In this document: positions 1 through 64,000 of the stretch, piece after piece
Position numbering within the stretch: position 1 is the stretch's first letter
Layout of the letters: every line of letters begins with the position of its first letter
Source of the DNA: Isotricha intestinalis
Taxonomy: Eukaryota > Ciliophora > Litostomatea > Vestibuliferida > Isotrichidae
NCBI GenBank assembly: GCA_023807065.1
Contig: JAJJLU010000358.1
Coordinates: forward strand, 1-64,000
Direction of reading: 5' to 3'
DNA length: 64,000 bases
Notes under the pieces: generated by a model
The model's database searches: none
Seen by the model: only the letters and a program-made list of their open reading frames with translations
Told to the model about the DNA's origin: nothing
Made by a program: the position numbers and the translations under genes

Positions 1-28
1 ATCCCCAATCCCCAATCCCCAATCCCCA
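1..28. repeat. Telomeric repeat, C-rich strand (CCCCAAT)n
   Basis: Three complete CCCCAAT units (3-9, 10-16, 17-23) and a fourth CCCC at 24-27 open the window, then the sequence becomes ordinary A/T-rich DNA. A C-rich strand reading inward from a left end is the orientation expected of a ciliate-type telomere (G strand ATTGGGG). Known ciliate telomeres are of related form (CCCCAA, CCCCAAAA). I did not see this array anywhere else in the window. The window therefore begins at or very near a chromosome end. Confidence 0.85.
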
Positions 29-284
29 TTTTAAATTTTATTATTCTTTTTATTTAATTATTTTAAATATTAATTAATAATAAAGAATCATAAAACTTCA
101 CATAATAAATATATTAAATAATTTAAGTACTATATAAATATATTAAATTTATAAAATGCATTTAATTAAATTAATAAATAAAATAAACATGATTATTTAT
201 TTTTTATACATACTTTAATAAAAATATATTAAATATTTTAAAGTTAATATAAAAAAGAAATATATATAATCCAAAATTAAAAAA
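29..284. other. Subtelomeric gene-free stretch
   Basis: About 256 bases of A/T-rich sequence between the telomere repeat and the first start codon. It contains no reading frame, RNA gene or repeat that I can recognise. It presumably holds the promoter and 5' leader of the first gene; an A-tract precedes the ATG at 285. The telomere-to-gene distance is short, as is common on ciliate macronuclear chromosomes. Confidence 0.5.
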
Positions 285-3200
285 ATGAATCCTCAACAAC
301 AAAAAAGAAAAAAACCAAATTACGCAAGAACAATATCATTTCTCTTTAAATTAAAGAAAGTATATATTCAATGTAAGAATTCTGAAAAAATAATACTTGA
401 AAAAAAAGACTTATCTAAAATTTTAAAGCTATATAAAAAACAAATAAAAGATATATATGATTATATGGAATTTATATATGAAGAAAAAAAAGAAAAAGAA
501 AAAGGACAAATTGGAGTTTTTGATGTTAAATATAAATTATTATTATGCTTAATTAAAAATTTTTATATTAGATTTGATGAAGATGAAAAACCTTTTAAAT
601 TTCAAATAAATTCAATTTTAAAAATTTTTAATTTAATTAAATTAACTCAAAAAGAAAGAATGGATTATTTAACTTTATATAAAGTAGATAAATTAGAAGA
701 TTATCACGGTAAAAAAATTATTCTTTTACAAAAAGGAGAAATTCCAAAAAAAAGTTTTAAAAGAAATTTTAATGATAAAAATATGAATAATAATGAAAAT
801 AAAAATAAAAAAGATAATGAAAATTCTGATGATAAAAAACAAAATTTAAAAAAAGAAGATAATGATGTTAGAAAAATTAGTAATTTAAATGAAATTAAAA
901 ATATTTTTGAAAGAAGAGTTAGTAAAGATAATATTGATAATAAAAAATTAGGAAAAAGAGGAAGTAAAAATTTTGAGAAAGAAGAAAAAAAAACTGAAGA
1001 AAAAAAAAATGATGATAATAGTAAAAATGAAATTAAAGAAGAAGAAAAAGAAGATGATGTTAATGTAGATGAAAAAAATGAGAAGAAAATTAAAGAAGAT
1101 AATAATATAACGGAAAAAAAAGATAATAATATTATTAGAAAAGTAGAAGAAGAATATGTTGAAAAAGAAGAAGATAATAATAATGATAATATCAACAATA
1201 ATGAAAAAGAAAATGATAATATTAATGATAATAAGATTAAAGAAGAAGAAAATTATAATAATGAAAATGATAATATTAATGATAATAAGATTAAAGAAGA
1301 AGAAAATTATAATAATAAAAAAGAAAATAAGATTAAAGAAGAAGAAAATGAAGATAAAAATAAAAATAATGTTGAAGAAAAAGAAATGAAAAATGAAGAA
1401 AATAATGAAAACAAAAAGGATAAAAAAGAAGAATTGGAAAAAGAAAATAATAATATTAAATCAAATAATGAAAATATAATAATTGAAAAAGAAGAAGAAA
1501 AAAAAGAAGGGATAAATATAAAATTAGATAATGAAATTGAAAAAGAAAAAAATATAAAAATGGGAGCTCCAGAAGCAGAAGGAGAAAATAATGAAAATAT
1601 AACTGAAATAAATAAAGAAGTTGATTCAGAGAATATTCCTATAATATCATCAACAAATAAACCAAATAAACGTGGAAGAAGAAATAATGAAAATATAGAA
1701 GATTTGGGTGATAATAATAATAATGATAATAATAATGAAAAAAATGAAAATAATGATAATAATAATAATAATGAAAGAAGTGAAAATAGAAGAAGAAATA
1801 ATAATGCAATTAAAGTAGATATAAATATTGAAAACAATAATAACAATAATAATGATATTGAACATAATACTAATCAGAATAATAATATTGATGAAGATAA
1901 ATTAATTGAAAATAAAGAAGAAAAAAATAAAAATGAATCTAAAAGTGATAATAAAAATATAGATAATAAAGATATAAATTTCAATGACCAATTAATCGAT
2001 AGTGTACAATCAAATGTTTTAGTAAAAACAGATAATGAAAATACTAAAAAAAATAACACTGAAGAAAAAACAAATTTAAATGACCAATTATTTGATAGTA
2101 TACAATCAAATATTTCAGTAAAAACAGATAATGAAAATGTTATAAAAAATATTGAAGATAAAACAAATGAAAATGATAATTTAGAAGAATCAGAAAAAAA
2201 ACCAATAATTGAAGTTAAAACTCCAGAAAATAGACCAAAAAGACCAGAAAGAAATAAAGATAATATTATCGAAATTAATCCAGAAGTTACTAATAATCAA
2301 AACATTGAAGAAAATTCAGAAATTAATCCTTCAAAAAATGAAGATAATAATAAAGAGATTATTGATAATAATGATAATAAAGATATAAAAAATAATGAAG
2401 AAAGCAAAGAAAATATCGTAGATAAAAAAGATAATATTAATGATAATAAAGAAAATATTAATGATAATAAAGAAAATATTAATGATAATAAAGAAAATAT
2501 TAATGATAATAAAGATGATAATAAAGAAATAATAGAAAATAATGAAGATAATAAAGAAATAATAGAAAATAATGAAGATAATTATAAAGAAAAAATAGAA
2601 AACAAAGATGACAATAAAGAAAAAATAGAAAAGAATAAAGAAGATAATAAAGATATAAATAAAGAAATCATAGAAAAAAATAAAGAAGAAAATGAAGAAA
2701 TAAACACAGATAAAATAGAAAAAGTGCCTTATAAATTTATATATCAATCAGATATTGAAGAAGACATTTACATAACAGGTTCATTAGAAAAAATAAATAA
2801 TTGGAATCCAAATAATTCTCCAAAATTAACTCCTTTATATAGTGATGGAAAATATTATTATCAAACAACAATATATTTATCAAAAGATGAATTTCCTTTT
2901 GAATATAAATATTTAATAAAAGATAATGGAAAAATAAATTGGATAGGAAAGCCATATAAAAATATAAAAATAGAAAAAAAAGAATATGAAAAAATATATA
3001 AAGATATAACAGAAAATAAAATATATATGATAGATTTAAATATTAGATATGAAAATTTTTATGATGGAATAAATAATTGGAATAATAGAAAAGAATCTTT
3101 AATGAAAATATTAAAACAATATGATCCAGATATAATATTCTTACAAGAAACAACGGATAATCAAAATAATTATATATTTAATGAATTAAAAATAAATTAT

Positions 3201-3794
3201 ATATTTTTAGGTGAAAATAGAGATAATTCTTCTCATAGTGAAAGAAATAATATTATATATAATAAAAATAAATTTGATTTAATTTCAAATGGTCAATTTT
3301 GGTTAAGTTCAACACCAGAAATTCCATTTTCAAATGATTTTAAAAATATTTTTCCTAGAATTTGTACTTGGTCAATTTTAAGATATTTAAATGGAAAAAA
3401 ATTTTTATTATTTAATACTCATTTAGATCATATTAATATGAATGCGCATTTACCTTCTATTAAAATTATTTTAAATAAAATTAAAGATATTTCTAATAAT
3501 TTTAGTGATGATATTGATTTAATTATTTTTGGTGGTTGTTTTTATTGTGAAGAAAATGATATTATTATTAATGAGATATGTAATTTTGGTTTTGTTAAAA
3601 TTAATTTTAATAAAACTTTTCATAATTTTACTGGTAATGCTATTTATCATTGGGATTATTTATTTTATTATAAAAATAATAAATTTAATGTTGACTTTTC
3701 TAAAGTCATTGATAAGGAAAGTATTATTGATCAAAGGAAAAATATTTTTGTCAGTGATCATTTTCCTGTTTTTGTTCAGTTTGAATCAATTTAA
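285..3794 (+). CDS. CBM20 starch-binding plus endonuclease/exonuclease/phosphatase-fold protein
   Basis: 1169 residues. Residues 1-150 are a Lys-rich, possibly helical N-terminus that I do not recognise. Residues 165-810 are a low-complexity Asn/Lys/Glu linker with short tandem repeats. Residues 813-905 resemble a CBM20 starch/glycogen-binding module (ITGS...NNWNP, then FEYKYLIKDNGKINWIG). Residues 912-1169 resemble an endonuclease/exonuclease/phosphatase (EEP) domain: LNIRY, DPDIIFLQE, an ICTW segment, NTHLDH, WDYLF and a terminal SDHFPV. The usual GDFN metal/catalytic motif reads GGCF near residue 1083, so both the Asp and the Asn are missing. Activity may be lost or altered. CBM20 suggests binding to storage polysaccharide; the substrate is unknown. 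It is the first gene from the telomere. Confidence 0.75.
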   Translation: MNPQQQKRKKPNYARTISFLFKLKKVYIQCKNSEKIILEKKDLSKILKLYKKQIKDIYDYMEFIYEEKKEKEKGQIGVFDVKYKLLLCLIKNFYIRFDEDEKPFKFQINSILKIFNLIKLTQKERMDYLTLYKVDKLEDYHGKKIILLQKGEIPKKSFKRNFNDKNMNNNENKNKKDNENSDDKKQNLKKEDNDVRKISNLNEIKNIFERRVSKDNIDNKKLGKRGSKNFEKEEKKTEEKKNDDNSKNEIKEEEKEDDVNVDEKNEKKIKEDNNITEKKDNNIIRKVEEEYVEKEEDNNNDNINNNEKENDNINDNKIKEEENYNNENDNINDNKIKEEENYNNKKENKIKEEENEDKNKNNVEEKEMKNEENNENKKDKKEELEKENNNIKSNNENIIIEKEEEKKEGINIKLDNEIEKEKNIKMGAPEAEGENNENITEINKEVDSENIPIISSTNKPNKRGRRNNENIEDLGDNNNNDNNNEKNENNDNNNNNERSENRRRNNNAIKVDINIENNNNNNNDIEHNTNQNNNIDEDKLIENKEEKNKNESKSDNKNIDNKDINFNDQLIDSVQSNVLVKTDNENTKKNNTEEKTNLNDQLFDSIQSNISVKTDNENVIKNIEDKTNENDNLEESEKKPIIEVKTPENRPKRPERNKDNIIEINPEVTNNQNIEENSEINPSKNEDNNKEIIDNNDNKDIKNNEESKENIVDKKDNINDNKENINDNKENINDNKENINDNKDDNKEIIENNEDNKEIIENNEDNYKEKIENKDDNKEKIEKNKEDNKDINKEIIEKNKEENEEINTDKIEKVPYKFIYQSDIEEDIYITGSLEKINNWNPNNSPKLTPLYSDGKYYYQTTIYLSKDEFPFEYKYLIKDNGKINWIGKPYKNIKIEKKEYEKIYKDITENKIYMIDLNIRYENFYDGINNWNNRKESLMKILKQYDPDIIFLQETTDNQNNYIFNELKINYIFLGENRDNSSHSERNNIIYNKNKFDLISNGQFWLSSTPEIPFSNDFKNIFPRICTWSILRYLNGKKFLLFNTHLDHINMNAHLPSIKIILNKIKDISNNFSDDIDLIIFGGCFYCEENDIIINEICNFGFVKINFNKTFHNFTGNAIYHWDYLFYYKNNKFNVDFSKVIDKESIIDQRKNIFVSDHFPVFVQFESI
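2428..2520 (+). repeat. 21-nt in-frame tandem repeat (DNKENIN)
   Basis: Within the low-complexity linker of the CBM20/EEP protein a 21-nt unit coding for Asp-Asn-Lys-Glu-Asn-Ile-Asn is repeated about four times with almost no divergence. Related Glu-Asp-Asn-Lys-Glu-Ile-Ile units follow to about 2700. An earlier longer direct repeat, coding for NDNKIKEEENYNN, is duplicated around 1215-1320. The arrays are in frame and so are length-variable protein linkers. Confidence 0.8.
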
Positions 3795-4027
3795 AATTTT
3801 AAATATTTATTGCCAATTTTATATTAAAAATTTATTTATTTAAAAATAGATTATTTTTTTTAAATATTAATTAAGTATGTTATTTATATATTAGAAAAAA
3901 AATTAAAAAGGATAAAAAAATTCAATAAATAACAAAAAAAATATTAAATTAAATGTTTTACTCTTAATTATTTAAATAAATATTCGAATTTTCTAATGTT
4001 AATTTATAATCTTAAAAAAATAAAAAT

Positions 4028-5071
4028 TTATTTAATAAAAATAGATAAAGACATATCATTAACATTTCCGAAAATTTCTTGATTCTCATTAAATTTAATA
4101 CATAAAATGAAAGAATATTCTCCAGGTAACAACTTATCTAGATCATTGAAATTTTTATGAAAACGAAAATTATTATAAATTTTTAAATCTCCAGTTTTTT
4201 TATCTTTAGTAGAAAAAAAAACAGGGTAACTTTCATTATTACCTAAATTAGAATCTAAAGGCCATGATTTATCTCCATTATTTTGAATAGTAATTTTTAA
4301 TTCTATTGATTCTGGAACTTTACCATAATCATATGAAATAATATTCTCATTAATTTTTTGACCATTTACTGCTATTTCTATTATTTTTGCTTTATATTCA
4401 TTACTACATTTTTTTGGTTCTGAAAATTTAATATCATTTGATGACCTTTTTTTGAAGTTTATTTTATTTATTTTTTTTGAATATATATGTTCATTGAAAC
4501 ATTTGGGACAATAATATAATTTTATATTTTCATTTTGGGGATAATCTACTTCAAATATATCTCCATCAAATATGTTCTTACAATATTTACATTTTAAATT
4601 AAACATTTTATAATATTCAAAAAAAGAATTTGAATTTTCTTCTTCTTTTTCTTTTATTGTTGATTCTTTAAAACTAGATAAAAAAATTGAATTAACATTA
4701 TTTGAATTTTGAACTGAACTTATTGAACATGGATCTTCAGTTGTTATATCAAAATCTTTATTGTTATTAAAATTATTTTTATTTAAATTATAATCTGATT
4801 CATTATGAAATTCTTTTTCTTTATCAATCATATTATTTTTATTTAAAGATAAATGTTTTAAACTATTATTTACTGAATTCACTGAACTACTATTATTTTT
4901 AATTAAAGAATCCTGATTTTTAGTGTTATTATTTATTGATGAATTTGAATTTGATTCATTTGTTGTTTGAGCTTCAAAATCAGGATTTTTTGAAGGGAGA
5001 TTTTTGTCTGCAGGATGTTCATTAATTTGTTTCTGTGTATCTAAAGTAGAATAAGAATTTTTAGGATCCAT
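4028..5071 (-). CDS. Zinc-ribbon protein with possible NBR1/FW-like Ig domain
   Basis: 347 residues. Residues 1-150 are a Ser/Asn-rich disordered tail. Around 160-195 two CxxC pairs (CKYC and CPKC) form a probable zinc ribbon. Residues 225-347 are predicted beta-rich and include NNGDKSWP and a terminal GEYSF...FG segment. That pattern resembles the Ig-like FW domain of NBR1-type proteins, in which an N-x-G...W-P motif and a late FG are typical. The resemblance is by eye only. If correct, a role in protein binding or selective autophagy is conceivable but not shown. It converges on the upstream EEP gene across 233 bases. Confidence 0.6.
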   Translation of the reverse strand: MDPKNSYSTLDTQKQINEHPADKNLPSKNPDFEAQTTNESNSNSSINNNTKNQDSLIKNNSSSVNSVNNSLKHLSLNKNNMIDKEKEFHNESDYNLNKNNFNNNKDFDITTEDPCSISSVQNSNNVNSIFLSSFKESTIKEKEEENSNSFFEYYKMFNLKCKYCKNIFDGDIFEVDYPQNENIKLYYCPKCFNEHIYSKKINKINFKKRSSNDIKFSEPKKCSNEYKAKIIEIAVNGQKINENIISYDYGKVPESIELKITIQNNGDKSWPLDSNLGNNESYPVFFSTKDKKTGDLKIYNNFRFHKNFNDLDKLLPGEYSFILCIKFNENQEIFGNVNDMSLSIFIK

Positions 5072-7188
5072 TTTATTATAATTTTATACATAAAATAAAG
5101 ATTAAATAAAAAAATTTTAAAGAATCTTCGAATAATTTTTCTCATAAAAAGTAAATTTTATTTAATTAACAAATTGAATCTTTGTTTTTATGTATTAACA
5201 ATCAATTAAATTTTTATTTGAAGAAAAAAAGTTTTTTATATACACTATTTTATTTAAAATATTATCATGTTTAAATATCTTATTTTTTTCATGTTTTGGT
5301 TTTTTAAAATTTCTTTTGAAAATGTAATAAAAAAAAATTTTTATTTACTTATTTAATGTATGAAAATGAGGATAATGAATTTACTAAAATGTTTTAAATA
5401 TAAAGAAGAAAATTCTTAAAAAACAAATTAAACAAAAATTACTTAAATTATCTAAAAACATAAGATATTCTTTAGTAATATTTCAAATTTATATTATTTT
5501 AATTTCTTTTTAAATTCTTTATAGTAACATTTATACAATCATATTTAAATTAATATAGTTAATGATATTTGATGATAATATCTTAAATATTTTTTATTTT
5601 GTTTTTTTTATAGAAATATAATAAATTCAATTAATATCTTAATTATTATTTTCCTTTTTGATTTCCTCTTTCTTGCAATTAATTTTCAGCTCCCATTAAA
5701 ATTTTAGGTAATTGAGTAATATATTTATTTAAATATTCTCATAATTAAATCTTTAAATGAAAAATACAATAAAAATTCAAAATAATATAAAAAAAATAAA
5801 ATATTGAGTCAAAAAGGAAAAAAAAGTAATAAAAAACTTTAAAAGAACAGAAAAAAAAGAAGAAGAATCATCATATAATTATTATCTTAAATATTCTAAA
5901 TAATAATTGTATTCTTCATCAATAATCTAAAATCATATTTTATTTTATTTTTATCATTTTTGAGATATATCTCAAAAAAATATTAAAATAAATTTTTTAT
6001 CAAGAAGAAAATGTAGAAAATTTAACAGAATATTAACAAAAAATTTTCTCAAAAAATCCAAAAATATATTTTTATAGGTGAAAGTAATCATAACTTTTTC
6101 AAATAATTATTATTAAATGATAAAGGTGACATGTAAAGAGTTAACAAAAAAAATAATTACTCATATTAATAAATTAGAATATAATTATAATTCAATGAAA
6201 GAAAATTTATTTAATTTAGGTGAAATTCTTTAAATCATTTATTTTTATATAGATTTATTCCTTTCTCTTATTATTGTAATAATAAATATCTCAATTTGTT
6301 ATATAAATATGAACATTTGTATATCTTTGCAATAGTTTTCTATATTTTTTGGTTAAGTTTTAATAGAATAATATTATATATTTATTATAAAATAATATAT
6401 CAACCAGAAAAAAATTTAATGAAGAAAATAATGTAAAAACTTTTAGTTTAATAAAGATTTTAATAATAAATAAGAATTTAAAACAATGTAAAAAACCAAA
6501 GTTATTTTATTATTTATCAGAATAATATTATTAGATTCTGCTACAACTTTTATAATTAGTTATTTTCATTGTTTTATATAATTTCATTTATATTTAGGTT
6601 ATCTATATCCTTTAGAAATAATATCTTTTGTAATATTATCAAAAATAATTTGTAAATTAGAATTGTTTAAACTTTTTTTATTTCCATTTTAATAACAGTT
6701 TATTTCTTTGAATTTCACTTGTTCAATATTTATATCCTATTGTTGATGTTATTTTACACTTTTTAATAAATGATAAAGAATAATTTCCTTTGTTTTTGAA
6801 TATGGAAAGGGTTTTATTGAATTTTGATTCAAATAATTTATCAATTTTTGGATCTTTTGTCATTATAGTTTTATGGAGTTATTACAGTAATAATTGATTA
6901 AATAATATTCAATCATATTTAATCATTATATATATTATAATGAAAAATTTAGATATAACTTAATACTAGTGACAATAATTTATGTATTTTTAATTTTTTT
7001 CTTTAATAATTAATGATCAAATAATTGTAATTTTTGGGATTTAAAGACTTAAAAGAAATTCATTTAGGAAGTATTTTAAATTATATGTAATTAAATTATA
7101 TCAAATGATAAAAATACAAATGAATCATATAGTATTTTTATCCATTTAAAAAGATCAAATTATTTAAAAAAAACATAAATATAATTAA
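5072..7188. other. 2.1 kb gene-free region
   Basis: This is the longest stretch without a supportable gene. All frames on both strands are broken by stops at about the density expected for such A/T-rich DNA. Some stop-free fragments look vaguely protein-like: plus strand 6117-6230, a hydrophobic run at 6495-6690, and minus strand around 5650-5740. No single frame connects them. It could contain decayed genes, unannotated multi-intron exons or non-coding RNA; I can support none of these. It contains a perfect palindrome centred on TGAGATATATCTCA (5961-5974). Confidence 0.5.
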
Positions 7189-7674
7189 TTAAAAAATTAA
7201 GCAACTTATTAATTTATTATCTTTATCATTATTATTATTCATATTATTAATATTATGATTAATATTATTATTATAAATATTATAATTAAAATTAATATTT
7301 TCATCTTCATTATATTCATTATTTTTTTTACAACAAAACCAATTTAAAAATCCATTATTATCATTATTATTATCCAAATTAAAATCAGTAATAAGATTTT
7401 CACCAATTCCTTTTTCATCAGGTTCATAAATGATAGTATGAACTGTATTTAAATTTTCATTTTCATTTTCTTCTCTTTCAATATTTAATAATATTATTTT
7501 TTCATCTTCTTTTATTTTTTCTTGGACAGTTTTTTTTTTTTCTGATATTAACATATGTGATAAAGGTCCTTCAAAAGAAGTTTCTTTATTATATTGTATT
7601 TTAGTTGAATTTATATTGTCTTCTGATTTTTTCTTTGAAAAACTACTTAAGCGTCTTTTTGGAGTTTCAATCAT
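7189..7674 (-). CDS. Small Asn-rich protein ending in a CaaX prenylation box
   Basis: 161 residues and no recognised catalytic domain. The N-terminus is basic (residues 5-16, KRRLSSFSKKK). The middle is acidic and the C-terminal third is Asn-rich, with an FCCKK dicysteine motif near residue 115. The protein ends in CLIF, a plausible CaaX box; a terminal Phe would favour geranylgeranyl transferase I. With the internal Cys pair as a possible palmitoylation site, this suggests a small membrane-tethered adaptor, which is inference. The gene is divergent from the B-box gene, with only 39 bases between the two start codons. Confidence 0.6.
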   Translation of the reverse strand: MIETPKRRLSSFSKKKSEDNINSTKIQYNKETSFEGPLSHMLISEKKKTVQEKIKEDEKIILLNIEREENENENLNTVHTIIYEPDEKGIGENLITDFNLDNNNDNNGFLNWFCCKKNNEYNEDENINFNYNIYNNNINHNINNMNNNNDKDNKLISCLIF

Positions 7675-7713
7675 TTTTTTTATAATTTTGAATTATAAAA
7701 TTTTTTTATTTTA
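7675..7713. promoter_or_regulatory. 39-bp bidirectional intergenic region
   Basis: Only 39 A/T-only-looking bases separate the divergent start codons of the CaaX protein (minus) and the B-box protein (plus). Both promoters and 5' leaders must overlap here or lie inside the neighbouring coding regions. No specific motif is recognised. Confidence 0.4.
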
Positions 7714-9711
7714 ATGGATAATCAAAATGACAATAATTATATTGATTTTGATTTATTGTCAAAGTTAAGTTTAAAATGTAATAAATGCTCTAATTTTCCT
7801 TTGTTTAAAATTTATCAATATAATAATGATTATGATAATAATCCTTTTGATTTTAATAATAAAGTATTAATATATGTTTCATGCCATGGAGAAAATCATT
7901 TAATGACATTACATTTATTTATAAAATATTTTAATAATACAAAAGAAATTTGTGAAAATTGCTTAAAAGAAGAGATTTCAGAAAATTTAATTTATTGTAA
8001 AATATGCCAAATTTTTTTTTGTGGAAAATGTAATGATAATCATATAAATCATGAAACAATTACTTATAATCTTTATAAAAATAAATGTAAAATTCATTTT
8101 AATGAAGATCAAAAATACTATTGTTTAACATGTAATAAAACAATTTGTTTAATATGTCATTCATCTTTTAATTATAATAATGCTGTTTATCATTTTACTG
8201 TTAATATTCAAGATATTATTATTCAAAATTTAAATGATTTAAAAAATTCTTTAAATCAAATTGAATTAAAAATTAATAATACTGATAATCAAGCTAAAAA
8301 AGAAATAATTAAAATTTATGATTTTTTCACTAAAGATGAAAAAATGAAAATTAAATTAGAAAATAAATTAAATGATGCTTATGAATCATATAAACAAAGA
8401 AATTTAGTTGTTATTTATTTATTAAGAAGTTTAATTTCTGTGGCTGAAAAATATAACAACTTTATTCCTTTTGAAATAAAAAAAAACATACAACATAATT
8501 TATGTAATTTTAATTTTAATTCTTTTAAAATTTCAGAAGATATTACAAAATATAAAGAAGTTATTAAAGATTTATTTGATTATTATCATAAGACAATTTG
8601 TATTTCTTCTTATTATTTTAAATATTATGATAAAAGAAATATAAAACAAAAACAAAAATATAATTATTTAGGTTTTCAAGTAGTAAAAAATTCAAATAAA
8701 GATTATAAAATACATCAATTAACATTAGAATCGGATTTTGAATTAAAAAATTTATTATGTTTTATAAATAATTCAAAATATATAAATTCTAATAATTCAA
8801 TTGTTTATTATAATGAATTACCTGGAATAATTATTTCTCAATTAAATTTATTTTCCACAATATCAAAAGCAATAATTTTAGGGAAAAAAAAACAAATAAA
8901 TGTAATAATATCAGAATTATATAGAATAAATTTAATATATATAATAAATATATCAGATTTCTATAATCCTAAAATAAAATATATTTATATAAATCCTCAT
9001 TTTTCAAAAATTGATGTTATTATTCCTTTATTTTATAATAAACAATATAAAAAAACAGATTTTATGACTTATTCTTTATTTGAAGAAACTATAAAAATTT
9101 TCAGAGCTGAATTTCCTTTTTGTTGTTTAAGAGTTATTAAAATAAATAAAAGAATAATTAATTTAATTGAAATTGGAAATAATAATATTATTAAAAATTA
9201 TGTTAATGAAGGAAAAATTATTGGTGTTGAAAAAGGAGATGGTAATAATTTTATTGATTTATTTTTTTATGATTTTAATATTAGAGATATCAATTTATCA
9301 AGAAGAGAAATTCATATTGAAAGTGAATTTAGTAATTATATTAATTTTAGAATTTTTGATAAAAATAATATATTTAAATTAATGTTTAATTCAAAGAATG
9401 AAATTAGAATTTTAAATTTATCAAATTATCAAATTGAAAGTGTTATTAAATTTAATAATTTATCTTTCTTTGATTTTTTCCCTGAAAATGAAATTTTTGT
9501 TACTTTTGAAAACCTTTTTTTCTTTCAATATGATTTAACTACTTTAGCAAAAATTTCTAAGTTTGATATAAAAATAAATAGTGTTCCAAAAGAAATTTAT
9601 AAATTTAATAATAAAATTATAATGATTTTTTGTAATAATTCTACAAAAATTTTTAGTGTTTCTTTTGAAAAGAAAAGTAAAAAAATTGAAGAAAATTGTT
9701 TAATATATTAA
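7714..9711 (+). CDS. B-box zinc-finger protein with coiled coil and possible beta-propeller
   Basis: 665 residues. A first Cys/His cluster starts at CNKC (residues 22-25) and includes CHGENH near 57. Residues 80-115 carry a B-box-like finger (CENC...CKIC...CGKC...H..H). Residues 125-165 carry a second (CKIH...CLTC...CLIC...H). A helical, probably coiled-coil stretch follows to about 240. The C-terminal 350 residues are beta-rich with repeating short strands and may form a propeller. The arrangement is TRIM-like but lacks an obvious RING, so E3 ligase activity is not supported. Function is unknown; ciliates carry many B-box proteins of this type. Confidence 0.7.
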   Translation: MDNQNDNNYIDFDLLSKLSLKCNKCSNFPLFKIYQYNNDYDNNPFDFNNKVLIYVSCHGENHLMTLHLFIKYFNNTKEICENCLKEEISENLIYCKICQIFFCGKCNDNHINHETITYNLYKNKCKIHFNEDQKYYCLTCNKTICLICHSSFNYNNAVYHFTVNIQDIIIQNLNDLKNSLNQIELKINNTDNQAKKEIIKIYDFFTKDEKMKIKLENKLNDAYESYKQRNLVVIYLLRSLISVAEKYNNFIPFEIKKNIQHNLCNFNFNSFKISEDITKYKEVIKDLFDYYHKTICISSYYFKYYDKRNIKQKQKYNYLGFQVVKNSNKDYKIHQLTLESDFELKNLLCFINNSKYINSNNSIVYYNELPGIIISQLNLFSTISKAIILGKKKQINVIISELYRINLIYIINISDFYNPKIKYIYINPHFSKIDVIIPLFYNKQYKKTDFMTYSLFEETIKIFRAEFPFCCLRVIKINKRIINLIEIGNNNIIKNYVNEGKIIGVEKGDGNNFIDLFFYDFNIRDINLSRREIHIESEFSNYINFRIFDKNNIFKLMFNSKNEIRILNLSNYQIESVIKFNNLSFFDFFPENEIFVTFENLFFFQYDLTTLAKISKFDIKINSVPKEIYKFNNKIIMIFCNNSTKIFSVSFEKKSKKIEENCLIY

Positions 9712-10463
9712 TTTAGGATATAAAAGTTAATAGAAACTAATTATTAACTAATTTGATAACCACAAAAATGTTATTCAATAAAATTTAAATTTCACATTAT
9801 AGTATTTATTTTTAAATAGTTCATTCTATCATAAAAAAATAATAATTTTTTTCCCAAGTTTGCATTTAATTAATATATTATCAATTAAATATATAAATTA
9901 TTTGTTCATAAAAAATAGAAAGAGATAAAAAAAGAATTCTTTGAATTCAATATTTAATTAATTATAAAATTCATTAGAAAATTTACCAGATTCTGTATTT
10001 TTTGTTCATTAATGCATTAATTTTCAATAAAAGTTTTTATATATATTTTTTATAATTATTATTTTAGATTCATTTCTAATAATTATTTTGAACAATTTTA
10101 TTATATTAATTAGTTATATTCTATTTATTAAAACTCATAAAATTTAAGTTAATAAAAAAATATTTAACACTTGTTTTTTGAGTAACTTGTGATAAAACAC
10201 TAAAAAGAGTTTAATTATTAGTATATTTTATGTAATATAAACAAATTCAGAAAAATAATAAAAAAAATATTCTTTTTTTTTTGAAAAAATTTTGAAAATA
10301 ATATCTAAAAAAAGAAATCTATGAAAAAAGTAAATCATAACTAAAAATTACTGAATATAAAAAATCTACTAATCTGAAATTCCAAAAATTTATATTTTTA
10401 ATAAATAAATATGTCTCTTTATTTTCATATATAAAAGTAACAATAAATTTATTTTTATAAAAA
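9712..10463. other. 752-bp intergenic region
   Basis: A/T-rich sequence between two plus-strand genes. It has no reading frame of useful length, tRNA-like fold or repeat. It must contain the 3' end of the B-box transcript and the promoter of the giant surface protein. Confidence 0.5.
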
Positions 10464-13400
10464 ATGAAATTAATTTCTTTAATATCAATAATAATCTTTG
10501 TGGAAATATTAAATGAGGAAACAACAATAAATTTTATTTTTCCAAGAACAATATATATAAAAAAAGATTTAAAAAAAAAAGTAATAAAAATATCATCTTC
10601 AGAAATAAAAAAAGAAGATTCAAGAGATATTAAATTATATATATCAAATTTAAATTCAACAGATACAAATGAAAAATATATTCAATGTGGAAATATATTA
10701 AATGACTCCTCTAATTTTTATTGTATTTTGACAATTAATGGAATTTATAATTTTAAATATAAAGTTAATAATGGAGATTTCCAAGATATAAAAAAAGAAA
10801 TATATGTTTTTAATTCCATTAATGAAATTTTTTCTTATTCTTCTTCAAGAGATACTGACTGTTATTATAATAAAGAATCTTTTTCTTATTTATTATTTAA
10901 TTTAAATGAAAGCATTAAAGTTAATTATTCAAATATTCAAATGTATGCTTTTCATCCTATTCAATTAACAAAAAATATTTCTTCTCCAATTATAATTAAA
11001 TTTGAAAGAAATAAAAATGAATTTTTTTTCAATGATATGAATAGAACTTTAAGACAATATGAAATTAGAGTCACTGAAAATAATGATTTTGAAGATAATT
11101 TAGGAATAATTGATAAAATTACTTTTACTGATGTTTATGCTGATGAATATTTTTATCCTGATTTATATAAAATTAGATTTATTTATGATTTTTGTGATTT
11201 TAAACCTGATAAATTTACTTTAGTTGATAACAATAATAATAAATATGTTATTAATTGTAATAAAACTTATATTTATTATAATAGTAGAAGTTTATTTTGT
11301 TATTTTAATGAAGATATTAATTATTATGGTTATATGGATGTTTATTTTGGAAATGGATTAATTAAAAAAGATATTTTTTCTTCAATAACTTTTAAAAATG
11401 TTTCTTTTACAACAAATTCAATAATTAATAAAAAGAATAATTTAATTTCTTATTCTGTTTCAAATTCTTCATTTTTTATGGATTCTATTAATAAATGTTA
11501 TATTCAACTTAATAATGGATTAAATATTTCTAATCATATTTATATAAGAGATTCAAATAATAATACTGATATTAAATTACTTTTAAATAATAATGAATTA
11601 CAAGTAAATATTGTATATAAAAGAGGAATGAATTATACTTTTATTAAATTAGAAAGAAAACTATTTGAAGATGAAAATATTCAATATGCTGAGGATCTAC
11701 ATAAAGTATTGAATGAACAAATTAATAAAGAAATACTAGAAAATATATATTTTGATCCTGATTTTATAGTAATTGAAAATGATGATTTTTCAAGTACTCA
11801 TTTTCAAACAAAATTATTTTTCAATTCTTCAAATTCAAATCTTGAATATGGAGATAAATTTTGTGATAAAAAAGATGGGAGTAAAGCAACTTTTACTTTC
11901 AATTGTACTTCAAGTGAAAATGATTATAAAGTTATTTCATTTTTAAACTATAGTATTCCTGAACCTGGTTATTTATATACTCAATTAGGTGGTTATACTT
12001 ATCAAAGTAAATTAAAAGTTATTAAAGTTGAAATTGTTAATAAATGTCAAAATAATATTTTTAATGATAGTGGGAATTTAGAAGATGCTGTTATTAATGT
12101 TTATTATCCTATTGATAAAAATAAAGTAATTACTGTTAAATATAATAATAATATTTTTATTCCTAAAAATGATAAAGCTATTATTAATCAAAATCCTTTT
12201 GATTATACTTTTGAAAGTTTTATTATTCCTAAAAATGAACTTATTCAAAATGGGAAAGTAGAAATTTTTTATGATGATGAAATTATTGGAACATATAATT
12301 TAGATTATGCTAATGTTACAGTACCAAATTTAATTCAAAGAATTTTAAATTTAAACAATTATCCATCTGAAATTCAAATCAGATTTACTAAACCTATGTT
12401 AATTGGAGCAAGTGATACATATTTTACTTTAAATTATTCAAAATATGTATCAAGAAATTGTTTCTTAGATAACAATAAAACAATGTTAATTTGTAAAAAT
12501 ATCGATATATACCCTTTATCATTATATTATAGAACAAAATGTAATATTGAAGAAGCTTTAGATTTTCATGTTTATTATTATCAAAATCCAACAGAAAAAA
12601 TTTCTTATCCTAGTAATTGTTTTCTTTTATCAAAAAGTAAAACAGATATTAAATTTTATTTAGAATATTATTCTCCTTTTCAAACTTTTCCTATTAAAGT
12701 ATATATTAATGATAGAGAACCATATGAAATTGAGACACTTAATGATAAAACTAAAAGATATATTTATATAACTAATAATGAAGGTAATTATACTTTTTCT
12801 TATTTAAGTCATGATAAACAATATATAACTGGTCGAACTTTTTATGTTAGAAATCTTCTTTCTGATTTTTTTGAATCTATTGGAATGCAAAATAGATGTG
12901 TTTATAGAACGAAAAAAGCATTCTTTAATTATAAAAAATATTCCTTTCCTGGTATAAGTACATCTGAAAGTTACGGAATAATAAGTGAAAATTATAATTC
13001 TGGAATTCTTACATTATATTCTAATAATAGTGATGAAAGAACTGGTGAAATCAACGTTTATTCTGGTAATTTTTTATATAAAGATTGGGTTACATTTACT
13101 GATGTTTCAATACCTAAAATTACTAATTCAACTACAAGAATTATTTTAACTGCATCATGTGCTTTAACTAATTTATATATTGGGATAAACACTGGAAATA
13201 AAATTAAATTAAATTGTGATTCTCAAATTAGAAATGGTAAATTATATTGTACACCTGAAAAAACATTAAAAAGAAATAAATATAATATTTATGATGAAGA
13301 AACTTATTTAGGTTATACTTATATAAATCCTCCTATTGATATTACAGAGTTTAAAATATCATCTTTAATAACTAAAATTGGAACTAATAATATTTCAATA

Positions 13401-16400
13401 ACATCGAATGATTTTTATTTAGAAACAATTGATAAAATTGTTATTAAAGATAATGATGGAAATTCAGTTGTTTTTTTTCGAAATACTATTCTTATTCAAG
13501 AGAATAATTATTTTACTTTTTCTGATAATAATAATGAAAATAAAATATATTTAACTTTTATTGCTCATCCTGGAAAAACTTATTCATTACAATTATCTAA
13601 TCAAGAAGGAAGTTCTAAAATATATGAATTTGAAAGAAAAAATGAAAATTTAGATTTTCTTTTACTTAATCCATATTTTTATTTAATAAATAATTCTTAT
13701 ATATCATATCCAAAAATAACAATTTCTGGTGATTTAACATCAAAAATAGAAAAAATATATTATAAAATTGATGATAATGACAGAAAATATGAAGAAAATA
13801 ATATTTTAAAAAAAAGATCAAACAACATATATGAATTTATTCCTCCTAATGAAACAGGAACATATATATTTGCATATAAATTTAATGGTGATTTAGATGT
13901 AACAAAATATTCAATATTAGATATTAAAGTTATAGTTGCTGAGGATTTTTTAGATTTTATTCTACTTCTCCCACCTCCAAATTTTATTTTATCTTCAAAT
14001 GATTTTTGGTTTGATGTCATACCAAGATTTAGAATGGATATTGAAGTTTATATTGCCCAAACTAATAATATTAACAATAAAATTGTTAATTTCACTCATG
14101 AAAAAGGTGTTAGTAATCATGATTTATCTAAAGAAAAAATGAATTTACTTGAAAAAGGAAAAGAATATTTATTATGTGTTAAGGATAAAAACTCTAATAC
14201 TGTTTTATATGCTCAGAAAGTTAGTTTCTCTAATTTTGAAATTGATAGTATTTATTATTATACTGGGTTTATTCAAGTTTATAATGCTGTTTCCAAAATT
14301 TCAGATTTAACTATTTATGATTCATATGGATATTCTTTTGATGTTGATGAAGAATTTCAAGAATTAGATAATGAAAATCATATTTTGTGGATTACTATGC
14401 CAAATGAAGCTTATCCTGGTTATTATTATATTTATTATAATGGAGAAGAATTTGGAAAATTTTTCCTTGTTTATGGTTTGGAATCATTTACTAATTTAAA
14501 TGCTTTTAATATTTATCCCATTTCTGGAAAGAATAATGTAATTATCACTTCTTCAATGTATTATCTTCCTGATATTTTTAGAATTGAAATAATAAGAAAT
14601 GTAAATGATGTAAATGAGAAATTCATTTATACTAATGAAAATATAATATATAAAAATAATGATTATCTTAAATTTACTCTTCCTGAATATAATAATGAAT
14701 TAGAAATACCAACTTATATATTATCTACAATATATGGTTATGATACTTTTGGTGATGAAATTGAATTAAAAGTTGACATAGTTTTAGAATATGATAATCC
14801 AATTGATTTCTCATTGAATAAAAATTATCAAATATCTTCTAATGACAAAGAAAATATTACTTTTTCATTTGATGATAAATACAAAGATGATTTATGGAAA
14901 ATAATGTCAAGAATTTATATAAATGATGAATTGAAAATATTAAATTATGATAAAGGAGAAATTTGTTATTTTTCAAATGTTACTAATGAAGTAAATTGTA
15001 CTTTTATTTTTCCTGGTGAATCAACTCAAATAAAAATAACATATAATGAATTTGATTCAACAGAAACAAATTATACTTACATAATTTATGATTATAATGG
15101 AGAATATTGTTTAATAGAAGGTGAGAATTTTAATTATGCCCTCGATGTTGGAAATTTACCTTTTGATGTTTATATAAATGAAACTTTATTAATAAAGGAA
15201 AATAATGGAATTTATAGTATTTCAAATTCAAATATAACAATAGGAACAAATTATATAATAACTAAAGAAAATGAAAATAGTCAAATTATAAATTTAACAA
15301 AACTTTATTATCATCCTTTTCAAAAAATAGAAATTGATGATTCTACTTTTACAACAAATTCAGGAATAAAATTAATCGTTTCAACATATAATCATTTATT
15401 TAGTCTTAATTATAAAAATTCACTTGATATTTATTCTCAAAATTTAAATGATGGTTCAAATAAAAAAATTATAATTAATGATTGTAATGATATATATATG
15501 AATAATACAATGGCTTATTATTATTGTACTGGAAATTTAAGTGATATTGAAATTGGTCCTTCAAAAATTATTTCTTATGATCAATGTAAAAAAGAAAAAG
15601 AAGTTGGTAATATTGTTATTGTGAATGAAGATTCTCAAAGATTAATTTCTATTTCTCCTGATTTTGTTAATATTAAAGAAAAAAAAGATATTTCCATAAC
15701 ATTAACTTATAGTAAAATATTTGAAAATAATCCTAGTAAAATTTATTTAGTTAATAAAAATACTGAAAAAATTGCTAATGGGAAATATATTGATATTATT
15801 GGAATTAATGAAAGGAATATTACTTTTAATATTAATTATGATTTTATTTCTAAAATAATTCCTGGAAAATATTATATTAAACTTTTTAATGCAAATGATG
15901 AATTAGAAAATAGTAGTTCTGAAACATTATTATTTGTAGATACATTATCTCTATATGAAAAAAAACAAAAACTTTTTGTTTCAAATCAAAATAATACTAG
16001 AATAGGAGTTATTTTTACAAATAATATTTTATTATCTCAAATATCTAAAGTAACTTATAATGATATTGAATTAGAATATAAAATTCATAATGATTTAAAT
16101 AATATTTTAATAATAAATACCACAAACAAAGTTCCTTTATATAAAGAAGGAAATTACACTTTTAAAATATTTGAATCAGGACAATTAAATCCAATAAATT
16201 ATACTGTAGAAACAATGATAAAAACAGGAAGTGAATCAGACATATTATTCAGTCATTCAATTTATACAAAAAGTGAAAATGGAAATGCATATATTGTTAT
16301 ATCAGTTAATGATGATATTTTTTCAATGAGTTATTCTATAAATAAAAGTGAAGTTTCTACTTTTAATAATTTATCACAATTTTGGACTAATACTTTTGTT

Positions 16401-19400
16401 TTGGAAATAAATGATGAAGGTATTTTTAATTTTTCTTATTATAAAGGTTCTAATTTCTCTCAGGAATATCATATTGATAAAGATATTTATCTTGTACAAG
16501 AAAGTGATTTCTTCAATGAAAATTTAAATGATTGTCAAGTTAATTATTGTTCCATTTCTTCTTCTATTTCTCAAAGTGCCAGTCCTGAATTTTGTTTTAA
16601 AAATTTCATTTTGGAAAATCCTAGTTTTAATGGAGTTAGTGATGATGAAATTTATTATGGTCTTCTTTCTATCAATAATTTAACTAAAATAAAGTTTTCA
16701 AATGATAATATTCCTTTAATGGAAGAATCATATTCAAATAAGAATTATATTATTCAAGTTATTAGAAAAGATAAATTAGGTGAAGATGTTTTATTTCAAA
16801 AAAATTTCATTTTCACAGATTTTATATATGAGAAAAATTCATTAATATATGACAATAATTATCTTCAATTTAACTTTTCTTCCCATTGTCAATTAAATTA
16901 TGATAAATTTAAATTAGATGATTCTGAAAGATATGATTGTTCATCATCATTAGAAAATTCAAATAATTATAATTGTAAATATGTAATTGGGGCAGAAGCA
17001 AAATCAAAATACAATCTTACATACGATAATATTTATATTGATTCAGTTTCAACAATAAAAGAATTTTTATATGAAGTACTCTTAAATGATACTAATGATG
17101 GACAAGCAAAATATACTATTAAAATTAAAAATGAAATTTATATTGGAATAAATGTTTTCACAATGATTATTGGAGATAAAGAAGGTAAAAAAGAAGATAT
17201 TATTTTTGATGGTGAAAATATTATTTATGATAGTTATAGTGCTTCTATTGAGGTTCCTGCTAATAAACATATTAAGGAAATTTATTTAAAATCTTTTACT
17301 TTATATAATGGTCTTACTATAGATATTGATGAAACAAATAAATTAGTTTATATTTTTGATAAAGTTCATTCTATTAATACAAATTATTTATTTTCAAATA
17401 AAGATTTAGATAATGTTTCTTTTTCTGTTGAGAGTGAAATTAATAATATATATTTAATTAATGGAGAAACTAAACATTCCGCAGGAAATAAAAATTCTTG
17501 TTTTGTTAATAATATTGAATATGGGTTGAATTATTTAGTAAATTATTATGATAATGTTGTTTTATATACAATTAAATATGGATTTGAAAAAAAATGTCAA
17601 AGTACAAATGAAGATAAAATTATATTTAACTTATATAATGAAGATAATAATTTAAATTTTGGAAATTATCAGATATCATTAAATAATAAAATAAATGATG
17701 AAAAGATTGACACAGAAATTAATTATAAGAATGTAGAAGAAATTGAAGGTTTATTTGTTTATAAATTTGAAATTAATTCTCCTTTAAAAGAAGGAGAATA
17801 TTATATTGAATTTAATGGAACTAAACTTAATAATGATAAAATAATAATAAAAAATGGGAAATCATTTAATAGAACCGGAGAAATCTACACGAATATACAA
17901 AATCAAAATTTTATTATTAAATTTAATGATGATTTAGAAGATGATGAAATAATAAATGACATGATTATGATTATTTTTAATGATGATACTAAAATCAATG
18001 TTGTATGTGATTTATTATTTGATAATATAAAAGTTTTTGGTTGTATAATTTCAGAAAAAATTACAAAAGCAGGTTTATATAAATTAGGATATATACATCA
18101 ATGTGGTCAATTAGTTACAGCAAATGAACTTTTAAATGTTAAAGAATATAAACATTCAATTCCCATTAAAAATGATTATAAATATGATATTAATAATGAA
18201 AATAAAAATTTAATAATTCAACTTTCAAATAATTTAAATGTTTCTTATATTAATTCAATTACATTAATTAAAACTGATTCACTAAATGAAGTTAATATTA
18301 ATATTGATAATTTAAGTGGAGAAATAAGTTCTTTAAATTTAATATTTCCTTCTGAAATTGAATTAGGAAATTATTTAATTAAATTAAAGAATAAAGATGA
18401 AGAATATATTATAACTCCTCAAATTATTATATATGATTCTAATTTTAATATTAAAGATCATTATCCTTATATTAATATAAGTGCTTTTGATATATCTAAT
18501 ATTCATGTTTCTTTTGATGGAAAATATCATCGTAATCAAATTAATAAAGTTTATTTAATTAAAGATATTCAAAATTATAATGGTAGTAAAATAGATATTA
18601 CTGAATATTTTCAATTTAATATTTATAATAATACTTTAACTTTTATTCCAGGATATATTAATATAAATGAAACAGGACAATATCATATTGAAATGAAAGG
18701 ATATCAAACTCTTTTTATTTATTATTTCCACTTAATTGGAATGGCAAATAATTTAAATATTCAAAATTATATTGATTTAACAAAGAATAATAATTATTTA
18801 AATATAAGGAATAATTACTCAGTTTACTTCTGTGAAATAATAAATGATATTAAAAGTGATAATAATTTAATATTTAAAGTTCATTTTTGTCCTAAATCAT
18901 ATTTAAAAATAGGGATTGATCATTCAAAAGAACAACCAAAATTAAATGATGAAAATCTACTTTCAGCAACAATAACCATTGATTATTTTGATAATCAAAT
19001 GATATTAATTTATTTAAATTCTATTTATACAGAAAAATATCATATAAAAAACATACCAAAAATATCTGGAGAGTCATTGAAAACATATTCAATAAATGAT
19101 ATAGATTACAATGGTTTAATAAGAATACAAAAAAATCAAACTATATTAAAATATCCAACTATAGTATTTCCAATAATGAAAACATCTTCATTTGAATTAA
19201 ATTTAAATATCAACACATTAATATATCATTACACTCCACATGGAAAAATAAAACGATCACATCCAATATTAATAAGAGATCCATTAAATTATAGTAATTA
19301 TGAATATACAACATTTAATATAATCAATTGTGGTGAAGATTATATATATAATATTTCTTCTTCTTCAGATATTAAATGTGTTACTTGTAAAGATATTAAC

Positions 19401-21824
19401 TATGCTCGTCCTTATAAAGTTAAAGGTTCTTATGAATGTGTTAGCGATTGTGGTAATTATTATTTATTTAAAGAACAAAAACAATGTTATTTAAGTTGTG
19501 ATCCTAGTAATTTTAATGTTAATAAATCTATTTTTGAAGAAAATAAGAGTTGTGTTTATTCATGTAATTCAAATAATGGTTACGGAAGAGAGAATAAACA
19601 ATCGAATAAATGTTATCGATGTTCATCAAAAAATCAATATCTCTCTGATGGAATATGTATAACAAACACTTCAATAAAATGGGAAGTAAATGATGAATCA
19701 AAGAAAATAGATTTATGTGAAAATATAACATGTGGAAACCAGTCAGAAACAGATTCATCATTAATAGGAACATGTTTTGTAAAAGAAAATGAAGCTCAAT
19801 GTTTATGTCCTCCTTCATTAAAAGGAGAAAAATGTTCAACAAATAAAATAAATGATATTTTAAGTGATTATGGATTGGATAATTTAACTGATAATAATGG
19901 TACTTTAAAAGCTGGAGATGGAGAAGATGATTTAATAATAAAATCAAATAAGAATGATGATGATGATGATGAACCAATAATTAATGTGAAAAGTGAGAAA
20001 GCAATGAAAAATGTGAAAGAAATAAGTGAATTAGTTAAACAACCTGTTGTTGTTCAACAAATGAAACCTGTTGCTGTTAAAAGTTTATTTCATACTGTTG
20101 GGACTACTATAACTAAAATGATGGATGGAATTATTGATATGAATTCTAATATTATTTTCTTATTTGATTTAGCTACTAATTTAGTTAGAAGTACTTTAAA
20201 AATTAGAAGAATTAAAAGATTAAGATTTTTAATGGGAATTGATAGATTTTTAGATGAAGATGATTATGATCTTGATATTGAAGAATTTTTAAATATGGTA
20301 AATAATGCTGGAGAAATTTATAAGAAAATTACTTTAGAAGAAATTAAGAATGATATATTTAATGAAAGTAGTTTTGTTATTAATACTAATGAGGTAAGAG
20401 GGATACATTATTATAAATGGACTAATAATAAAGAAAGTTTTATGAAATTTAATAATATTTTAAATAAAAAATTTAATAATGATATTTATTTTGATTTTCC
20501 TTCAGCTTTTCCAAAAGATGATAAAGTTGTTTTTATTAAGATTATTCTTCCTGATGATGTTTATGATTTATTAATTGAAACAAATAACAACACTAAAAAA
20601 AGTAATATTATTGTTTTTAATTATGAAAATGGAAATAATATTGATTTAAGTCAATATGAAAATATTAGTGTGTATTTTCCAATAAATATTAATGAAATTA
20701 ATTATGAAAAATATAAAAGTTATATTAGTAAAAATATTGATATTTATAAACCTAATGAAAATGTTGTTCAAAAAACTTGTTATATTACTGAAGATTTTGA
20801 TTCTGATTTAACTCAGAAATTTAGAAGAATGGAAATTTATGAAAATAAAACTTTTATTAGTAAAGATTGTGTTTATGATAGTATAAATATAGATACTCTT
20901 AAAGTTAAAATGGTTTGTAAATTTAATGTAGAATTTAATTATTCCTATTCTATATCTGAACAATTTTTAGATTTTGATATTCAGAAAGTCAATAATCTAC
21001 CTTTGAAATGTGGAATTGATTTTAGTTTTATTAATAAGTTTTGGGAGAATTTTGGTTTTTGTATTTATGGTTGTTTATTATTAATTACAATTATTTCTTG
21101 TTTAATTTATTCTTTCTTATCTAAAAAATATAGAAATGTTGCTGTTGAAAATGATATGAAAAAAATAGATTTAGATTATGATATGGGAGAAGCACTTTCT
21201 TTCTGTAAAATTGTATATAATAATTTATTTGAATTATATCCTTTATTTAATGTTTTTACTGTTTCAAATTTAAATCCTTTTTATTTGAATATTTCTTTAT
21301 TTGTTTTTAATATTTTTATTATTTTTGGTGCAAATGCAATTTTTTATCCTGAATTTTTAATTGAAAAAAGAATATTTAATAATGATAGAAATAAAATATA
21401 TTATCCAATTATTAAAGAATATATTAAAATTCTAATATCAATTGGAGCTTCAATTATTTTTAATTTTATAATGAAATTAATTATCATTATATCAGTTGAA
21501 AAGAATGATAAATTAAAATCATATTTAAATTTAGAAGAAAAGATAAGAGAAGATAAGATTCATAAATTTCATATGAAATTTTTAGGAAAAAGATTAATTG
21601 CTTTAATATTAATGTTAATTATAAGTTTAGGTTTATTTTATTATGTTGTTTCTTTTTGTATGTTTTATAAACAAACTCAAATAAATTGGATTCTTGGTTC
21701 TATTTATTCTCTTTTAATTGAATGGATTATTTTAGCTCCAATTAATATTCTTATTATTAGTGTTATTCAATTTAAAGAGAATATAGATTGGACTCATTAT
21801 ATGAAGAGATTATTTCTTTTTTAA
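10464..21824 (+). CDS. Giant secreted-entry multi-pass surface protein (3786 residues)
   Basis: An N-terminal hydrophobic signal peptide (residues 1-17) is followed by about 3000 residues of beta-rich, Asn-rich ectodomain. It has many N-x-S/T sites and regularly spaced Cys, consistent with serial Ig- or IPT-like modules, although no module is clean enough to name. Cys-rich and EGF-like segments lie at about 2970-3130, ending in CLCPPSLKGEKCS. An Asp run follows at about 3160. The last 260 residues contain about five membrane helices (roughly 3528-3552, 3605-3630, 3653-3680, 3708-3736, 3743-3771). The last helices weakly recall polycystin-1-like membrane regions, an uncertain resemblance. It is one uninterrupted exon. 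Likely cell-surface adhesion or sensing; the ligand is unknown. Confidence 0.75.
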   Translation: MKLISLISIIIFVEILNEETTINFIFPRTIYIKKDLKKKVIKISSSEIKKEDSRDIKLYISNLNSTDTNEKYIQCGNILNDSSNFYCILTINGIYNFKYKVNNGDFQDIKKEIYVFNSINEIFSYSSSRDTDCYYNKESFSYLLFNLNESIKVNYSNIQMYAFHPIQLTKNISSPIIIKFERNKNEFFFNDMNRTLRQYEIRVTENNDFEDNLGIIDKITFTDVYADEYFYPDLYKIRFIYDFCDFKPDKFTLVDNNNNKYVINCNKTYIYYNSRSLFCYFNEDINYYGYMDVYFGNGLIKKDIFSSITFKNVSFTTNSIINKKNNLISYSVSNSSFFMDSINKCYIQLNNGLNISNHIYIRDSNNNTDIKLLLNNNELQVNIVYKRGMNYTFIKLERKLFEDENIQYAEDLHKVLNEQINKEILENIYFDPDFIVIENDDFSSTHFQTKLFFNSSNSNLEYGDKFCDKKDGSKATFTFNCTSSENDYKVISFLNYSIPEPGYLYTQLGGYTYQSKLKVIKVEIVNKCQNNIFNDSGNLEDAVINVYYPIDKNKVITVKYNNNIFIPKNDKAIINQNPFDYTFESFIIPKNELIQNGKVEIFYDDEIIGTYNLDYANVTVPNLIQRILNLNNYPSEIQIRFTKPMLIGASDTYFTLNYSKYVSRNCFLDNNKTMLICKNIDIYPLSLYYRTKCNIEEALDFHVYYYQNPTEKISYPSNCFLLSKSKTDIKFYLEYYSPFQTFPIKVYINDREPYEIETLNDKTKRYIYITNNEGNYTFSYLSHDKQYITGRTFYVRNLLSDFFESIGMQNRCVYRTKKAFFNYKKYSFPGISTSESYGIISENYNSGILTLYSNNSDERTGEINVYSGNFLYKDWVTFTDVSIPKITNSTTRIILTASCALTNLYIGINTGNKIKLNCDSQIRNGKLYCTPEKTLKRNKYNIYDEETYLGYTYINPPIDITEFKISSLITKIGTNNISITSNDFYLETIDKIVIKDNDGNSVVFFRNTILIQENNYFTFSDNNNENKIYLTFIAHPGKTYSLQLSNQEGSSKIYEFERKNENLDFLLLNPYFYLINNSYISYPKITISGDLTSKIEKIYYKIDDNDRKYEENNILKKRSNNIYEFIPPNETGTYIFAYKFNGDLDVTKYSILDIKVIVAEDFLDFILLLPPPNFILSSNDFWFDVIPRFRMDIEVYIAQTNNINNKIVNFTHEKGVSNHDLSKEKMNLLEKGKEYLLCVKDKNSNTVLYAQKVSFSNFEIDSIYYYTGFIQVYNAVSKISDLTIYDSYGYSFDVDEEFQELDNENHILWITMPNEAYPGYYYIYYNGEEFGKFFLVYGLESFTNLNAFNIYPISGKNNVIITSSMYYLPDIFRIEIIRNVNDVNEKFIYTNENIIYKNNDYLKFTLPEYNNELEIPTYILSTIYGYDTFGDEIELKVDIVLEYDNPIDFSLNKNYQISSNDKENITFSFDDKYKDDLWKIMSRIYINDELKILNYDKGEICYFSNVTNEVNCTFIFPGESTQIKITYNEFDSTETNYTYIIYDYNGEYCLIEGENFNYALDVGNLPFDVYINETLLIKENNGIYSISNSNITIGTNYIITKENENSQIINLTKLYYHPFQKIEIDDSTFTTNSGIKLIVSTYNHLFSLNYKNSLDIYSQNLNDGSNKKIIINDCNDIYMNNTMAYYYCTGNLSDIEIGPSKIISYDQCKKEKEVGNIVIVNEDSQRLISISPDFVNIKEKKDISITLTYSKIFENNPSKIYLVNKNTEKIANGKYIDIIGINERNITFNINYDFISKIIPGKYYIKLFNANDELENSSSETLLFVDTLSLYEKKQKLFVSNQNNTRIGVIFTNNILLSQISKVTYNDIELEYKIHNDLNNILIINTTNKVPLYKEGNYTFKIFESGQLNPINYTVETMIKTGSESDILFSHSIYTKSENGNAYIVISVNDDIFSMSYSINKSEVSTFNNLSQFWTNTFVLEINDEGIFNFSYYKGSNFSQEYHIDKDIYLVQESDFFNENLNDCQVNYCSISSSISQSASPEFCFKNFILENPSFNGVSDDEIYYGLLSINNLTKIKFSNDNIPLMEESYSNKNYIIQVIRKDKLGEDVLFQKNFIFTDFIYEKNSLIYDNNYLQFNFSSHCQLNYDKFKLDDSERYDCSSSLENSNNYNCKYVIGAEAKSKYNLTYDNIYIDSVSTIKEFLYEVLLNDTNDGQAKYTIKIKNEIYIGINVFTMIIGDKEGKKEDIIFDGENIIYDSYSASIEVPANKHIKEIYLKSFTLYNGLTIDIDETNKLVYIFDKVHSINTNYLFSNKDLDNVSFSVESEINNIYLINGETKHSAGNKNSCFVNNIEYGLNYLVNYYDNVVLYTIKYGFEKKCQSTNEDKIIFNLYNEDNNLNFGNYQISLNNKINDEKIDTEINYKNVEEIEGLFVYKFEINSPLKEGEYYIEFNGTKLNNDKIIIKNGKSFNRTGEIYTNIQNQNFIIKFNDDLEDDEIINDMIMIIFNDDTKINVVCDLLFDNIKVFGCIISEKITKAGLYKLGYIHQCGQLVTANELLNVKEYKHSIPIKNDYKYDINNENKNLIIQLSNNLNVSYINSITLIKTDSLNEVNINIDNLSGEISSLNLIFPSEIELGNYLIKLKNKDEEYIITPQIIIYDSNFNIKDHYPYINISAFDISNIHVSFDGKYHRNQINKVYLIKDIQNYNGSKIDITEYFQFNIYNNTLTFIPGYININETGQYHIEMKGYQTLFIYYFHLIGMANNLNIQNYIDLTKNNNYLNIRNNYSVYFCEIINDIKSDNNLIFKVHFCPKSYLKIGIDHSKEQPKLNDENLLSATITIDYFDNQMILIYLNSIYTEKYHIKNIPKISGESLKTYSINDIDYNGLIRIQKNQTILKYPTIVFPIMKTSSFELNLNINTLIYHYTPHGKIKRSHPILIRDPLNYSNYEYTTFNIINCGEDYIYNISSSSDIKCVTCKDINYARPYKVKGSYECVSDCGNYYLFKEQKQCYLSCDPSNFNVNKSIFEENKSCVYSCNSNNGYGRENKQSNKCYRCSSKNQYLSDGICITNTSIKWEVNDESKKIDLCENITCGNQSETDSSLIGTCFVKENEAQCLCPPSLKGEKCSTNKINDILSDYGLDNLTDNNGTLKAGDGEDDLIIKSNKNDDDDDEPIINVKSEKAMKNVKEISELVKQPVVVQQMKPVAVKSLFHTVGTTITKMMDGIIDMNSNIIFLFDLATNLVRSTLKIRRIKRLRFLMGIDRFLDEDDYDLDIEEFLNMVNNAGEIYKKITLEEIKNDIFNESSFVINTNEVRGIHYYKWTNNKESFMKFNNILNKKFNNDIYFDFPSAFPKDDKVVFIKIILPDDVYDLLIETNNNTKKSNIIVFNYENGNNIDLSQYENISVYFPININEINYEKYKSYISKNIDIYKPNENVVQKTCYITEDFDSDLTQKFRRMEIYENKTFISKDCVYDSINIDTLKVKMVCKFNVEFNYSYSISEQFLDFDIQKVNNLPLKCGIDFSFINKFWENFGFCIYGCLLLITIISCLIYSFLSKKYRNVAVENDMKKIDLDYDMGEALSFCKIVYNNLFELYPLFNVFTVSNLNPFYLNISLFVFNIFIIFGANAIFYPEFLIEKRIFNNDRNKIYYPIIKEYIKILISIGASIIFNFIMKLIIIISVEKNDKLKSYLNLEEKIREDKIHKFHMKFLGKRLIALILMLIISLGLFYYVVSFCMFYKQTQINWILGSIYSLLIEWIILAPINILIISVIQFKENIDWTHYMKRLFLF

Positions 21825-21899
21825 ATAAATATATTTTATATTGTTTATAAAAATATGACTTTAAATATTATTTTAATTTTTTTAAATTTAATTTATATA
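21825..21899. terminator. Short convergent 3' intergenic region
   Basis: 75 A/T-rich bases separate the stop of the giant surface protein (plus) from the stop of the VPS13 C-terminal piece (minus). Both transcripts must end or overlap here. No specific polyadenylation signal can be picked out, because AATAAA-like strings occur everywhere in this DNA. Confidence 0.35.
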
Positions 21900-23573
21900 T
21901 TATATTTCTTCATTTTTATAATTATTAAAAAATTCTCTTATTTTAGTAAAAATTCTTTTTTCAGATTCTCCATTTTCATTATAAACATCAATAAAAATTC
22001 CTCCTTTCATAATATTTTTTTTATTTAAACTAAAATTAATTTTAAACCCTTCATCACATTCATCAAGAGAAACATCTTTAATATTTTTATATTCTAAATA
22101 AAACTTCAATTCTTTTTTAACTAAATTAACAATGAAAAAACCTTTTAAAGAAAAAACAATTAAAAAATCATCTTTAGAAAAATTAGAATAAAATTCACAA
22201 TCATTGAAAATGAAACAATTATCAATTTTTAAAATATTAATTTTTCTAATGACAAAATAAACTACTTCACTATGTTTTAAATTAAAGGTTTTAATGATTT
22301 TATATTTACCATAAAAAGCTCTTGAGAAACTTCTTTTAGGTAAAAAAGAATAATTAAAATCTCTATTAAGATTATTTTTAATTCCTTCAGTAGTTTTACT
22401 AACTAAATCAAAGACTCCAGAAATAGGTTTTAAAACAACACCTCCTAAACCTTTAATAATTCCTTTAGAAAATCCTTTCAAATTTTCTTTTTTTGCTCCT
22501 TCAATTGGTTTTCTAATTACATCAGTTACTCCATGAAAAACTCCAATAGAAAAATTAGAGAATCCATATCCAATACCTTGAATAATATTTTTTGGTTTTT
22601 GAGTAATTTTTTTTCTTTCTATTTCATTTATATATTTAGTATCTCTACTTAATAATAAAAAAGATTTACTTATTCCAGATGTTATTTTACTTGTTGAACT
22701 TAAAGTTCCAGAAACTGTATTTTTTGCTAAACTTAATGTTCCATCAAATAATCCTATTGCTCCTTGTAATGGTCCTTTCATTATTCCTTTTGCAGGTTTT
22801 ACAAATAAATCTTTCACTCCATGACTTAATGATGAAAATAAATTTAAAGGATCTCCTATTATATCTATTGATGATACTAATTTTAATATTTTTCTCATAA
22901 AATTCTGACGATATATATTTATTATTGCTGTTGTTAAATTATGAATATTACCTGTAAAATTATTTATTATACATCCATTTAAATGAATTTTCACTCTTTC
23001 TATATTTGATACTGTGTTTAATAATGAAGGAAGTATTTCTGAATTTGATGTTGATGATGTTAAAAGACTTGAAAATATTTTATCTTTTGTTAAATTTTGA
23101 AATGTTAAAGAAAATAATAAAGGAGATAAATTTATTTGAGATATATATACTAATTTTTCCTTCTCTTGAATTGTATTTATATTCGTTTTTGTTATCCATT
23201 CTGGCATAAAATAACTCTCTTTTATTATTATATCTTCTTCTTTATTTGTTAAATTAAATATACCTTCATCTTTTTTATTATAAAATATTGGATTTATGTT
23301 TGTTATTATTGTATTTAATTCTATTGTAATATTTTGAATAAAATTTAATAATCCTTTTACTACATTACTTTCTATTGAAAGAATAAATGATTGGATTAAA
23401 TAATTTAATAATGATATTTTTATTATGTTATTCTTTGTATTCATTGTTATTAACATTGCAAAATTAAAAAAAGGGTTTGTGTCATTTCCACTTATTGTAT
23501 TTGAAGTACTTATTATTGTATTATTATTTGAATTTGTAGAATTTTTTATTATTTTTTGATTATGATATTTTAT
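21900..23573 (-). pseudogene. VPS13: VPS13 C-terminal fragment (lacks the N-terminal lipid channel)
   Basis: From the first ATG at 23456 this frame codes 518 residues. It matches the C-terminal region of VPS13 bridge-like lipid-transfer proteins: a LLNYLIQSFILSIE-type segment, Gly-rich amphipathic helices of the ATG2_C/VPS13_C type (GIMKGPLQGAIG, GIIKGLGGVVLKPISGV; residues 205-370), and a C-terminal PH-like region. The frame stays open for 39 codons upstream of that ATG, to a TAA at 23576-23574. That extension contains NPFFNFA, which belongs to the VPS13 fold, but no start codon. The 5' end is therefore missing rather than merely short. The missing N-terminal part lies at 31024-39129 on the other strand. 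If transcribed it would make only the membrane-anchoring end of the protein. Confidence 0.8.
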
Positions 23574-23755
23574 TTATATTTTTTTTTTGTTTTTTTTGTT
23601 TTTTTGATTGTTTTTTTTTAATATATTTGTGTGTCTTTCTTGAATTTTAATGTTTATTTATTTCATTAATTTATTTTAAATTTTCATTATAATTGAATTA
23701 TATTAAATTAATATAATAAATAATTATAAATAATTAATTACTGTTTATTTAAAAT

Positions 23756-26700
23756 TCATTCAATTTTTTCTTTCCATTTTTTAAAATAATCTGAATTGAA
23801 AATATCTTCTTCACTTGGTCTCTCATTTGCTTCACTTTCTGTCATCCAGTATATTAACTTTGATTCTTCTGGATATTTCTCTTTAACTTTATCCACAATT
23901 ATTCTTTTATTTCTTAAATTAATAATTGATTCTCTTCTTTCCATTAATGAATAAAAACATCCACACATTTCATATAATATAACTCCACAAGCATAAATAT
24001 CTACTTTTTCATTATATATTTTTTTATTAATTTGCTCAGGTGATAAATAAAGTGGAGTTCCCACAACATCCTCTTTTATAATTTGTCTATTATTTATTTG
24101 AGTTGCTAATCCAAAATCTCCAATTTTAATATCTTTATCATTTATAAATATATTAGCTGGCTTTATATCTCTATGAATAATTCCTCCTGAATGTATTTTA
24201 CTTAAACTTTTTAAAATTTGATGTGTAAATCTAAAAATAATTTTCCTATCTATATTATTCCCTTTGTCAGCATGCTCTTGAATAAATTGGTCTAAAGGTA
24301 ATCCATCACAATATTCCATTTGTATAAAAAAATATAAATTTTCCTCTAAAGTTGAATTTTTTTTACTAATTATACTTCTTTTAGAAAATAAATTAGAATC
24401 ATCTCTAAATTGGATGACTGGTTTTGGGATTTTTTTATAATTTTTCTCAATTTTTTCATCATCACTTGCTGCACCATCAATATCAAATATTTTATTCACA
24501 GAATTATTTGAATTACTTTGAATTTCATCTTCAAAAATAATTGATTTTTTATTATTATTTTCATCATTACTATTTATACTTTCATTAATTTTTGATAAAG
24601 TAGAAGGTATATTTTTGTTAAATGAATATTTTTCTGATATTTTTTTCAAATTAGAACTGTTTCTTAAAGTATTTGATAAAAGAGAAGATGAATCATTGAG
24701 TTGAGAAAAATATTTCGTAGCAGAACCTAAATTTCCATCAAACCAACAAGTTTTATATTCAACTATATGTTTGCTTCTTATTTTTGTCATTGTTTTAGCC
24801 TCAGTAACAACATTTTGTTCAGATAAATCAGATAATTTTATAATTTTTATTGCATATAATTCTTCATCAATTTTATGTTTTGCCTTTAAAACAACTCCAA
24901 ATCCTCCTTGACCTAATTTTCTTATATCTGTAAAATCTTTATCTAATCTCGTTTGTTGAAAGTTTTGATTATTAAATTGATATATATTATATTTTTGTTT
25001 TGTTTTTGAAGTTGTTGATTTATTTATTTTGGAATTATTATTTATTTTAGATGTATCTTGGGAAAGATGGTTTTTCGAAAAATAAACACTAGAATTTTCT
25101 CCCTTATTTGGTTCATAATCATCATCAAATGATATTGATTCTTCTTCTTTATCATTATTACTTTTATTATTACTTTTTTTTGAATAATCATTTCCAAATA
25201 TTATACTTTCTGAATTTTTCATATCTTCAGTGTATTTTCTGTTGTTTTTTATAAATGAATTTGTTTTCTCTAAGTTTTTTAATGTATTATTCATTGAATT
25301 ATTTTCACTTAAAAATAAATTTTCATTATCTACATTAAAGTTTTTAATTTCTTTATGAATTTTTTCTATTTCTTCTGTTTTATTGAAAACTGCTTTTGTT
25401 GTTTTCTTTGTTTCAAAAGTTATTGTATTATCTTTTTCATTTTCTCTTGAATTAATAGTAATTAAATCAATTCTTTGTTTTTGATGTTTTTTAATATTGT
25501 CTTCATTCATAATCGAAGTGAATTTTTGAAGATATTCATATGTGTTATTTTCATTATATAATATAATTCGATTTTCTGATTTATTTTTGTTTGATATAAA
25601 TTCTTTTTCTAATAAATCATTTTCATTTGATTCAGAATATTTATTTTGAGAAATACTTTGATTTAAGTTTTTTTCAGAAATTGACTTTATATGTTGTTCT
25701 TTTAATTCATTTATGTTATTATTCTTAAAACCATTAATTTCAGATTCTGAAGAAGAAGTTGTTTCAGCATTATTTTTAGAACTATTATCCTTATAATATT
25801 TAAATAATATAAATAAATGCGTTCCGAACATCATTCCAAATACAATTATAAGAGCAATCCAATTTTTTTTTAAATAATTTTTAATATCATTGAAATATAT
25901 TAATGATTTCTTATTTATAATTTCACCTAAATCAATTTTTATTTTTGATTTTTCATTAAAATATTGTTTAATTTCACCCAAAGTATTATCTTTATTCAAT
26001 GATTTTTTAATTTTTTTTATTTCTTTAACTCCTTCAAAATTTTTATCATAAATTTTAACAGGAACATTATCATCTTTATAATAAGAATGTATAGTCATAA
26101 CTTCATTTGAATTTATTCTATTAACTAAATAAGGTAAATTCTTTAATTGACGAAACTGATTATTAATATAATTTTCTTTGCATCTTTCATTTCCTCTTTG
26201 AATAATGACATCACTATAACTTGCTTTCCAAATTTCTTGATCTTCATTTAGACAAGATAAAATATAATCTACTCTTATAACAGTTAAAATATTAGGAATA
26301 TTTAAGGATTTTTTTTTAGAAAAATTAATAATTTCTTGGTTATCACTTTTTTCAATAATTCTTCCAGAAATAATATCAATTATGAAAAGTGAAGTCTTTT
26401 TATTTCCTATTAATAATAAATCATTAAAAGTAAGAGGTGATTGATTCACTAATTCTTTTAATGAAATTTTTAACTGTGTTAAATTTCCATTTTCATAAAT
26501 ATAAATTTTATCGTCTAAAGGTAATAATAAAATTTGATTTGTAACATTTTTTCCAATTATATCTGAAGTTATTAATTCATCTCCTAATGAAATTTCCCAT
26601 TTTTTTTCATTATTTGAATATGCATGTAAAAATCCATCTTTTGTTGTTATAAAAAATAAATCTGCTTTTTCAACTAAATAATTTCCTTCTTTGTTTTTCA

Positions 26701-26845
26701 ATGAATTTGGAAGAATTGATGGAAGTGTATTCTCTTGTGTTTTCACATTATCCATCAAATATATTATAATAATCAAAAAAAGAATGAGAAAGAATTTCGA
26801 TTTTGGAAATAAAAATTTGATTATTTGTTCTATAATATTTAACAT
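23756..26845 (-). CDS. PERK-like ER transmembrane eIF2alpha kinase
   Basis: 1029 residues. A hydrophobic signal/anchor lies at 13-31. The N-terminal domain (45-300) is beta-rich with PQQ/propeller-like repeats (FFITTKDGFLHAYSNNEKKWEISLG), like the lumenal sensors of PERK and IRE1. A membrane helix lies near 337-357. After a long disordered insert comes a protein kinase: GQGGFG near 643, YAIK, HRDIKPAN near 890, DFGLAT, GTPLYLSPEQ. A long insert between beta-4 and beta-5 and a helix-G segment reading MERRESIINLRNKR are characteristic of eIF2alpha kinases. Lumenal sensor plus PEK-type kinase fits PERK (EIF2AK3 family), which phosphorylates eIF2alpha under ER stress. All catalytic motifs are intact. 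Confidence 0.85.
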   Translation of the reverse strand: MLNIIEQIIKFLFPKSKFFLILFLIIIIYLMDNVKTQENTLPSILPNSLKNKEGNYLVEKADLFFITTKDGFLHAYSNNEKKWEISLGDELITSDIIGKNVTNQILLLPLDDKIYIYENGNLTQLKISLKELVNQSPLTFNDLLLIGNKKTSLFIIDIISGRIIEKSDNQEIINFSKKKSLNIPNILTVIRVDYILSCLNEDQEIWKASYSDVIIQRGNERCKENYINNQFRQLKNLPYLVNRINSNEVMTIHSYYKDDNVPVKIYDKNFEGVKEIKKIKKSLNKDNTLGEIKQYFNEKSKIKIDLGEIINKKSLIYFNDIKNYLKKNWIALIIVFGMMFGTHLFILFKYYKDNSSKNNAETTSSSESEINGFKNNNINELKEQHIKSISEKNLNQSISQNKYSESNENDLLEKEFISNKNKSENRIILYNENNTYEYLQKFTSIMNEDNIKKHQKQRIDLITINSRENEKDNTITFETKKTTKAVFNKTEEIEKIHKEIKNFNVDNENLFLSENNSMNNTLKNLEKTNSFIKNNRKYTEDMKNSESIIFGNDYSKKSNNKSNNDKEEESISFDDDYEPNKGENSSVYFSKNHLSQDTSKINNNSKINKSTTSKTKQKYNIYQFNNQNFQQTRLDKDFTDIRKLGQGGFGVVLKAKHKIDEELYAIKIIKLSDLSEQNVVTEAKTMTKIRSKHIVEYKTCWFDGNLGSATKYFSQLNDSSSLLSNTLRNSSNLKKISEKYSFNKNIPSTLSKINESINSNDENNNKKSIIFEDEIQSNSNNSVNKIFDIDGAASDDEKIEKNYKKIPKPVIQFRDDSNLFSKRSIISKKNSTLEENLYFFIQMEYCDGLPLDQFIQEHADKGNNIDRKIIFRFTHQILKSLSKIHSGGIIHRDIKPANIFINDKDIKIGDFGLATQINNRQIIKEDVVGTPLYLSPEQINKKIYNEKVDIYACGVILYEMCGCFYSLMERRESIINLRNKRIIVDKVKEKYPEESKLIYWMTESEANERPSEEDIFNSDYFKKWKEKIE

Positions 26846-27696
26846 TTTTTTATTTATTTTTTTTTATTTTTCTTATAGAGACTTTTTTAAATTTTAATTT
26901 ATAAAAAAATATTATTTTTGATGACGTGTTCTTTTGTAAATTATTTTAATTTTATTATTAGTATTTTTATTTGAAAATGGAATGAATTTTTAAGTAAATT
27001 AGTTTGTTATAATACAACCTATTTTTTAAATATGATTTTCTAGAATAATGAATTTATTATTCCATTTATTAAATTTTCTTAAATTTTTTCATCAATAAAA
27101 TAAATAAATTACATTTAATAAATTTCATAATTAATTATATGATTTTTTTAAAAAAGAATACAATCATAATTATTATAATTCTTTTGAAATTAAAAAATTG
27201 TAAGAGAATATTAAAATTTTCACATTAACAAGTAATTTAGAAATCTTATTTATTCTAATTAGATTAATTTTTTATTTCAATGTTAAATAAATTTATCCTC
27301 CTTTTACAAAATATTTTTGATTTAATTTTATAATTTTTACAACTTCCAAAAATAGAAATACCTAAAAACAAGCATTAATTAAGATTATTCTATTTAAAAA
27401 TTGTATTTTTAAAAATGAATGAAGAAAACAAAAAAAAAAAAAAATTTTGTATTTATAAATTTAACTTATAAAAAATAGTTACATTTATATTAATATATAA
27501 CTCGATCAAAATAAAAAAACAAACTGATTTTCCAAAATCTTATGAGCAAACTTTCATTTTTTCAAAAAAACAGCAAAAATCCAAAAACAAAAAAAACTAA
27601 AAATTAGTGTTTAAAAACGGATATATCAAAGTCAGAAAAAAAAATTAAATTTTAGAATCCTATAAAACCATGAAAATAAAAAAAAAATAAAAAATA
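26846..27696. other. 851-bp divergent intergenic region
   Basis: This lies between the PERK-like kinase (minus) and a secreted Cys-rich gene (plus) and must hold both promoters. No supportable coding or RNA gene is seen. The half nearest the Cys-rich gene (27480-27690) is slightly richer in C and G than its surroundings. A TGACGTG element lies at 26922-26928 (separate entry). Confidence 0.5.
26922..26928 (+). promoter_or_regulatory. TGACGTG element upstream of the PERK-like kinase
   Basis: TGACGTG, the core of unfolded-protein-response/CRE-type bZIP sites in animals and fungi, lies 77 bases upstream of the kinase ATG, written on the strand opposite to the gene. In DNA this A/T-rich a seven-base word with four G/C bases is uncommon, although one chance hit per several tens of kilobases is expected. 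Whether ciliates use such a site is not known to me. Confidence 0.2.
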
Positions 27697-28074
27697 ATGA
27701 AAAAATTAGCAATAGCAGCCTTCGCACTTTTTGCCTTCTCCTCAGAAGCTCAACTTAGAAAAAATGCATGCGTAGCAAAAGGAGGAAAATGTACTTTTAA
27801 TGCAAGTTGTTGTGGAACTAATGTTTGTCTTTCTCAAAGTGGAAATGTATGTGGACCTCATGTTAAAACTGGTTATGCATGCGGAGAAGACGGTGAATGT
27901 GGTGACAAATCTTTTTGTGATTATGCTAAATCAACTTCTACTAAAAAAGTTTGTATTCCAAAATATAACAATAATACCAAATGTAAAAAAGATAAACAAT
28001 GCCTTTCTGGACATTGTAATGGTAATTTAGGTGGAATAAGATCTGGAACTTGCAGAGCTTCTGCTACTTCTTAA
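27697..28074 (+). CDS. Secreted 14-cysteine protein, copy A
   Basis: 125 residues beginning with a clear signal peptide (MKKLAIAAFALFAFSSEA, cleavage expected near 18). The mature part has 14 Cys with spacing C-6-C-5-CC-4-C-7-C-9-C-5-C-5-C-11-C-9-C-5-C-4-C-11-C, implying a disulfide-knotted secreted protein with seven possible bonds. Copy B at 30411-30755 has the same pattern on the opposite strand, except for a seven-residue difference in one loop. Base composition is visibly less A/T-rich than the neighbours. No named family is certain; a colipase/Dickkopf-like or knottin-like fold is possible. Function unknown. Confidence 0.75.
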   Translation: MKKLAIAAFALFAFSSEAQLRKNACVAKGGKCTFNASCCGTNVCLSQSGNVCGPHVKTGYACGEDGECGDKSFCDYAKSTSTKKVCIPKYNNNTKCKKDKQCLSGHCNGNLGGIRSGTCRASATS

Positions 28075-28305
28075 ATATTTAATGAGTACTTAATATTTTC
28101 TTTTATATTATTATAAACTTTTAGGTATTTTACTTATTTTTTGTTTTTTCAAATTTTTTTATTTTAATATTCAAGTTTGATATACAAAATGACAAAAAAT
28201 CTTATATTAAATTAAAATATTTTTTTTGGAAACTAAACATGACAATTCATCAAAACATTTAGAATTAGAAAAATAATAAAAATTATAAAAATAAAAAATA
28301 ATTTA

Positions 28306-29961
28306 ATGAAAAAAACTATAAAAAGAATATTATTAAAATGTGATTTCATATCTCCAGAAATAACATTATTTTACAGAGGAATAGACTCTCATTCTTCAAT
28401 TTTTTCAGGAATTCTTTCAATTATATTATTAATAGGAATAATAATACTAACAATATATCTTTCAGTTGATTTGATAAAAAAGGAAAATCCAACTTCATTT
28501 TATTATTCAAAATATATAGAAGAAATAGGATCATTTCCTTTAAATTCAACTCATCTTCTTCATTATTTAGGAATGTACTCTTCATCAAATGTAGAAATTA
28601 AAATAAATACTAAAGCAATAAATATTATTGGTGTCAATATTAATGATGGAAAATTTTTAAAGAATACAAATGCTTCTAAATATTCTCATTGGATTTATGA
28701 AAATTGTGAAGATTCAGATTTAGGTGATTATATTAATAAATTTGATGATAAACAAAAAACTAATTTTTCTAATTGTTTATGTATATCTAAATATTATGAT
28801 TTAGAAAATAATAGAATTATTAATAAAAATGATGAAGATTTTGTATATCCAACTTTAAGTCATGGAGCCTCTCATTCAAATAATTTTGAATATGGAGTTT
28901 ATTATCAAAAATGTCAAAATAATACAATAATAAATAATAATAGTTGTTTCTCTGATAGTGGAATAGAAAAGTTTTTAGAAACAGTAATAGGTTATGAAAT
29001 TTATTTTATTGATCATAGTATAAATGTAGATATATATAAAGAACCAATTTTATATTCAATTCATAGAATAACAAGTGAAATAAATTCAAATTCATTTGTT
29101 TTAAATCACTTAAATTTCCATCCTGCAATTTTAAGAACAGATGATGGAATTTTTTTGGATACTGAAAAAATAGAATCCACATATACTTTTGATTACAATG
29201 AAAAAATAACACATTCAGATAATTCTATTCTTGGTTCATTTAATTTTTGGATACAAAATACTCAAGTTATTTATGATAGAACATATAAGAAAATTCAAGA
29301 TATTGCAGGAGGAGTTGATGGTATTGTTGAAATTGTTATGTTAATTGCTAAATTTATTAATAATATTTTATTAGGTGGATATTTGACTTTAAAAGATTTT
29401 TCTTTTGAAATAGAAAAAAATTTAAATATAAAAAACAATAGAATTAAATTAACTTCTCCTTTCTTTTATGGTCAAAAGGTAAAAAAATCTAATAATAAAG
29501 AATTTGATAATAAAATACATGTTACTAGAACATTAAATTCAAATAGAAGTTTAGTTAGAAGAAACACATATTTTATAACAAATTCAAATTATAATGAATT
29601 GGAATTATCAAAAGCTTTAACAAATACAATATCACTTAATAAAAATATAAAATATAAAAAGAAAAAAAAATTAAACTGGTGTTTTTATCTATTAAATGAA
29701 ACAAAAATAAAAAGATTTGAATATGTTGAGCAATTAGATAATAAAAGAGAAGAAATAATAAGTGAAGAAAAATTAATTGAAATATTTATGAATGTTGAAA
29801 GAATAATAGAAATGTTAAAAAGAGATATGAATTATTATTCTGACTCTGTAGGCAATGATACTAAAGAAGCAATTGAAATTAAAGAAATAGAAAGTGAAAA
29901 CAATCAAAATGACAGTCATATTGATTATATTCCTTCTCCATTAAATTTAAATAAAAGTTAA
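28306..29961 (+). CDS. Ciliate-type two-helix membrane protein
   Basis: 551 residues. A short cytoplasmic N-terminus is followed by a membrane helix at about 33-55. Then comes an ectodomain of about 270 residues with Cys and N-glycosylation sites. A conserved-looking block NFWIQNTQVIYDRTYKKIQDIAGGVDG sits just before the second membrane segment (about 335-360), and a basic cytoplasmic tail follows. The Y-x-R-x-Y-x-K-I-Q-D-I...GG block recalls a large family of putative transmembrane proteins in ciliates, from memory. The biochemical role of that family is unknown to me. It lies between the two inverted Cys-rich paralogues. Confidence 0.65.
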   Translation: MKKTIKRILLKCDFISPEITLFYRGIDSHSSIFSGILSIILLIGIIILTIYLSVDLIKKENPTSFYYSKYIEEIGSFPLNSTHLLHYLGMYSSSNVEIKINTKAINIIGVNINDGKFLKNTNASKYSHWIYENCEDSDLGDYINKFDDKQKTNFSNCLCISKYYDLENNRIINKNDEDFVYPTLSHGASHSNNFEYGVYYQKCQNNTIINNNSCFSDSGIEKFLETVIGYEIYFIDHSINVDIYKEPILYSIHRITSEINSNSFVLNHLNFHPAILRTDDGIFLDTEKIESTYTFDYNEKITHSDNSILGSFNFWIQNTQVIYDRTYKKIQDIAGGVDGIVEIVMLIAKFINNILLGGYLTLKDFSFEIEKNLNIKNNRIKLTSPFFYGQKVKKSNNKEFDNKIHVTRTLNSNRSLVRRNTYFITNSNYNELELSKALTNTISLNKNIKYKKKKKLNWCFYLLNETKIKRFEYVEQLDNKREEIISEEKLIEIFMNVERIIEMLKRDMNYYSDSVGNDTKEAIEIKEIESENNQNDSHIDYIPSPLNLNKS

Positions 29962-30410
29962 AATTTAATCCTTATGATTTTTAATTTAAATATAATTTTA
30001 AAAGTAAAATATAATTTCTATAATAAAGAATTTTGGAGATAATTTAAAATATAGTTTTAAAGTAATATTTTAAGAATTATAATAAGGTAATATTGTATAT
30101 TTTTTGATTAGAATTTTACAAATTTTTTCCAATGAGAAAATAACTTTATTAAAATTTACGCAATAAATAAATTAATTAAAAATAAACTTTTTAAAAATTT
30201 TAAAGGCTTAATTATCCATATATTCCCTCTAAATAATGAAAAATAATCAATGAATATATATTTTAATAAATCAATTCAATTTCAAGATAAAAAATCCAAA
30301 ATAATAAAAAATAAATAATATTAAAATTAAAAGAAAGAAATTTTCAAAAATATAATTACCATTAAAAAATTCCTTTTTTAAAATTTTAAAAAATGAATTT
30401 AAAAGAAAAT
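29962..30410. other. 449-bp convergent intergenic region
   Basis: A/T-rich DNA between the stops of the two-helix membrane protein (plus) and Cys-rich copy B (minus). No coding frame, RNA gene or repeat is recognised. Confidence 0.5.
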
Positions 30411-30755
30411 TTATTTGCATTTTCCATTTTTAACTCCTCCCCAATTTCCTTTACAAGAATCAGATTCGCATTGATAATCACGTTTGCATTTATGACCAGA
30501 TGAAAAAGGAGCAGTGCAAACACCATCATAGCAGAAATTAGGATCAAGACATTCTCCATTTTCTCCACAATTTTGACCAACACTTAAATGAGCTCCACAT
30601 ACTTTTCCATATTTTGAAAGACATACTCTGTTTCCACAACATTGAGCATTAAATGTACATTTTTCTCCACCCATTTTACATGAGGTTTTGGCTTTTAATC
30701 TTGCTTCTGTGGTAAAAGCAAATAAGGCTATTGCGGCAATTGCTAATTTTTTCAT
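30411..30755 (-). CDS. Secreted 14-cysteine protein, copy B
   Basis: 114 residues with signal peptide MKKLAIAAIALFAFTTEA, nearly identical to copy A. All 14 Cys are conserved and every inter-cysteine interval matches copy A except one loop, 4 residues here and 11 in A. Shared blocks include GEKCTFNAQCC and GENGEC. Outside the signal and Cys framework the proteins have diverged, so this is an old duplication or one under diversifying change. It faces copy A in inverted orientation with one gene between. Presumably secreted into the vacuole or medium, or surface-bound; function unknown. Confidence 0.75.
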   Translation of the reverse strand: MKKLAIAAIALFAFTTEARLKAKTSCKMGGEKCTFNAQCCGNRVCLSKYGKVCGAHLSVGQNCGENGECLDPNFCYDGVCTAPFSSGHKCKRDYQCESDSCKGNWGGVKNGKCK

Positions 30756-31023
30756 TATTTTTTTTTTTTTTCCAACAGATTTATAGTTTTGAAGTTATTT
30801 TTTTATTTTTTTTATTTTATACGTTTTTTTATTTTTTTTTTGTTATTTTTTTAAATAAATTTTTATTCAGGATATTATTAATTCATTTTATTCAGTTATT
30901 TAAAATTAATTAAATAAAATTAGATATTAATCGTGATATTTTATAAATATTATTAATCATTAAATTAGTATATATTATATCATTAATAATTTAAAATTTT
31001 TTTTATAATTAAATAAAAAGAAA

Positions 31024-34000
31024 ATGTTAGAAGGTCTGATTGAAAAATTAATAAAACTATATTTTGGAGATTTCATAGAAGGTTTAGATGAACAAAAATT
31101 ATCAGTGGGAGTAAAAAAATTAAAAATAAATTAATATAACAATATAGTTATGGTCAGGAAATTTAACATTAACAACAATATCAATAAATAAAAAAGCAAT
31201 AAATGATTTAAAATATCCTTTTAAAATGGAAAAAGGATTTATAAATGAATTAATAGTAAATATTCCATGGAAGAACAATTTTTCAATTCCAACAGTAATA
31301 ACAATAAACAATGTAGAAATAATATTATCTTTAATTCCAAAAGAAAAATGGGAATTTTTAGATTCTATTTCAGTAAAATCAAAATTAAGACTTTTAAAAC
31401 AATATACAAAAAAACAATTAGAAGAATTAAAAGAAAAAATTGAAGGAGAAAAAAGTAAAAATTACTTAGATAAACTTTTTATCAAAATACTTGATAATCT
31501 TCATATAATTTTTAAAAATATTAATATAATTTGTAAAGAAAATGAAAATTCTTTTGGAATTAATTTAGATGAAATTGTTGTTGTTAATACAAATAGTAAT
31601 TTTGAACAAGTATTTATAGATAGAAGTAAAGAAGAAAAAAAAAATAATGAATGTGATAAAGTCAAACAAATATTTAAATTATTATCAATTTCTGGTTTTT
31701 CTGTTAATTTAAATTTAAATAATGAAGGTGATATTCCTATAATTAGACCTTTAAATTTAGATATTAAATTAACTAATAATTTAGATGATAAAAATTTAAA
31801 TTCTGAAAATGAAAATGCTGTTTTTAATATATTTATTAATTTACAAAAATTTGATTTAAATCTTACTCAAAATCATTATGCTTATATTATTAATTTAATT
31901 AATTTTATTTTTGTTTATCAACAATTTCAATTAAATTATTATAATTCAAATAAATTTCATTATTTTAAACCAAAAAATGCAAATATGGAAAATAAAAAAG
32001 AATATTGGAAATATATAATTAATATAGTAAAAAAGCAAATAAAATATATAAAAAATAATGATTTAAATGCATTTAAAATTCCTAATGAAAAATTTGAAGA
32101 ATATCATAATAATTTTATGTTACTTTATCCCAAATTTTATTATAATTGTATAGAAGTAGAAAATAAAAAAGAAATAACAAATAAATTAAGTTCAGAAGAA
32201 ATAAATCAATTCAAAGAAATAGTATATAATTCTGATATAAAAGATTTAAAAAATTGGACTTTAGCTTGTTTAGAAAAAATATATAAATTTATAAAACAAG
32301 GAAAAAATAATAATGAAGATGAAAAAGATGATTCTTTTTTTGGTAAATTTTTTAACAAAAAAAATATAGAAGTTACTTCACAAGAAAAAGAAAAAATTGA
32401 AGAATTATTTAAAAAAATAAATGAAGATTATAGTTTAATTCCAATCAATCAAAACGAAAATTATCCTAAAATTAAAATTGAATTTAAATTAGATGAAGGA
32501 ACTTTTAAATTTATTATGTCACCTAAATTAAATAATGATAAAAGTAATAAACTTGAAGAAGGATTTATAATTAATTATAAAGAATTATATTTTTCATATA
32601 TTGTAATGAAAAAAAATTCAGAAATGAAAATTAAAAGTACTTTAAAAGATTTTGGAATAAGTTTATTTAATAGTGTTTTTAATAATATAACAACTTCAAC
32701 TAATATAACTTTTAAAGAAGATAATAATAATGATGTAAAAATATGTGAATATTTTTTTATTTTAAGTTTTATTCAAAATAACGTTTCTAATGAATTTGAT
32801 TTAAAAATTTTTTCTTTAAATCTAATATTTAATCATATTTTAATTGAAAGAATTATATCTTTTTTCTCTGTAAAATATTTAAATGAAAACTTATCTAATA
32901 AAGCTTATGAAAGTTTTAATAAATTTAAAAGTGATACAGCAAATTCTTTAATAGAAAATAAAAATAAAATTAGTATTATAATTTTTCCTAGAAAATTTTA
33001 TTTACCAATAAATAAATTTGATATAAAAACTTCAAAAATGATAATTTTTAACACAGGAAAAATTCAATTTACAAATGAAAAAGAAGAACAAAATAAATTT
33101 ATTTTAGAATTAGATTCTTTTACAATAAATTATAATAGTACATTTTTATTTTTAGAAAGAGCTTCATTTAAAATGAATATATATTTAACACAAACAATTT
33201 TAATAAATTTCACAATTGAAGATATTAAATTTAATATAAATTCACATATTTTTACATTATTTATTTATTTCTTTGAAATATTTAATCCTTCAAAAGATAT
33301 TTGGGCAACTTTAAATAGTAATGATAAAGAAATAAAAATCAATGCAAAATTTGTTAAAAAGATTAAAAAAAAAAACACTAATAATTTAACATGGGAAGAA
33401 TATTTTGCTATTTTAAGTGGAGGTTATATATATTTTTATAAAGAATATGATATTAAAAAAGAACAAAATTACGAAGGATATTTTTATTTAAAAGATACTC
33501 ATATTATTGAAAATTCAAATGTGATATTTATGAAAAATAAATATGCAAATATTAATTTATTATTTGAAGATGAAAAAGAAAAGGAAGAATTTAAAAATAT
33601 AATAAATGAAAGAATAGTAGAAATGAAAATATTTAATAATGAAGAAAACGAAGAAAATGAAGAAAATAAAATAAAGGAAAAAGAACAATCTAAAATATTA
33701 GAAGCAAAAATAATTTTTAAAAACTTTAGTTTATTCATATATGGAAATAATACTCAAATTCAAGAAAAAGCAACTCCATTATATTATATTTCATCATCTC
33801 TAATAAAATTAAAGGGAAAAATAGATGATTTAGATAAAAGTATAGAAGCATCAATAAAAGATATTGAACTTGCAGATTTAAGTCAAAAATATAGAAAATA
33901 TAATCCAATATTATGTAATAAAAATTTAATAGAAAATAATAATGAAGAACAAACTTTATTTGATATAAAAATATCTTTGATTGATATTCATTCTCCAAAA

Positions 34001-37000
34001 TATAAAAATATTCAATATGATGTAAATGTTGAAGTTGGTAATGTTACTTTACATTGGTGTCCGGAAATAATAAAAAATATAGTTTCTTTCTTTATTCATA
34101 ATGATATTGAAAAAAGTAAAATTGAAGAAGAAATATATAATAATAGTATTGGAAATACTAATTTTTTAAGTGTTAAAGATACAAACACTCAAAGTGGAAT
34201 TAAATTAAAATGCGATAAAGAAAAATATATATATATTAATTTCAATAGTTCTTTTAAAGGAATTAATTTAATTTGGGTTCAACCTATATTAAATATTAGA
34301 ATGAGTTTAATTACTTTCTCAAGAAGTACTTTTCAAATAGAAATGACTGTTGATCATACTATAATAAAAGGAAATTTAGGTAATACTGAAATTTTTGATT
34401 TAACTAATTATCCTTATAAAAATGATGAAAATAAAAATTTAAAAAATAATAATATTAGTTTTAATAAAAGAAGAATTTTCGGAAGAAATATTATGAATAT
34501 TAATAATAATAAAGATAAATTCTTAATTAAATTTATTTATCAATCAATGTATAATTGGTGTCCTTTATATAAAAATGATAATTATTTAAGTTCTGTTGAT
34601 GTTATTGTTAATTCTGTTTATTTAATTTATATTCATGAAATTTTTTATAGAAATTTTACTTATTTTACGAATTTATTTCTAGGGTCACTTTCTGCGAATA
34701 AAGAAACAAAACAATTTATTTTTAATCATTATAATATTACAATACCAAATGAAAGAGATATTGATTTTATGAAATTTAACATTAAATTCATTTCTCCTAA
34801 AATTATACTTAAACCAAGATATAGTTTTACAGATGAATATTATTTTTTTGAATGTAGTCAAATTACTATTAATGAAAATTACCAAACTATTTTAGGTAAA
34901 TTATATAATAATCCAAATGAATATCGTTATTTAACTACTTATCAATTTAATATTGAAAATTTAGGAATGAAATCTCAATTAGATTCTTCTTATGAATTAA
35001 TAAAAAACATTAATCCAATCATTAATATTCATGTTACTGAATATACTGATAGGGATTTAATTACTTATAGTAATTTAGATTTTGATTATTCTTATCAATT
35101 TGATTTATCTTTTAATGAAAAAATTTTTGTAAATTTTAAAAAAGAAGATTTTACAAAATTTTTCAGAATTTTAGATTTAAATATTTTATATACTGATTAT
35201 TTAGATAAAGAATATGATTATTTAGAATTTAATGATTTAATTAATTCAACTTATACAGATTCAAATAAGGAATTATTTGATAAATATAATGATATAATAT
35301 GTAATACTTTTATAAAAAATATATATTTAAAATTAGAGATAGATAAAATAACATTTATAGACTTTGAAATATCATATATGTTAATATCATTATTCAGAAA
35401 ATTAAACCAAAACAAAAACTTACATTTATCAATAGGAGAAATAAGTTTATTTTACACAAAAAAAGGAAAAGATAATAAAGAAAAATTTTTCATGGATAAC
35501 TCTTCATATAATTGGAAAAAAAATGAGGAATATATAAATTCAATGTCAGAAAAAGTGGAAAATTTCACAATAATAAAGGACTTAACATCAAATGATAAAA
35601 TATACAATCAAATAAATTCAAAAATTTTAATATTTTCAAATTCATCAAAGCAATATAATATAACAATATCAAATTTTAAATTATTATTTCAATATAACAT
35701 AATAATGTATTTATATGATACATTTATAAATGGATTTCCAATATATATAGATGAAAAAAATTTGCCAAATGATTATTCTTCAAATGAAGAAGATTTACCT
35801 GGTTATTCAGTTTTATTAGAAATTAAAAAGCCTTTAATAAGTATGTTATCTACTGGATTATCTTTTAAAGAACAAGAAACTTTATGTTTAACAAGTGAAA
35901 TAATTATTGGAATGAAAAAAGAAAAAATTAGCAAAATTAAAGAAACAATTATTAATAATATTATTAATGGAGAAAATTATAATGATAATTGCTTTGATAT
36001 TTATTCTTTAAATGTTTCCTTTTTTGATATTTATCCTTTTATTTCTAAATTAAATGATGATTATGATAGAAACAGAAAAATAATTGATAATTTTTTATTT
36101 TCTTATGAAAGTAAACAAACAATGCAGATTATAGATTTAGAAAGTAAAAATTATTTAATTAAAACTAATGGAAGTTTAAACATAGATAAAATTTCAATTA
36201 GATCATCTTATAGAGATATAATTTTCTTCATTAAAATAATAAAATTTAACATAGAAAGTTATTTAGAAATCAAGAATTCAGTAAATAAAATATCAACAGA
36301 AAAAGAAAACAATAATGTAAAATTAATAGAAAAAAAAAAAATAAATCAAGATTTATTTTCATCAAATTTTACTTTAGTTTCACAAGGATTTAATTTAATA
36401 TTAATAGATGACCACACAAATACATTTTATCCTTTTTTATCAATTTCAGTTTCAGAATCAAAACTATTATATGAATTTATAAATAAATATTCAGATACAA
36501 TAAATATAATTGCAATAATTAAAATATTTTGTTATAATTATTATGCTGGAATATGGGAACCTTTATTAGAAAAAAGTAAATTATTAATTGAAATAATGAA
36601 TGATAAAAGTGATAATAAAAATTTTTTTAAAGTTTTTCATATTAGTTCATTAAATTTAGATGAAGGAAATGATAATATTATTAATATAAATTTATCTGAT
36701 TTAGTCGTTAGTTTTTTATATAGAACCTTATCAAGTTGGATTAATAAAATCAAAATGTTTTATAATGAAAAAGTAGATGATTCAATTCAAAAAGCAAAAA
36801 TTTCAAATCATTCTATTTTAAATTATACTGGGAAAGATATAAATGTATTTAAAAATAATATTTTATTAACTAAATTAGAAAATGGAAAAAGTTTTGATAT
36901 TGAATATTTCCAAAAATTTGATAAAAAAAATTCAAACTCATTTATGATTAAATCAGATATAAATTCAAATAATAATATAATAACTTTTGATTTCATTGAA

Positions 37001-39129
37001 AAAAATCTTAAAATAAAAAACAATTCTTTAAAAATAGACAATATGCAAATAAAGCATCATTATTTAGAAATAAACAACATATTTTCAAATAATAATTATA
37101 ATTATATAATATCAAAAGTATATTTCAAAGATTATTCATTTTTAAAAAAATATATTTGTTTCTACAGTCCAATAACATTTAAAAACAAAACAAAATATTC
37201 TCTTTTATTTACTTGTTCACAAAAACCTTTTCAAACTTTAAATTTAGAAATTAACCCAGGAGAATATTCTGGAATTCCCTTTGAATATATTAATGGAACA
37301 ATACATATAAGTTTAAAAAATAATAATTCAAATCCAAAAATTTTTCGATGTTCATCTTTTTTAAGTGTTAATAAAATTTCTGATGAAATTAGATTTGATA
37401 ATATATATTTATTCTTTAAAAAAAGTTCAGAAGAACAAGTCATTGATATTATGTTACCTTATTCAATTTTAAATTGTCTTCCTTTTGATATTTCTTTAGT
37501 TTTAAATGAACAAAATGAAATGTTTAATATTCTTAAAGGAGAAAAGCAATTAATTTCTTGTGTTTCTGCTAAAAAAATTTTAAAAAGTTATGTTTATATA
37601 TATAATTTTCATACTAATAAAGATTTTATTATTTATAATCCAAATTCAAATAAAAGTTCAAATTCTACTATTAAATTATATAATAATGATAAACAAGAAA
37701 TTAATATTTGTACTCAGTTAATAAATAATAATAAAGATTCTGTTTATTGTATTGTTTTCTATGCTAGAAGTTTAATTATTAATCATTCTGGTTTATTATC
37801 TGATAACATTAAATTTTATTATCTTGATGATAATGATAAATGTATTCTTATTGCTAATCAAATTTTTAATTATAATTTCTTTATTTTTAATGACCAAATT
37901 TATAAATATTTAGTTATTAAATATTTTGGAAAAAGCGGGAAAGAAATTTTTATTTCTAATAAAATATCTATTAATGCCATTGGAACCACTAATATAATTG
38001 AATTATTAAATCAAAATAATAATAAAAGAAAAATTGAATTTATTTTAGAAATTAAATTATCTTTAATTAATCCTTCTCTTGATATGTTTACAAATATTTT
38101 AAAATTAGTTCCTAAATTTATAATATATAATAAATTAAAAGAAGATATTAATGTGAATATGATAGTGGAACAAAATGAAAATTATAATATTTTAAGTAAT
38201 AGTAAAATTCCTCTTTTTAATTTTAACTTTGATCCTTATTTAAATTTAATTCAAATTAAACCAAAAAAAAATAAAGAAGATTATAATTTTAGTTCTCAAT
38301 TTCCTTTAAATTTTTGTTCTGGTTTTCAAACAGTGAAATGTTACAATAAAAGAGAAAATAAGAATAAATTTATAAACATTGAAAAAAAAATAAATGATTT
38401 ATCAACATATTTAATTATAACAGAATCAACAATTGATAACTGTGAAATAAACATAGAAAATTTATCAAAAAATACATTTTGTCAATTTTATCAACAAAGT
38501 TATATAAATAATAAAATAACATTAAAACCAAAAAGTAAATCAATGTATGCTTTTGATAACTTATTAGATAAGAAAAATTTATTAATAAATTTTATAGATA
38601 AAAATGGGATTTATTATTCAAATACATATTATTATGAAATTAATGAAGGAAAAGATAATTTTAGTGAAGTAATCACTTTAAAACATCAAATGTTAAATAC
38701 AGGACAACAAATTTTAATAACTTTTTATTCTAATGATGGTTGTAAATATAAAATAATAATATCTGATTATATTGAAAATAGAACTTTTTATAAATATAAT
38801 ACTATAGAATATAATTTTTCTTTTCCTTCAATTGGAATTAGTTTAATTGTTGATAATAGACATTCAATTGGAGAAGATTATAAAAGAAAAGAAATATGTT
38901 ATATTTACTTAGATGAAATAATATTATATGATAAATATATTTTAAATTTAATTAATGGAAGTATTCAAAATGATATTCAAATAATAATAAAAGATATTGA
39001 AATTGATAATGTATTTTCCTTAATAAAAAATTACCCATAATTTTATTTTCAAAGAAAAGATTAGAAGATTTAGAAGATATAAGTTTAAGTAGTTCAGGTA
39101 ATAATAATTCAAATATAATAAAATTATGA
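31024..39129 (+). CDS. VPS13: VPS13 N-terminal fragment, three exons
   Basis: Exons 31024-31110, 31148-39010 and 39055-39129 give about 2674 residues. Exon 1 begins with the chorein start (MLEGLIEKLIKLYFGDFIEG). Exon 2 resumes with LWSGNLTLTTISI and reaches VNIPWKN, the hallmark order of VPS13 N-termini. Then come the long beta-rich lipid-transfer groove, a PH-like insertion at about 758-850 (TWEEYFAILSGGYIYFYKE), and a VAB-type region at about 2000-2400. The coding frame ends at DIEIDN plus 24 residues and TGA, just where VPS13 proteins run into their C-terminal ATG2_C/PH part. That part sits at 21900-23573 on the opposite strand. VPS13 moves bulk lipid between membranes at contact sites; without its C-terminal anchor this product is probably impaired. 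Confidence 0.85.
31111..31147 (+). other. 37-nt GT-AG intron in VPS13
   Basis: GTAAAAAAATT...CAATATAG. Removing it joins GGA (codon 29) to TTA in phase 0 and restores the conserved VPS13 N-terminus on both sides. Without removal the frame ends at a TAA inside the intron. Confidence 0.85.
39011..39054 (+). other. Probable 44-nt GT-AG intron in VPS13
   Basis: GTATTTTCC...TTTTCAAAG. Removal joins AAT to AAA in phase 0 and extends the protein by 24 residues (KRLEDLEDISLSSS...) past the TAA at 39038-39040. The extension has the codon style of real coding sequence. The evidence is weaker than for the first intron because this end is poorly conserved in the family. Confidence 0.6.
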
Positions 39130-39717
39130 AAAAAGAAAGAAAATTGAATAAAAAAATTAAACACAAAGATGGGAAACAAAGGGAGAAAAGAAAGAGGAGA
39201 GAAAAAGGATGGAAAGTGATGGATATTTTTTAAAATTAAAGATATTAAAGAAAATAAAAGATTGCATTTATTTTGGGTTAATATGAGTGTGATATTTAGG
39301 GCCATTGAGAGTGAGATATTTGCAGTGATTGGGATTGATATATTGAAGGGGTTGTTCCATATTTGGAGATTGATATATTAGGAATGATATTTTATAGGCT
39401 ATTATAGACGAGAGGAGAGATATATTTAATTTAATTTAATTAAGGTAAAGATATTAAAATCTTATATAAAAATTGAATCCCCTTCTCCCTATATAGCCCC
39501 ACTAATCACCCTAAAAATAGTATTTTCTCTCATACAAAATATCATAATCCCCTTTTCCCCCAAAAATATGATCATATTTTACCCAAAATATCTCACTCCC
39601 AATCTCCCAAAATATTGGTCTCCACTCCTTTTTTTTACTTTTTTATTGATTTAATTATATTTTCTTTTTTTATGATTATTTTAATTTTTTTTTTTAATAT
39701 ATTTTTTTAATTATTTA
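39130..39717. other. Intergenic block with mirror-image G/C strand skew
   Basis: In 39181-39420 I count about 66 G against 8 C. In 39478-39630 I count about 51 C against 6 G. The flip is centred on an A/T spacer at about 39421-39470. An 18-nt arm at 39304-39321 recurs inverted at 39586-39603 with one mismatch. The 12-mer GATTGATATATT occurs at 39333 and 39368. No coding frame is seen. It is less A/T-rich than other intergenic DNA here and lies immediately beside the right-hand VPS13 breakpoint. Confidence 0.7.
39304..39603. repeat. Imperfect inverted repeat, 18-nt arms
   Basis: The left arm ATTGAGAGTGAGATATTT (39304-39321) and the reverse complement of 39586-39603 (ATTGGGAGTGAGATATTT) agree at 17 of 18 positions, about 265 bases apart. 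They bracket the skew switch. Confidence 0.7.
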
Positions 39718-40776
39718 ATGAATGATGATAATGCTTGGATTGATGAAATTATTTTTAAACATAAAAAAATAAATAAATCTTCTAATGATAAATCAAATGA
39801 TTATTATTCATTTTTATTAAATAATTCTAATTTTCAAAATAACAATAATTCTAAATATCAAAGTGATTTTACTAATTCTATTAATTTAAGTAATTTTATT
39901 AAATATAATGAAGTTCAACTTAACAATAAATTAATTCAAAAAAAAGAAAAAATTAAAAAATTAAAATTAGAGAATTCTTATTTAAATCAGCAAAATGAAC
40001 TGCTTAAAAATAATTTAAAAAATTTAGAAGAAAATAATAATAATGAAAATATTGAAAAATTAAAAAATATAATTGAAAATTTGGAATGTAAAATTGAAAA
40101 TTTAGAAACTGAAAGGAAGGAATTAATAGATAAAATAAACGAGCTTGAAAATTTAAAAAATAATGATATAAATTTAATGAATGAAAAAATAAAAGATTTT
40201 GAAATATTAATAGATGATAATTCAAAAAATTATTTTAAGGATTTAAATTTATTAAGAAAACAATTAGAAGAATATAGAAATAAAATTGAGGAAAGTCATA
40301 AATATGTAGAAATTGTAAATAATTTTATTACAAAAATAAATAATTTATTTGGAAATCAAAAAAAAGAAGAAATATATGAACTTGATAAATTACAAAATAA
40401 ATTTATTGAAATTGAAAGTTATATATCTAAATTAATAAATTTAACTAAATTAGAAAAAGAAAATAATGAAAATAATATTAAAATACCAAATTTTCAAAAT
40501 AAAATTTTAGAGGAAGGAATAAATTATAAAAGAAATAACTCAAGTATTTCATTTAAGATTAATAATGCGGATAAATATTATAAAGAATTAGACAATAAAT
40601 TAGAAGAAAAAAGCATTGATAAAGCAATTAAATATCGTGTTAAAAAAAATAATTTAAAAAGAAATAAGTCTGCTGGAAGAACAAATTATAAAAAAATTAA
40701 TTCTTCTAATCAATCAATAGTTGTGAATAATTCCAAAAATAAGGGAAAACCAAAATTACAAAAGAAAAAAATTTAA
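39718..40776 (+). CDS. Coiled-coil protein
   Basis: 352 residues. The first 60 residues are Asn/Ser-rich. Residues 65-170 are a strong heptad-like coiled coil (KIKKLKLENSYLNQQNELL, then repeated IENLE units). A second helical segment runs to about 245. The tail is basic and ends in Lys-rich sequence. No domain identifies a function; a cytoskeletal or basal-body scaffold role is only a guess. It is followed 67 bases later by the RanBP2 zinc-finger gene on the same strand. Confidence 0.65.
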   Translation: MNDDNAWIDEIIFKHKKINKSSNDKSNDYYSFLLNNSNFQNNNNSKYQSDFTNSINLSNFIKYNEVQLNNKLIQKKEKIKKLKLENSYLNQQNELLKNNLKNLEENNNNENIEKLKNIIENLECKIENLETERKELIDKINELENLKNNDINLMNEKIKDFEILIDDNSKNYFKDLNLLRKQLEEYRNKIEESHKYVEIVNNFITKINNLFGNQKKEEIYELDKLQNKFIEIESYISKLINLTKLEKENNENNIKIPNFQNKILEEGINYKRNNSSISFKINNADKYYKELDNKLEEKSIDKAIKYRVKKNNLKRNKSAGRTNYKKINSSNQSIVVNNSKNKGKPKLQKKKI

Positions 40777-40843
40777 ATATAAATATTTTATTTTTTATAT
40801 TTAAAAAATTAAGATATAATAATATAAATTATATATATAAAAA

Positions 40844-41731
40844 ATGGAAAAAGATAGTTCATTTATAAAAAATAATGCTGAAAAAGAATATGAAAAAAAA
40901 AATGTTGAAAAGATTTCTCCTTTAATATCTTATTATAAAAGTAGTAATATATTTTTAAGAAAAAAATACGCAGAAAAAAATAATAGTTGGAATATTGATA
41001 AAAGTCGAAATTTTATTAGAAAAGATTCTATAAATGAAAAAGAAAATAGAATTATTTCATCTAAAACTAAAGAAGGAGAAACATTAATAGAAGAAAATAT
41101 TAAATCTAATAATAAAATGTTAAATAATGATAGTTTAAAAGTCAATAAAGAAAAATATAACAAATTAAAAGAAGATTTTAATTATTATCATACAGATTAT
41201 GATAATTTTTATTTAAAAGAAAGTATTTATAATAACAATACCAATTCCAATAAAAATGTAATTTCCATCAATGAAAATACAAAATTGGATAATTTTAAAA
41301 ATCAATATACTTTAATAAATAATAACAATAAATTTATGAATGGAATGATTAATTCTACAAATATTAATTTTATAACTCCTATTTTTAGTAATAAAAAGTT
41401 TGGAAAAAAAGGTTGGATTTGTCCATATTGTAATAATTATAATTATGAAAAAAGAATTAAATGTAATATATGTAAACAATCTAAAAATATAATAAATAAT
41501 AAAATAAAAAGTAAAGGAAATGGTATTGGAGAATTAAATATTTTTGATGGAAAAATTAATAATTTATTTTCAGAAAGAGAAAGTGATTGGATTTGCTTTA
41601 ATTGTAAAAATCTTAATTTTGGTTTTCGCTTTTATTGTAATAGATGTAAATTATCAAGAATTGATTCTCAAAAACTAATGTTGTTAAATTATCATTCAAT
41701 TCAAAATGAAATGTCAATTATTAAATTTTAA
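40844..41731 (+). CDS. Protein with two RanBP2-type zinc fingers
   Basis: 295 residues. Two C-terminal fingers are clear: residues about 189-215 (GWICPYCNNYNYEKRIKCNICK) and about 248-272 (DWICFNCKNLNFGFRFYCNRCK). Each follows W-x-C-x2-C-x3-N-x6-C-x2-C, the RanBP2/ZRANB2 pattern. Fingers of this class bind single-stranded RNA or ubiquitin; tandem spacing with conserved aromatic and Asn positions fits RNA binding, which is inference. The N-terminal 180 residues are Asn/Lys-rich and disordered. Confidence 0.8.
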   Translation: MEKDSSFIKNNAEKEYEKKNVEKISPLISYYKSSNIFLRKKYAEKNNSWNIDKSRNFIRKDSINEKENRIISSKTKEGETLIEENIKSNNKMLNNDSLKVNKEKYNKLKEDFNYYHTDYDNFYLKESIYNNNTNSNKNVISINENTKLDNFKNQYTLINNNNKFMNGMINSTNINFITPIFSNKKFGKKGWICPYCNNYNYEKRIKCNICKQSKNIINNKIKSKGNGIGELNIFDGKINNLFSERESDWICFNCKNLNFGFRFYCNRCKLSRIDSQKLMLLNYHSIQNEMSIIKF

Positions 41732-41944
41732 GATTTAGTTACATTTAATTTTTTATATATGATTAATTCTATATATAGATATAATATGAATAGAACCTTA
41801 TTGATATACACACTGATATAATAATAATGTAAAATGCTTTATATAATTATTTTATTTTTTTACAATAGTTTTATAAAGTAAATTTATTAATTTTAAAAAA
41901 TGAAAAAAAATAAAACTTTTTTGATTTAAACAAAAAATATTAAA

Positions 41945-43375
41945 ATGTCATTATCAGAAAACTCAAATAATTCATTTAGAGAATCTTTATTAAATACATT
42001 AAAAAATGGAATACCATTTTCTCGTTTAATAGATGAAGATAATCACAAAAATTTTTTTGATTTAATAAAATGTAAAATATGTTTTAATATTCTTAAAAAT
42101 CCATATGATTGTACAATCTGTGGAAATACATTCTGTCATAATTGTATAAATCAATTATTAATTCAAAATAAAAAATGTCCTTTTACTTGTGTAAATTTTA
42201 AAATAAAACCATCATCATATTATATAACATCATATTTAAATAAATTACAATTTTCTTGTTTAAATAAAGAAAATGGATGTGATGAAATAATATCTTATAA
42301 TAATATTGATAAACATGATCAAGAATGTAAATACTTTTATACTAAATGTCCTAATATTCAATGTGGAAAAAAAATGAAATGGACTTTATTAGAAAATCAT
42401 TTAAAAAATGAATGTGAATATTCTGTATTAAATTGCACTTATTGTTCTAAAGAATTATGTAGATATGAATATGATGAACATATTAAGAATTGTAATGAAA
42501 TTAGGGCATCTATTAATAATAATATTGAAAATATTGATTCAAAAGTAAATGAATTTGAAAATCTAATTAGTTCTTTACCTGATTTAAAAGAAGTTTCTCT
42601 TGTTTCTTTTTTGAAAATTTTATTATATCAAGTTAATTTAAATAATAAAGTTATCAATTCTAAATTTGATTCTTTGAAAAAAGAAATAGAAGGAATTCAT
42701 AAAGATATTAATGATATAAATAAAAATAATATGATATTTTTTGAAAGTATAAATGATGAGTTAGAAAATTTAGGGAAAAAAAACAATGATAAAAATCTTG
42801 ACAATAATTCTACTTTTCATGAATCTTTGTTGTCTAATGATGATATAAATAAACAATTAATATCAAATTCTATAAACTTATCTTTAAATAAGCCAAAAAG
42901 CAAAGAAAAAAATAAAAAAAAAGATAAGAAAATTAGTGGAAAAAGTAATGATAATAACAAGAAAATATCAAATCAAAAAATATTTAAAAAAGATATTAAT
43001 GAAAATATAAATTCATCAATTTTATCATCAAATAGAATGAATGAATTTAACACAAAAAGTAAAATGAATATTGACAATAAAAAAGAAAAAAATGATCCTA
43101 ATTCAAATGAAAAAGATAATCAAAGTATTGAATCAAATAAAAAAATATATAATCAAAATTATTCAAAGCCTTTTGATTCATTAAGTTCTTATACTAATTC
43201 AAATATAGTAGACATAACAAATAACCAAGAAATAATATTAGAAAAACTTAATTTCATAATAAAAAACCAAGAAGATACTTCAAACAAAATATCAAAAACT
43301 ATAACAGAATCAAAAATTAGTATAGAAAACATATTAAATTCTTCAATAATGAACAAAGAAATTACAATATCTTAA
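41945..43375 (+). CDS. RING plus TRAF-type zinc-finger protein (probable E3 ligase)
   Basis: 476 residues. A RING-like finger lies at 43-83 (CKIC...CTICGNTFCHNC...CPFTC). The usual His is absent, so eight Cys would ligate zinc. TRAF-type fingers follow at about 100-185 (spaced C..C...H...C units such as CPNIQCGKKMKW and CTYCSKELC). Helical coiled-coil sequence at 195-270 could oligomerise the protein. The rest is a Ser/Asn/Lys-rich disordered tail. This order is typical of protist TRAF-like ubiquitin ligases, although ligase activity is not proven. It converges with the decarboxylase gene, with 37 bases between the stops. Confidence 0.75.
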   Translation: MSLSENSNNSFRESLLNTLKNGIPFSRLIDEDNHKNFFDLIKCKICFNILKNPYDCTICGNTFCHNCINQLLIQNKKCPFTCVNFKIKPSSYYITSYLNKLQFSCLNKENGCDEIISYNNIDKHDQECKYFYTKCPNIQCGKKMKWTLLENHLKNECEYSVLNCTYCSKELCRYEYDEHIKNCNEIRASINNNIENIDSKVNEFENLISSLPDLKEVSLVSFLKILLYQVNLNNKVINSKFDSLKKEIEGIHKDINDINKNNMIFFESINDELENLGKKNNDKNLDNNSTFHESLLSNDDINKQLISNSINLSLNKPKSKEKNKKKDKKISGKSNDNNKKISNQKIFKKDINENINSSILSSNRMNEFNTKSKMNIDNKKEKNDPNSNEKDNQSIESNKKIYNQNYSKPFDSLSSYTNSNIVDITNNQEIILEKLNFIIKNQEDTSNKISKTITESKISIENILNSSIMNKEITIS

Positions 43376-43412
43376 TTAAAAATATTCAAATAAATCCAAC
43401 TTTAAATATAAA

Positions 43413-44618
43413 TCAAAATTCAGAACTTAAATATCCTTTAATTAACTCTCTAGCATTATACATAGAAGCCATACTTTCTCCATAAGCACCAGCAGATAAA
43501 AAAGCAAAATAATCTCCTTTCTTTGCTTTCCCCATAAAATAATCTTGAATAAAAACATCAGAAGATTCACATATTGGACCAACAACATCATATTTTTCTT
43601 TTTCACCATTTAAATTATTTAAATTTCTAATTTGATGTATTGCCTGATATAAAGCAGGTCTAATTAAATCTGTCATTCCTGCATCCATTATTGCAAAGTT
43701 TTTATTTGGAGATTTTTTAATATAAGTTACTTTACTTATCATTGAACCACATTGACATATTATTGATCTACCTAATTCAAAATGTATCTTTTGATTTGGA
43801 AGTAAATTTATTTTTGAATATAATTCAAAGTATTCTTTAAAATTTGGTATTGGGTTTTTTTCTGGAGTGTCATAATCAATTCCTAATCCACCACCAACAT
43901 CAATATATGTTAATTCTATTTTTTTTTCTTTAAATTTCTCCTGCATTTCATTTATTAAATTTACTAAAGGTTTAAAATTATTAACATCTAAAATTTGAGA
44001 ACCAATATGAAAATGAATACCAATGAATTTTACATTAGAATACTTTTCTTTATCATTCAAAACATCATTAATAATATTATCAATATCTTGTAAATAAATT
44101 CCAAATTTATTATCATTTACTCCAGTAGTAATATATTTATGAGTATGAGCATCAATATTAGGATTAATTCTGAAAGCAATATTTACTATTTTTTTTTTAT
44201 TTTTTGCAATTTCATTAATAGATTCTAATTCTGGAACTGATTCAACATTAAAACAATATATATTATTATCAATAGCATAATTTATTTCTTTTTCTGTTTT
44301 TCCAACTCCTGCAAAAACTATTTTTTCATTAGGAAATCCAGCTTCTAAAGCACATTTAATTTCTCCTCCACTAACAGTATCAACACCAATATCATATTCT
44401 TTTATTATTTTTAATAATTTTATATTGTGATTTGCTTTTATTGCATAATATACTACAAATGGTCTTTCTTTTATTTCATTTTTTAATGATTGAAGAGTAT
44501 CTCTTAATAAATTTTCATCATAATAATAAAAAGGAGTTTCTTTGGTTGAAAATTTTTCAATTGGGTAATTAAAATATTCACTCATTTTTTTAAAAATATT
44601 AAATAATTGATTATTCAA
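43413..44618 (-). CDS. lysA: Diaminopimelate decarboxylase, bacterial type
   Basis: 401 residues. A PLP-dependent group IV decarboxylase that converts meso-diaminopimelate to L-lysine and CO2. Key features are intact: PLP lysine K61 in YAIKANHN, HIGSQ at 204-208, GGGLG at 242-246, E281/R284 (ELGR instead of the usual EPGR), and C350-E351 in GPICESSD. The sequence reads like Bacteroidota LysA (TPFYYYD, MTDLIRPALYQA, AGAYGE), so horizontal transfer is likely. About 11 extra N-terminal residues precede a second Met at residue 12, and bacterial homologues start close to that region. It has host-like base composition and no introns. It is divergent from the giant repeat gene across 79 bases. No other lysine-pathway gene is nearby. 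Confidence 0.88.
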   Translation of the reverse strand: MNNQLFNIFKKMSEYFNYPIEKFSTKETPFYYYDENLLRDTLQSLKNEIKERPFVVYYAIKANHNIKLLKIIKEYDIGVDTVSGGEIKCALEAGFPNEKIVFAGVGKTEKEINYAIDNNIYCFNVESVPELESINEIAKNKKKIVNIAFRINPNIDAHTHKYITTGVNDNKFGIYLQDIDNIINDVLNDKEKYSNVKFIGIHFHIGSQILDVNNFKPLVNLINEMQEKFKEKKIELTYIDVGGGLGIDYDTPEKNPIPNFKEYFELYSKINLLPNQKIHFELGRSIICQCGSMISKVTYIKKSPNKNFAIMDAGMTDLIRPALYQAIHQIRNLNNLNGEKEKYDVVGPICESSDVFIQDYFMGKAKKGDYFAFLSAGAYGESMASMYNARELIKGYLSSEF

Positions 44619-44697
44619 TACATTATTTTTTTCACATTTTTATTATAATAAACATTTAAAAAAATAAAAAAACAGATATATTTATAAATATAAAAAA
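44619..44697. promoter_or_regulatory. 79-bp bidirectional intergenic region
   Basis: The start codons of lysA (minus) and the 4185-residue repeat protein (plus) are separated by only 79 A/T-rich bases, so the transferred bacterial gene shares its promoter region with a host gene. No motif is recognised. Confidence 0.4.
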
Positions 44698-47600
44698 ATG
44701 GAAAGTAAAGAAAAAATAACAGAAGTGCTAGAAAATATTTTTGAGAAAAACAAAAATGAAAATTCATCTTTACCAAGATCAACAGAATACGTGGAATCAA
44801 AATTAACAGAAAATAACGAAAGTTCCGTTAAAATATCAAATACAGAAAATTTAGATTCAGGAAATAATCTAATCAACAAAGTTTATTCAAAAAAAAAAAC
44901 TTTTGGAAGTAATTCAAATGAAGGAAATGAAATTGAAAGAGACATTCACCATTATGAACATGAAAATCAAATAAATAAAGAAGTGAATTGGGATAAAGAA
45001 GAATCTTGGAGAGTAGAAGAATTTAGTTATGAAGAAGAATTAAGTAGTATTGAAGAAAAAGAAAAAGATGATAATAATCATCCTAAATATAATTTTGATT
45101 ATGCAAAAAATAGATTATTAGATAAATTCAGAGATGCTCAAAATAAAACTGGTTTAGATAATCTTTTAAAAAATAAAAAAAAAAATTTAGATAATAATGA
45201 TGATGAAATTTTACAAAAATTTGGATTTTTTAAAGAAGAAATTAAACCTGAAGAATTAAATAGAATAAATTCAGTTGTTTTGAAAAATATAAATAAAATT
45301 CCAACAAAAGGAAATGAACCAGTAAGTGAAGTTGAAAAAGCTTTAAAAGAAAAATATGATGAAATTAAAAATTTAGAAAGAAATAATAATTTAGATAAAT
45401 ATGAAGATGTAATTAAAAGAAAATATGCAGAAATTAAAATAATTGTAGATTATAAAATGGCCGAAAGGATTCAAATTTATTTAAAAAGTAAGTTATATAA
45501 AAAGAGAATAATTGATAAAAATGTTTCTCCTGAAAAAGATGTAAATGAGCCTATAAATAATTCTGAAAATGAACCAAAAAAAAATTTAAATGATGAACCA
45601 AAGGAAAATATAAATGATGAACCAAAGGAAAATTTAAACGATGAACCAAAGGAAAATATAAATGATGAACCAAATGAAAATTTAAATGATGAACAACCAA
45701 AAAATGTAGAAAATGAACCATCAAAAAATTCAGAAGATCCAAATCTAAAAAAATATTCTGAAGTTATTAAAGATACTTTAAATGATTTAAAAGATAATAT
45801 AGATGTTAAACAAGCTGAAAAAATTAATACATATTTATTAAGTTTATTAAATAAAAAGAAGAAAAAAAAACTAAAAGAAAATGAAAAAGAAAAAGAAAAT
45901 GAAAATGAAAAAGATAAAGATAAAGAAATAGACAAAGAAAATGATAAAGACAAAGAAAATGATAAAGATAAAGAAAAAGAAAAAGACAAAGAAAATGAAA
46001 ATAAAGAAAAACCAGAGAATTTAGATGAATATAATCAAGTATTATTAGATAAATTAGATGAAATTAGAAATTTAAACAAAGAAAAAGAAAAAGAAAATTT
46101 AGAAAAATATGGAGACACAATTCAAGAAAAATTTGATGAATTAAAGAAAATAATAGATAATAAAATGGTAGAAAGAATACAAGAATTTTTTAGAGAAATA
46201 CTAAAAAAATTACAGAAACAAAATTTAAATGACCCAACAAAAAATAAAGATTCTCTTAATGAAAAAAAAGAAGATCCAACAAAAAATTTAAAAGCTCCAA
46301 ACATTAAAAAAGATATTCCAAAAGAAAAAAAAGATGAAACAAGTGGAGTTGTTCTTGATAAAAATAGAGTAAAAAAAATTCAAGATTTTTTAAAAAATAA
46401 TTTAGATAAAGAAGAAGAAGAAAATCCAGAAAAACCAAAAGATAAAATTGATGAAGATTTAAAAAAAAAATATGATGAAATAAAAGATTTAGAAAATAAA
46501 AGAAGCACTGGTAAATCCGGTGAGCTGTTAAAAAGAAAATACTCTGAAGTTTCTAAAATTTTGGAAATGAAAATGGCAAAAAGAATTCAAATTTATTTAA
46601 AAAGAAAATTAAAAAAAAGATTAATTGAAAAAAATAAAGAACAAGAAAATTTAGATAAATATGGTGATGTTATACTAGATACTTTTAATGATGTTGTAAA
46701 AAAAAATGATAAAAGAAAATTTGAAAAAATGAATTCTTTATTATTAGAAGAATTAAAAAAAAATAATGACCCAGAAAATAAAAATATAGATAAATATAAT
46801 GAAGCTTTGTTAGAAAAATATAATGAAATTAAAAATTTAGAAAGATTAAATGACCCTGAAAAATATGGTGAACAAATTAAAGAAAAATATAATGAAATTA
46901 AAGAAATTTTTGATCATAAAATGGCAAATAGAATTCAAAAGTATTTAAGAGATAAAATTTATAGATGGAAAAATAAAATATTTAAACAACCAAGTAAAGT
47001 AGAAGATAATAAAGATTATAAAGATAATAAATATAATAATAAAGATAATAAAGATTATAAAGATAATAAATATAATAATAAAGATAATAAAGATGAAGAT
47101 GATAAAATTAATAAAGATAATAAAGATGATAATGAAAATATTAATAAAGATAATAAAGATGATAATAAATATAATAATAAAGGTAATAAAGATGATGAAA
47201 ATATTAATAAAGATAATAAAGATGATAATAAATATAATAATAAAGGTAATAAAGATGATGAAAATATTAACAAAGATAATAAAGATGATAATGAAAATAT
47301 TAATAAAGATAATAAAGATGATAATAAAAATATTAATAAAGATAATAAAGATGATAATGAAAATATTAATAAAGATAATAAAGAGGATAATAAATATAAT
47401 AATAAAGATGATAATAAAGATAATTATTTATCAGATGAAAAAATTAAAGAAAACGAAAAAATGATAGAACCAATTAAAGATGAAAAAATTAAAAAATATT
47501 TATCAAAAGAATTAAATCAAGAACCTTCAAAAAAAAATCCAAATAATCCTTTAAATAAATATGATAATATGATAAAAAAAGAGTTAGATGATATAAATAG

Positions 47601-50600
47601 ATTAAAAGAAAATGGTGACTTAGAAGATTATGGTGAAGAAATTAAAAAAAAATATGAACAAATTCAAGCATTTGTTATTCATAAAATGTCAGATATAATT
47701 AAACAATTTTTGAGGAAAATATTATTAAAAATAAAAAAGGTATCTGATAATAAATTTCCAAAAGATGATAATAATAATAATAAAAATTTAGATGATAAAG
47801 AAAAAAGAGATGATGAAAAGAATAAAAATAATTTATTGGAACAAAATCCTAATGTAGAAAAATATGGTGATGTTTTATTGGAACAATATGCTGAAGTTAA
47901 AAAGAAATTAGATAAAAAAAGAGAAGATAAAATAAAAGAATATTTAGATAAAGAATTAGAGAAATTACCAGATAAAGAAAATTACAAAGAATATTATGAA
48001 ATTACAAAAGAAAAATATAATGAAATTAAAAAGAAAATAGAAAATGATGAAGCTAGAAAAATTCAAAAATATTTGAAAGATAAATTAAATAAAAAAGTTA
48101 ATAAAGAAGAAAATAAAAATAATTTAAATAAACATGGAGATTTAATAAAAGAAACTCTTGATGATGTGAAAAAAACAGTAGATGATAAAAAAGCAGAAAA
48201 AATTCAAAAATATTTGAAAGAGAAATTAAACAAAAAAGAAAATAAAGAAGAAAATAAAAATAATTTAAATAAACATGAAGATTTAATTAAAGAAACTCTT
48301 GATGATGTGAAAAAAACAATAGATGATAAAAAAGCAGAAAAAATTCAAAAATATTTAAAGGACAAATTAAATAAAAAAGAAAATAAAGAAAATGAAGAAA
48401 ACAATAAATTTTCTGATAAAGAAAAGAAAGATAAAAAAGAAGCAGAAATAATTCAAGAATATTTAAAAAGTAAATATGAAAAGAAGAAAAGTAAAGAAAT
48501 AATAAATAAAAATGAATCTGAAGAAGAAACAAGAATTAAAGGATATGCCAATAATAATCAAAATAAAGATAAAGATAAAGATAAAGAAAAAAAGAATGAT
48601 AAAGAAGCAAAAAAAATACAAGAATATTTAAAAAATCAATTAGAAAAGAAAAAAAGTAAAGAATTAGAAAATAATAATAAACCAAACAATAAATTTAATA
48701 AAAATGAAAATAAAAATAATAAGCCAAATGATAATTTTAATGAAGATAATAAAAAGAAACCCCATGTATCAAATAATAAAGAAGATTTTGAGAATAATAT
48801 ACAAAGTCCTAAAAATGAAGAAGAAAATAAAAAATATGATAATAAAAAATCTAATTTAAATAAAGATAATCAGAAAAAATATCCAAATAACGAAGATAAC
48901 AAATATCCTGATTCAAAAAATGAAAATCCTAATTCGAATAATGAGACTCCTGAAAAAAATGATGAAAATATAAGAAAAAAAAATTCTGAATCAAATGAAG
49001 ATAAATTCAGAGATAATGAAAATATTAAAAAAAAATATCCAAAAAATAATGAAAATAATAAATATTCAAATGAGAATAATTCAAAATATGATAAAACTAA
49101 TGAAAAGAATGAAAATTCAGAAAATATAAAGAGAAAAATTCCAAAATCTAATGATGATAATAATGAAGATAAGAAATATTCAGATAATGATAACTCAAGT
49201 AAACAAAATCCTAAATCAAATAAAGAAGATTTAGATGATGAAAATATAAAAGAAAAATATCCTGAATCTCAAAAAGAAAGAGATGAATTTTCAAATAATG
49301 AAGAAAATAAAAGGAAAAATAATCTTAAAACAAATGATAGTGAAAATCCAGATAATGAAAAATCAAAACCTAAATCAAATAAATTTAATGAAAAAAATGA
49401 ATTCAATAATGAGAATATAGGAAGAAATCATCCAAAAGAAGATAATCAATATCCAGATAATGAAAATATAAGGAAAAATTATCCAGAAAACAATGAAAAT
49501 ATAAGGAATTATCCTAAATCAAATGATAATAAGAATCCAGTCAAAGAAAAACCAAAAGATCAATCTAATAATTATAATGACAATATTGAATTTAACAATG
49601 AAAATATAAGGAAAAAACATCCACAATATAATGAAGAAGATAAAGAATATTCAAGTAATGAAAATTCAAGAAAAGAATATCCGAAAAATAATGAAAATGA
49701 AAATCCAGATAATGAAAATACAAAGAAAAAATATCCTAAAAATAATGAAGAAAATGAATATTCATACAATGAAAATACAAAGAAAAAATATCCTAAAAAA
49801 AATGAAGATGATAATGAAAAACCAGATTATGAAAATATAAAGAAAAAATATCCTAAAAATAATGAAGAAAATGAATACCCAGATAATGAAAATATAAAGA
49901 AAAAATACCCTAAAAATAATCAAGAAGAGAATGAAAATTCAGATAATGAAGATATAAAGAAAAAATACCCTAAAAATAATCAAGAAGATAATGAATTCTC
50001 TGATAATGAAGATATAAAGAAAAAATATCCTAAAAATAATGAAGAAGAATATGAATTCCCTGATAATGAAGATATAAAGAAAAAATATCCTAAAAATAAT
50101 CAAGAAGATAATGAATTCCCTGATAATGAAGATATAAAGAAAAAATATGAAGCAGATAATGAATTCCCTGATAAAGAAAATATAAAGAAAAAATATCCTA
50201 AAAAAAATGAAGAAGATAATGAATTACCAGATAATGAAAATATAAAGAAAAAATATCCTAAAAAAAATGAAGAAGATAATGAATTCCCAGATAATGAAAA
50301 TATAAAGAAAAAATATCCTAAAAATAATGAAGAAAATGAATACCCTGATAATGATAATATAAAGAAAAAATATCCTAAAAAAAATGAAGATGATAATGAA
50401 AAACCAGATTATGAAAATATAAGGAAAAAACACCCACAATATAATGAAGAAGATAATGAATATTCAAATAATGAAAATTTAAGAAAGGAATATCCTAAAA
50501 TAAATGAAGAAAATGAAAATCCAGATAATGAAAAGATAAAAAAAAAATATCCTAAAAAAAATGAAGAAGATAATGAATATAAAGATAATGAAAATATAAG

Positions 50601-53600
50601 GAAAAAATATCCTAAAAATAATCAAGAAGAGAATGAATACCCAGATAATGAAAATATAAAGAAAAAATATCCTAAAAAAAATGATGAAGATAATGAATCC
50701 CCAGATCATGATAATATGAAGAAAAAATATCCTAAAAAAAATAAAGATGATAATGAATCCCCAGATGATGAAAATTCAAGAAAACAATATCCTAAAAAAA
50801 ATGAAGAAGAAAATGAATTCCCAGATAATGAAAATTCAAGAAAGCAATATCCTAAAAATAATGAAGAAGAAAATGAATCCCCAGATAATGAAAATATTAG
50901 GGAAAAATATCCAAAAAATAATGAAGAAAATGAATTCTCTGATAATGAAAATATAAATAAAAAATTTCTTAAAAATAATGAAGAAAATGAAAATCCAGAT
51001 GATGAAAATATAAAGAAAAAATTCCCTAAAAAAAATGAAGAGCATAATGAATATTCTTACAATGAAAATATAAAGAAAAAACATCCTAAAAATAATGAAG
51101 AAGATAATGAATATTTAAACAATGAAAATATAAAGAAAAAATATCCTAAAAAAAATGAAGAGCATAATGAATATTCATACAATGAAAATACAAAGAAAAA
51201 ATATCCTAAAAAGAATGAAGAAGAAAATGAATTCCTTGATAAAGAAAATATAAAGAAAAAATATCCTAAAAATAAAGAAGAAGATAATGAATATTCATAC
51301 AATGAAAATATAAAGAAAAAATTCCCTAAAAAAAATGAAGAGGATAATGAATATTCTTACAATGAAAATTCAAGAAAACAATATCCTAAAAATAATGAAG
51401 AAGAAAATGAATTTCCTGACAATAAAAATGCAAAGAAAAAATACCCTAAAAACAATGAAGAAAATGAAAATCCAGAATTTGAAGATACAAAGAAAAAATA
51501 TTCTAAAAATAATGAAGAACATAATGCATATTCATACAATGAATATATAAAGAAAAAATATCTTAAAAATAAAAAAGAAAATGAAAATCCAGAATATGAA
51601 GAAATAAAGAAAAAATACGATAAAATTAATGAAGAGGATAATAAATTTTCAAACAATGAAGATATAAAGAAAAAATATCCTCAAAACAATGAAGAAAATG
51701 TGATCCCAGAATATGAAAAGATAAAGAAAAAATACCCGAAAAATAACGAAGAAGATAATAAATATTCAAATAATGAAAATATTAGGAAACAATATCCGAA
51801 AAAGAATAAAGAAAATGAATTCCCAGAATATGAAGATATAAAGAAAAAATACCCTAAAGATAATGAAGAAGATAATGAATATTCAAATAATGAAAATATT
51901 AGGAAACAATATCCTAAAAAAAATGAAGAAAATGAATCCCAAGAAAATGAAAATATAAAGAAAAAATTCCCTAAAAATAATGAAGAAAATGAATACCCAG
52001 ATAATGAAAAGATAAAGAAAAAATACCCTAATAAAAATAAAGAAGAAAATGAATTCCCACATAATGAAAATACAAAGAAAAAATATCCTAAAAATAATGA
52101 AGAAGAAAATGAATCCCCAGATAATGAAAAAATAAATAAAAAATATCCTAAAAATAATGAAGATGATAATGAATATTCAAATAATGAAAATATAAAGAAA
52201 AAATATCCTAAAAATAATGAAGAAAATGAATTCCCAGATAATGAAAATGCAAAGAAAACATTCCCTAAAAATAATGAAGAAGATAATGAATATTCTAAAT
52301 CAAATTATGATTATAACAATAACAATCCTGAATTTAGTGATAACAAGAATCATTATTATAATAAAGAAGATGATGAAAATTCTGAATTGAATAATGACAA
52401 CACAAAAAAACATCCTAAAAATAACGAAGAAAATAATGAATATAATGAAGAAAATGTAAGGCAAAAAAAGAAAAATAAACCAGAATATCCTAATTCAGAA
52501 GATTATAACAATCAATCAGATTCTAATAATAGATATCCAAAAAATGAATTTCCTGAATCAAATGAAAATGTGAGTAAAAAATATCCAGATTCGAATAATG
52601 AAGATGAATATAACAATGATAAGAAAAAAATTCCAACACCTAACCCTGAACACTCAAATAATAAATATCCTGATTCTCACAAAAATATTAAAAATTATGA
52701 TGAAATAAATTCTCAAATACCAAATGAAAATTATAATAAAGATAATGATTATCCTCATTCAAATGAAAACTTTAATAATTATAATGAAACTACTCAAAAA
52801 TATCCTAATGAAGATGAATATAATAATAATAAATATAATGATAGAAGTAATGATAGATATCCTGAATATGATAATCAAAATGAAAATAATAATTGGGAAA
52901 CAAACGATAATAATAAATATCCAAAAGAAAATAGAAAACCAAATTATAATAATAATATTCCAGATAAAAATAAATTTAATGAAAATAATAAAACTCCATA
53001 TGGAAATAATAAATACAAAAGCAATATTAGAGATAATAATGAAGACAGTGAAGAAAACAAGCATTATCCTTATGAAAATCAAACAAATTTAAATAAAAAA
53101 GACAATAAAGTTCCTGAAGAAAATAGATTTGATAAAGATAAAATAAAAAATCCTGAAGATGAATATAATAAAGAATATTATGAAAATTCAGAAGATAAAT
53201 TTGATAAAGATAATAAAGAAAATTCAGAAGGGAATTATAATAAAGAATATCCTGAAAATATAGATGATGAAAATAATGACAATTACAATAAAAATATTAA
53301 TAAAAATGAAAGAAATGAACCATATAATAAAAACCCAATTGATGATAATATAAATAGGCAAAAGAAAGAAATTAAAAATCCAAAAAATAATGAAAATAAA
53401 CCTTATGAAATAAATAATTATGAATATAATAAAATAAATAGAGACGTTTTAACTCAAGAAAATATTTATAAAAAACCAAATGTAAATAAAAATGATATTA
53501 AAAATCCTTTGTATAATGAAAATACAAAAAATGAAGGAAATATGAAATATGAAAATGATGAATATGATAAAAATTCAAATGGACCAAAAGTTAATAACTA

Positions 53601-56600
53601 TACTTATAATGAATATAATTATCATGAAACAAAAATAATAAATAAATATGATGAAACTCCTGATGAGAATATTAACAATATTCCAATTAAAATTAATGAA
53701 AATCCAGATAATGATATTCAAAATGAAATTAAACAAAAAGAAGATAATAATGAAATTCTAAATCCAAAAGAAAATAAAAGAAATAAAGATGAAACAAATA
53801 AAAATAATAGGAATATTACACCGGATGAAGATAATGAATATCATAATATATATGATAACCCCATTTTAGAAAAAGAACCAAATGAAAATGATGAATATGA
53901 AGATAATAGAGGACCAATTAATAAAAATAAAGAAAATCCAAATATGCCATATAATAATAATAACAATAAAAAGAATATTCCAAATAGTTATTTGGATGAC
54001 TATAAAAATAATAATAAAAAGTTTAATAAAAATGAAGAATCTAATCAAAACTTACCATATAATAATACTACTAATGATAATATTAGAAAAAAATCAAAAA
54101 ATAATATAGATGATAATGACAATAAAAATAAGCCATATGATAGTGGAATGAATAAAAAATTCTCTAAAAATGATTCTGATAATTTAGATAATAATAGAAA
54201 TAAACCAAATGAAAACATTCATAAAAAACCAGAAAATAATATAAATGATGGAATTAATAAGAATAAACCTGGGAATAATTTATATGATAATAATAAAAAT
54301 AAGCCATATAATAATATTGATAACAGTAATAAGAATAATAATAAAGAAAATAAAAATAAACCAAGTAATAATATTTATGATAAAACAAATAAAACTAAAC
54401 CATATAATAATTATATAAATGATAAAAATATTAATAAACCTAATCAAACATCAAATATCCCTAAAAACTATGAATTACCTTTTCAAAAAGATAATACAAA
54501 TTCAAAAAATAATATACCATATAGTAAAAAAGATATTTCTGACAATAAAACAAATATGAATTCATATAAAGATGATAATTCAGGAAAAAAAATTCCAAAG
54601 GGAAATAAAAACATTGAAAATAAAAATAACAATAAAGGAATAAAATATCCTAATAAAAATGATAATTTACCTTTCAATCAAGATAAAGAGAATAAAATAT
54701 CAAAATATAATAATGATAATTATAATATCAATGATAGTAAAAAGCAAACTCAAAATTTATATGATACTCAAAATGAAAATTATAATAAAACAATTAAAGA
54801 CAATTATTATTTTTATGATATATATGATGAAGAAGATGAACCAAGAAAAATAAGTAATACATATGATATTGATGATGAAGATAAACCAAGAAAAATAAGT
54901 AATATATATGACATAGATGATGAAGATAAACCAAGAAAAATAAGTAATATATATGATATTGATGATGAAGATAAACCGAGAAAAATAAGTAATATATATG
55001 ATATTGATGATGAAGATAAACCAAGAAAAACAAGTAATATATATGATAAAGATAATACAAATAAAAAGAATATAGATAAAAATATGGGAAATTATGGTTA
55101 TAATGAATCAGATAGTAATATTCCTAAAAAAGAAAATAAAATAATTTCATATAATAGAGAAGATGATATAAATAAAAATAAATATAATAAAAGAGATAGT
55201 GATGATAAACAAATTCCAAGTATTTATTTCACAAATGACAATGAAGAAAAAATTCCTAAAAAACAAAATAAATTAGAAACAAGTGAAAATATAACTTATT
55301 CAATAAAACCTCAAAATCAAAATTCATTAAAATCAGAGAAAAAAAATATAATAAAAGAGCCAAAATATATAGATGATTCTTCATTAGAAAATTCAGAATA
55401 TCCAAAGAATATAAAACCAGAACATGATATAAATAAAAATTTAATCAATCAAACTAAAAAATCTCAAAATGAATATTATAATATTCCAAAACAAAATTAT
55501 ATGCCATCAACAATAGAAAACTTTCAAAGAAATAAAATAATTCCAAAAGGAAATAAAAATATAAAAAATAATGATTCAAATAGATTAAATATAAATAAGA
55601 TGCCTTCAAATTTAAATAATCAATTTAATAAAAATAATATGGAATTACCTTATGAATTAAGTGATACAATGAATCCAAAAAGTAATGAAAGTAATAGAAT
55701 TAAACCAAATATATTAAATATAAATGATAGAAATAATCCATTTAATAATAATAAAAATAGTAGAAATGAAAAAGAAAAAGAAATAGATAAATTTGATAGA
55801 TTAAATCAAATAAAAGGAAGTAGAAGATTAAATCAATTAAGTATAGATAAAAGTGATAAAAGTAAAACTCAAAGTGAAGATGAAAATTATAATAAAATGA
55901 ATTATTATGATTTTCCAGAAAAAAAAAATTTATTAGATGTTAATAATCCTTATTCTAATAGAGATAATTATATGAAAGATTTATATAATGATAAAAAAAA
56001 TGAAAATGAATTAAATCCAAATTATCAAGAAACTGATTTTTCAGATAAAAAATTAATAGATTCTCAAAAAAGAAATTTAATTTTACATAAAAATTCCTTA
56101 TCTGAAAGATATACTGATGAAAATAAAAATATAAAATCAACTACAAAAAAAAATCAAGGTTATAGAAAACAAATTTCAAATAGAGACATAAGTAAAATTC
56201 AACCAAATACAAAAGATAATATTTTTGATAATAATAATAAAAATAAAAACAAAAATTTAGGATTAAATACATTTAGATCTTCTGATAGAACAACATTTTC
56301 AATAGGACCTCAATATCCAAATAACAATAATGATAATAATTATTATAACAAAAATATGTATATAAATAGACCTCAAAAAACAAGTAATATTGAAATAGAT
56401 AGAGTAAGAATAAAAAGAAATAGTTATAATCAAATAAAAGAAAATAAAAATAAATTTATTAAATCAAATAGTATTAATGAAGGATACAATGAAAATATAA
56501 ATAACATTAATAATTCTCCTTTATATAATTCAAGTATTGAAGATTTAATTTCTAATAGAGATATTTTATTTGATAAAGAAGATAATAATAAATATCCTAA

Positions 56601-57255
56601 AAAAGCTTTATCTGTTGATTCATTTACTCAAACTGAAAATGAAGAATATGAAAATAATAAAAAACAATATAATCCTCAATTTATAGGAAATAAACCAATT
56701 AATAATAGAGAATTAAATCCAATTAAATTATTAAATGAAATGGATGATTCTAATAATAATTTAAAGAAAGAATTAGAAAAAAATAGAAAAAAATTTACAT
56801 ATAATTTCACATATGGAAATGATTCAGGTAATTATAATTTTAATAATAATTTACATATTTCAAACTTTAATAGAAATTATAATTTAAATAATCCACAAAA
56901 TCAAAATAAAGAAATTATGAAATATAATAGAACAAATAATAATAATAATGATAATATAATAAGAACTTCTCCAACAGATAATTATTATAATACATTTAGA
57001 AAAGAAAATAAAAATTTATCTCCTTTATCCAATAATTTCGTTAATGAAAATAATAATATGAGAAATAATTCTTTGGATAATTCAATAAGATATAATAATA
57101 ATAATCAATTTTTAAATAATTCTTTTATGAGTATGAGAGGTCCTCTTAGAAGAAATGTTTGTTATTGTCAAATTTGTGGTGGATGTCATTATTTTTATAA
57201 TTATTCTTGTTGTAATAATTGTGAAAATTATTTTTATACTTCTCCAAATTGTTGA
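44698..57255 (+). CDS. Giant Asn/Lys/Glu repeat protein (4185 residues)
   Basis: A single exon of 12.6 kb. Residues 1-200 are acidic and unrecognised. Residues about 205-1330 hold at least seven diverged helical modules built on KYxEIK...KMAxRIQxYLxxKLxKK, separated by low-complexity spacers. Residues about 1635-2530 are a 46-unit array with consensus ENIKKKYPKNNEEDNEYPDN. Then come Asn/Lys/Pro-rich disorder, a four-copy YDIDDEDKPRKISNI array (3389-3448) and further disorder. The protein ends in a cluster of ten Cys (CYCQICGGC...CC..C) within the last 35 residues, possibly metal-binding. No signal peptide or membrane helix is present. A cortical or cytoskeletal scaffold is plausible but unproven. 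Confidence 0.75.
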   Translation: MESKEKITEVLENIFEKNKNENSSLPRSTEYVESKLTENNESSVKISNTENLDSGNNLINKVYSKKKTFGSNSNEGNEIERDIHHYEHENQINKEVNWDKEESWRVEEFSYEEELSSIEEKEKDDNNHPKYNFDYAKNRLLDKFRDAQNKTGLDNLLKNKKKNLDNNDDEILQKFGFFKEEIKPEELNRINSVVLKNINKIPTKGNEPVSEVEKALKEKYDEIKNLERNNNLDKYEDVIKRKYAEIKIIVDYKMAERIQIYLKSKLYKKRIIDKNVSPEKDVNEPINNSENEPKKNLNDEPKENINDEPKENLNDEPKENINDEPNENLNDEQPKNVENEPSKNSEDPNLKKYSEVIKDTLNDLKDNIDVKQAEKINTYLLSLLNKKKKKKLKENEKEKENENEKDKDKEIDKENDKDKENDKDKEKEKDKENENKEKPENLDEYNQVLLDKLDEIRNLNKEKEKENLEKYGDTIQEKFDELKKIIDNKMVERIQEFFREILKKLQKQNLNDPTKNKDSLNEKKEDPTKNLKAPNIKKDIPKEKKDETSGVVLDKNRVKKIQDFLKNNLDKEEEENPEKPKDKIDEDLKKKYDEIKDLENKRSTGKSGELLKRKYSEVSKILEMKMAKRIQIYLKRKLKKRLIEKNKEQENLDKYGDVILDTFNDVVKKNDKRKFEKMNSLLLEELKKNNDPENKNIDKYNEALLEKYNEIKNLERLNDPEKYGEQIKEKYNEIKEIFDHKMANRIQKYLRDKIYRWKNKIFKQPSKVEDNKDYKDNKYNNKDNKDYKDNKYNNKDNKDEDDKINKDNKDDNENINKDNKDDNKYNNKGNKDDENINKDNKDDNKYNNKGNKDDENINKDNKDDNENINKDNKDDNKNINKDNKDDNENINKDNKEDNKYNNKDDNKDNYLSDEKIKENEKMIEPIKDEKIKKYLSKELNQEPSKKNPNNPLNKYDNMIKKELDDINRLKENGDLEDYGEEIKKKYEQIQAFVIHKMSDIIKQFLRKILLKIKKVSDNKFPKDDNNNNKNLDDKEKRDDEKNKNNLLEQNPNVEKYGDVLLEQYAEVKKKLDKKREDKIKEYLDKELEKLPDKENYKEYYEITKEKYNEIKKKIENDEARKIQKYLKDKLNKKVNKEENKNNLNKHGDLIKETLDDVKKTVDDKKAEKIQKYLKEKLNKKENKEENKNNLNKHEDLIKETLDDVKKTIDDKKAEKIQKYLKDKLNKKENKENEENNKFSDKEKKDKKEAEIIQEYLKSKYEKKKSKEIINKNESEEETRIKGYANNNQNKDKDKDKEKKNDKEAKKIQEYLKNQLEKKKSKELENNNKPNNKFNKNENKNNKPNDNFNEDNKKKPHVSNNKEDFENNIQSPKNEEENKKYDNKKSNLNKDNQKKYPNNEDNKYPDSKNENPNSNNETPEKNDENIRKKNSESNEDKFRDNENIKKKYPKNNENNKYSNENNSKYDKTNEKNENSENIKRKIPKSNDDNNEDKKYSDNDNSSKQNPKSNKEDLDDENIKEKYPESQKERDEFSNNEENKRKNNLKTNDSENPDNEKSKPKSNKFNEKNEFNNENIGRNHPKEDNQYPDNENIRKNYPENNENIRNYPKSNDNKNPVKEKPKDQSNNYNDNIEFNNENIRKKHPQYNEEDKEYSSNENSRKEYPKNNENENPDNENTKKKYPKNNEENEYSYNENTKKKYPKKNEDDNEKPDYENIKKKYPKNNEENEYPDNENIKKKYPKNNQEENENSDNEDIKKKYPKNNQEDNEFSDNEDIKKKYPKNNEEEYEFPDNEDIKKKYPKNNQEDNEFPDNEDIKKKYEADNEFPDKENIKKKYPKKNEEDNELPDNENIKKKYPKKNEEDNEFPDNENIKKKYPKNNEENEYPDNDNIKKKYPKKNEDDNEKPDYENIRKKHPQYNEEDNEYSNNENLRKEYPKINEENENPDNEKIKKKYPKKNEEDNEYKDNENIRKKYPKNNQEENEYPDNENIKKKYPKKNDEDNESPDHDNMKKKYPKKNKDDNESPDDENSRKQYPKKNEEENEFPDNENSRKQYPKNNEEENESPDNENIREKYPKNNEENEFSDNENINKKFLKNNEENENPDDENIKKKFPKKNEEHNEYSYNENIKKKHPKNNEEDNEYLNNENIKKKYPKKNEEHNEYSYNENTKKKYPKKNEEENEFLDKENIKKKYPKNKEEDNEYSYNENIKKKFPKKNEEDNEYSYNENSRKQYPKNNEEENEFPDNKNAKKKYPKNNEENENPEFEDTKKKYSKNNEEHNAYSYNEYIKKKYLKNKKENENPEYEEIKKKYDKINEEDNKFSNNEDIKKKYPQNNEENVIPEYEKIKKKYPKNNEEDNKYSNNENIRKQYPKKNKENEFPEYEDIKKKYPKDNEEDNEYSNNENIRKQYPKKNEENESQENENIKKKFPKNNEENEYPDNEKIKKKYPNKNKEENEFPHNENTKKKYPKNNEEENESPDNEKINKKYPKNNEDDNEYSNNENIKKKYPKNNEENEFPDNENAKKTFPKNNEEDNEYSKSNYDYNNNNPEFSDNKNHYYNKEDDENSELNNDNTKKHPKNNEENNEYNEENVRQKKKNKPEYPNSEDYNNQSDSNNRYPKNEFPESNENVSKKYPDSNNEDEYNNDKKKIPTPNPEHSNNKYPDSHKNIKNYDEINSQIPNENYNKDNDYPHSNENFNNYNETTQKYPNEDEYNNNKYNDRSNDRYPEYDNQNENNNWETNDNNKYPKENRKPNYNNNIPDKNKFNENNKTPYGNNKYKSNIRDNNEDSEENKHYPYENQTNLNKKDNKVPEENRFDKDKIKNPEDEYNKEYYENSEDKFDKDNKENSEGNYNKEYPENIDDENNDNYNKNINKNERNEPYNKNPIDDNINRQKKEIKNPKNNENKPYEINNYEYNKINRDVLTQENIYKKPNVNKNDIKNPLYNENTKNEGNMKYENDEYDKNSNGPKVNNYTYNEYNYHETKIINKYDETPDENINNIPIKINENPDNDIQNEIKQKEDNNEILNPKENKRNKDETNKNNRNITPDEDNEYHNIYDNPILEKEPNENDEYEDNRGPINKNKENPNMPYNNNNNKKNIPNSYLDDYKNNNKKFNKNEESNQNLPYNNTTNDNIRKKSKNNIDDNDNKNKPYDSGMNKKFSKNDSDNLDNNRNKPNENIHKKPENNINDGINKNKPGNNLYDNNKNKPYNNIDNSNKNNNKENKNKPSNNIYDKTNKTKPYNNYINDKNINKPNQTSNIPKNYELPFQKDNTNSKNNIPYSKKDISDNKTNMNSYKDDNSGKKIPKGNKNIENKNNNKGIKYPNKNDNLPFNQDKENKISKYNNDNYNINDSKKQTQNLYDTQNENYNKTIKDNYYFYDIYDEEDEPRKISNTYDIDDEDKPRKISNIYDIDDEDKPRKISNIYDIDDEDKPRKISNIYDIDDEDKPRKTSNIYDKDNTNKKNIDKNMGNYGYNESDSNIPKKENKIISYNREDDINKNKYNKRDSDDKQIPSIYFTNDNEEKIPKKQNKLETSENITYSIKPQNQNSLKSEKKNIIKEPKYIDDSSLENSEYPKNIKPEHDINKNLINQTKKSQNEYYNIPKQNYMPSTIENFQRNKIIPKGNKNIKNNDSNRLNINKMPSNLNNQFNKNNMELPYELSDTMNPKSNESNRIKPNILNINDRNNPFNNNKNSRNEKEKEIDKFDRLNQIKGSRRLNQLSIDKSDKSKTQSEDENYNKMNYYDFPEKKNLLDVNNPYSNRDNYMKDLYNDKKNENELNPNYQETDFSDKKLIDSQKRNLILHKNSLSERYTDENKNIKSTTKKNQGYRKQISNRDISKIQPNTKDNIFDNNNKNKNKNLGLNTFRSSDRTTFSIGPQYPNNNNDNNYYNKNMYINRPQKTSNIEIDRVRIKRNSYNQIKENKNKFIKSNSINEGYNENINNINNSPLYNSSIEDLISNRDILFDKEDNNKYPKKALSVDSFTQTENEEYENNKKQYNPQFIGNKPINNRELNPIKLLNEMDDSNNNLKKELEKNRKKFTYNFTYGNDSGNYNFNNNLHISNFNRNYNLNNPQNQNKEIMKYNRTNNNNNDNIIRTSPTDNYYNTFRKENKNLSPLSNNFVNENNNMRNNSLDNSIRYNNNNQFLNNSFMSMRGPLRRNVCYCQICGGCHYFYNYSCCNNCENYFYTSPNC
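45570..45720 (+). repeat. 24-nt in-frame repeat (DEPKENLN)
   Basis: About six near-identical 24-nt units code for Asp-Glu-Pro-Lys-Glu-Asn-Leu/Ile-Asn, alternating Leu and Ile. They form a spacer between two helical modules of the giant repeat protein. Confidence 0.8.
47000..47425 (+). repeat. Asp/Asn/Lys tandem repeat region
   Basis: Interleaved units coding for NKDNKDDN and KYNNKGNKDDENI, with long near-perfect duplications (for example 47100-47190 against 47190-47280). All are in frame in the giant repeat protein. Low G/C and simple motifs make this a likely site of length variation. Confidence 0.75.
49600..52296 (+). repeat. 46-copy array of a 57-60 nt unit
   Basis: I count 46 consecutive units with consensus ENIKKKYPKNNEEDNEYPDN. 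Most are 19 or 20 residues and one is truncated (near 50140). There is higher-order structure: the run ending EDDNEKPDY, then ENIRKKHPQYNEED and an RKEYPK unit, occurs at the start of the array and again near 50385-50500. This indicates block duplication as well as unit-by-unit growth. All copies are in frame. Confidence 0.9.
54823..55041 (+). repeat. 45-nt tandem repeat (YDIDDEDKPRKISNI)
   Basis: Four full 45-nt units start at 54862, 54907, 54952 and 54997, preceded by one partial unit (54823-54861). The copies differ at only a few bases, so expansion was recent. Each codes for Tyr-Asp-Ile-Asp-Asp-Glu-Asp-Lys-Pro-Arg-Lys-Ile/Thr-Ser-Asn-Ile. Confidence 0.9.
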
Positions 57256-57415
57256 TAATTTAATTCTTATTTTTTAAAAGTAACTTTTAATTTTTTTATT
57301 AACTACTAAATCTTTTTACGTTTATTAAAATTTAAATTCAATCTCATTATAAATTATTTTTTTTATATTTTCAACAAGTAAATTAAATAATTTCGAATAA
57401 AATTAATTATTTTAT

Positions 57416-57604
57416 ATGTTCAAAATATCCAAAAATTTTTTTTGTAAAATTAAAATTTATGTTTCAAAAACAATCCAAAATATATTAACACTGTTGTTTA
57501 ATGGAAAAGAAAATAAATTTAAAGAAATAAAAAATGAAAATAATAAAATGATAAATAATTATGATTGTCAAATTTATGAAGGATTTTTATATTCAAATTA
57601 TTGA
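57416..57604 (+). CDS. Short possible ORF of 62 residues
   Basis: An open frame starts at MFKISKNFFCKIKIYV and ends at GFLYSNY with TGA. Codon style in its second half resembles real genes, but the length is within what chance allows in such DNA, and there is no recognised domain. It lies between the giant repeat gene and a convergent unknown gene, in an otherwise empty 524-bp gap. It may be spurious. Confidence 0.25.
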   Translation: MFKISKNFFCKIKIYVSKTIQNILTLLFNGKENKFKEIKNENNKMINNYDCQIYEGFLYSNY

Positions 57605-57733
57605 CAATTATATTTTTATTTTAAAAAAAAAAAATATTATTTTTTTAGTGTTTGGTTTTATTTTTAAATAAATAAATATTTACTTAAAATTTAGACCCTA
57701 TTTTTTAAATAAAACTAATCGAAAGTTTTTAAA

Positions 57734-57749
57734 ATCCCATTTCTGGGAT
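57734..57749. terminator. Small hairpin between convergent genes
   Basis: ATCCCATTTCTGGGAT can form a six-base-pair stem with a four-base loop, 31 bases beyond the stop of the minus-strand gene. It is G/C-rich for this DNA. A role in 3'-end formation is a guess. Confidence 0.25.
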
Positions 57750-57779
57750 AAAATAAATCAAATTAAATAATAAAAATAT

Positions 57780-58994
57780 TTAAAACAATAAAATTATGGT
57801 ATCCTCTTTAATTTGAATACCGTTCAAACTATTAATTCGACGATAAAAATTTAAATCCGAATCGATAAAATATTCTTTTTTAATCTCAAAAGTGAATTTT
57901 TCAAATATTTTCTCAATTATATTAAATTTGAGATATTTAATTTCTTTTGTTTGATTGTTTTCTTTGTAAGAAAAAAATAATATAAAAGACCCTTTACGCT
58001 GTATTTTATAATCATAAGAACATTTAAAATAATCATTATAAATATATTCACACTCTTTTTGGAGATTGCTGTTAAAAACTATTAATTTAGAAAGAAAAAA
58101 AATAAAAAGAGATATTTTTTCTTTTATTTCATCTTTTTCCTCATCTTTTATTTCATATTTAAACATATAAATTATAGGCTCTTTTTTAAAATTTTCTTCG
58201 TTTTTTAATAAATCAAAAAATGTATTCTTTAAATCATCTTTTTGTAATTTATTTACATTCTCTTCATAATAATTAATCGAATTATCTTGATCATTAACTG
58301 AAGTTAATAAATTAGTTTCATTAAATTTAATAGATGTCATATATGTGTTTATTTCAGAATTATCTTGAGTTTCTTCAAATTCATTGGTGAAAAAAGTATC
58401 AGATTCTTCAAATGAAGTATTTAATATTAGATTTTTAAAGTTATCTCCTTTTCCTGATTGAACTTTATCATTAATTACCAGTTCATTTTCTTTTTTTATA
58501 AATAATTCTTCATTTACTACAAGTGAATTATTATGAGTATTATAAACTATTTTTTTTGAATTAGATTCACAACTTTTAATATCATTATTATTAATATTAT
58601 TATTTTCTTTTGGAAATTCAATTTTTTTATTGATTATTTCAGTTTTATTTTTTTTTAAATCATTTTGTTTTTTTAATTCTAAAGAATTATCATTATCATC
58701 AATTAATTGATTATAACTTTCATCAATTACTCCTTTAATTTGTTCTAATAAATGTTTTGGCAAATTTGGAAACCTTTTAATTACTTTTATTTCATTTTCT
58801 TTTACACTTATTTTTTTCATTTCCTCATTTATTTTTTGAATTCTGTTTATTACATAAGAATATAATTCACCATGTACTAAATAATTTTCTTTTGTTTCCT
58901 CATTCTTGTATTCTGACACAATTGTTTTTATCAAAATTAAAAGGTGAAAATAAATTGATCTTTTATTTTCATTTCTTTCTTCGTTGTTTTCCAT
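57780..58994 (-). CDS. Unknown protein, 404 residues
   Basis: No recognised domain. Residues 1-110 are helical, with an apparent ordered block (FHLLILIKTIVSEYK and FPNLPKHLLEQIKGVIDESY). Residues 115-270 are Asn/Glu-rich and disordered. Residues 275-404 look folded and beta-rich (YDYKIQRKGSFILFFSYKE, then FTFEIKKEYFIDSDL) and end in IQIKEDTIILLF. No signal peptide or membrane helix is present. It lies 79 bases downstream of the LRR/EF-hand gene on the same strand. Confidence 0.6.
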   Translation of the reverse strand: MENNEERNENKRSIYFHLLILIKTIVSEYKNEETKENYLVHGELYSYVINRIQKINEEMKKISVKENEIKVIKRFPNLPKHLLEQIKGVIDESYNQLIDDNDNSLELKKQNDLKKNKTEIINKKIEFPKENNNINNNDIKSCESNSKKIVYNTHNNSLVVNEELFIKKENELVINDKVQSGKGDNFKNLILNTSFEESDTFFTNEFEETQDNSEINTYMTSIKFNETNLLTSVNDQDNSINYYEENVNKLQKDDLKNTFFDLLKNEENFKKEPIIYMFKYEIKDEEKDEIKEKISLFIFFLSKLIVFNSNLQKECEYIYNDYFKCSYDYKIQRKGSFILFFSYKENNQTKEIKYLKFNIIEKIFEKFTFEIKKEYFIDSDLNFYRRINSLNGIQIKEDTIILLF

Positions 58995-59073
58995 TTTTTT
59001 AATTAAAAAATAGTTTTTTTATAAAATTATAAATCAAAATTTTTTAAATATAAAATGATTCTTAAAATATATT

Positions 59074-61035
59074 TTATTGATTTTTTATTTCATTTATACA
59101 TAAATTATCTAAAAGAGTGATTTTTGTTTTTTTTTCATTAATTATTATTTCAATAATTTCTGAAGAAAATAATTTTATACAATCATTATAAATTATACTT
59201 TTGAAATTATATGGATCAATTTTATTTAATAATTTCTTGATATATAAATTTCCTTCATTTTTAATATAGGAAATTGAATTACATAAATTTATAAATTCTT
59301 CTTCATTAATAATACCATTTGAATCTGTATCATATTGTTTATATAACATTAAAAAATTTTTCAAATATTTTTCTCTATAACATATTTGATAATCTGTTAT
59401 TATATGAACAAATTCTTTAAAAGAAATATTCAAATCTAATTTATTTAAATTAATTTTATCATATTCTTCTCTTGTTATAATATTTTTTTTATTTTTATCA
59501 TTTAATGTTTTTTTTTTATTTTTATTATTATTTAATTCATTTATTATATTTAATATTCTTTTTTCTATTATTTTTCCTTCTTCTTTTGAATAAATAGAAT
59601 ATAAAATAAATTTCCATTCATCTTCAATTAAAAAATTTTCTAATTTAAATAAATAAATTTTATGTATTTCATTTCTATTTTTTAAAGGATTTTTATTCAT
59701 TAAATATAATTCTAAAAATTCATTGATTGAATTTTTTAATTTAAATAAATTAAATCTTTCATTTTCATCAATTTCATTTCTATATATTTTTCCAAATAAA
59801 TTAATATCACTATCTTCATTTGAATAAATATTAATTCCCATTAAAATACTAGAAGTCCATTCAATAACAATATTTTTTAAACCATATTTATTATTTAAAT
59901 AATTATACATATGCTGTTCAATTGTGACTTTTGGTATTTTATATTCAAAACATTTTTTATCATATTCTATTTTTGAATTGTATATTTCATTAATAATCTC
60001 ATTTAAATTTTTAATTGATATATTTTTTGAACCGTTAATTTCAATTAAATTATTATTTTTTAATATTTTATTATTTTTTATCATATTTTCTTCCTTATTT
60101 ATTTTCTTTGATAAATCTAATCCTAATTTAATTAAATGCTCTGTCATATATTTATTTTCTATTTCTAATCTTTCTATTTTATTTAAATAAAAGTCTTTTT
60201 CATCTTTATATATTTTTAATTGTTTATTTAATTCTTTTTTTATTTTTTCTATTTTATTTGAACTTTCATTTTCTTCATTTATATAATTTAATATTATTTC
60301 AATTTGTTTTCTAAGTGTAGAATTAAATTTATTATAATTATCATTTATTTGGGAAAAACATTTAAATAAATTATCAATAACATTATTAAAATTATTTATT
60401 ATTATATTTCCAATTTCTTCTCTTTTATCTTTTAAATATTCAATATTAGATAAATAATTATGAAGTAAAAATTTTAAAATATTTATTTCACTTTTAAAAA
60501 CATTAATTAAATTAACATAATTATCTTTATTAGAAGAATTATTAATATTAGAAGCTTCATCATTAATTAAATTTTGAAATTGATTATGAAAATCATTTGT
60601 TAAATTAGAATTATTTTTCTGAAATTGAGTTTGAATATCAGTAAAAATATTATTATAAATTTGAAGAGATTTTTCAAGAGAAATTTTTTCAATTTCTTCT
60701 TCATTTAAATTAATATTATTTATAAAGTCTTTTGTATTTTTTCCATTTATAAAAATAATTTGAGGTGATTTTAAAAGAAGATTTTCAACTTGATTAATTG
60801 AAGAAAAATCAAATTTTAATTCAGATAAATATTTAAATTCAGATATTTTTTTTATTAAATCATCAATATTTTCAAATTTATTTTTCCTTATATCTAAAGA
60901 AATTAAATTTTCTAATTTTAATAAATTATCTGGAAAAAAAGTTAAATTATTATAACTTAAATTTAATATTATTATTTCAGAATTATTTATATTTAAAATT
61001 TCTTTTGAATTATTATTTAAATCCCTAAATTTCAT
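59074..61035 (-). CDS. LRR, coiled-coil and EF-hand protein
   Basis: 653 residues. Residues 18-105 are leucine-rich repeats (IILNLSYNNLTFFPDNLLKLENL, then ISLDIRKNKFENI). Residues 140-300 are long helices with coiled-coil character. Residues 370-480 form an ordered unknown region (IVIEWTSSILMGINIYS). Near 560-580 is a canonical EF-hand loop, DTDSNGIINEEE, with calcium-ligand positions 1, 3, 5 and 12 filled. A second, degenerate hand follows. LRR plus EF-hand coiled-coil proteins are common in cilia and the ciliate cortex, so calcium-sensitive scaffolding is a reasonable inference. Confidence 0.75.
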   Translation of the reverse strand: MKFRDLNNNSKEILNINNSEIIILNLSYNNLTFFPDNLLKLENLISLDIRKNKFENIDDLIKKISEFKYLSELKFDFSSINQVENLLLKSPQIIFINGKNTKDFINNINLNEEEIEKISLEKSLQIYNNIFTDIQTQFQKNNSNLTNDFHNQFQNLINDEASNINNSSNKDNYVNLINVFKSEINILKFLLHNYLSNIEYLKDKREEIGNIIINNFNNVIDNLFKCFSQINDNYNKFNSTLRKQIEIILNYINEENESSNKIEKIKKELNKQLKIYKDEKDFYLNKIERLEIENKYMTEHLIKLGLDLSKKINKEENMIKNNKILKNNNLIEINGSKNISIKNLNEIINEIYNSKIEYDKKCFEYKIPKVTIEQHMYNYLNNKYGLKNIVIEWTSSILMGINIYSNEDSDINLFGKIYRNEIDENERFNLFKLKNSINEFLELYLMNKNPLKNRNEIHKIYLFKLENFLIEDEWKFILYSIYSKEEGKIIEKRILNIINELNNNKNKKKTLNDKNKKNIITREEYDKINLNKLDLNISFKEFVHIITDYQICYREKYLKNFLMLYKQYDTDSNGIINEEEFINLCNSISYIKNEGNLYIKKLLNKIDPYNFKSIIYNDCIKLFSSEIIEIIINEKKTKITLLDNLCINEIKNQ

Positions 61036-61199
61036 TATATTATTTACTTTTTCCTATAATTTAATTTTCTAATTTTATTTGATTCTTTTAAAGAAGAAAA
61101 AGAATCTATTTTAATTTCATTCATTTTAATAATTAAATTAAAATTGCTTTTTTATATTTATTATTTTTTATATATAATTACTTTAAAATCATTATTTAA

Positions 61200-62252
61200 T
61201 TATATTTCTTTTGAAATCAGATATTTTAAATTAAATATTTCTAAAGAAATTCTTCTAAATGTTATCATTGCTTTATCAAAATTAATAATTTTAGACGAAA
61301 ACAGTTTTTTAATCATATGTAAATATTCTTCTAATGTTTTTTCTAAAGATATATATTTTAATTGTTTTGGATTTCCTATTTCAATAAATGAATCTATATT
61401 ATTAATGTTACATTCCTTTGTTTTTTCTTGTAAATCTTTTTCTATATCGATATACTTTTTTTTTAATTCCTTTAAATCTTTAATATAAGTTTTAATTTCT
61501 GAACTTGAAATATTATTTGATAAATTTAAACTCTCATCTATTTCTAAAAGACTTTTTTTTGAAGATTCAATTTTAGATAATTGAGTTTCTAAAATTTTAT
61601 TGTCATTTATTATATATAAAATTTCTTTTATCATTAAATCTTTAATATCATTTTCATCAGCATCAGAATTTTTTACTTTTTTTTCTTTTTTTTTATCTTT
61701 TTTTTCTTCTTTCTTTAAACTAAAAATATTATCAATTTCAGAATTCTTAACAACTTCTATTTTATTATTAATTTTAACTTTTATTAAAGGTTCAAATTTA
61801 CAATTTCCTTTATATTTATTCTCTTTTTTTTTTTGAATAAAAGGATAATTAGTCTCAAAAATTTTTTTAAATGAAAATAATATTTCTTTTAAATTTAATG
61901 TTTCAGAATCCCACTCACAAAAAAAAAAAAGATTAATTTGTAAATTTACTTTACCAATCACTTCTTCCTCATATTCTTTTGAAATAAATATATCTTTTTT
62001 CCATTCAAAATAAAATTCAGGTTTTTCTTTTGGAAAATTTTTTGGATAATAAACTAATATATTTATTTCCTTTTTATTATTTTTAAAATTTAATTTATGT
62101 TTTCCAACTAAAAGATATTCTTCATTAAAATTTAAATATAATTCATTTCCATCACTTTTATAATTTTCAACCAAAAATTTTATTAATTGTTCTTTTTGAT
62201 TTTCAGGAATCTTTTTATTTAAAAGAACTGTATCTAAATCCATTTCTTCCAT
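61200..62252 (-). CDS. VPS23: ESCRT-I subunit VPS23/TSG101
   Basis: 350 residues. Residues 10-140 match a UEV (inactive E2-like ubiquitin-binding) domain: ELYLNF, INILVYYPKNFPKEKPEFYF, and the CEWDSETLNLKEILFSF end. No catalytic Cys is placed as in true E2 enzymes. A Lys/Glu-rich linker replaces the Pro-rich linker of animal TSG101. A coiled coil spans 205-285. The last 65 residues match the steadiness box (YISLEKTLEEYLHMIKKLF...FDKAMITFRRISLEIFNLKYLI). It recruits ubiquitinated cargo into multivesicular bodies as part of ESCRT-I. It is the third of four consecutive minus-strand genes. Confidence 0.85.
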   Translation of the reverse strand: MEEMDLDTVLLNKKIPENQKEQLIKFLVENYKSDGNELYLNFNEEYLLVGKHKLNFKNNKKEINILVYYPKNFPKEKPEFYFEWKKDIFISKEYEEEVIGKVNLQINLFFFCEWDSETLNLKEILFSFKKIFETNYPFIQKKKENKYKGNCKFEPLIKVKINNKIEVVKNSEIDNIFSLKKEEKKDKKKEKKVKNSDADENDIKDLMIKEILYIINDNKILETQLSKIESSKKSLLEIDESLNLSNNISSSEIKTYIKDLKELKKKYIDIEKDLQEKTKECNINNIDSFIEIGNPKQLKYISLEKTLEEYLHMIKKLFSSKIINFDKAMITFRRISLEIFNLKYLISKEI

Positions 62253-62442
62253 GTATTCAAAAAAAAATTAAATTACTTTAATCAATTTTTTTTATTTATA
62301 TAAAAAATCATTCCTTGGAAATACAATAAAAAAAAAAGAAAAAAATAATTTTAAAATATTAATTAAAAAATTCCATTTTAAATTAAAAAAAGAAAAGAAA
62401 TAAATAAACAAAAAAAAAAAGAAAAAATTATATAAGAAAAAC

Positions 62443-64000
62443 CTAATTAAAATATCTATCAAAAAATCCTTTTTTTTTTTCAACACCTTCTAAATTAATA
62501 TCAGATTTATCGAATTTATAATTTTTATTAGAATTAGCAGTATCTTTAAACATAAAAAGTAATTTATTAACAGCATCAATTTCTTCATTATTAGAAGGTT
62601 TAAAATTTTGCATTAAAATTTTTCCATAAACAGTAATATTATCAAAATATTTTGCTTTTTTAATACAATCATTTGCTTTTAAAATAGTTTCTTGATTATT
62701 TTTTAATTGAACTCTTAAATATAAATTTTTTTTTCTTAATTCATCTAAATTATCTTTTTCATCATATCCTTTATTTAATATATTTAATAATAATTCTTGC
62801 TTTTTTATATCATCTTCTTTTCTTGTATTTATTATTACTTTTAATGAATTTATTTCTTTATTTAATTTTTCTTTTTCTTTTATTATATTTTCATTATTTT
62901 TTTTTAATTCTATTATTTCATTTTCTTTATTCTTTTCTTTTTCTTCTTGTTCTTTTTTTATTTTCTCATTTATATTTTTTAATGTTTCTATTTCGTTATT
63001 ATATTTTTTTTTTAAATTTTCATTTTCCATTTTTTTTCTTTTTATTTTTGTTTCTAATTCTTCTATATTATTATTTTTTTCTTCTATTTCTTCTTCATTT
63101 TCTTTTATATTTTCTTTTAAAATATTTAATTGCTTTTCTAAAGTTTCCATTTTGATTTTATTATTCTTTTGTTCAAAAATTACTTGAGAAGATAAATTTT
63201 TATTTTCATTTTTTAATTTTATTAAATTTTCTTCTTTTAATTTATTTTCATTTTCTAAATCATTTATTTTATTATTTTTTTCTTCTATTTTTTCTATTAA
63301 TTCTTTTTCTTTTTCATCTTTTATTTTATTTATATCTTCATTTAATTTATTTATTTCTTTATTTTTTTCTAATAATTCATTTTTTATTTTTTAATTTGTT
63401 AATTCTAAATTATCAATAATTTAATTTTAAATCTTTATTTTCATTTAAAGAATTTTCTATTTTTTGTTCTAATAAAATTAATTCATTTTTATTTTTTTTT
63501 TCTGATTCTTCTTTTTCATAATTTATTTTCTGTATTTCTTCTATTTTTTTTATTAATTCTATAATTTTATTTTCAAATTCTTTATTTTTTTCTTTTAATT
63601 CATTATTATCTTTATTAATTATATCATATTCAATTTTTAAATTTTTATTTTTTAATTCTGATTCATTTAAACTTTTTTCATTATTTAAAATTTGATTTTT
63701 TAATTTTTGAATTTCTAAATTGTTTTTTTCTTTTTCATTATTTAAATTATTATTTTCATTATTTATTTTTTCTTTTAATTCAATAATTAAATTTTCAAAT
63801 TCATTATTTTTTTCTTTTAAAGATTTAATTAAATCTTCATTTTCTAAATTTTTATTTTTTATTTTTTCAAAATCATTTTTTAATAAAATAATTTCATTAT
63901 TTTTTTCATTTAAATTTTCTTCTAAAGAAGAAGAGATATTATTTTTATTTAAAGAAATATTTTTTTTTAAATTCTCAATTTCTTTTTCTAAATCAATTAT
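62443..64000 (-). pseudogene. Disrupted coiled-coil gene, continues past the window
   Basis: From 64000 down to 63421 one minus-strand frame codes an unbroken Lys/Glu/Asn coiled coil, then meets TGA at 63415-63413. The downstream coding lies in another frame and is open from 63420 but has an in-frame TAA at 63393-63391. After that it runs to 62443, including a Met at 63150. One frameshift and one nonsense therefore fall within about 30 bases. No GT-AG intron spans them. The C-terminal 80 residues look folded (YGKILMQNFKPSNNEEIDAV), weakly like a golgin GRIP-type end. It could be a pseudogene, two genes, or a sequencing error in A-tracts. The piece 62443-63150 alone would code 235 residues. 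Confidence 0.55.

Follow-up and report, generated by a model that had tools for sequence, protein, structure and literature searches.

In the window (the whole 64,000-nt stretch of Isotricha intestinalis DNA that was analysed), two parts of what looks like a VPS13 gene lie on opposite strands. This raises the question of whether one gene has been cut by an inversion, whether two genes are naturally separate, or whether the arrangement arose during assembly. The reading we favour, at a probability of roughly one half, is a recent and real two-break inversion of about 15.6 kb that cut VPS13, in preference to a flip of the assembly.

The window begins at the left end of a chromosome, with four telomere repeats in its first 28 bases, and has an overall GC content of 18%. 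Long open frames extend across it under the standard genetic code, so a code-6 ciliate reading was dropped. An excerpt of a report on the trichostome ciliate Muniziella cunhai gives (CCCCAAT)n telomeres together with the standard code (PMC11316547). Since the window combines a telomere of this type with the standard code, as in that trichostome, we read it as a macronuclear chromosome end, apparently the left end of a chromosome of Litostomatea/Trichostomatia type. The ciliate origin guessed in the preliminary description is backed by the same two characters. The features needed below are listed here by position, P0001 and P0016 being the two most informative homologous proteins.

1..28, plus strand: four telomere repeats of CCCCAAT type, left chromosome end
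21900..23546, minus strand: VPS13 C part, 545 of 548 residues identical to residues 148-695 of P0001
23547..39114, no strand: segment of about 15.6 kb, flipped relative to the intact gene, judged from the geometry of the VPS13 parts against P0001 and P0016
23547..23755, minus strand: left junction, lying between the stop of the kinase gene and the C part; rich in A on this strand, it is taken as half y of the second break site and contains the reading IKYHNQKII
23756..26845, minus strand: protein kinase gene (Pkinase, 5.5e-49)
27697..28074, plus strand: small cysteine-rich protein (Dickkopf_N, 2.3e-06; DUF7107, 3.3e-05)
28306..29961, plus strand: 551-aa protein, no Pfam match at E 0.01
30411..30755, minus strand: second small cysteine-rich protein (DUF7107, 3.1e-05)
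31024..31110, plus strand: VPS13 exon 1; the spliced reading MLEGLIEKLIKLYFGDF... matches PF12624 (1.6e-24)
31111..31147, plus strand: 37-nt GT..AG intron predicted from sequence, whose removal joins the frames
31148..39037, plus strand: VPS13 N part, exon 2, 2630 open codons, 81% identity to P0016 over the 1130 residues searched
39038..39114, plus strand: last stretch of the VPS13 N part, downstream of a one-base frameshift; homology stops at ...SGNNNSN
39115..39190, plus strand: right junction, A-rich and taken as x, the outer half of the second break site; tail IIKL, stop at 39127-39129
39160..39640, no strand: unusual non-coding DNA that turns from G-rich to C-rich and contains a degenerate inverted repeat, adjoining the right junction

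The plus-strand gene starts with an ATG at 31024, and its main frame is open over 31148-39040, with a stop at 39038-39040. Its first 179 spliced residues matched the VPS13_N (chorein) domain of Pfam above the cut-off (86.2 bits, cut-off 80), which is the N-terminus expected of VPS13; without exon 1, the N frame gave only a PH match below the Pfam cut-off (E 0.0022). A second VPS13 intron at 39011-39054 was considered and dropped, because P0001 and P0016 code through this stretch; it therefore holds a frameshift and no intron. The gene at 31024-39129 had been described as VPS13 from its chorein start to just before the C-terminal region, and this is confirmed with two corrections: the frame shifts by one base after 39037 and so is not continuous to 39129, and the homology ends at 39114.

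At the break, the minus-strand part lacks a start codon; its first ATG lies at 23456. Searched alone, it reached ATG2_CAD in Pfam at an E value of 0.0025, below the cut-off, and no match was found in phages. The family profile A1, a 13-row alignment with the window's own pieces among its rows, matched PDB chains of VPS13C and VPS13A in their N- and C-terminal regions, the C-terminal matches covering 3234-3655 of VPS13C and 1086-1543 of VPS13A. Together with the Pfam result, these matches confirm the VPS13 identity first proposed for the plus-strand gene. The minus-strand frame 21900-23573 is likewise the C-terminal region without a start, as proposed, except that its upper bound has to be moved, VPS13 homology resuming at 23546. 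The window thus holds the elements of the VPS13 family of bridge-like lipid transfer proteins (VPS13A, VPS13C): the same VPS13_N start, a long chain, a C-terminal region like the solved ones and about 3200 residues when whole. Unlike VPS13A and VPS13C, its chain is cut before the C-terminal region.

Homologous proteins indicate that the two parts belong together. Searching proteins with the minus-strand frame gave 15 matches, and the sequences of 12 of these were read. The best match, P0001 (695 aa; a cluster of 33 member sequences, judged as a cluster), begins within the N part and runs to the C-terminus in a single chain, with 96% and 99% identity to the two window pieces. The last 116 codons before 39038 are identical to its start (116/116), and the stretch 23546-21903 differs from it at three residues (545/548 identical), two of these differences being peculiar to the window. 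P0001 alone had no Pfam match at E 0.05; at 99% identity, it probably comes from the same species as the window. P0016, which appears to be the protein of a relative, is full-length and uncut (3193 aa), and its linker resembles that of P0001 without a break. A search with the N part gave 17 matches, and the 10 long ones were aligned, leaving out P0018, P0024, P0025, P0027 and P0030-P0032 (1674-2769 aa). All 10 extend over the end of the N part, and in 9 the alignment also takes in most of the C part (404-532 of 537 columns); P0026 covers just 59 of the 537.

Since P0001 and P0016 are continuous across the junction, the split in the window is derived and not natural: by sequence comparison, most of the relatives examined have VPS13 in one chain, and in the window it is cut at 39114 / 23546. 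Set against a near-identical protein and relatives, the two pieces are one gene, broken and flipped. The preliminary description had held the pieces to be a single gene with an intact product of about 3200 residues, and P0001, which has both in one chain, and the length of P0016 bear this out. Its own refuting case, that homologues might always have the parts as separate genes, fails on the 9 aligned proteins that carry both in one chain. That the pieces are naturally independent genes, or that the C part is an old paralogue, can accordingly hardly be true. Each piece does form its own open frame, but P0001 matches both in one chain, 9 of the 10 long relatives are uncut, the C part begins without a start codon, and P0001 and P0016 would both have to be chimeric, in two species, which is very unlikely. 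Trans-splicing of the two pieces was dropped as superfluous, the relatives being continuous. No relative with flanking DNA was found when P0001 and profile A2 were searched against viral_contigs and genome_contigs. Rfam searches found nothing. No account of this case was found in the literature on VPS13 in ciliates or on ciliate inversions with long reads, judged by titles and abstract openings.

The break falls within the low-complexity, Asn/Ser-rich linker of VPS13. About 75 bases ahead of it, the frameshift after 39037 costs one residue of P0001; in the shifted frame, 39040-39114 keeps 25 P0001 residues with one K/E difference. Five P0001 residues are then absent from the window, and the match continues with KNSTNS at 23546. 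Flipping the segment between about 23.55 and 39.11 kb therefore joins the parts head to tail, as had been proposed, with ends that fit within five codons of P0001. Because the VPS13 ends fit so closely, both junctions stem from one broken site, whose two halves are present on opposite strands, as in a simple reciprocal inversion. IIKL, following 39114, and IKYHNQKII, preceding 23546, occur in neither P0001 nor P0016 and, on this comparison, are tails that do not belong to VPS13. The in-frame ATAAAA shared by the two ends, previously taken as an old junction, is thus spurious, no relic of the original join. With the ends corrected, the longest string that they share is the 9-nt ATAATAAAA (39115-39123, plus; 23544-23552, minus), a length reached by 13% of 3000 composition-matched random pairs and so no better than chance; this microhomology was also dropped as a relic.

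The second break site would be made up of y and x. Both are rich in A (60 A and 14 T in y, 52 A and 12 T in x), each on the strand expected from a reciprocal inversion. A skew as strong as this was reached by 103 of 6218 (1.7%) other overlapping non-coding 80-nt stretches on either strand, in a test in which x started three bases within the gene and the non-coding regions were delimited by hand. The matching A-skew, the one observation that bears on the point, suggests that y probably lay beside x in the old order; it is equally compatible with a flip of the DNA and a flip of the assembly. A promoter test was uninformative: genes were expected to have T-rich upstream regions and the C part to lack one, but the 17 starts tabulated showed no such rule.

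The inverted segment holds four further frames, in agreement with the four genes counted there before. The two small cysteine-rich proteins, which are probably secreted, are encoded by genes inverted to each other within the segment, both with DUF7107. The gene at 30411-30755 is clearly higher in GC than its surroundings.

In the inversion that we favour, two double-strand breaks would have occurred in AT-rich DNA, one in the Asn/Ser-rich VPS13 linker with the loss of about 15 bases and the other in the A-rich tract downstream of the kinase gene. End joining the wrong way round would then have produced both junctions at once, depriving the N part of the C-terminal region and of its own stop, and the C part of its start. 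Such a cut parts the N-terminal and middle regions from the C-terminal region and, going by what is known of the family, this copy should not work: it very likely makes no working VPS13. Intact copies are present in other samples, and the same polyploid nucleus may contain some too. The N frame is still open over its 2630 codons, so the break, if real, is recent.

We infer that the flip is in the DNA itself rather than just in the assembly, and that it arose by end-joining repair. The main competitor is an error in which the contig broke at the VPS13 linker and the A-rich tract and the piece was reinserted flipped, the true chromosome having an intact VPS13; this is a serious possibility, close behind the inversion in probability. 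Assemblies tend to fail in low-complexity, A-rich DNA, and both break sites are of this kind. A public sequence at 99% identity has the intact form. One frameshift and one amino-acid change fall in the 26 codons next to the break and none in the 116 before them, and this clustering within 80 bases of the join fits a poor-quality contig end. Against an error, there are no N characters anywhere in the window and neither join is marked by a gap. No inverted repeat that is both long and of high identity was found within 3 kb of either site; the 7 inverted matches there are AT-rich, the longest measuring 177 nt at 69% and the closest 26 nt at 92%. What usually makes assemblers flip a segment is thus not seen. 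Consensus quality can be gauged in the gene at 10464-21824, in which 36 of 2108 residues differ from its homologue P0034 without an indel in the 2108 aligned codons. The consensus is therefore good at least there, so that on either reading the frameshift close to the break stands out. The window has the two joins that a balanced inversion leaves; a single reciprocal inversion would account for the pair, a lone chimeric join or molecule for one only. According to an excerpt of a study of multiple displacement amplification (MDA), inverted chimeras mostly have overlaps of 5-8 nt and join sites from 0 to more than 5 kb apart, the distances peaking at 250-300 nt (PMC4595205); here the distance is 15.6 kb. 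An MDA chimera as the sole cause was dropped, as it should yield one join and not two lying 15.6 kb apart.

Alternative forms of the chromosome offer another explanation: different copies would carry the segment in either orientation, as two isomers in the macronucleus or as a scrambled germline order left unprocessed, with VPS13 made from one only. In ciliates the macronucleus is polyploid, and in some of them scrambled genes, among these ones with inverted segments, are rearranged. The 9-nt repeat stands at both ends in a pointer-like orientation. We consider this explanation improbable, given that the repeat does not exceed chance, that the intact protein has different residues at the join, and that the contig carries the telomere type given for a trichostome macronucleus in the excerpt of PMC11316547. 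It is more doubtful still that both orientations coexist in one litostome cell, the 15.6-kb flip switching VPS13 between whole and cut. The likeness to scrambled ciliate genes with inverted segments lies in the two parts of one gene in opposite orientation; unlike them, the window has a telomere, a pointer not beyond chance and one form seen. The favoured two-break inversion has more in common with known gene-disrupting inversions, namely two joins, gene halves on opposite strands, a small loss and homology not beyond chance, but differs from them in being read from assembled sequence, and on an apparently somatic (macronuclear) chromosome.

If real, the inversion would mean that a widely conserved lipid-transfer gene can be removed from one chromosome version, and it would be a clean marker for structural differences among macronuclear copies in a gut ciliate. 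If it is an artefact, it is a warning that gene order in such AT-rich assemblies should be claimed only with reads to back it. In both cases, VPS13 as a gene is nothing unusual and is uncut in most of the relatives examined.

The stretch at 39160-39640 has features of its own. GC content is 25% over 39112-39717, compared with 8-19% in ten other gaps. Its inverted repeat spans 30 nt at 87% complementarity, with a local score of 40, where 300 local shuffles reached 37 at most; the whole stretch folds no better than shuffles (z -1.16). A G-rich repeat motif had no match in viral_contigs. As guesses, the stretch might be a mobile-element remnant or an old chromosome-end fusion.

Two other large genes were observed in the window. 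The single frame at 10464-21824 encodes a 3786-aa membrane protein with an EGF-like stretch, seen by eye, towards its C-terminal part. A protein search with residues 2400-3786 found two relatives, P0034 (98%, on a 10,115-base contig) and P0035 (31%), and these two matches showed no linkage to VPS13. The 4185-aa frame at 44698-57255 contains long internal tandem repeats, with periods of about 60 and 117 bases.
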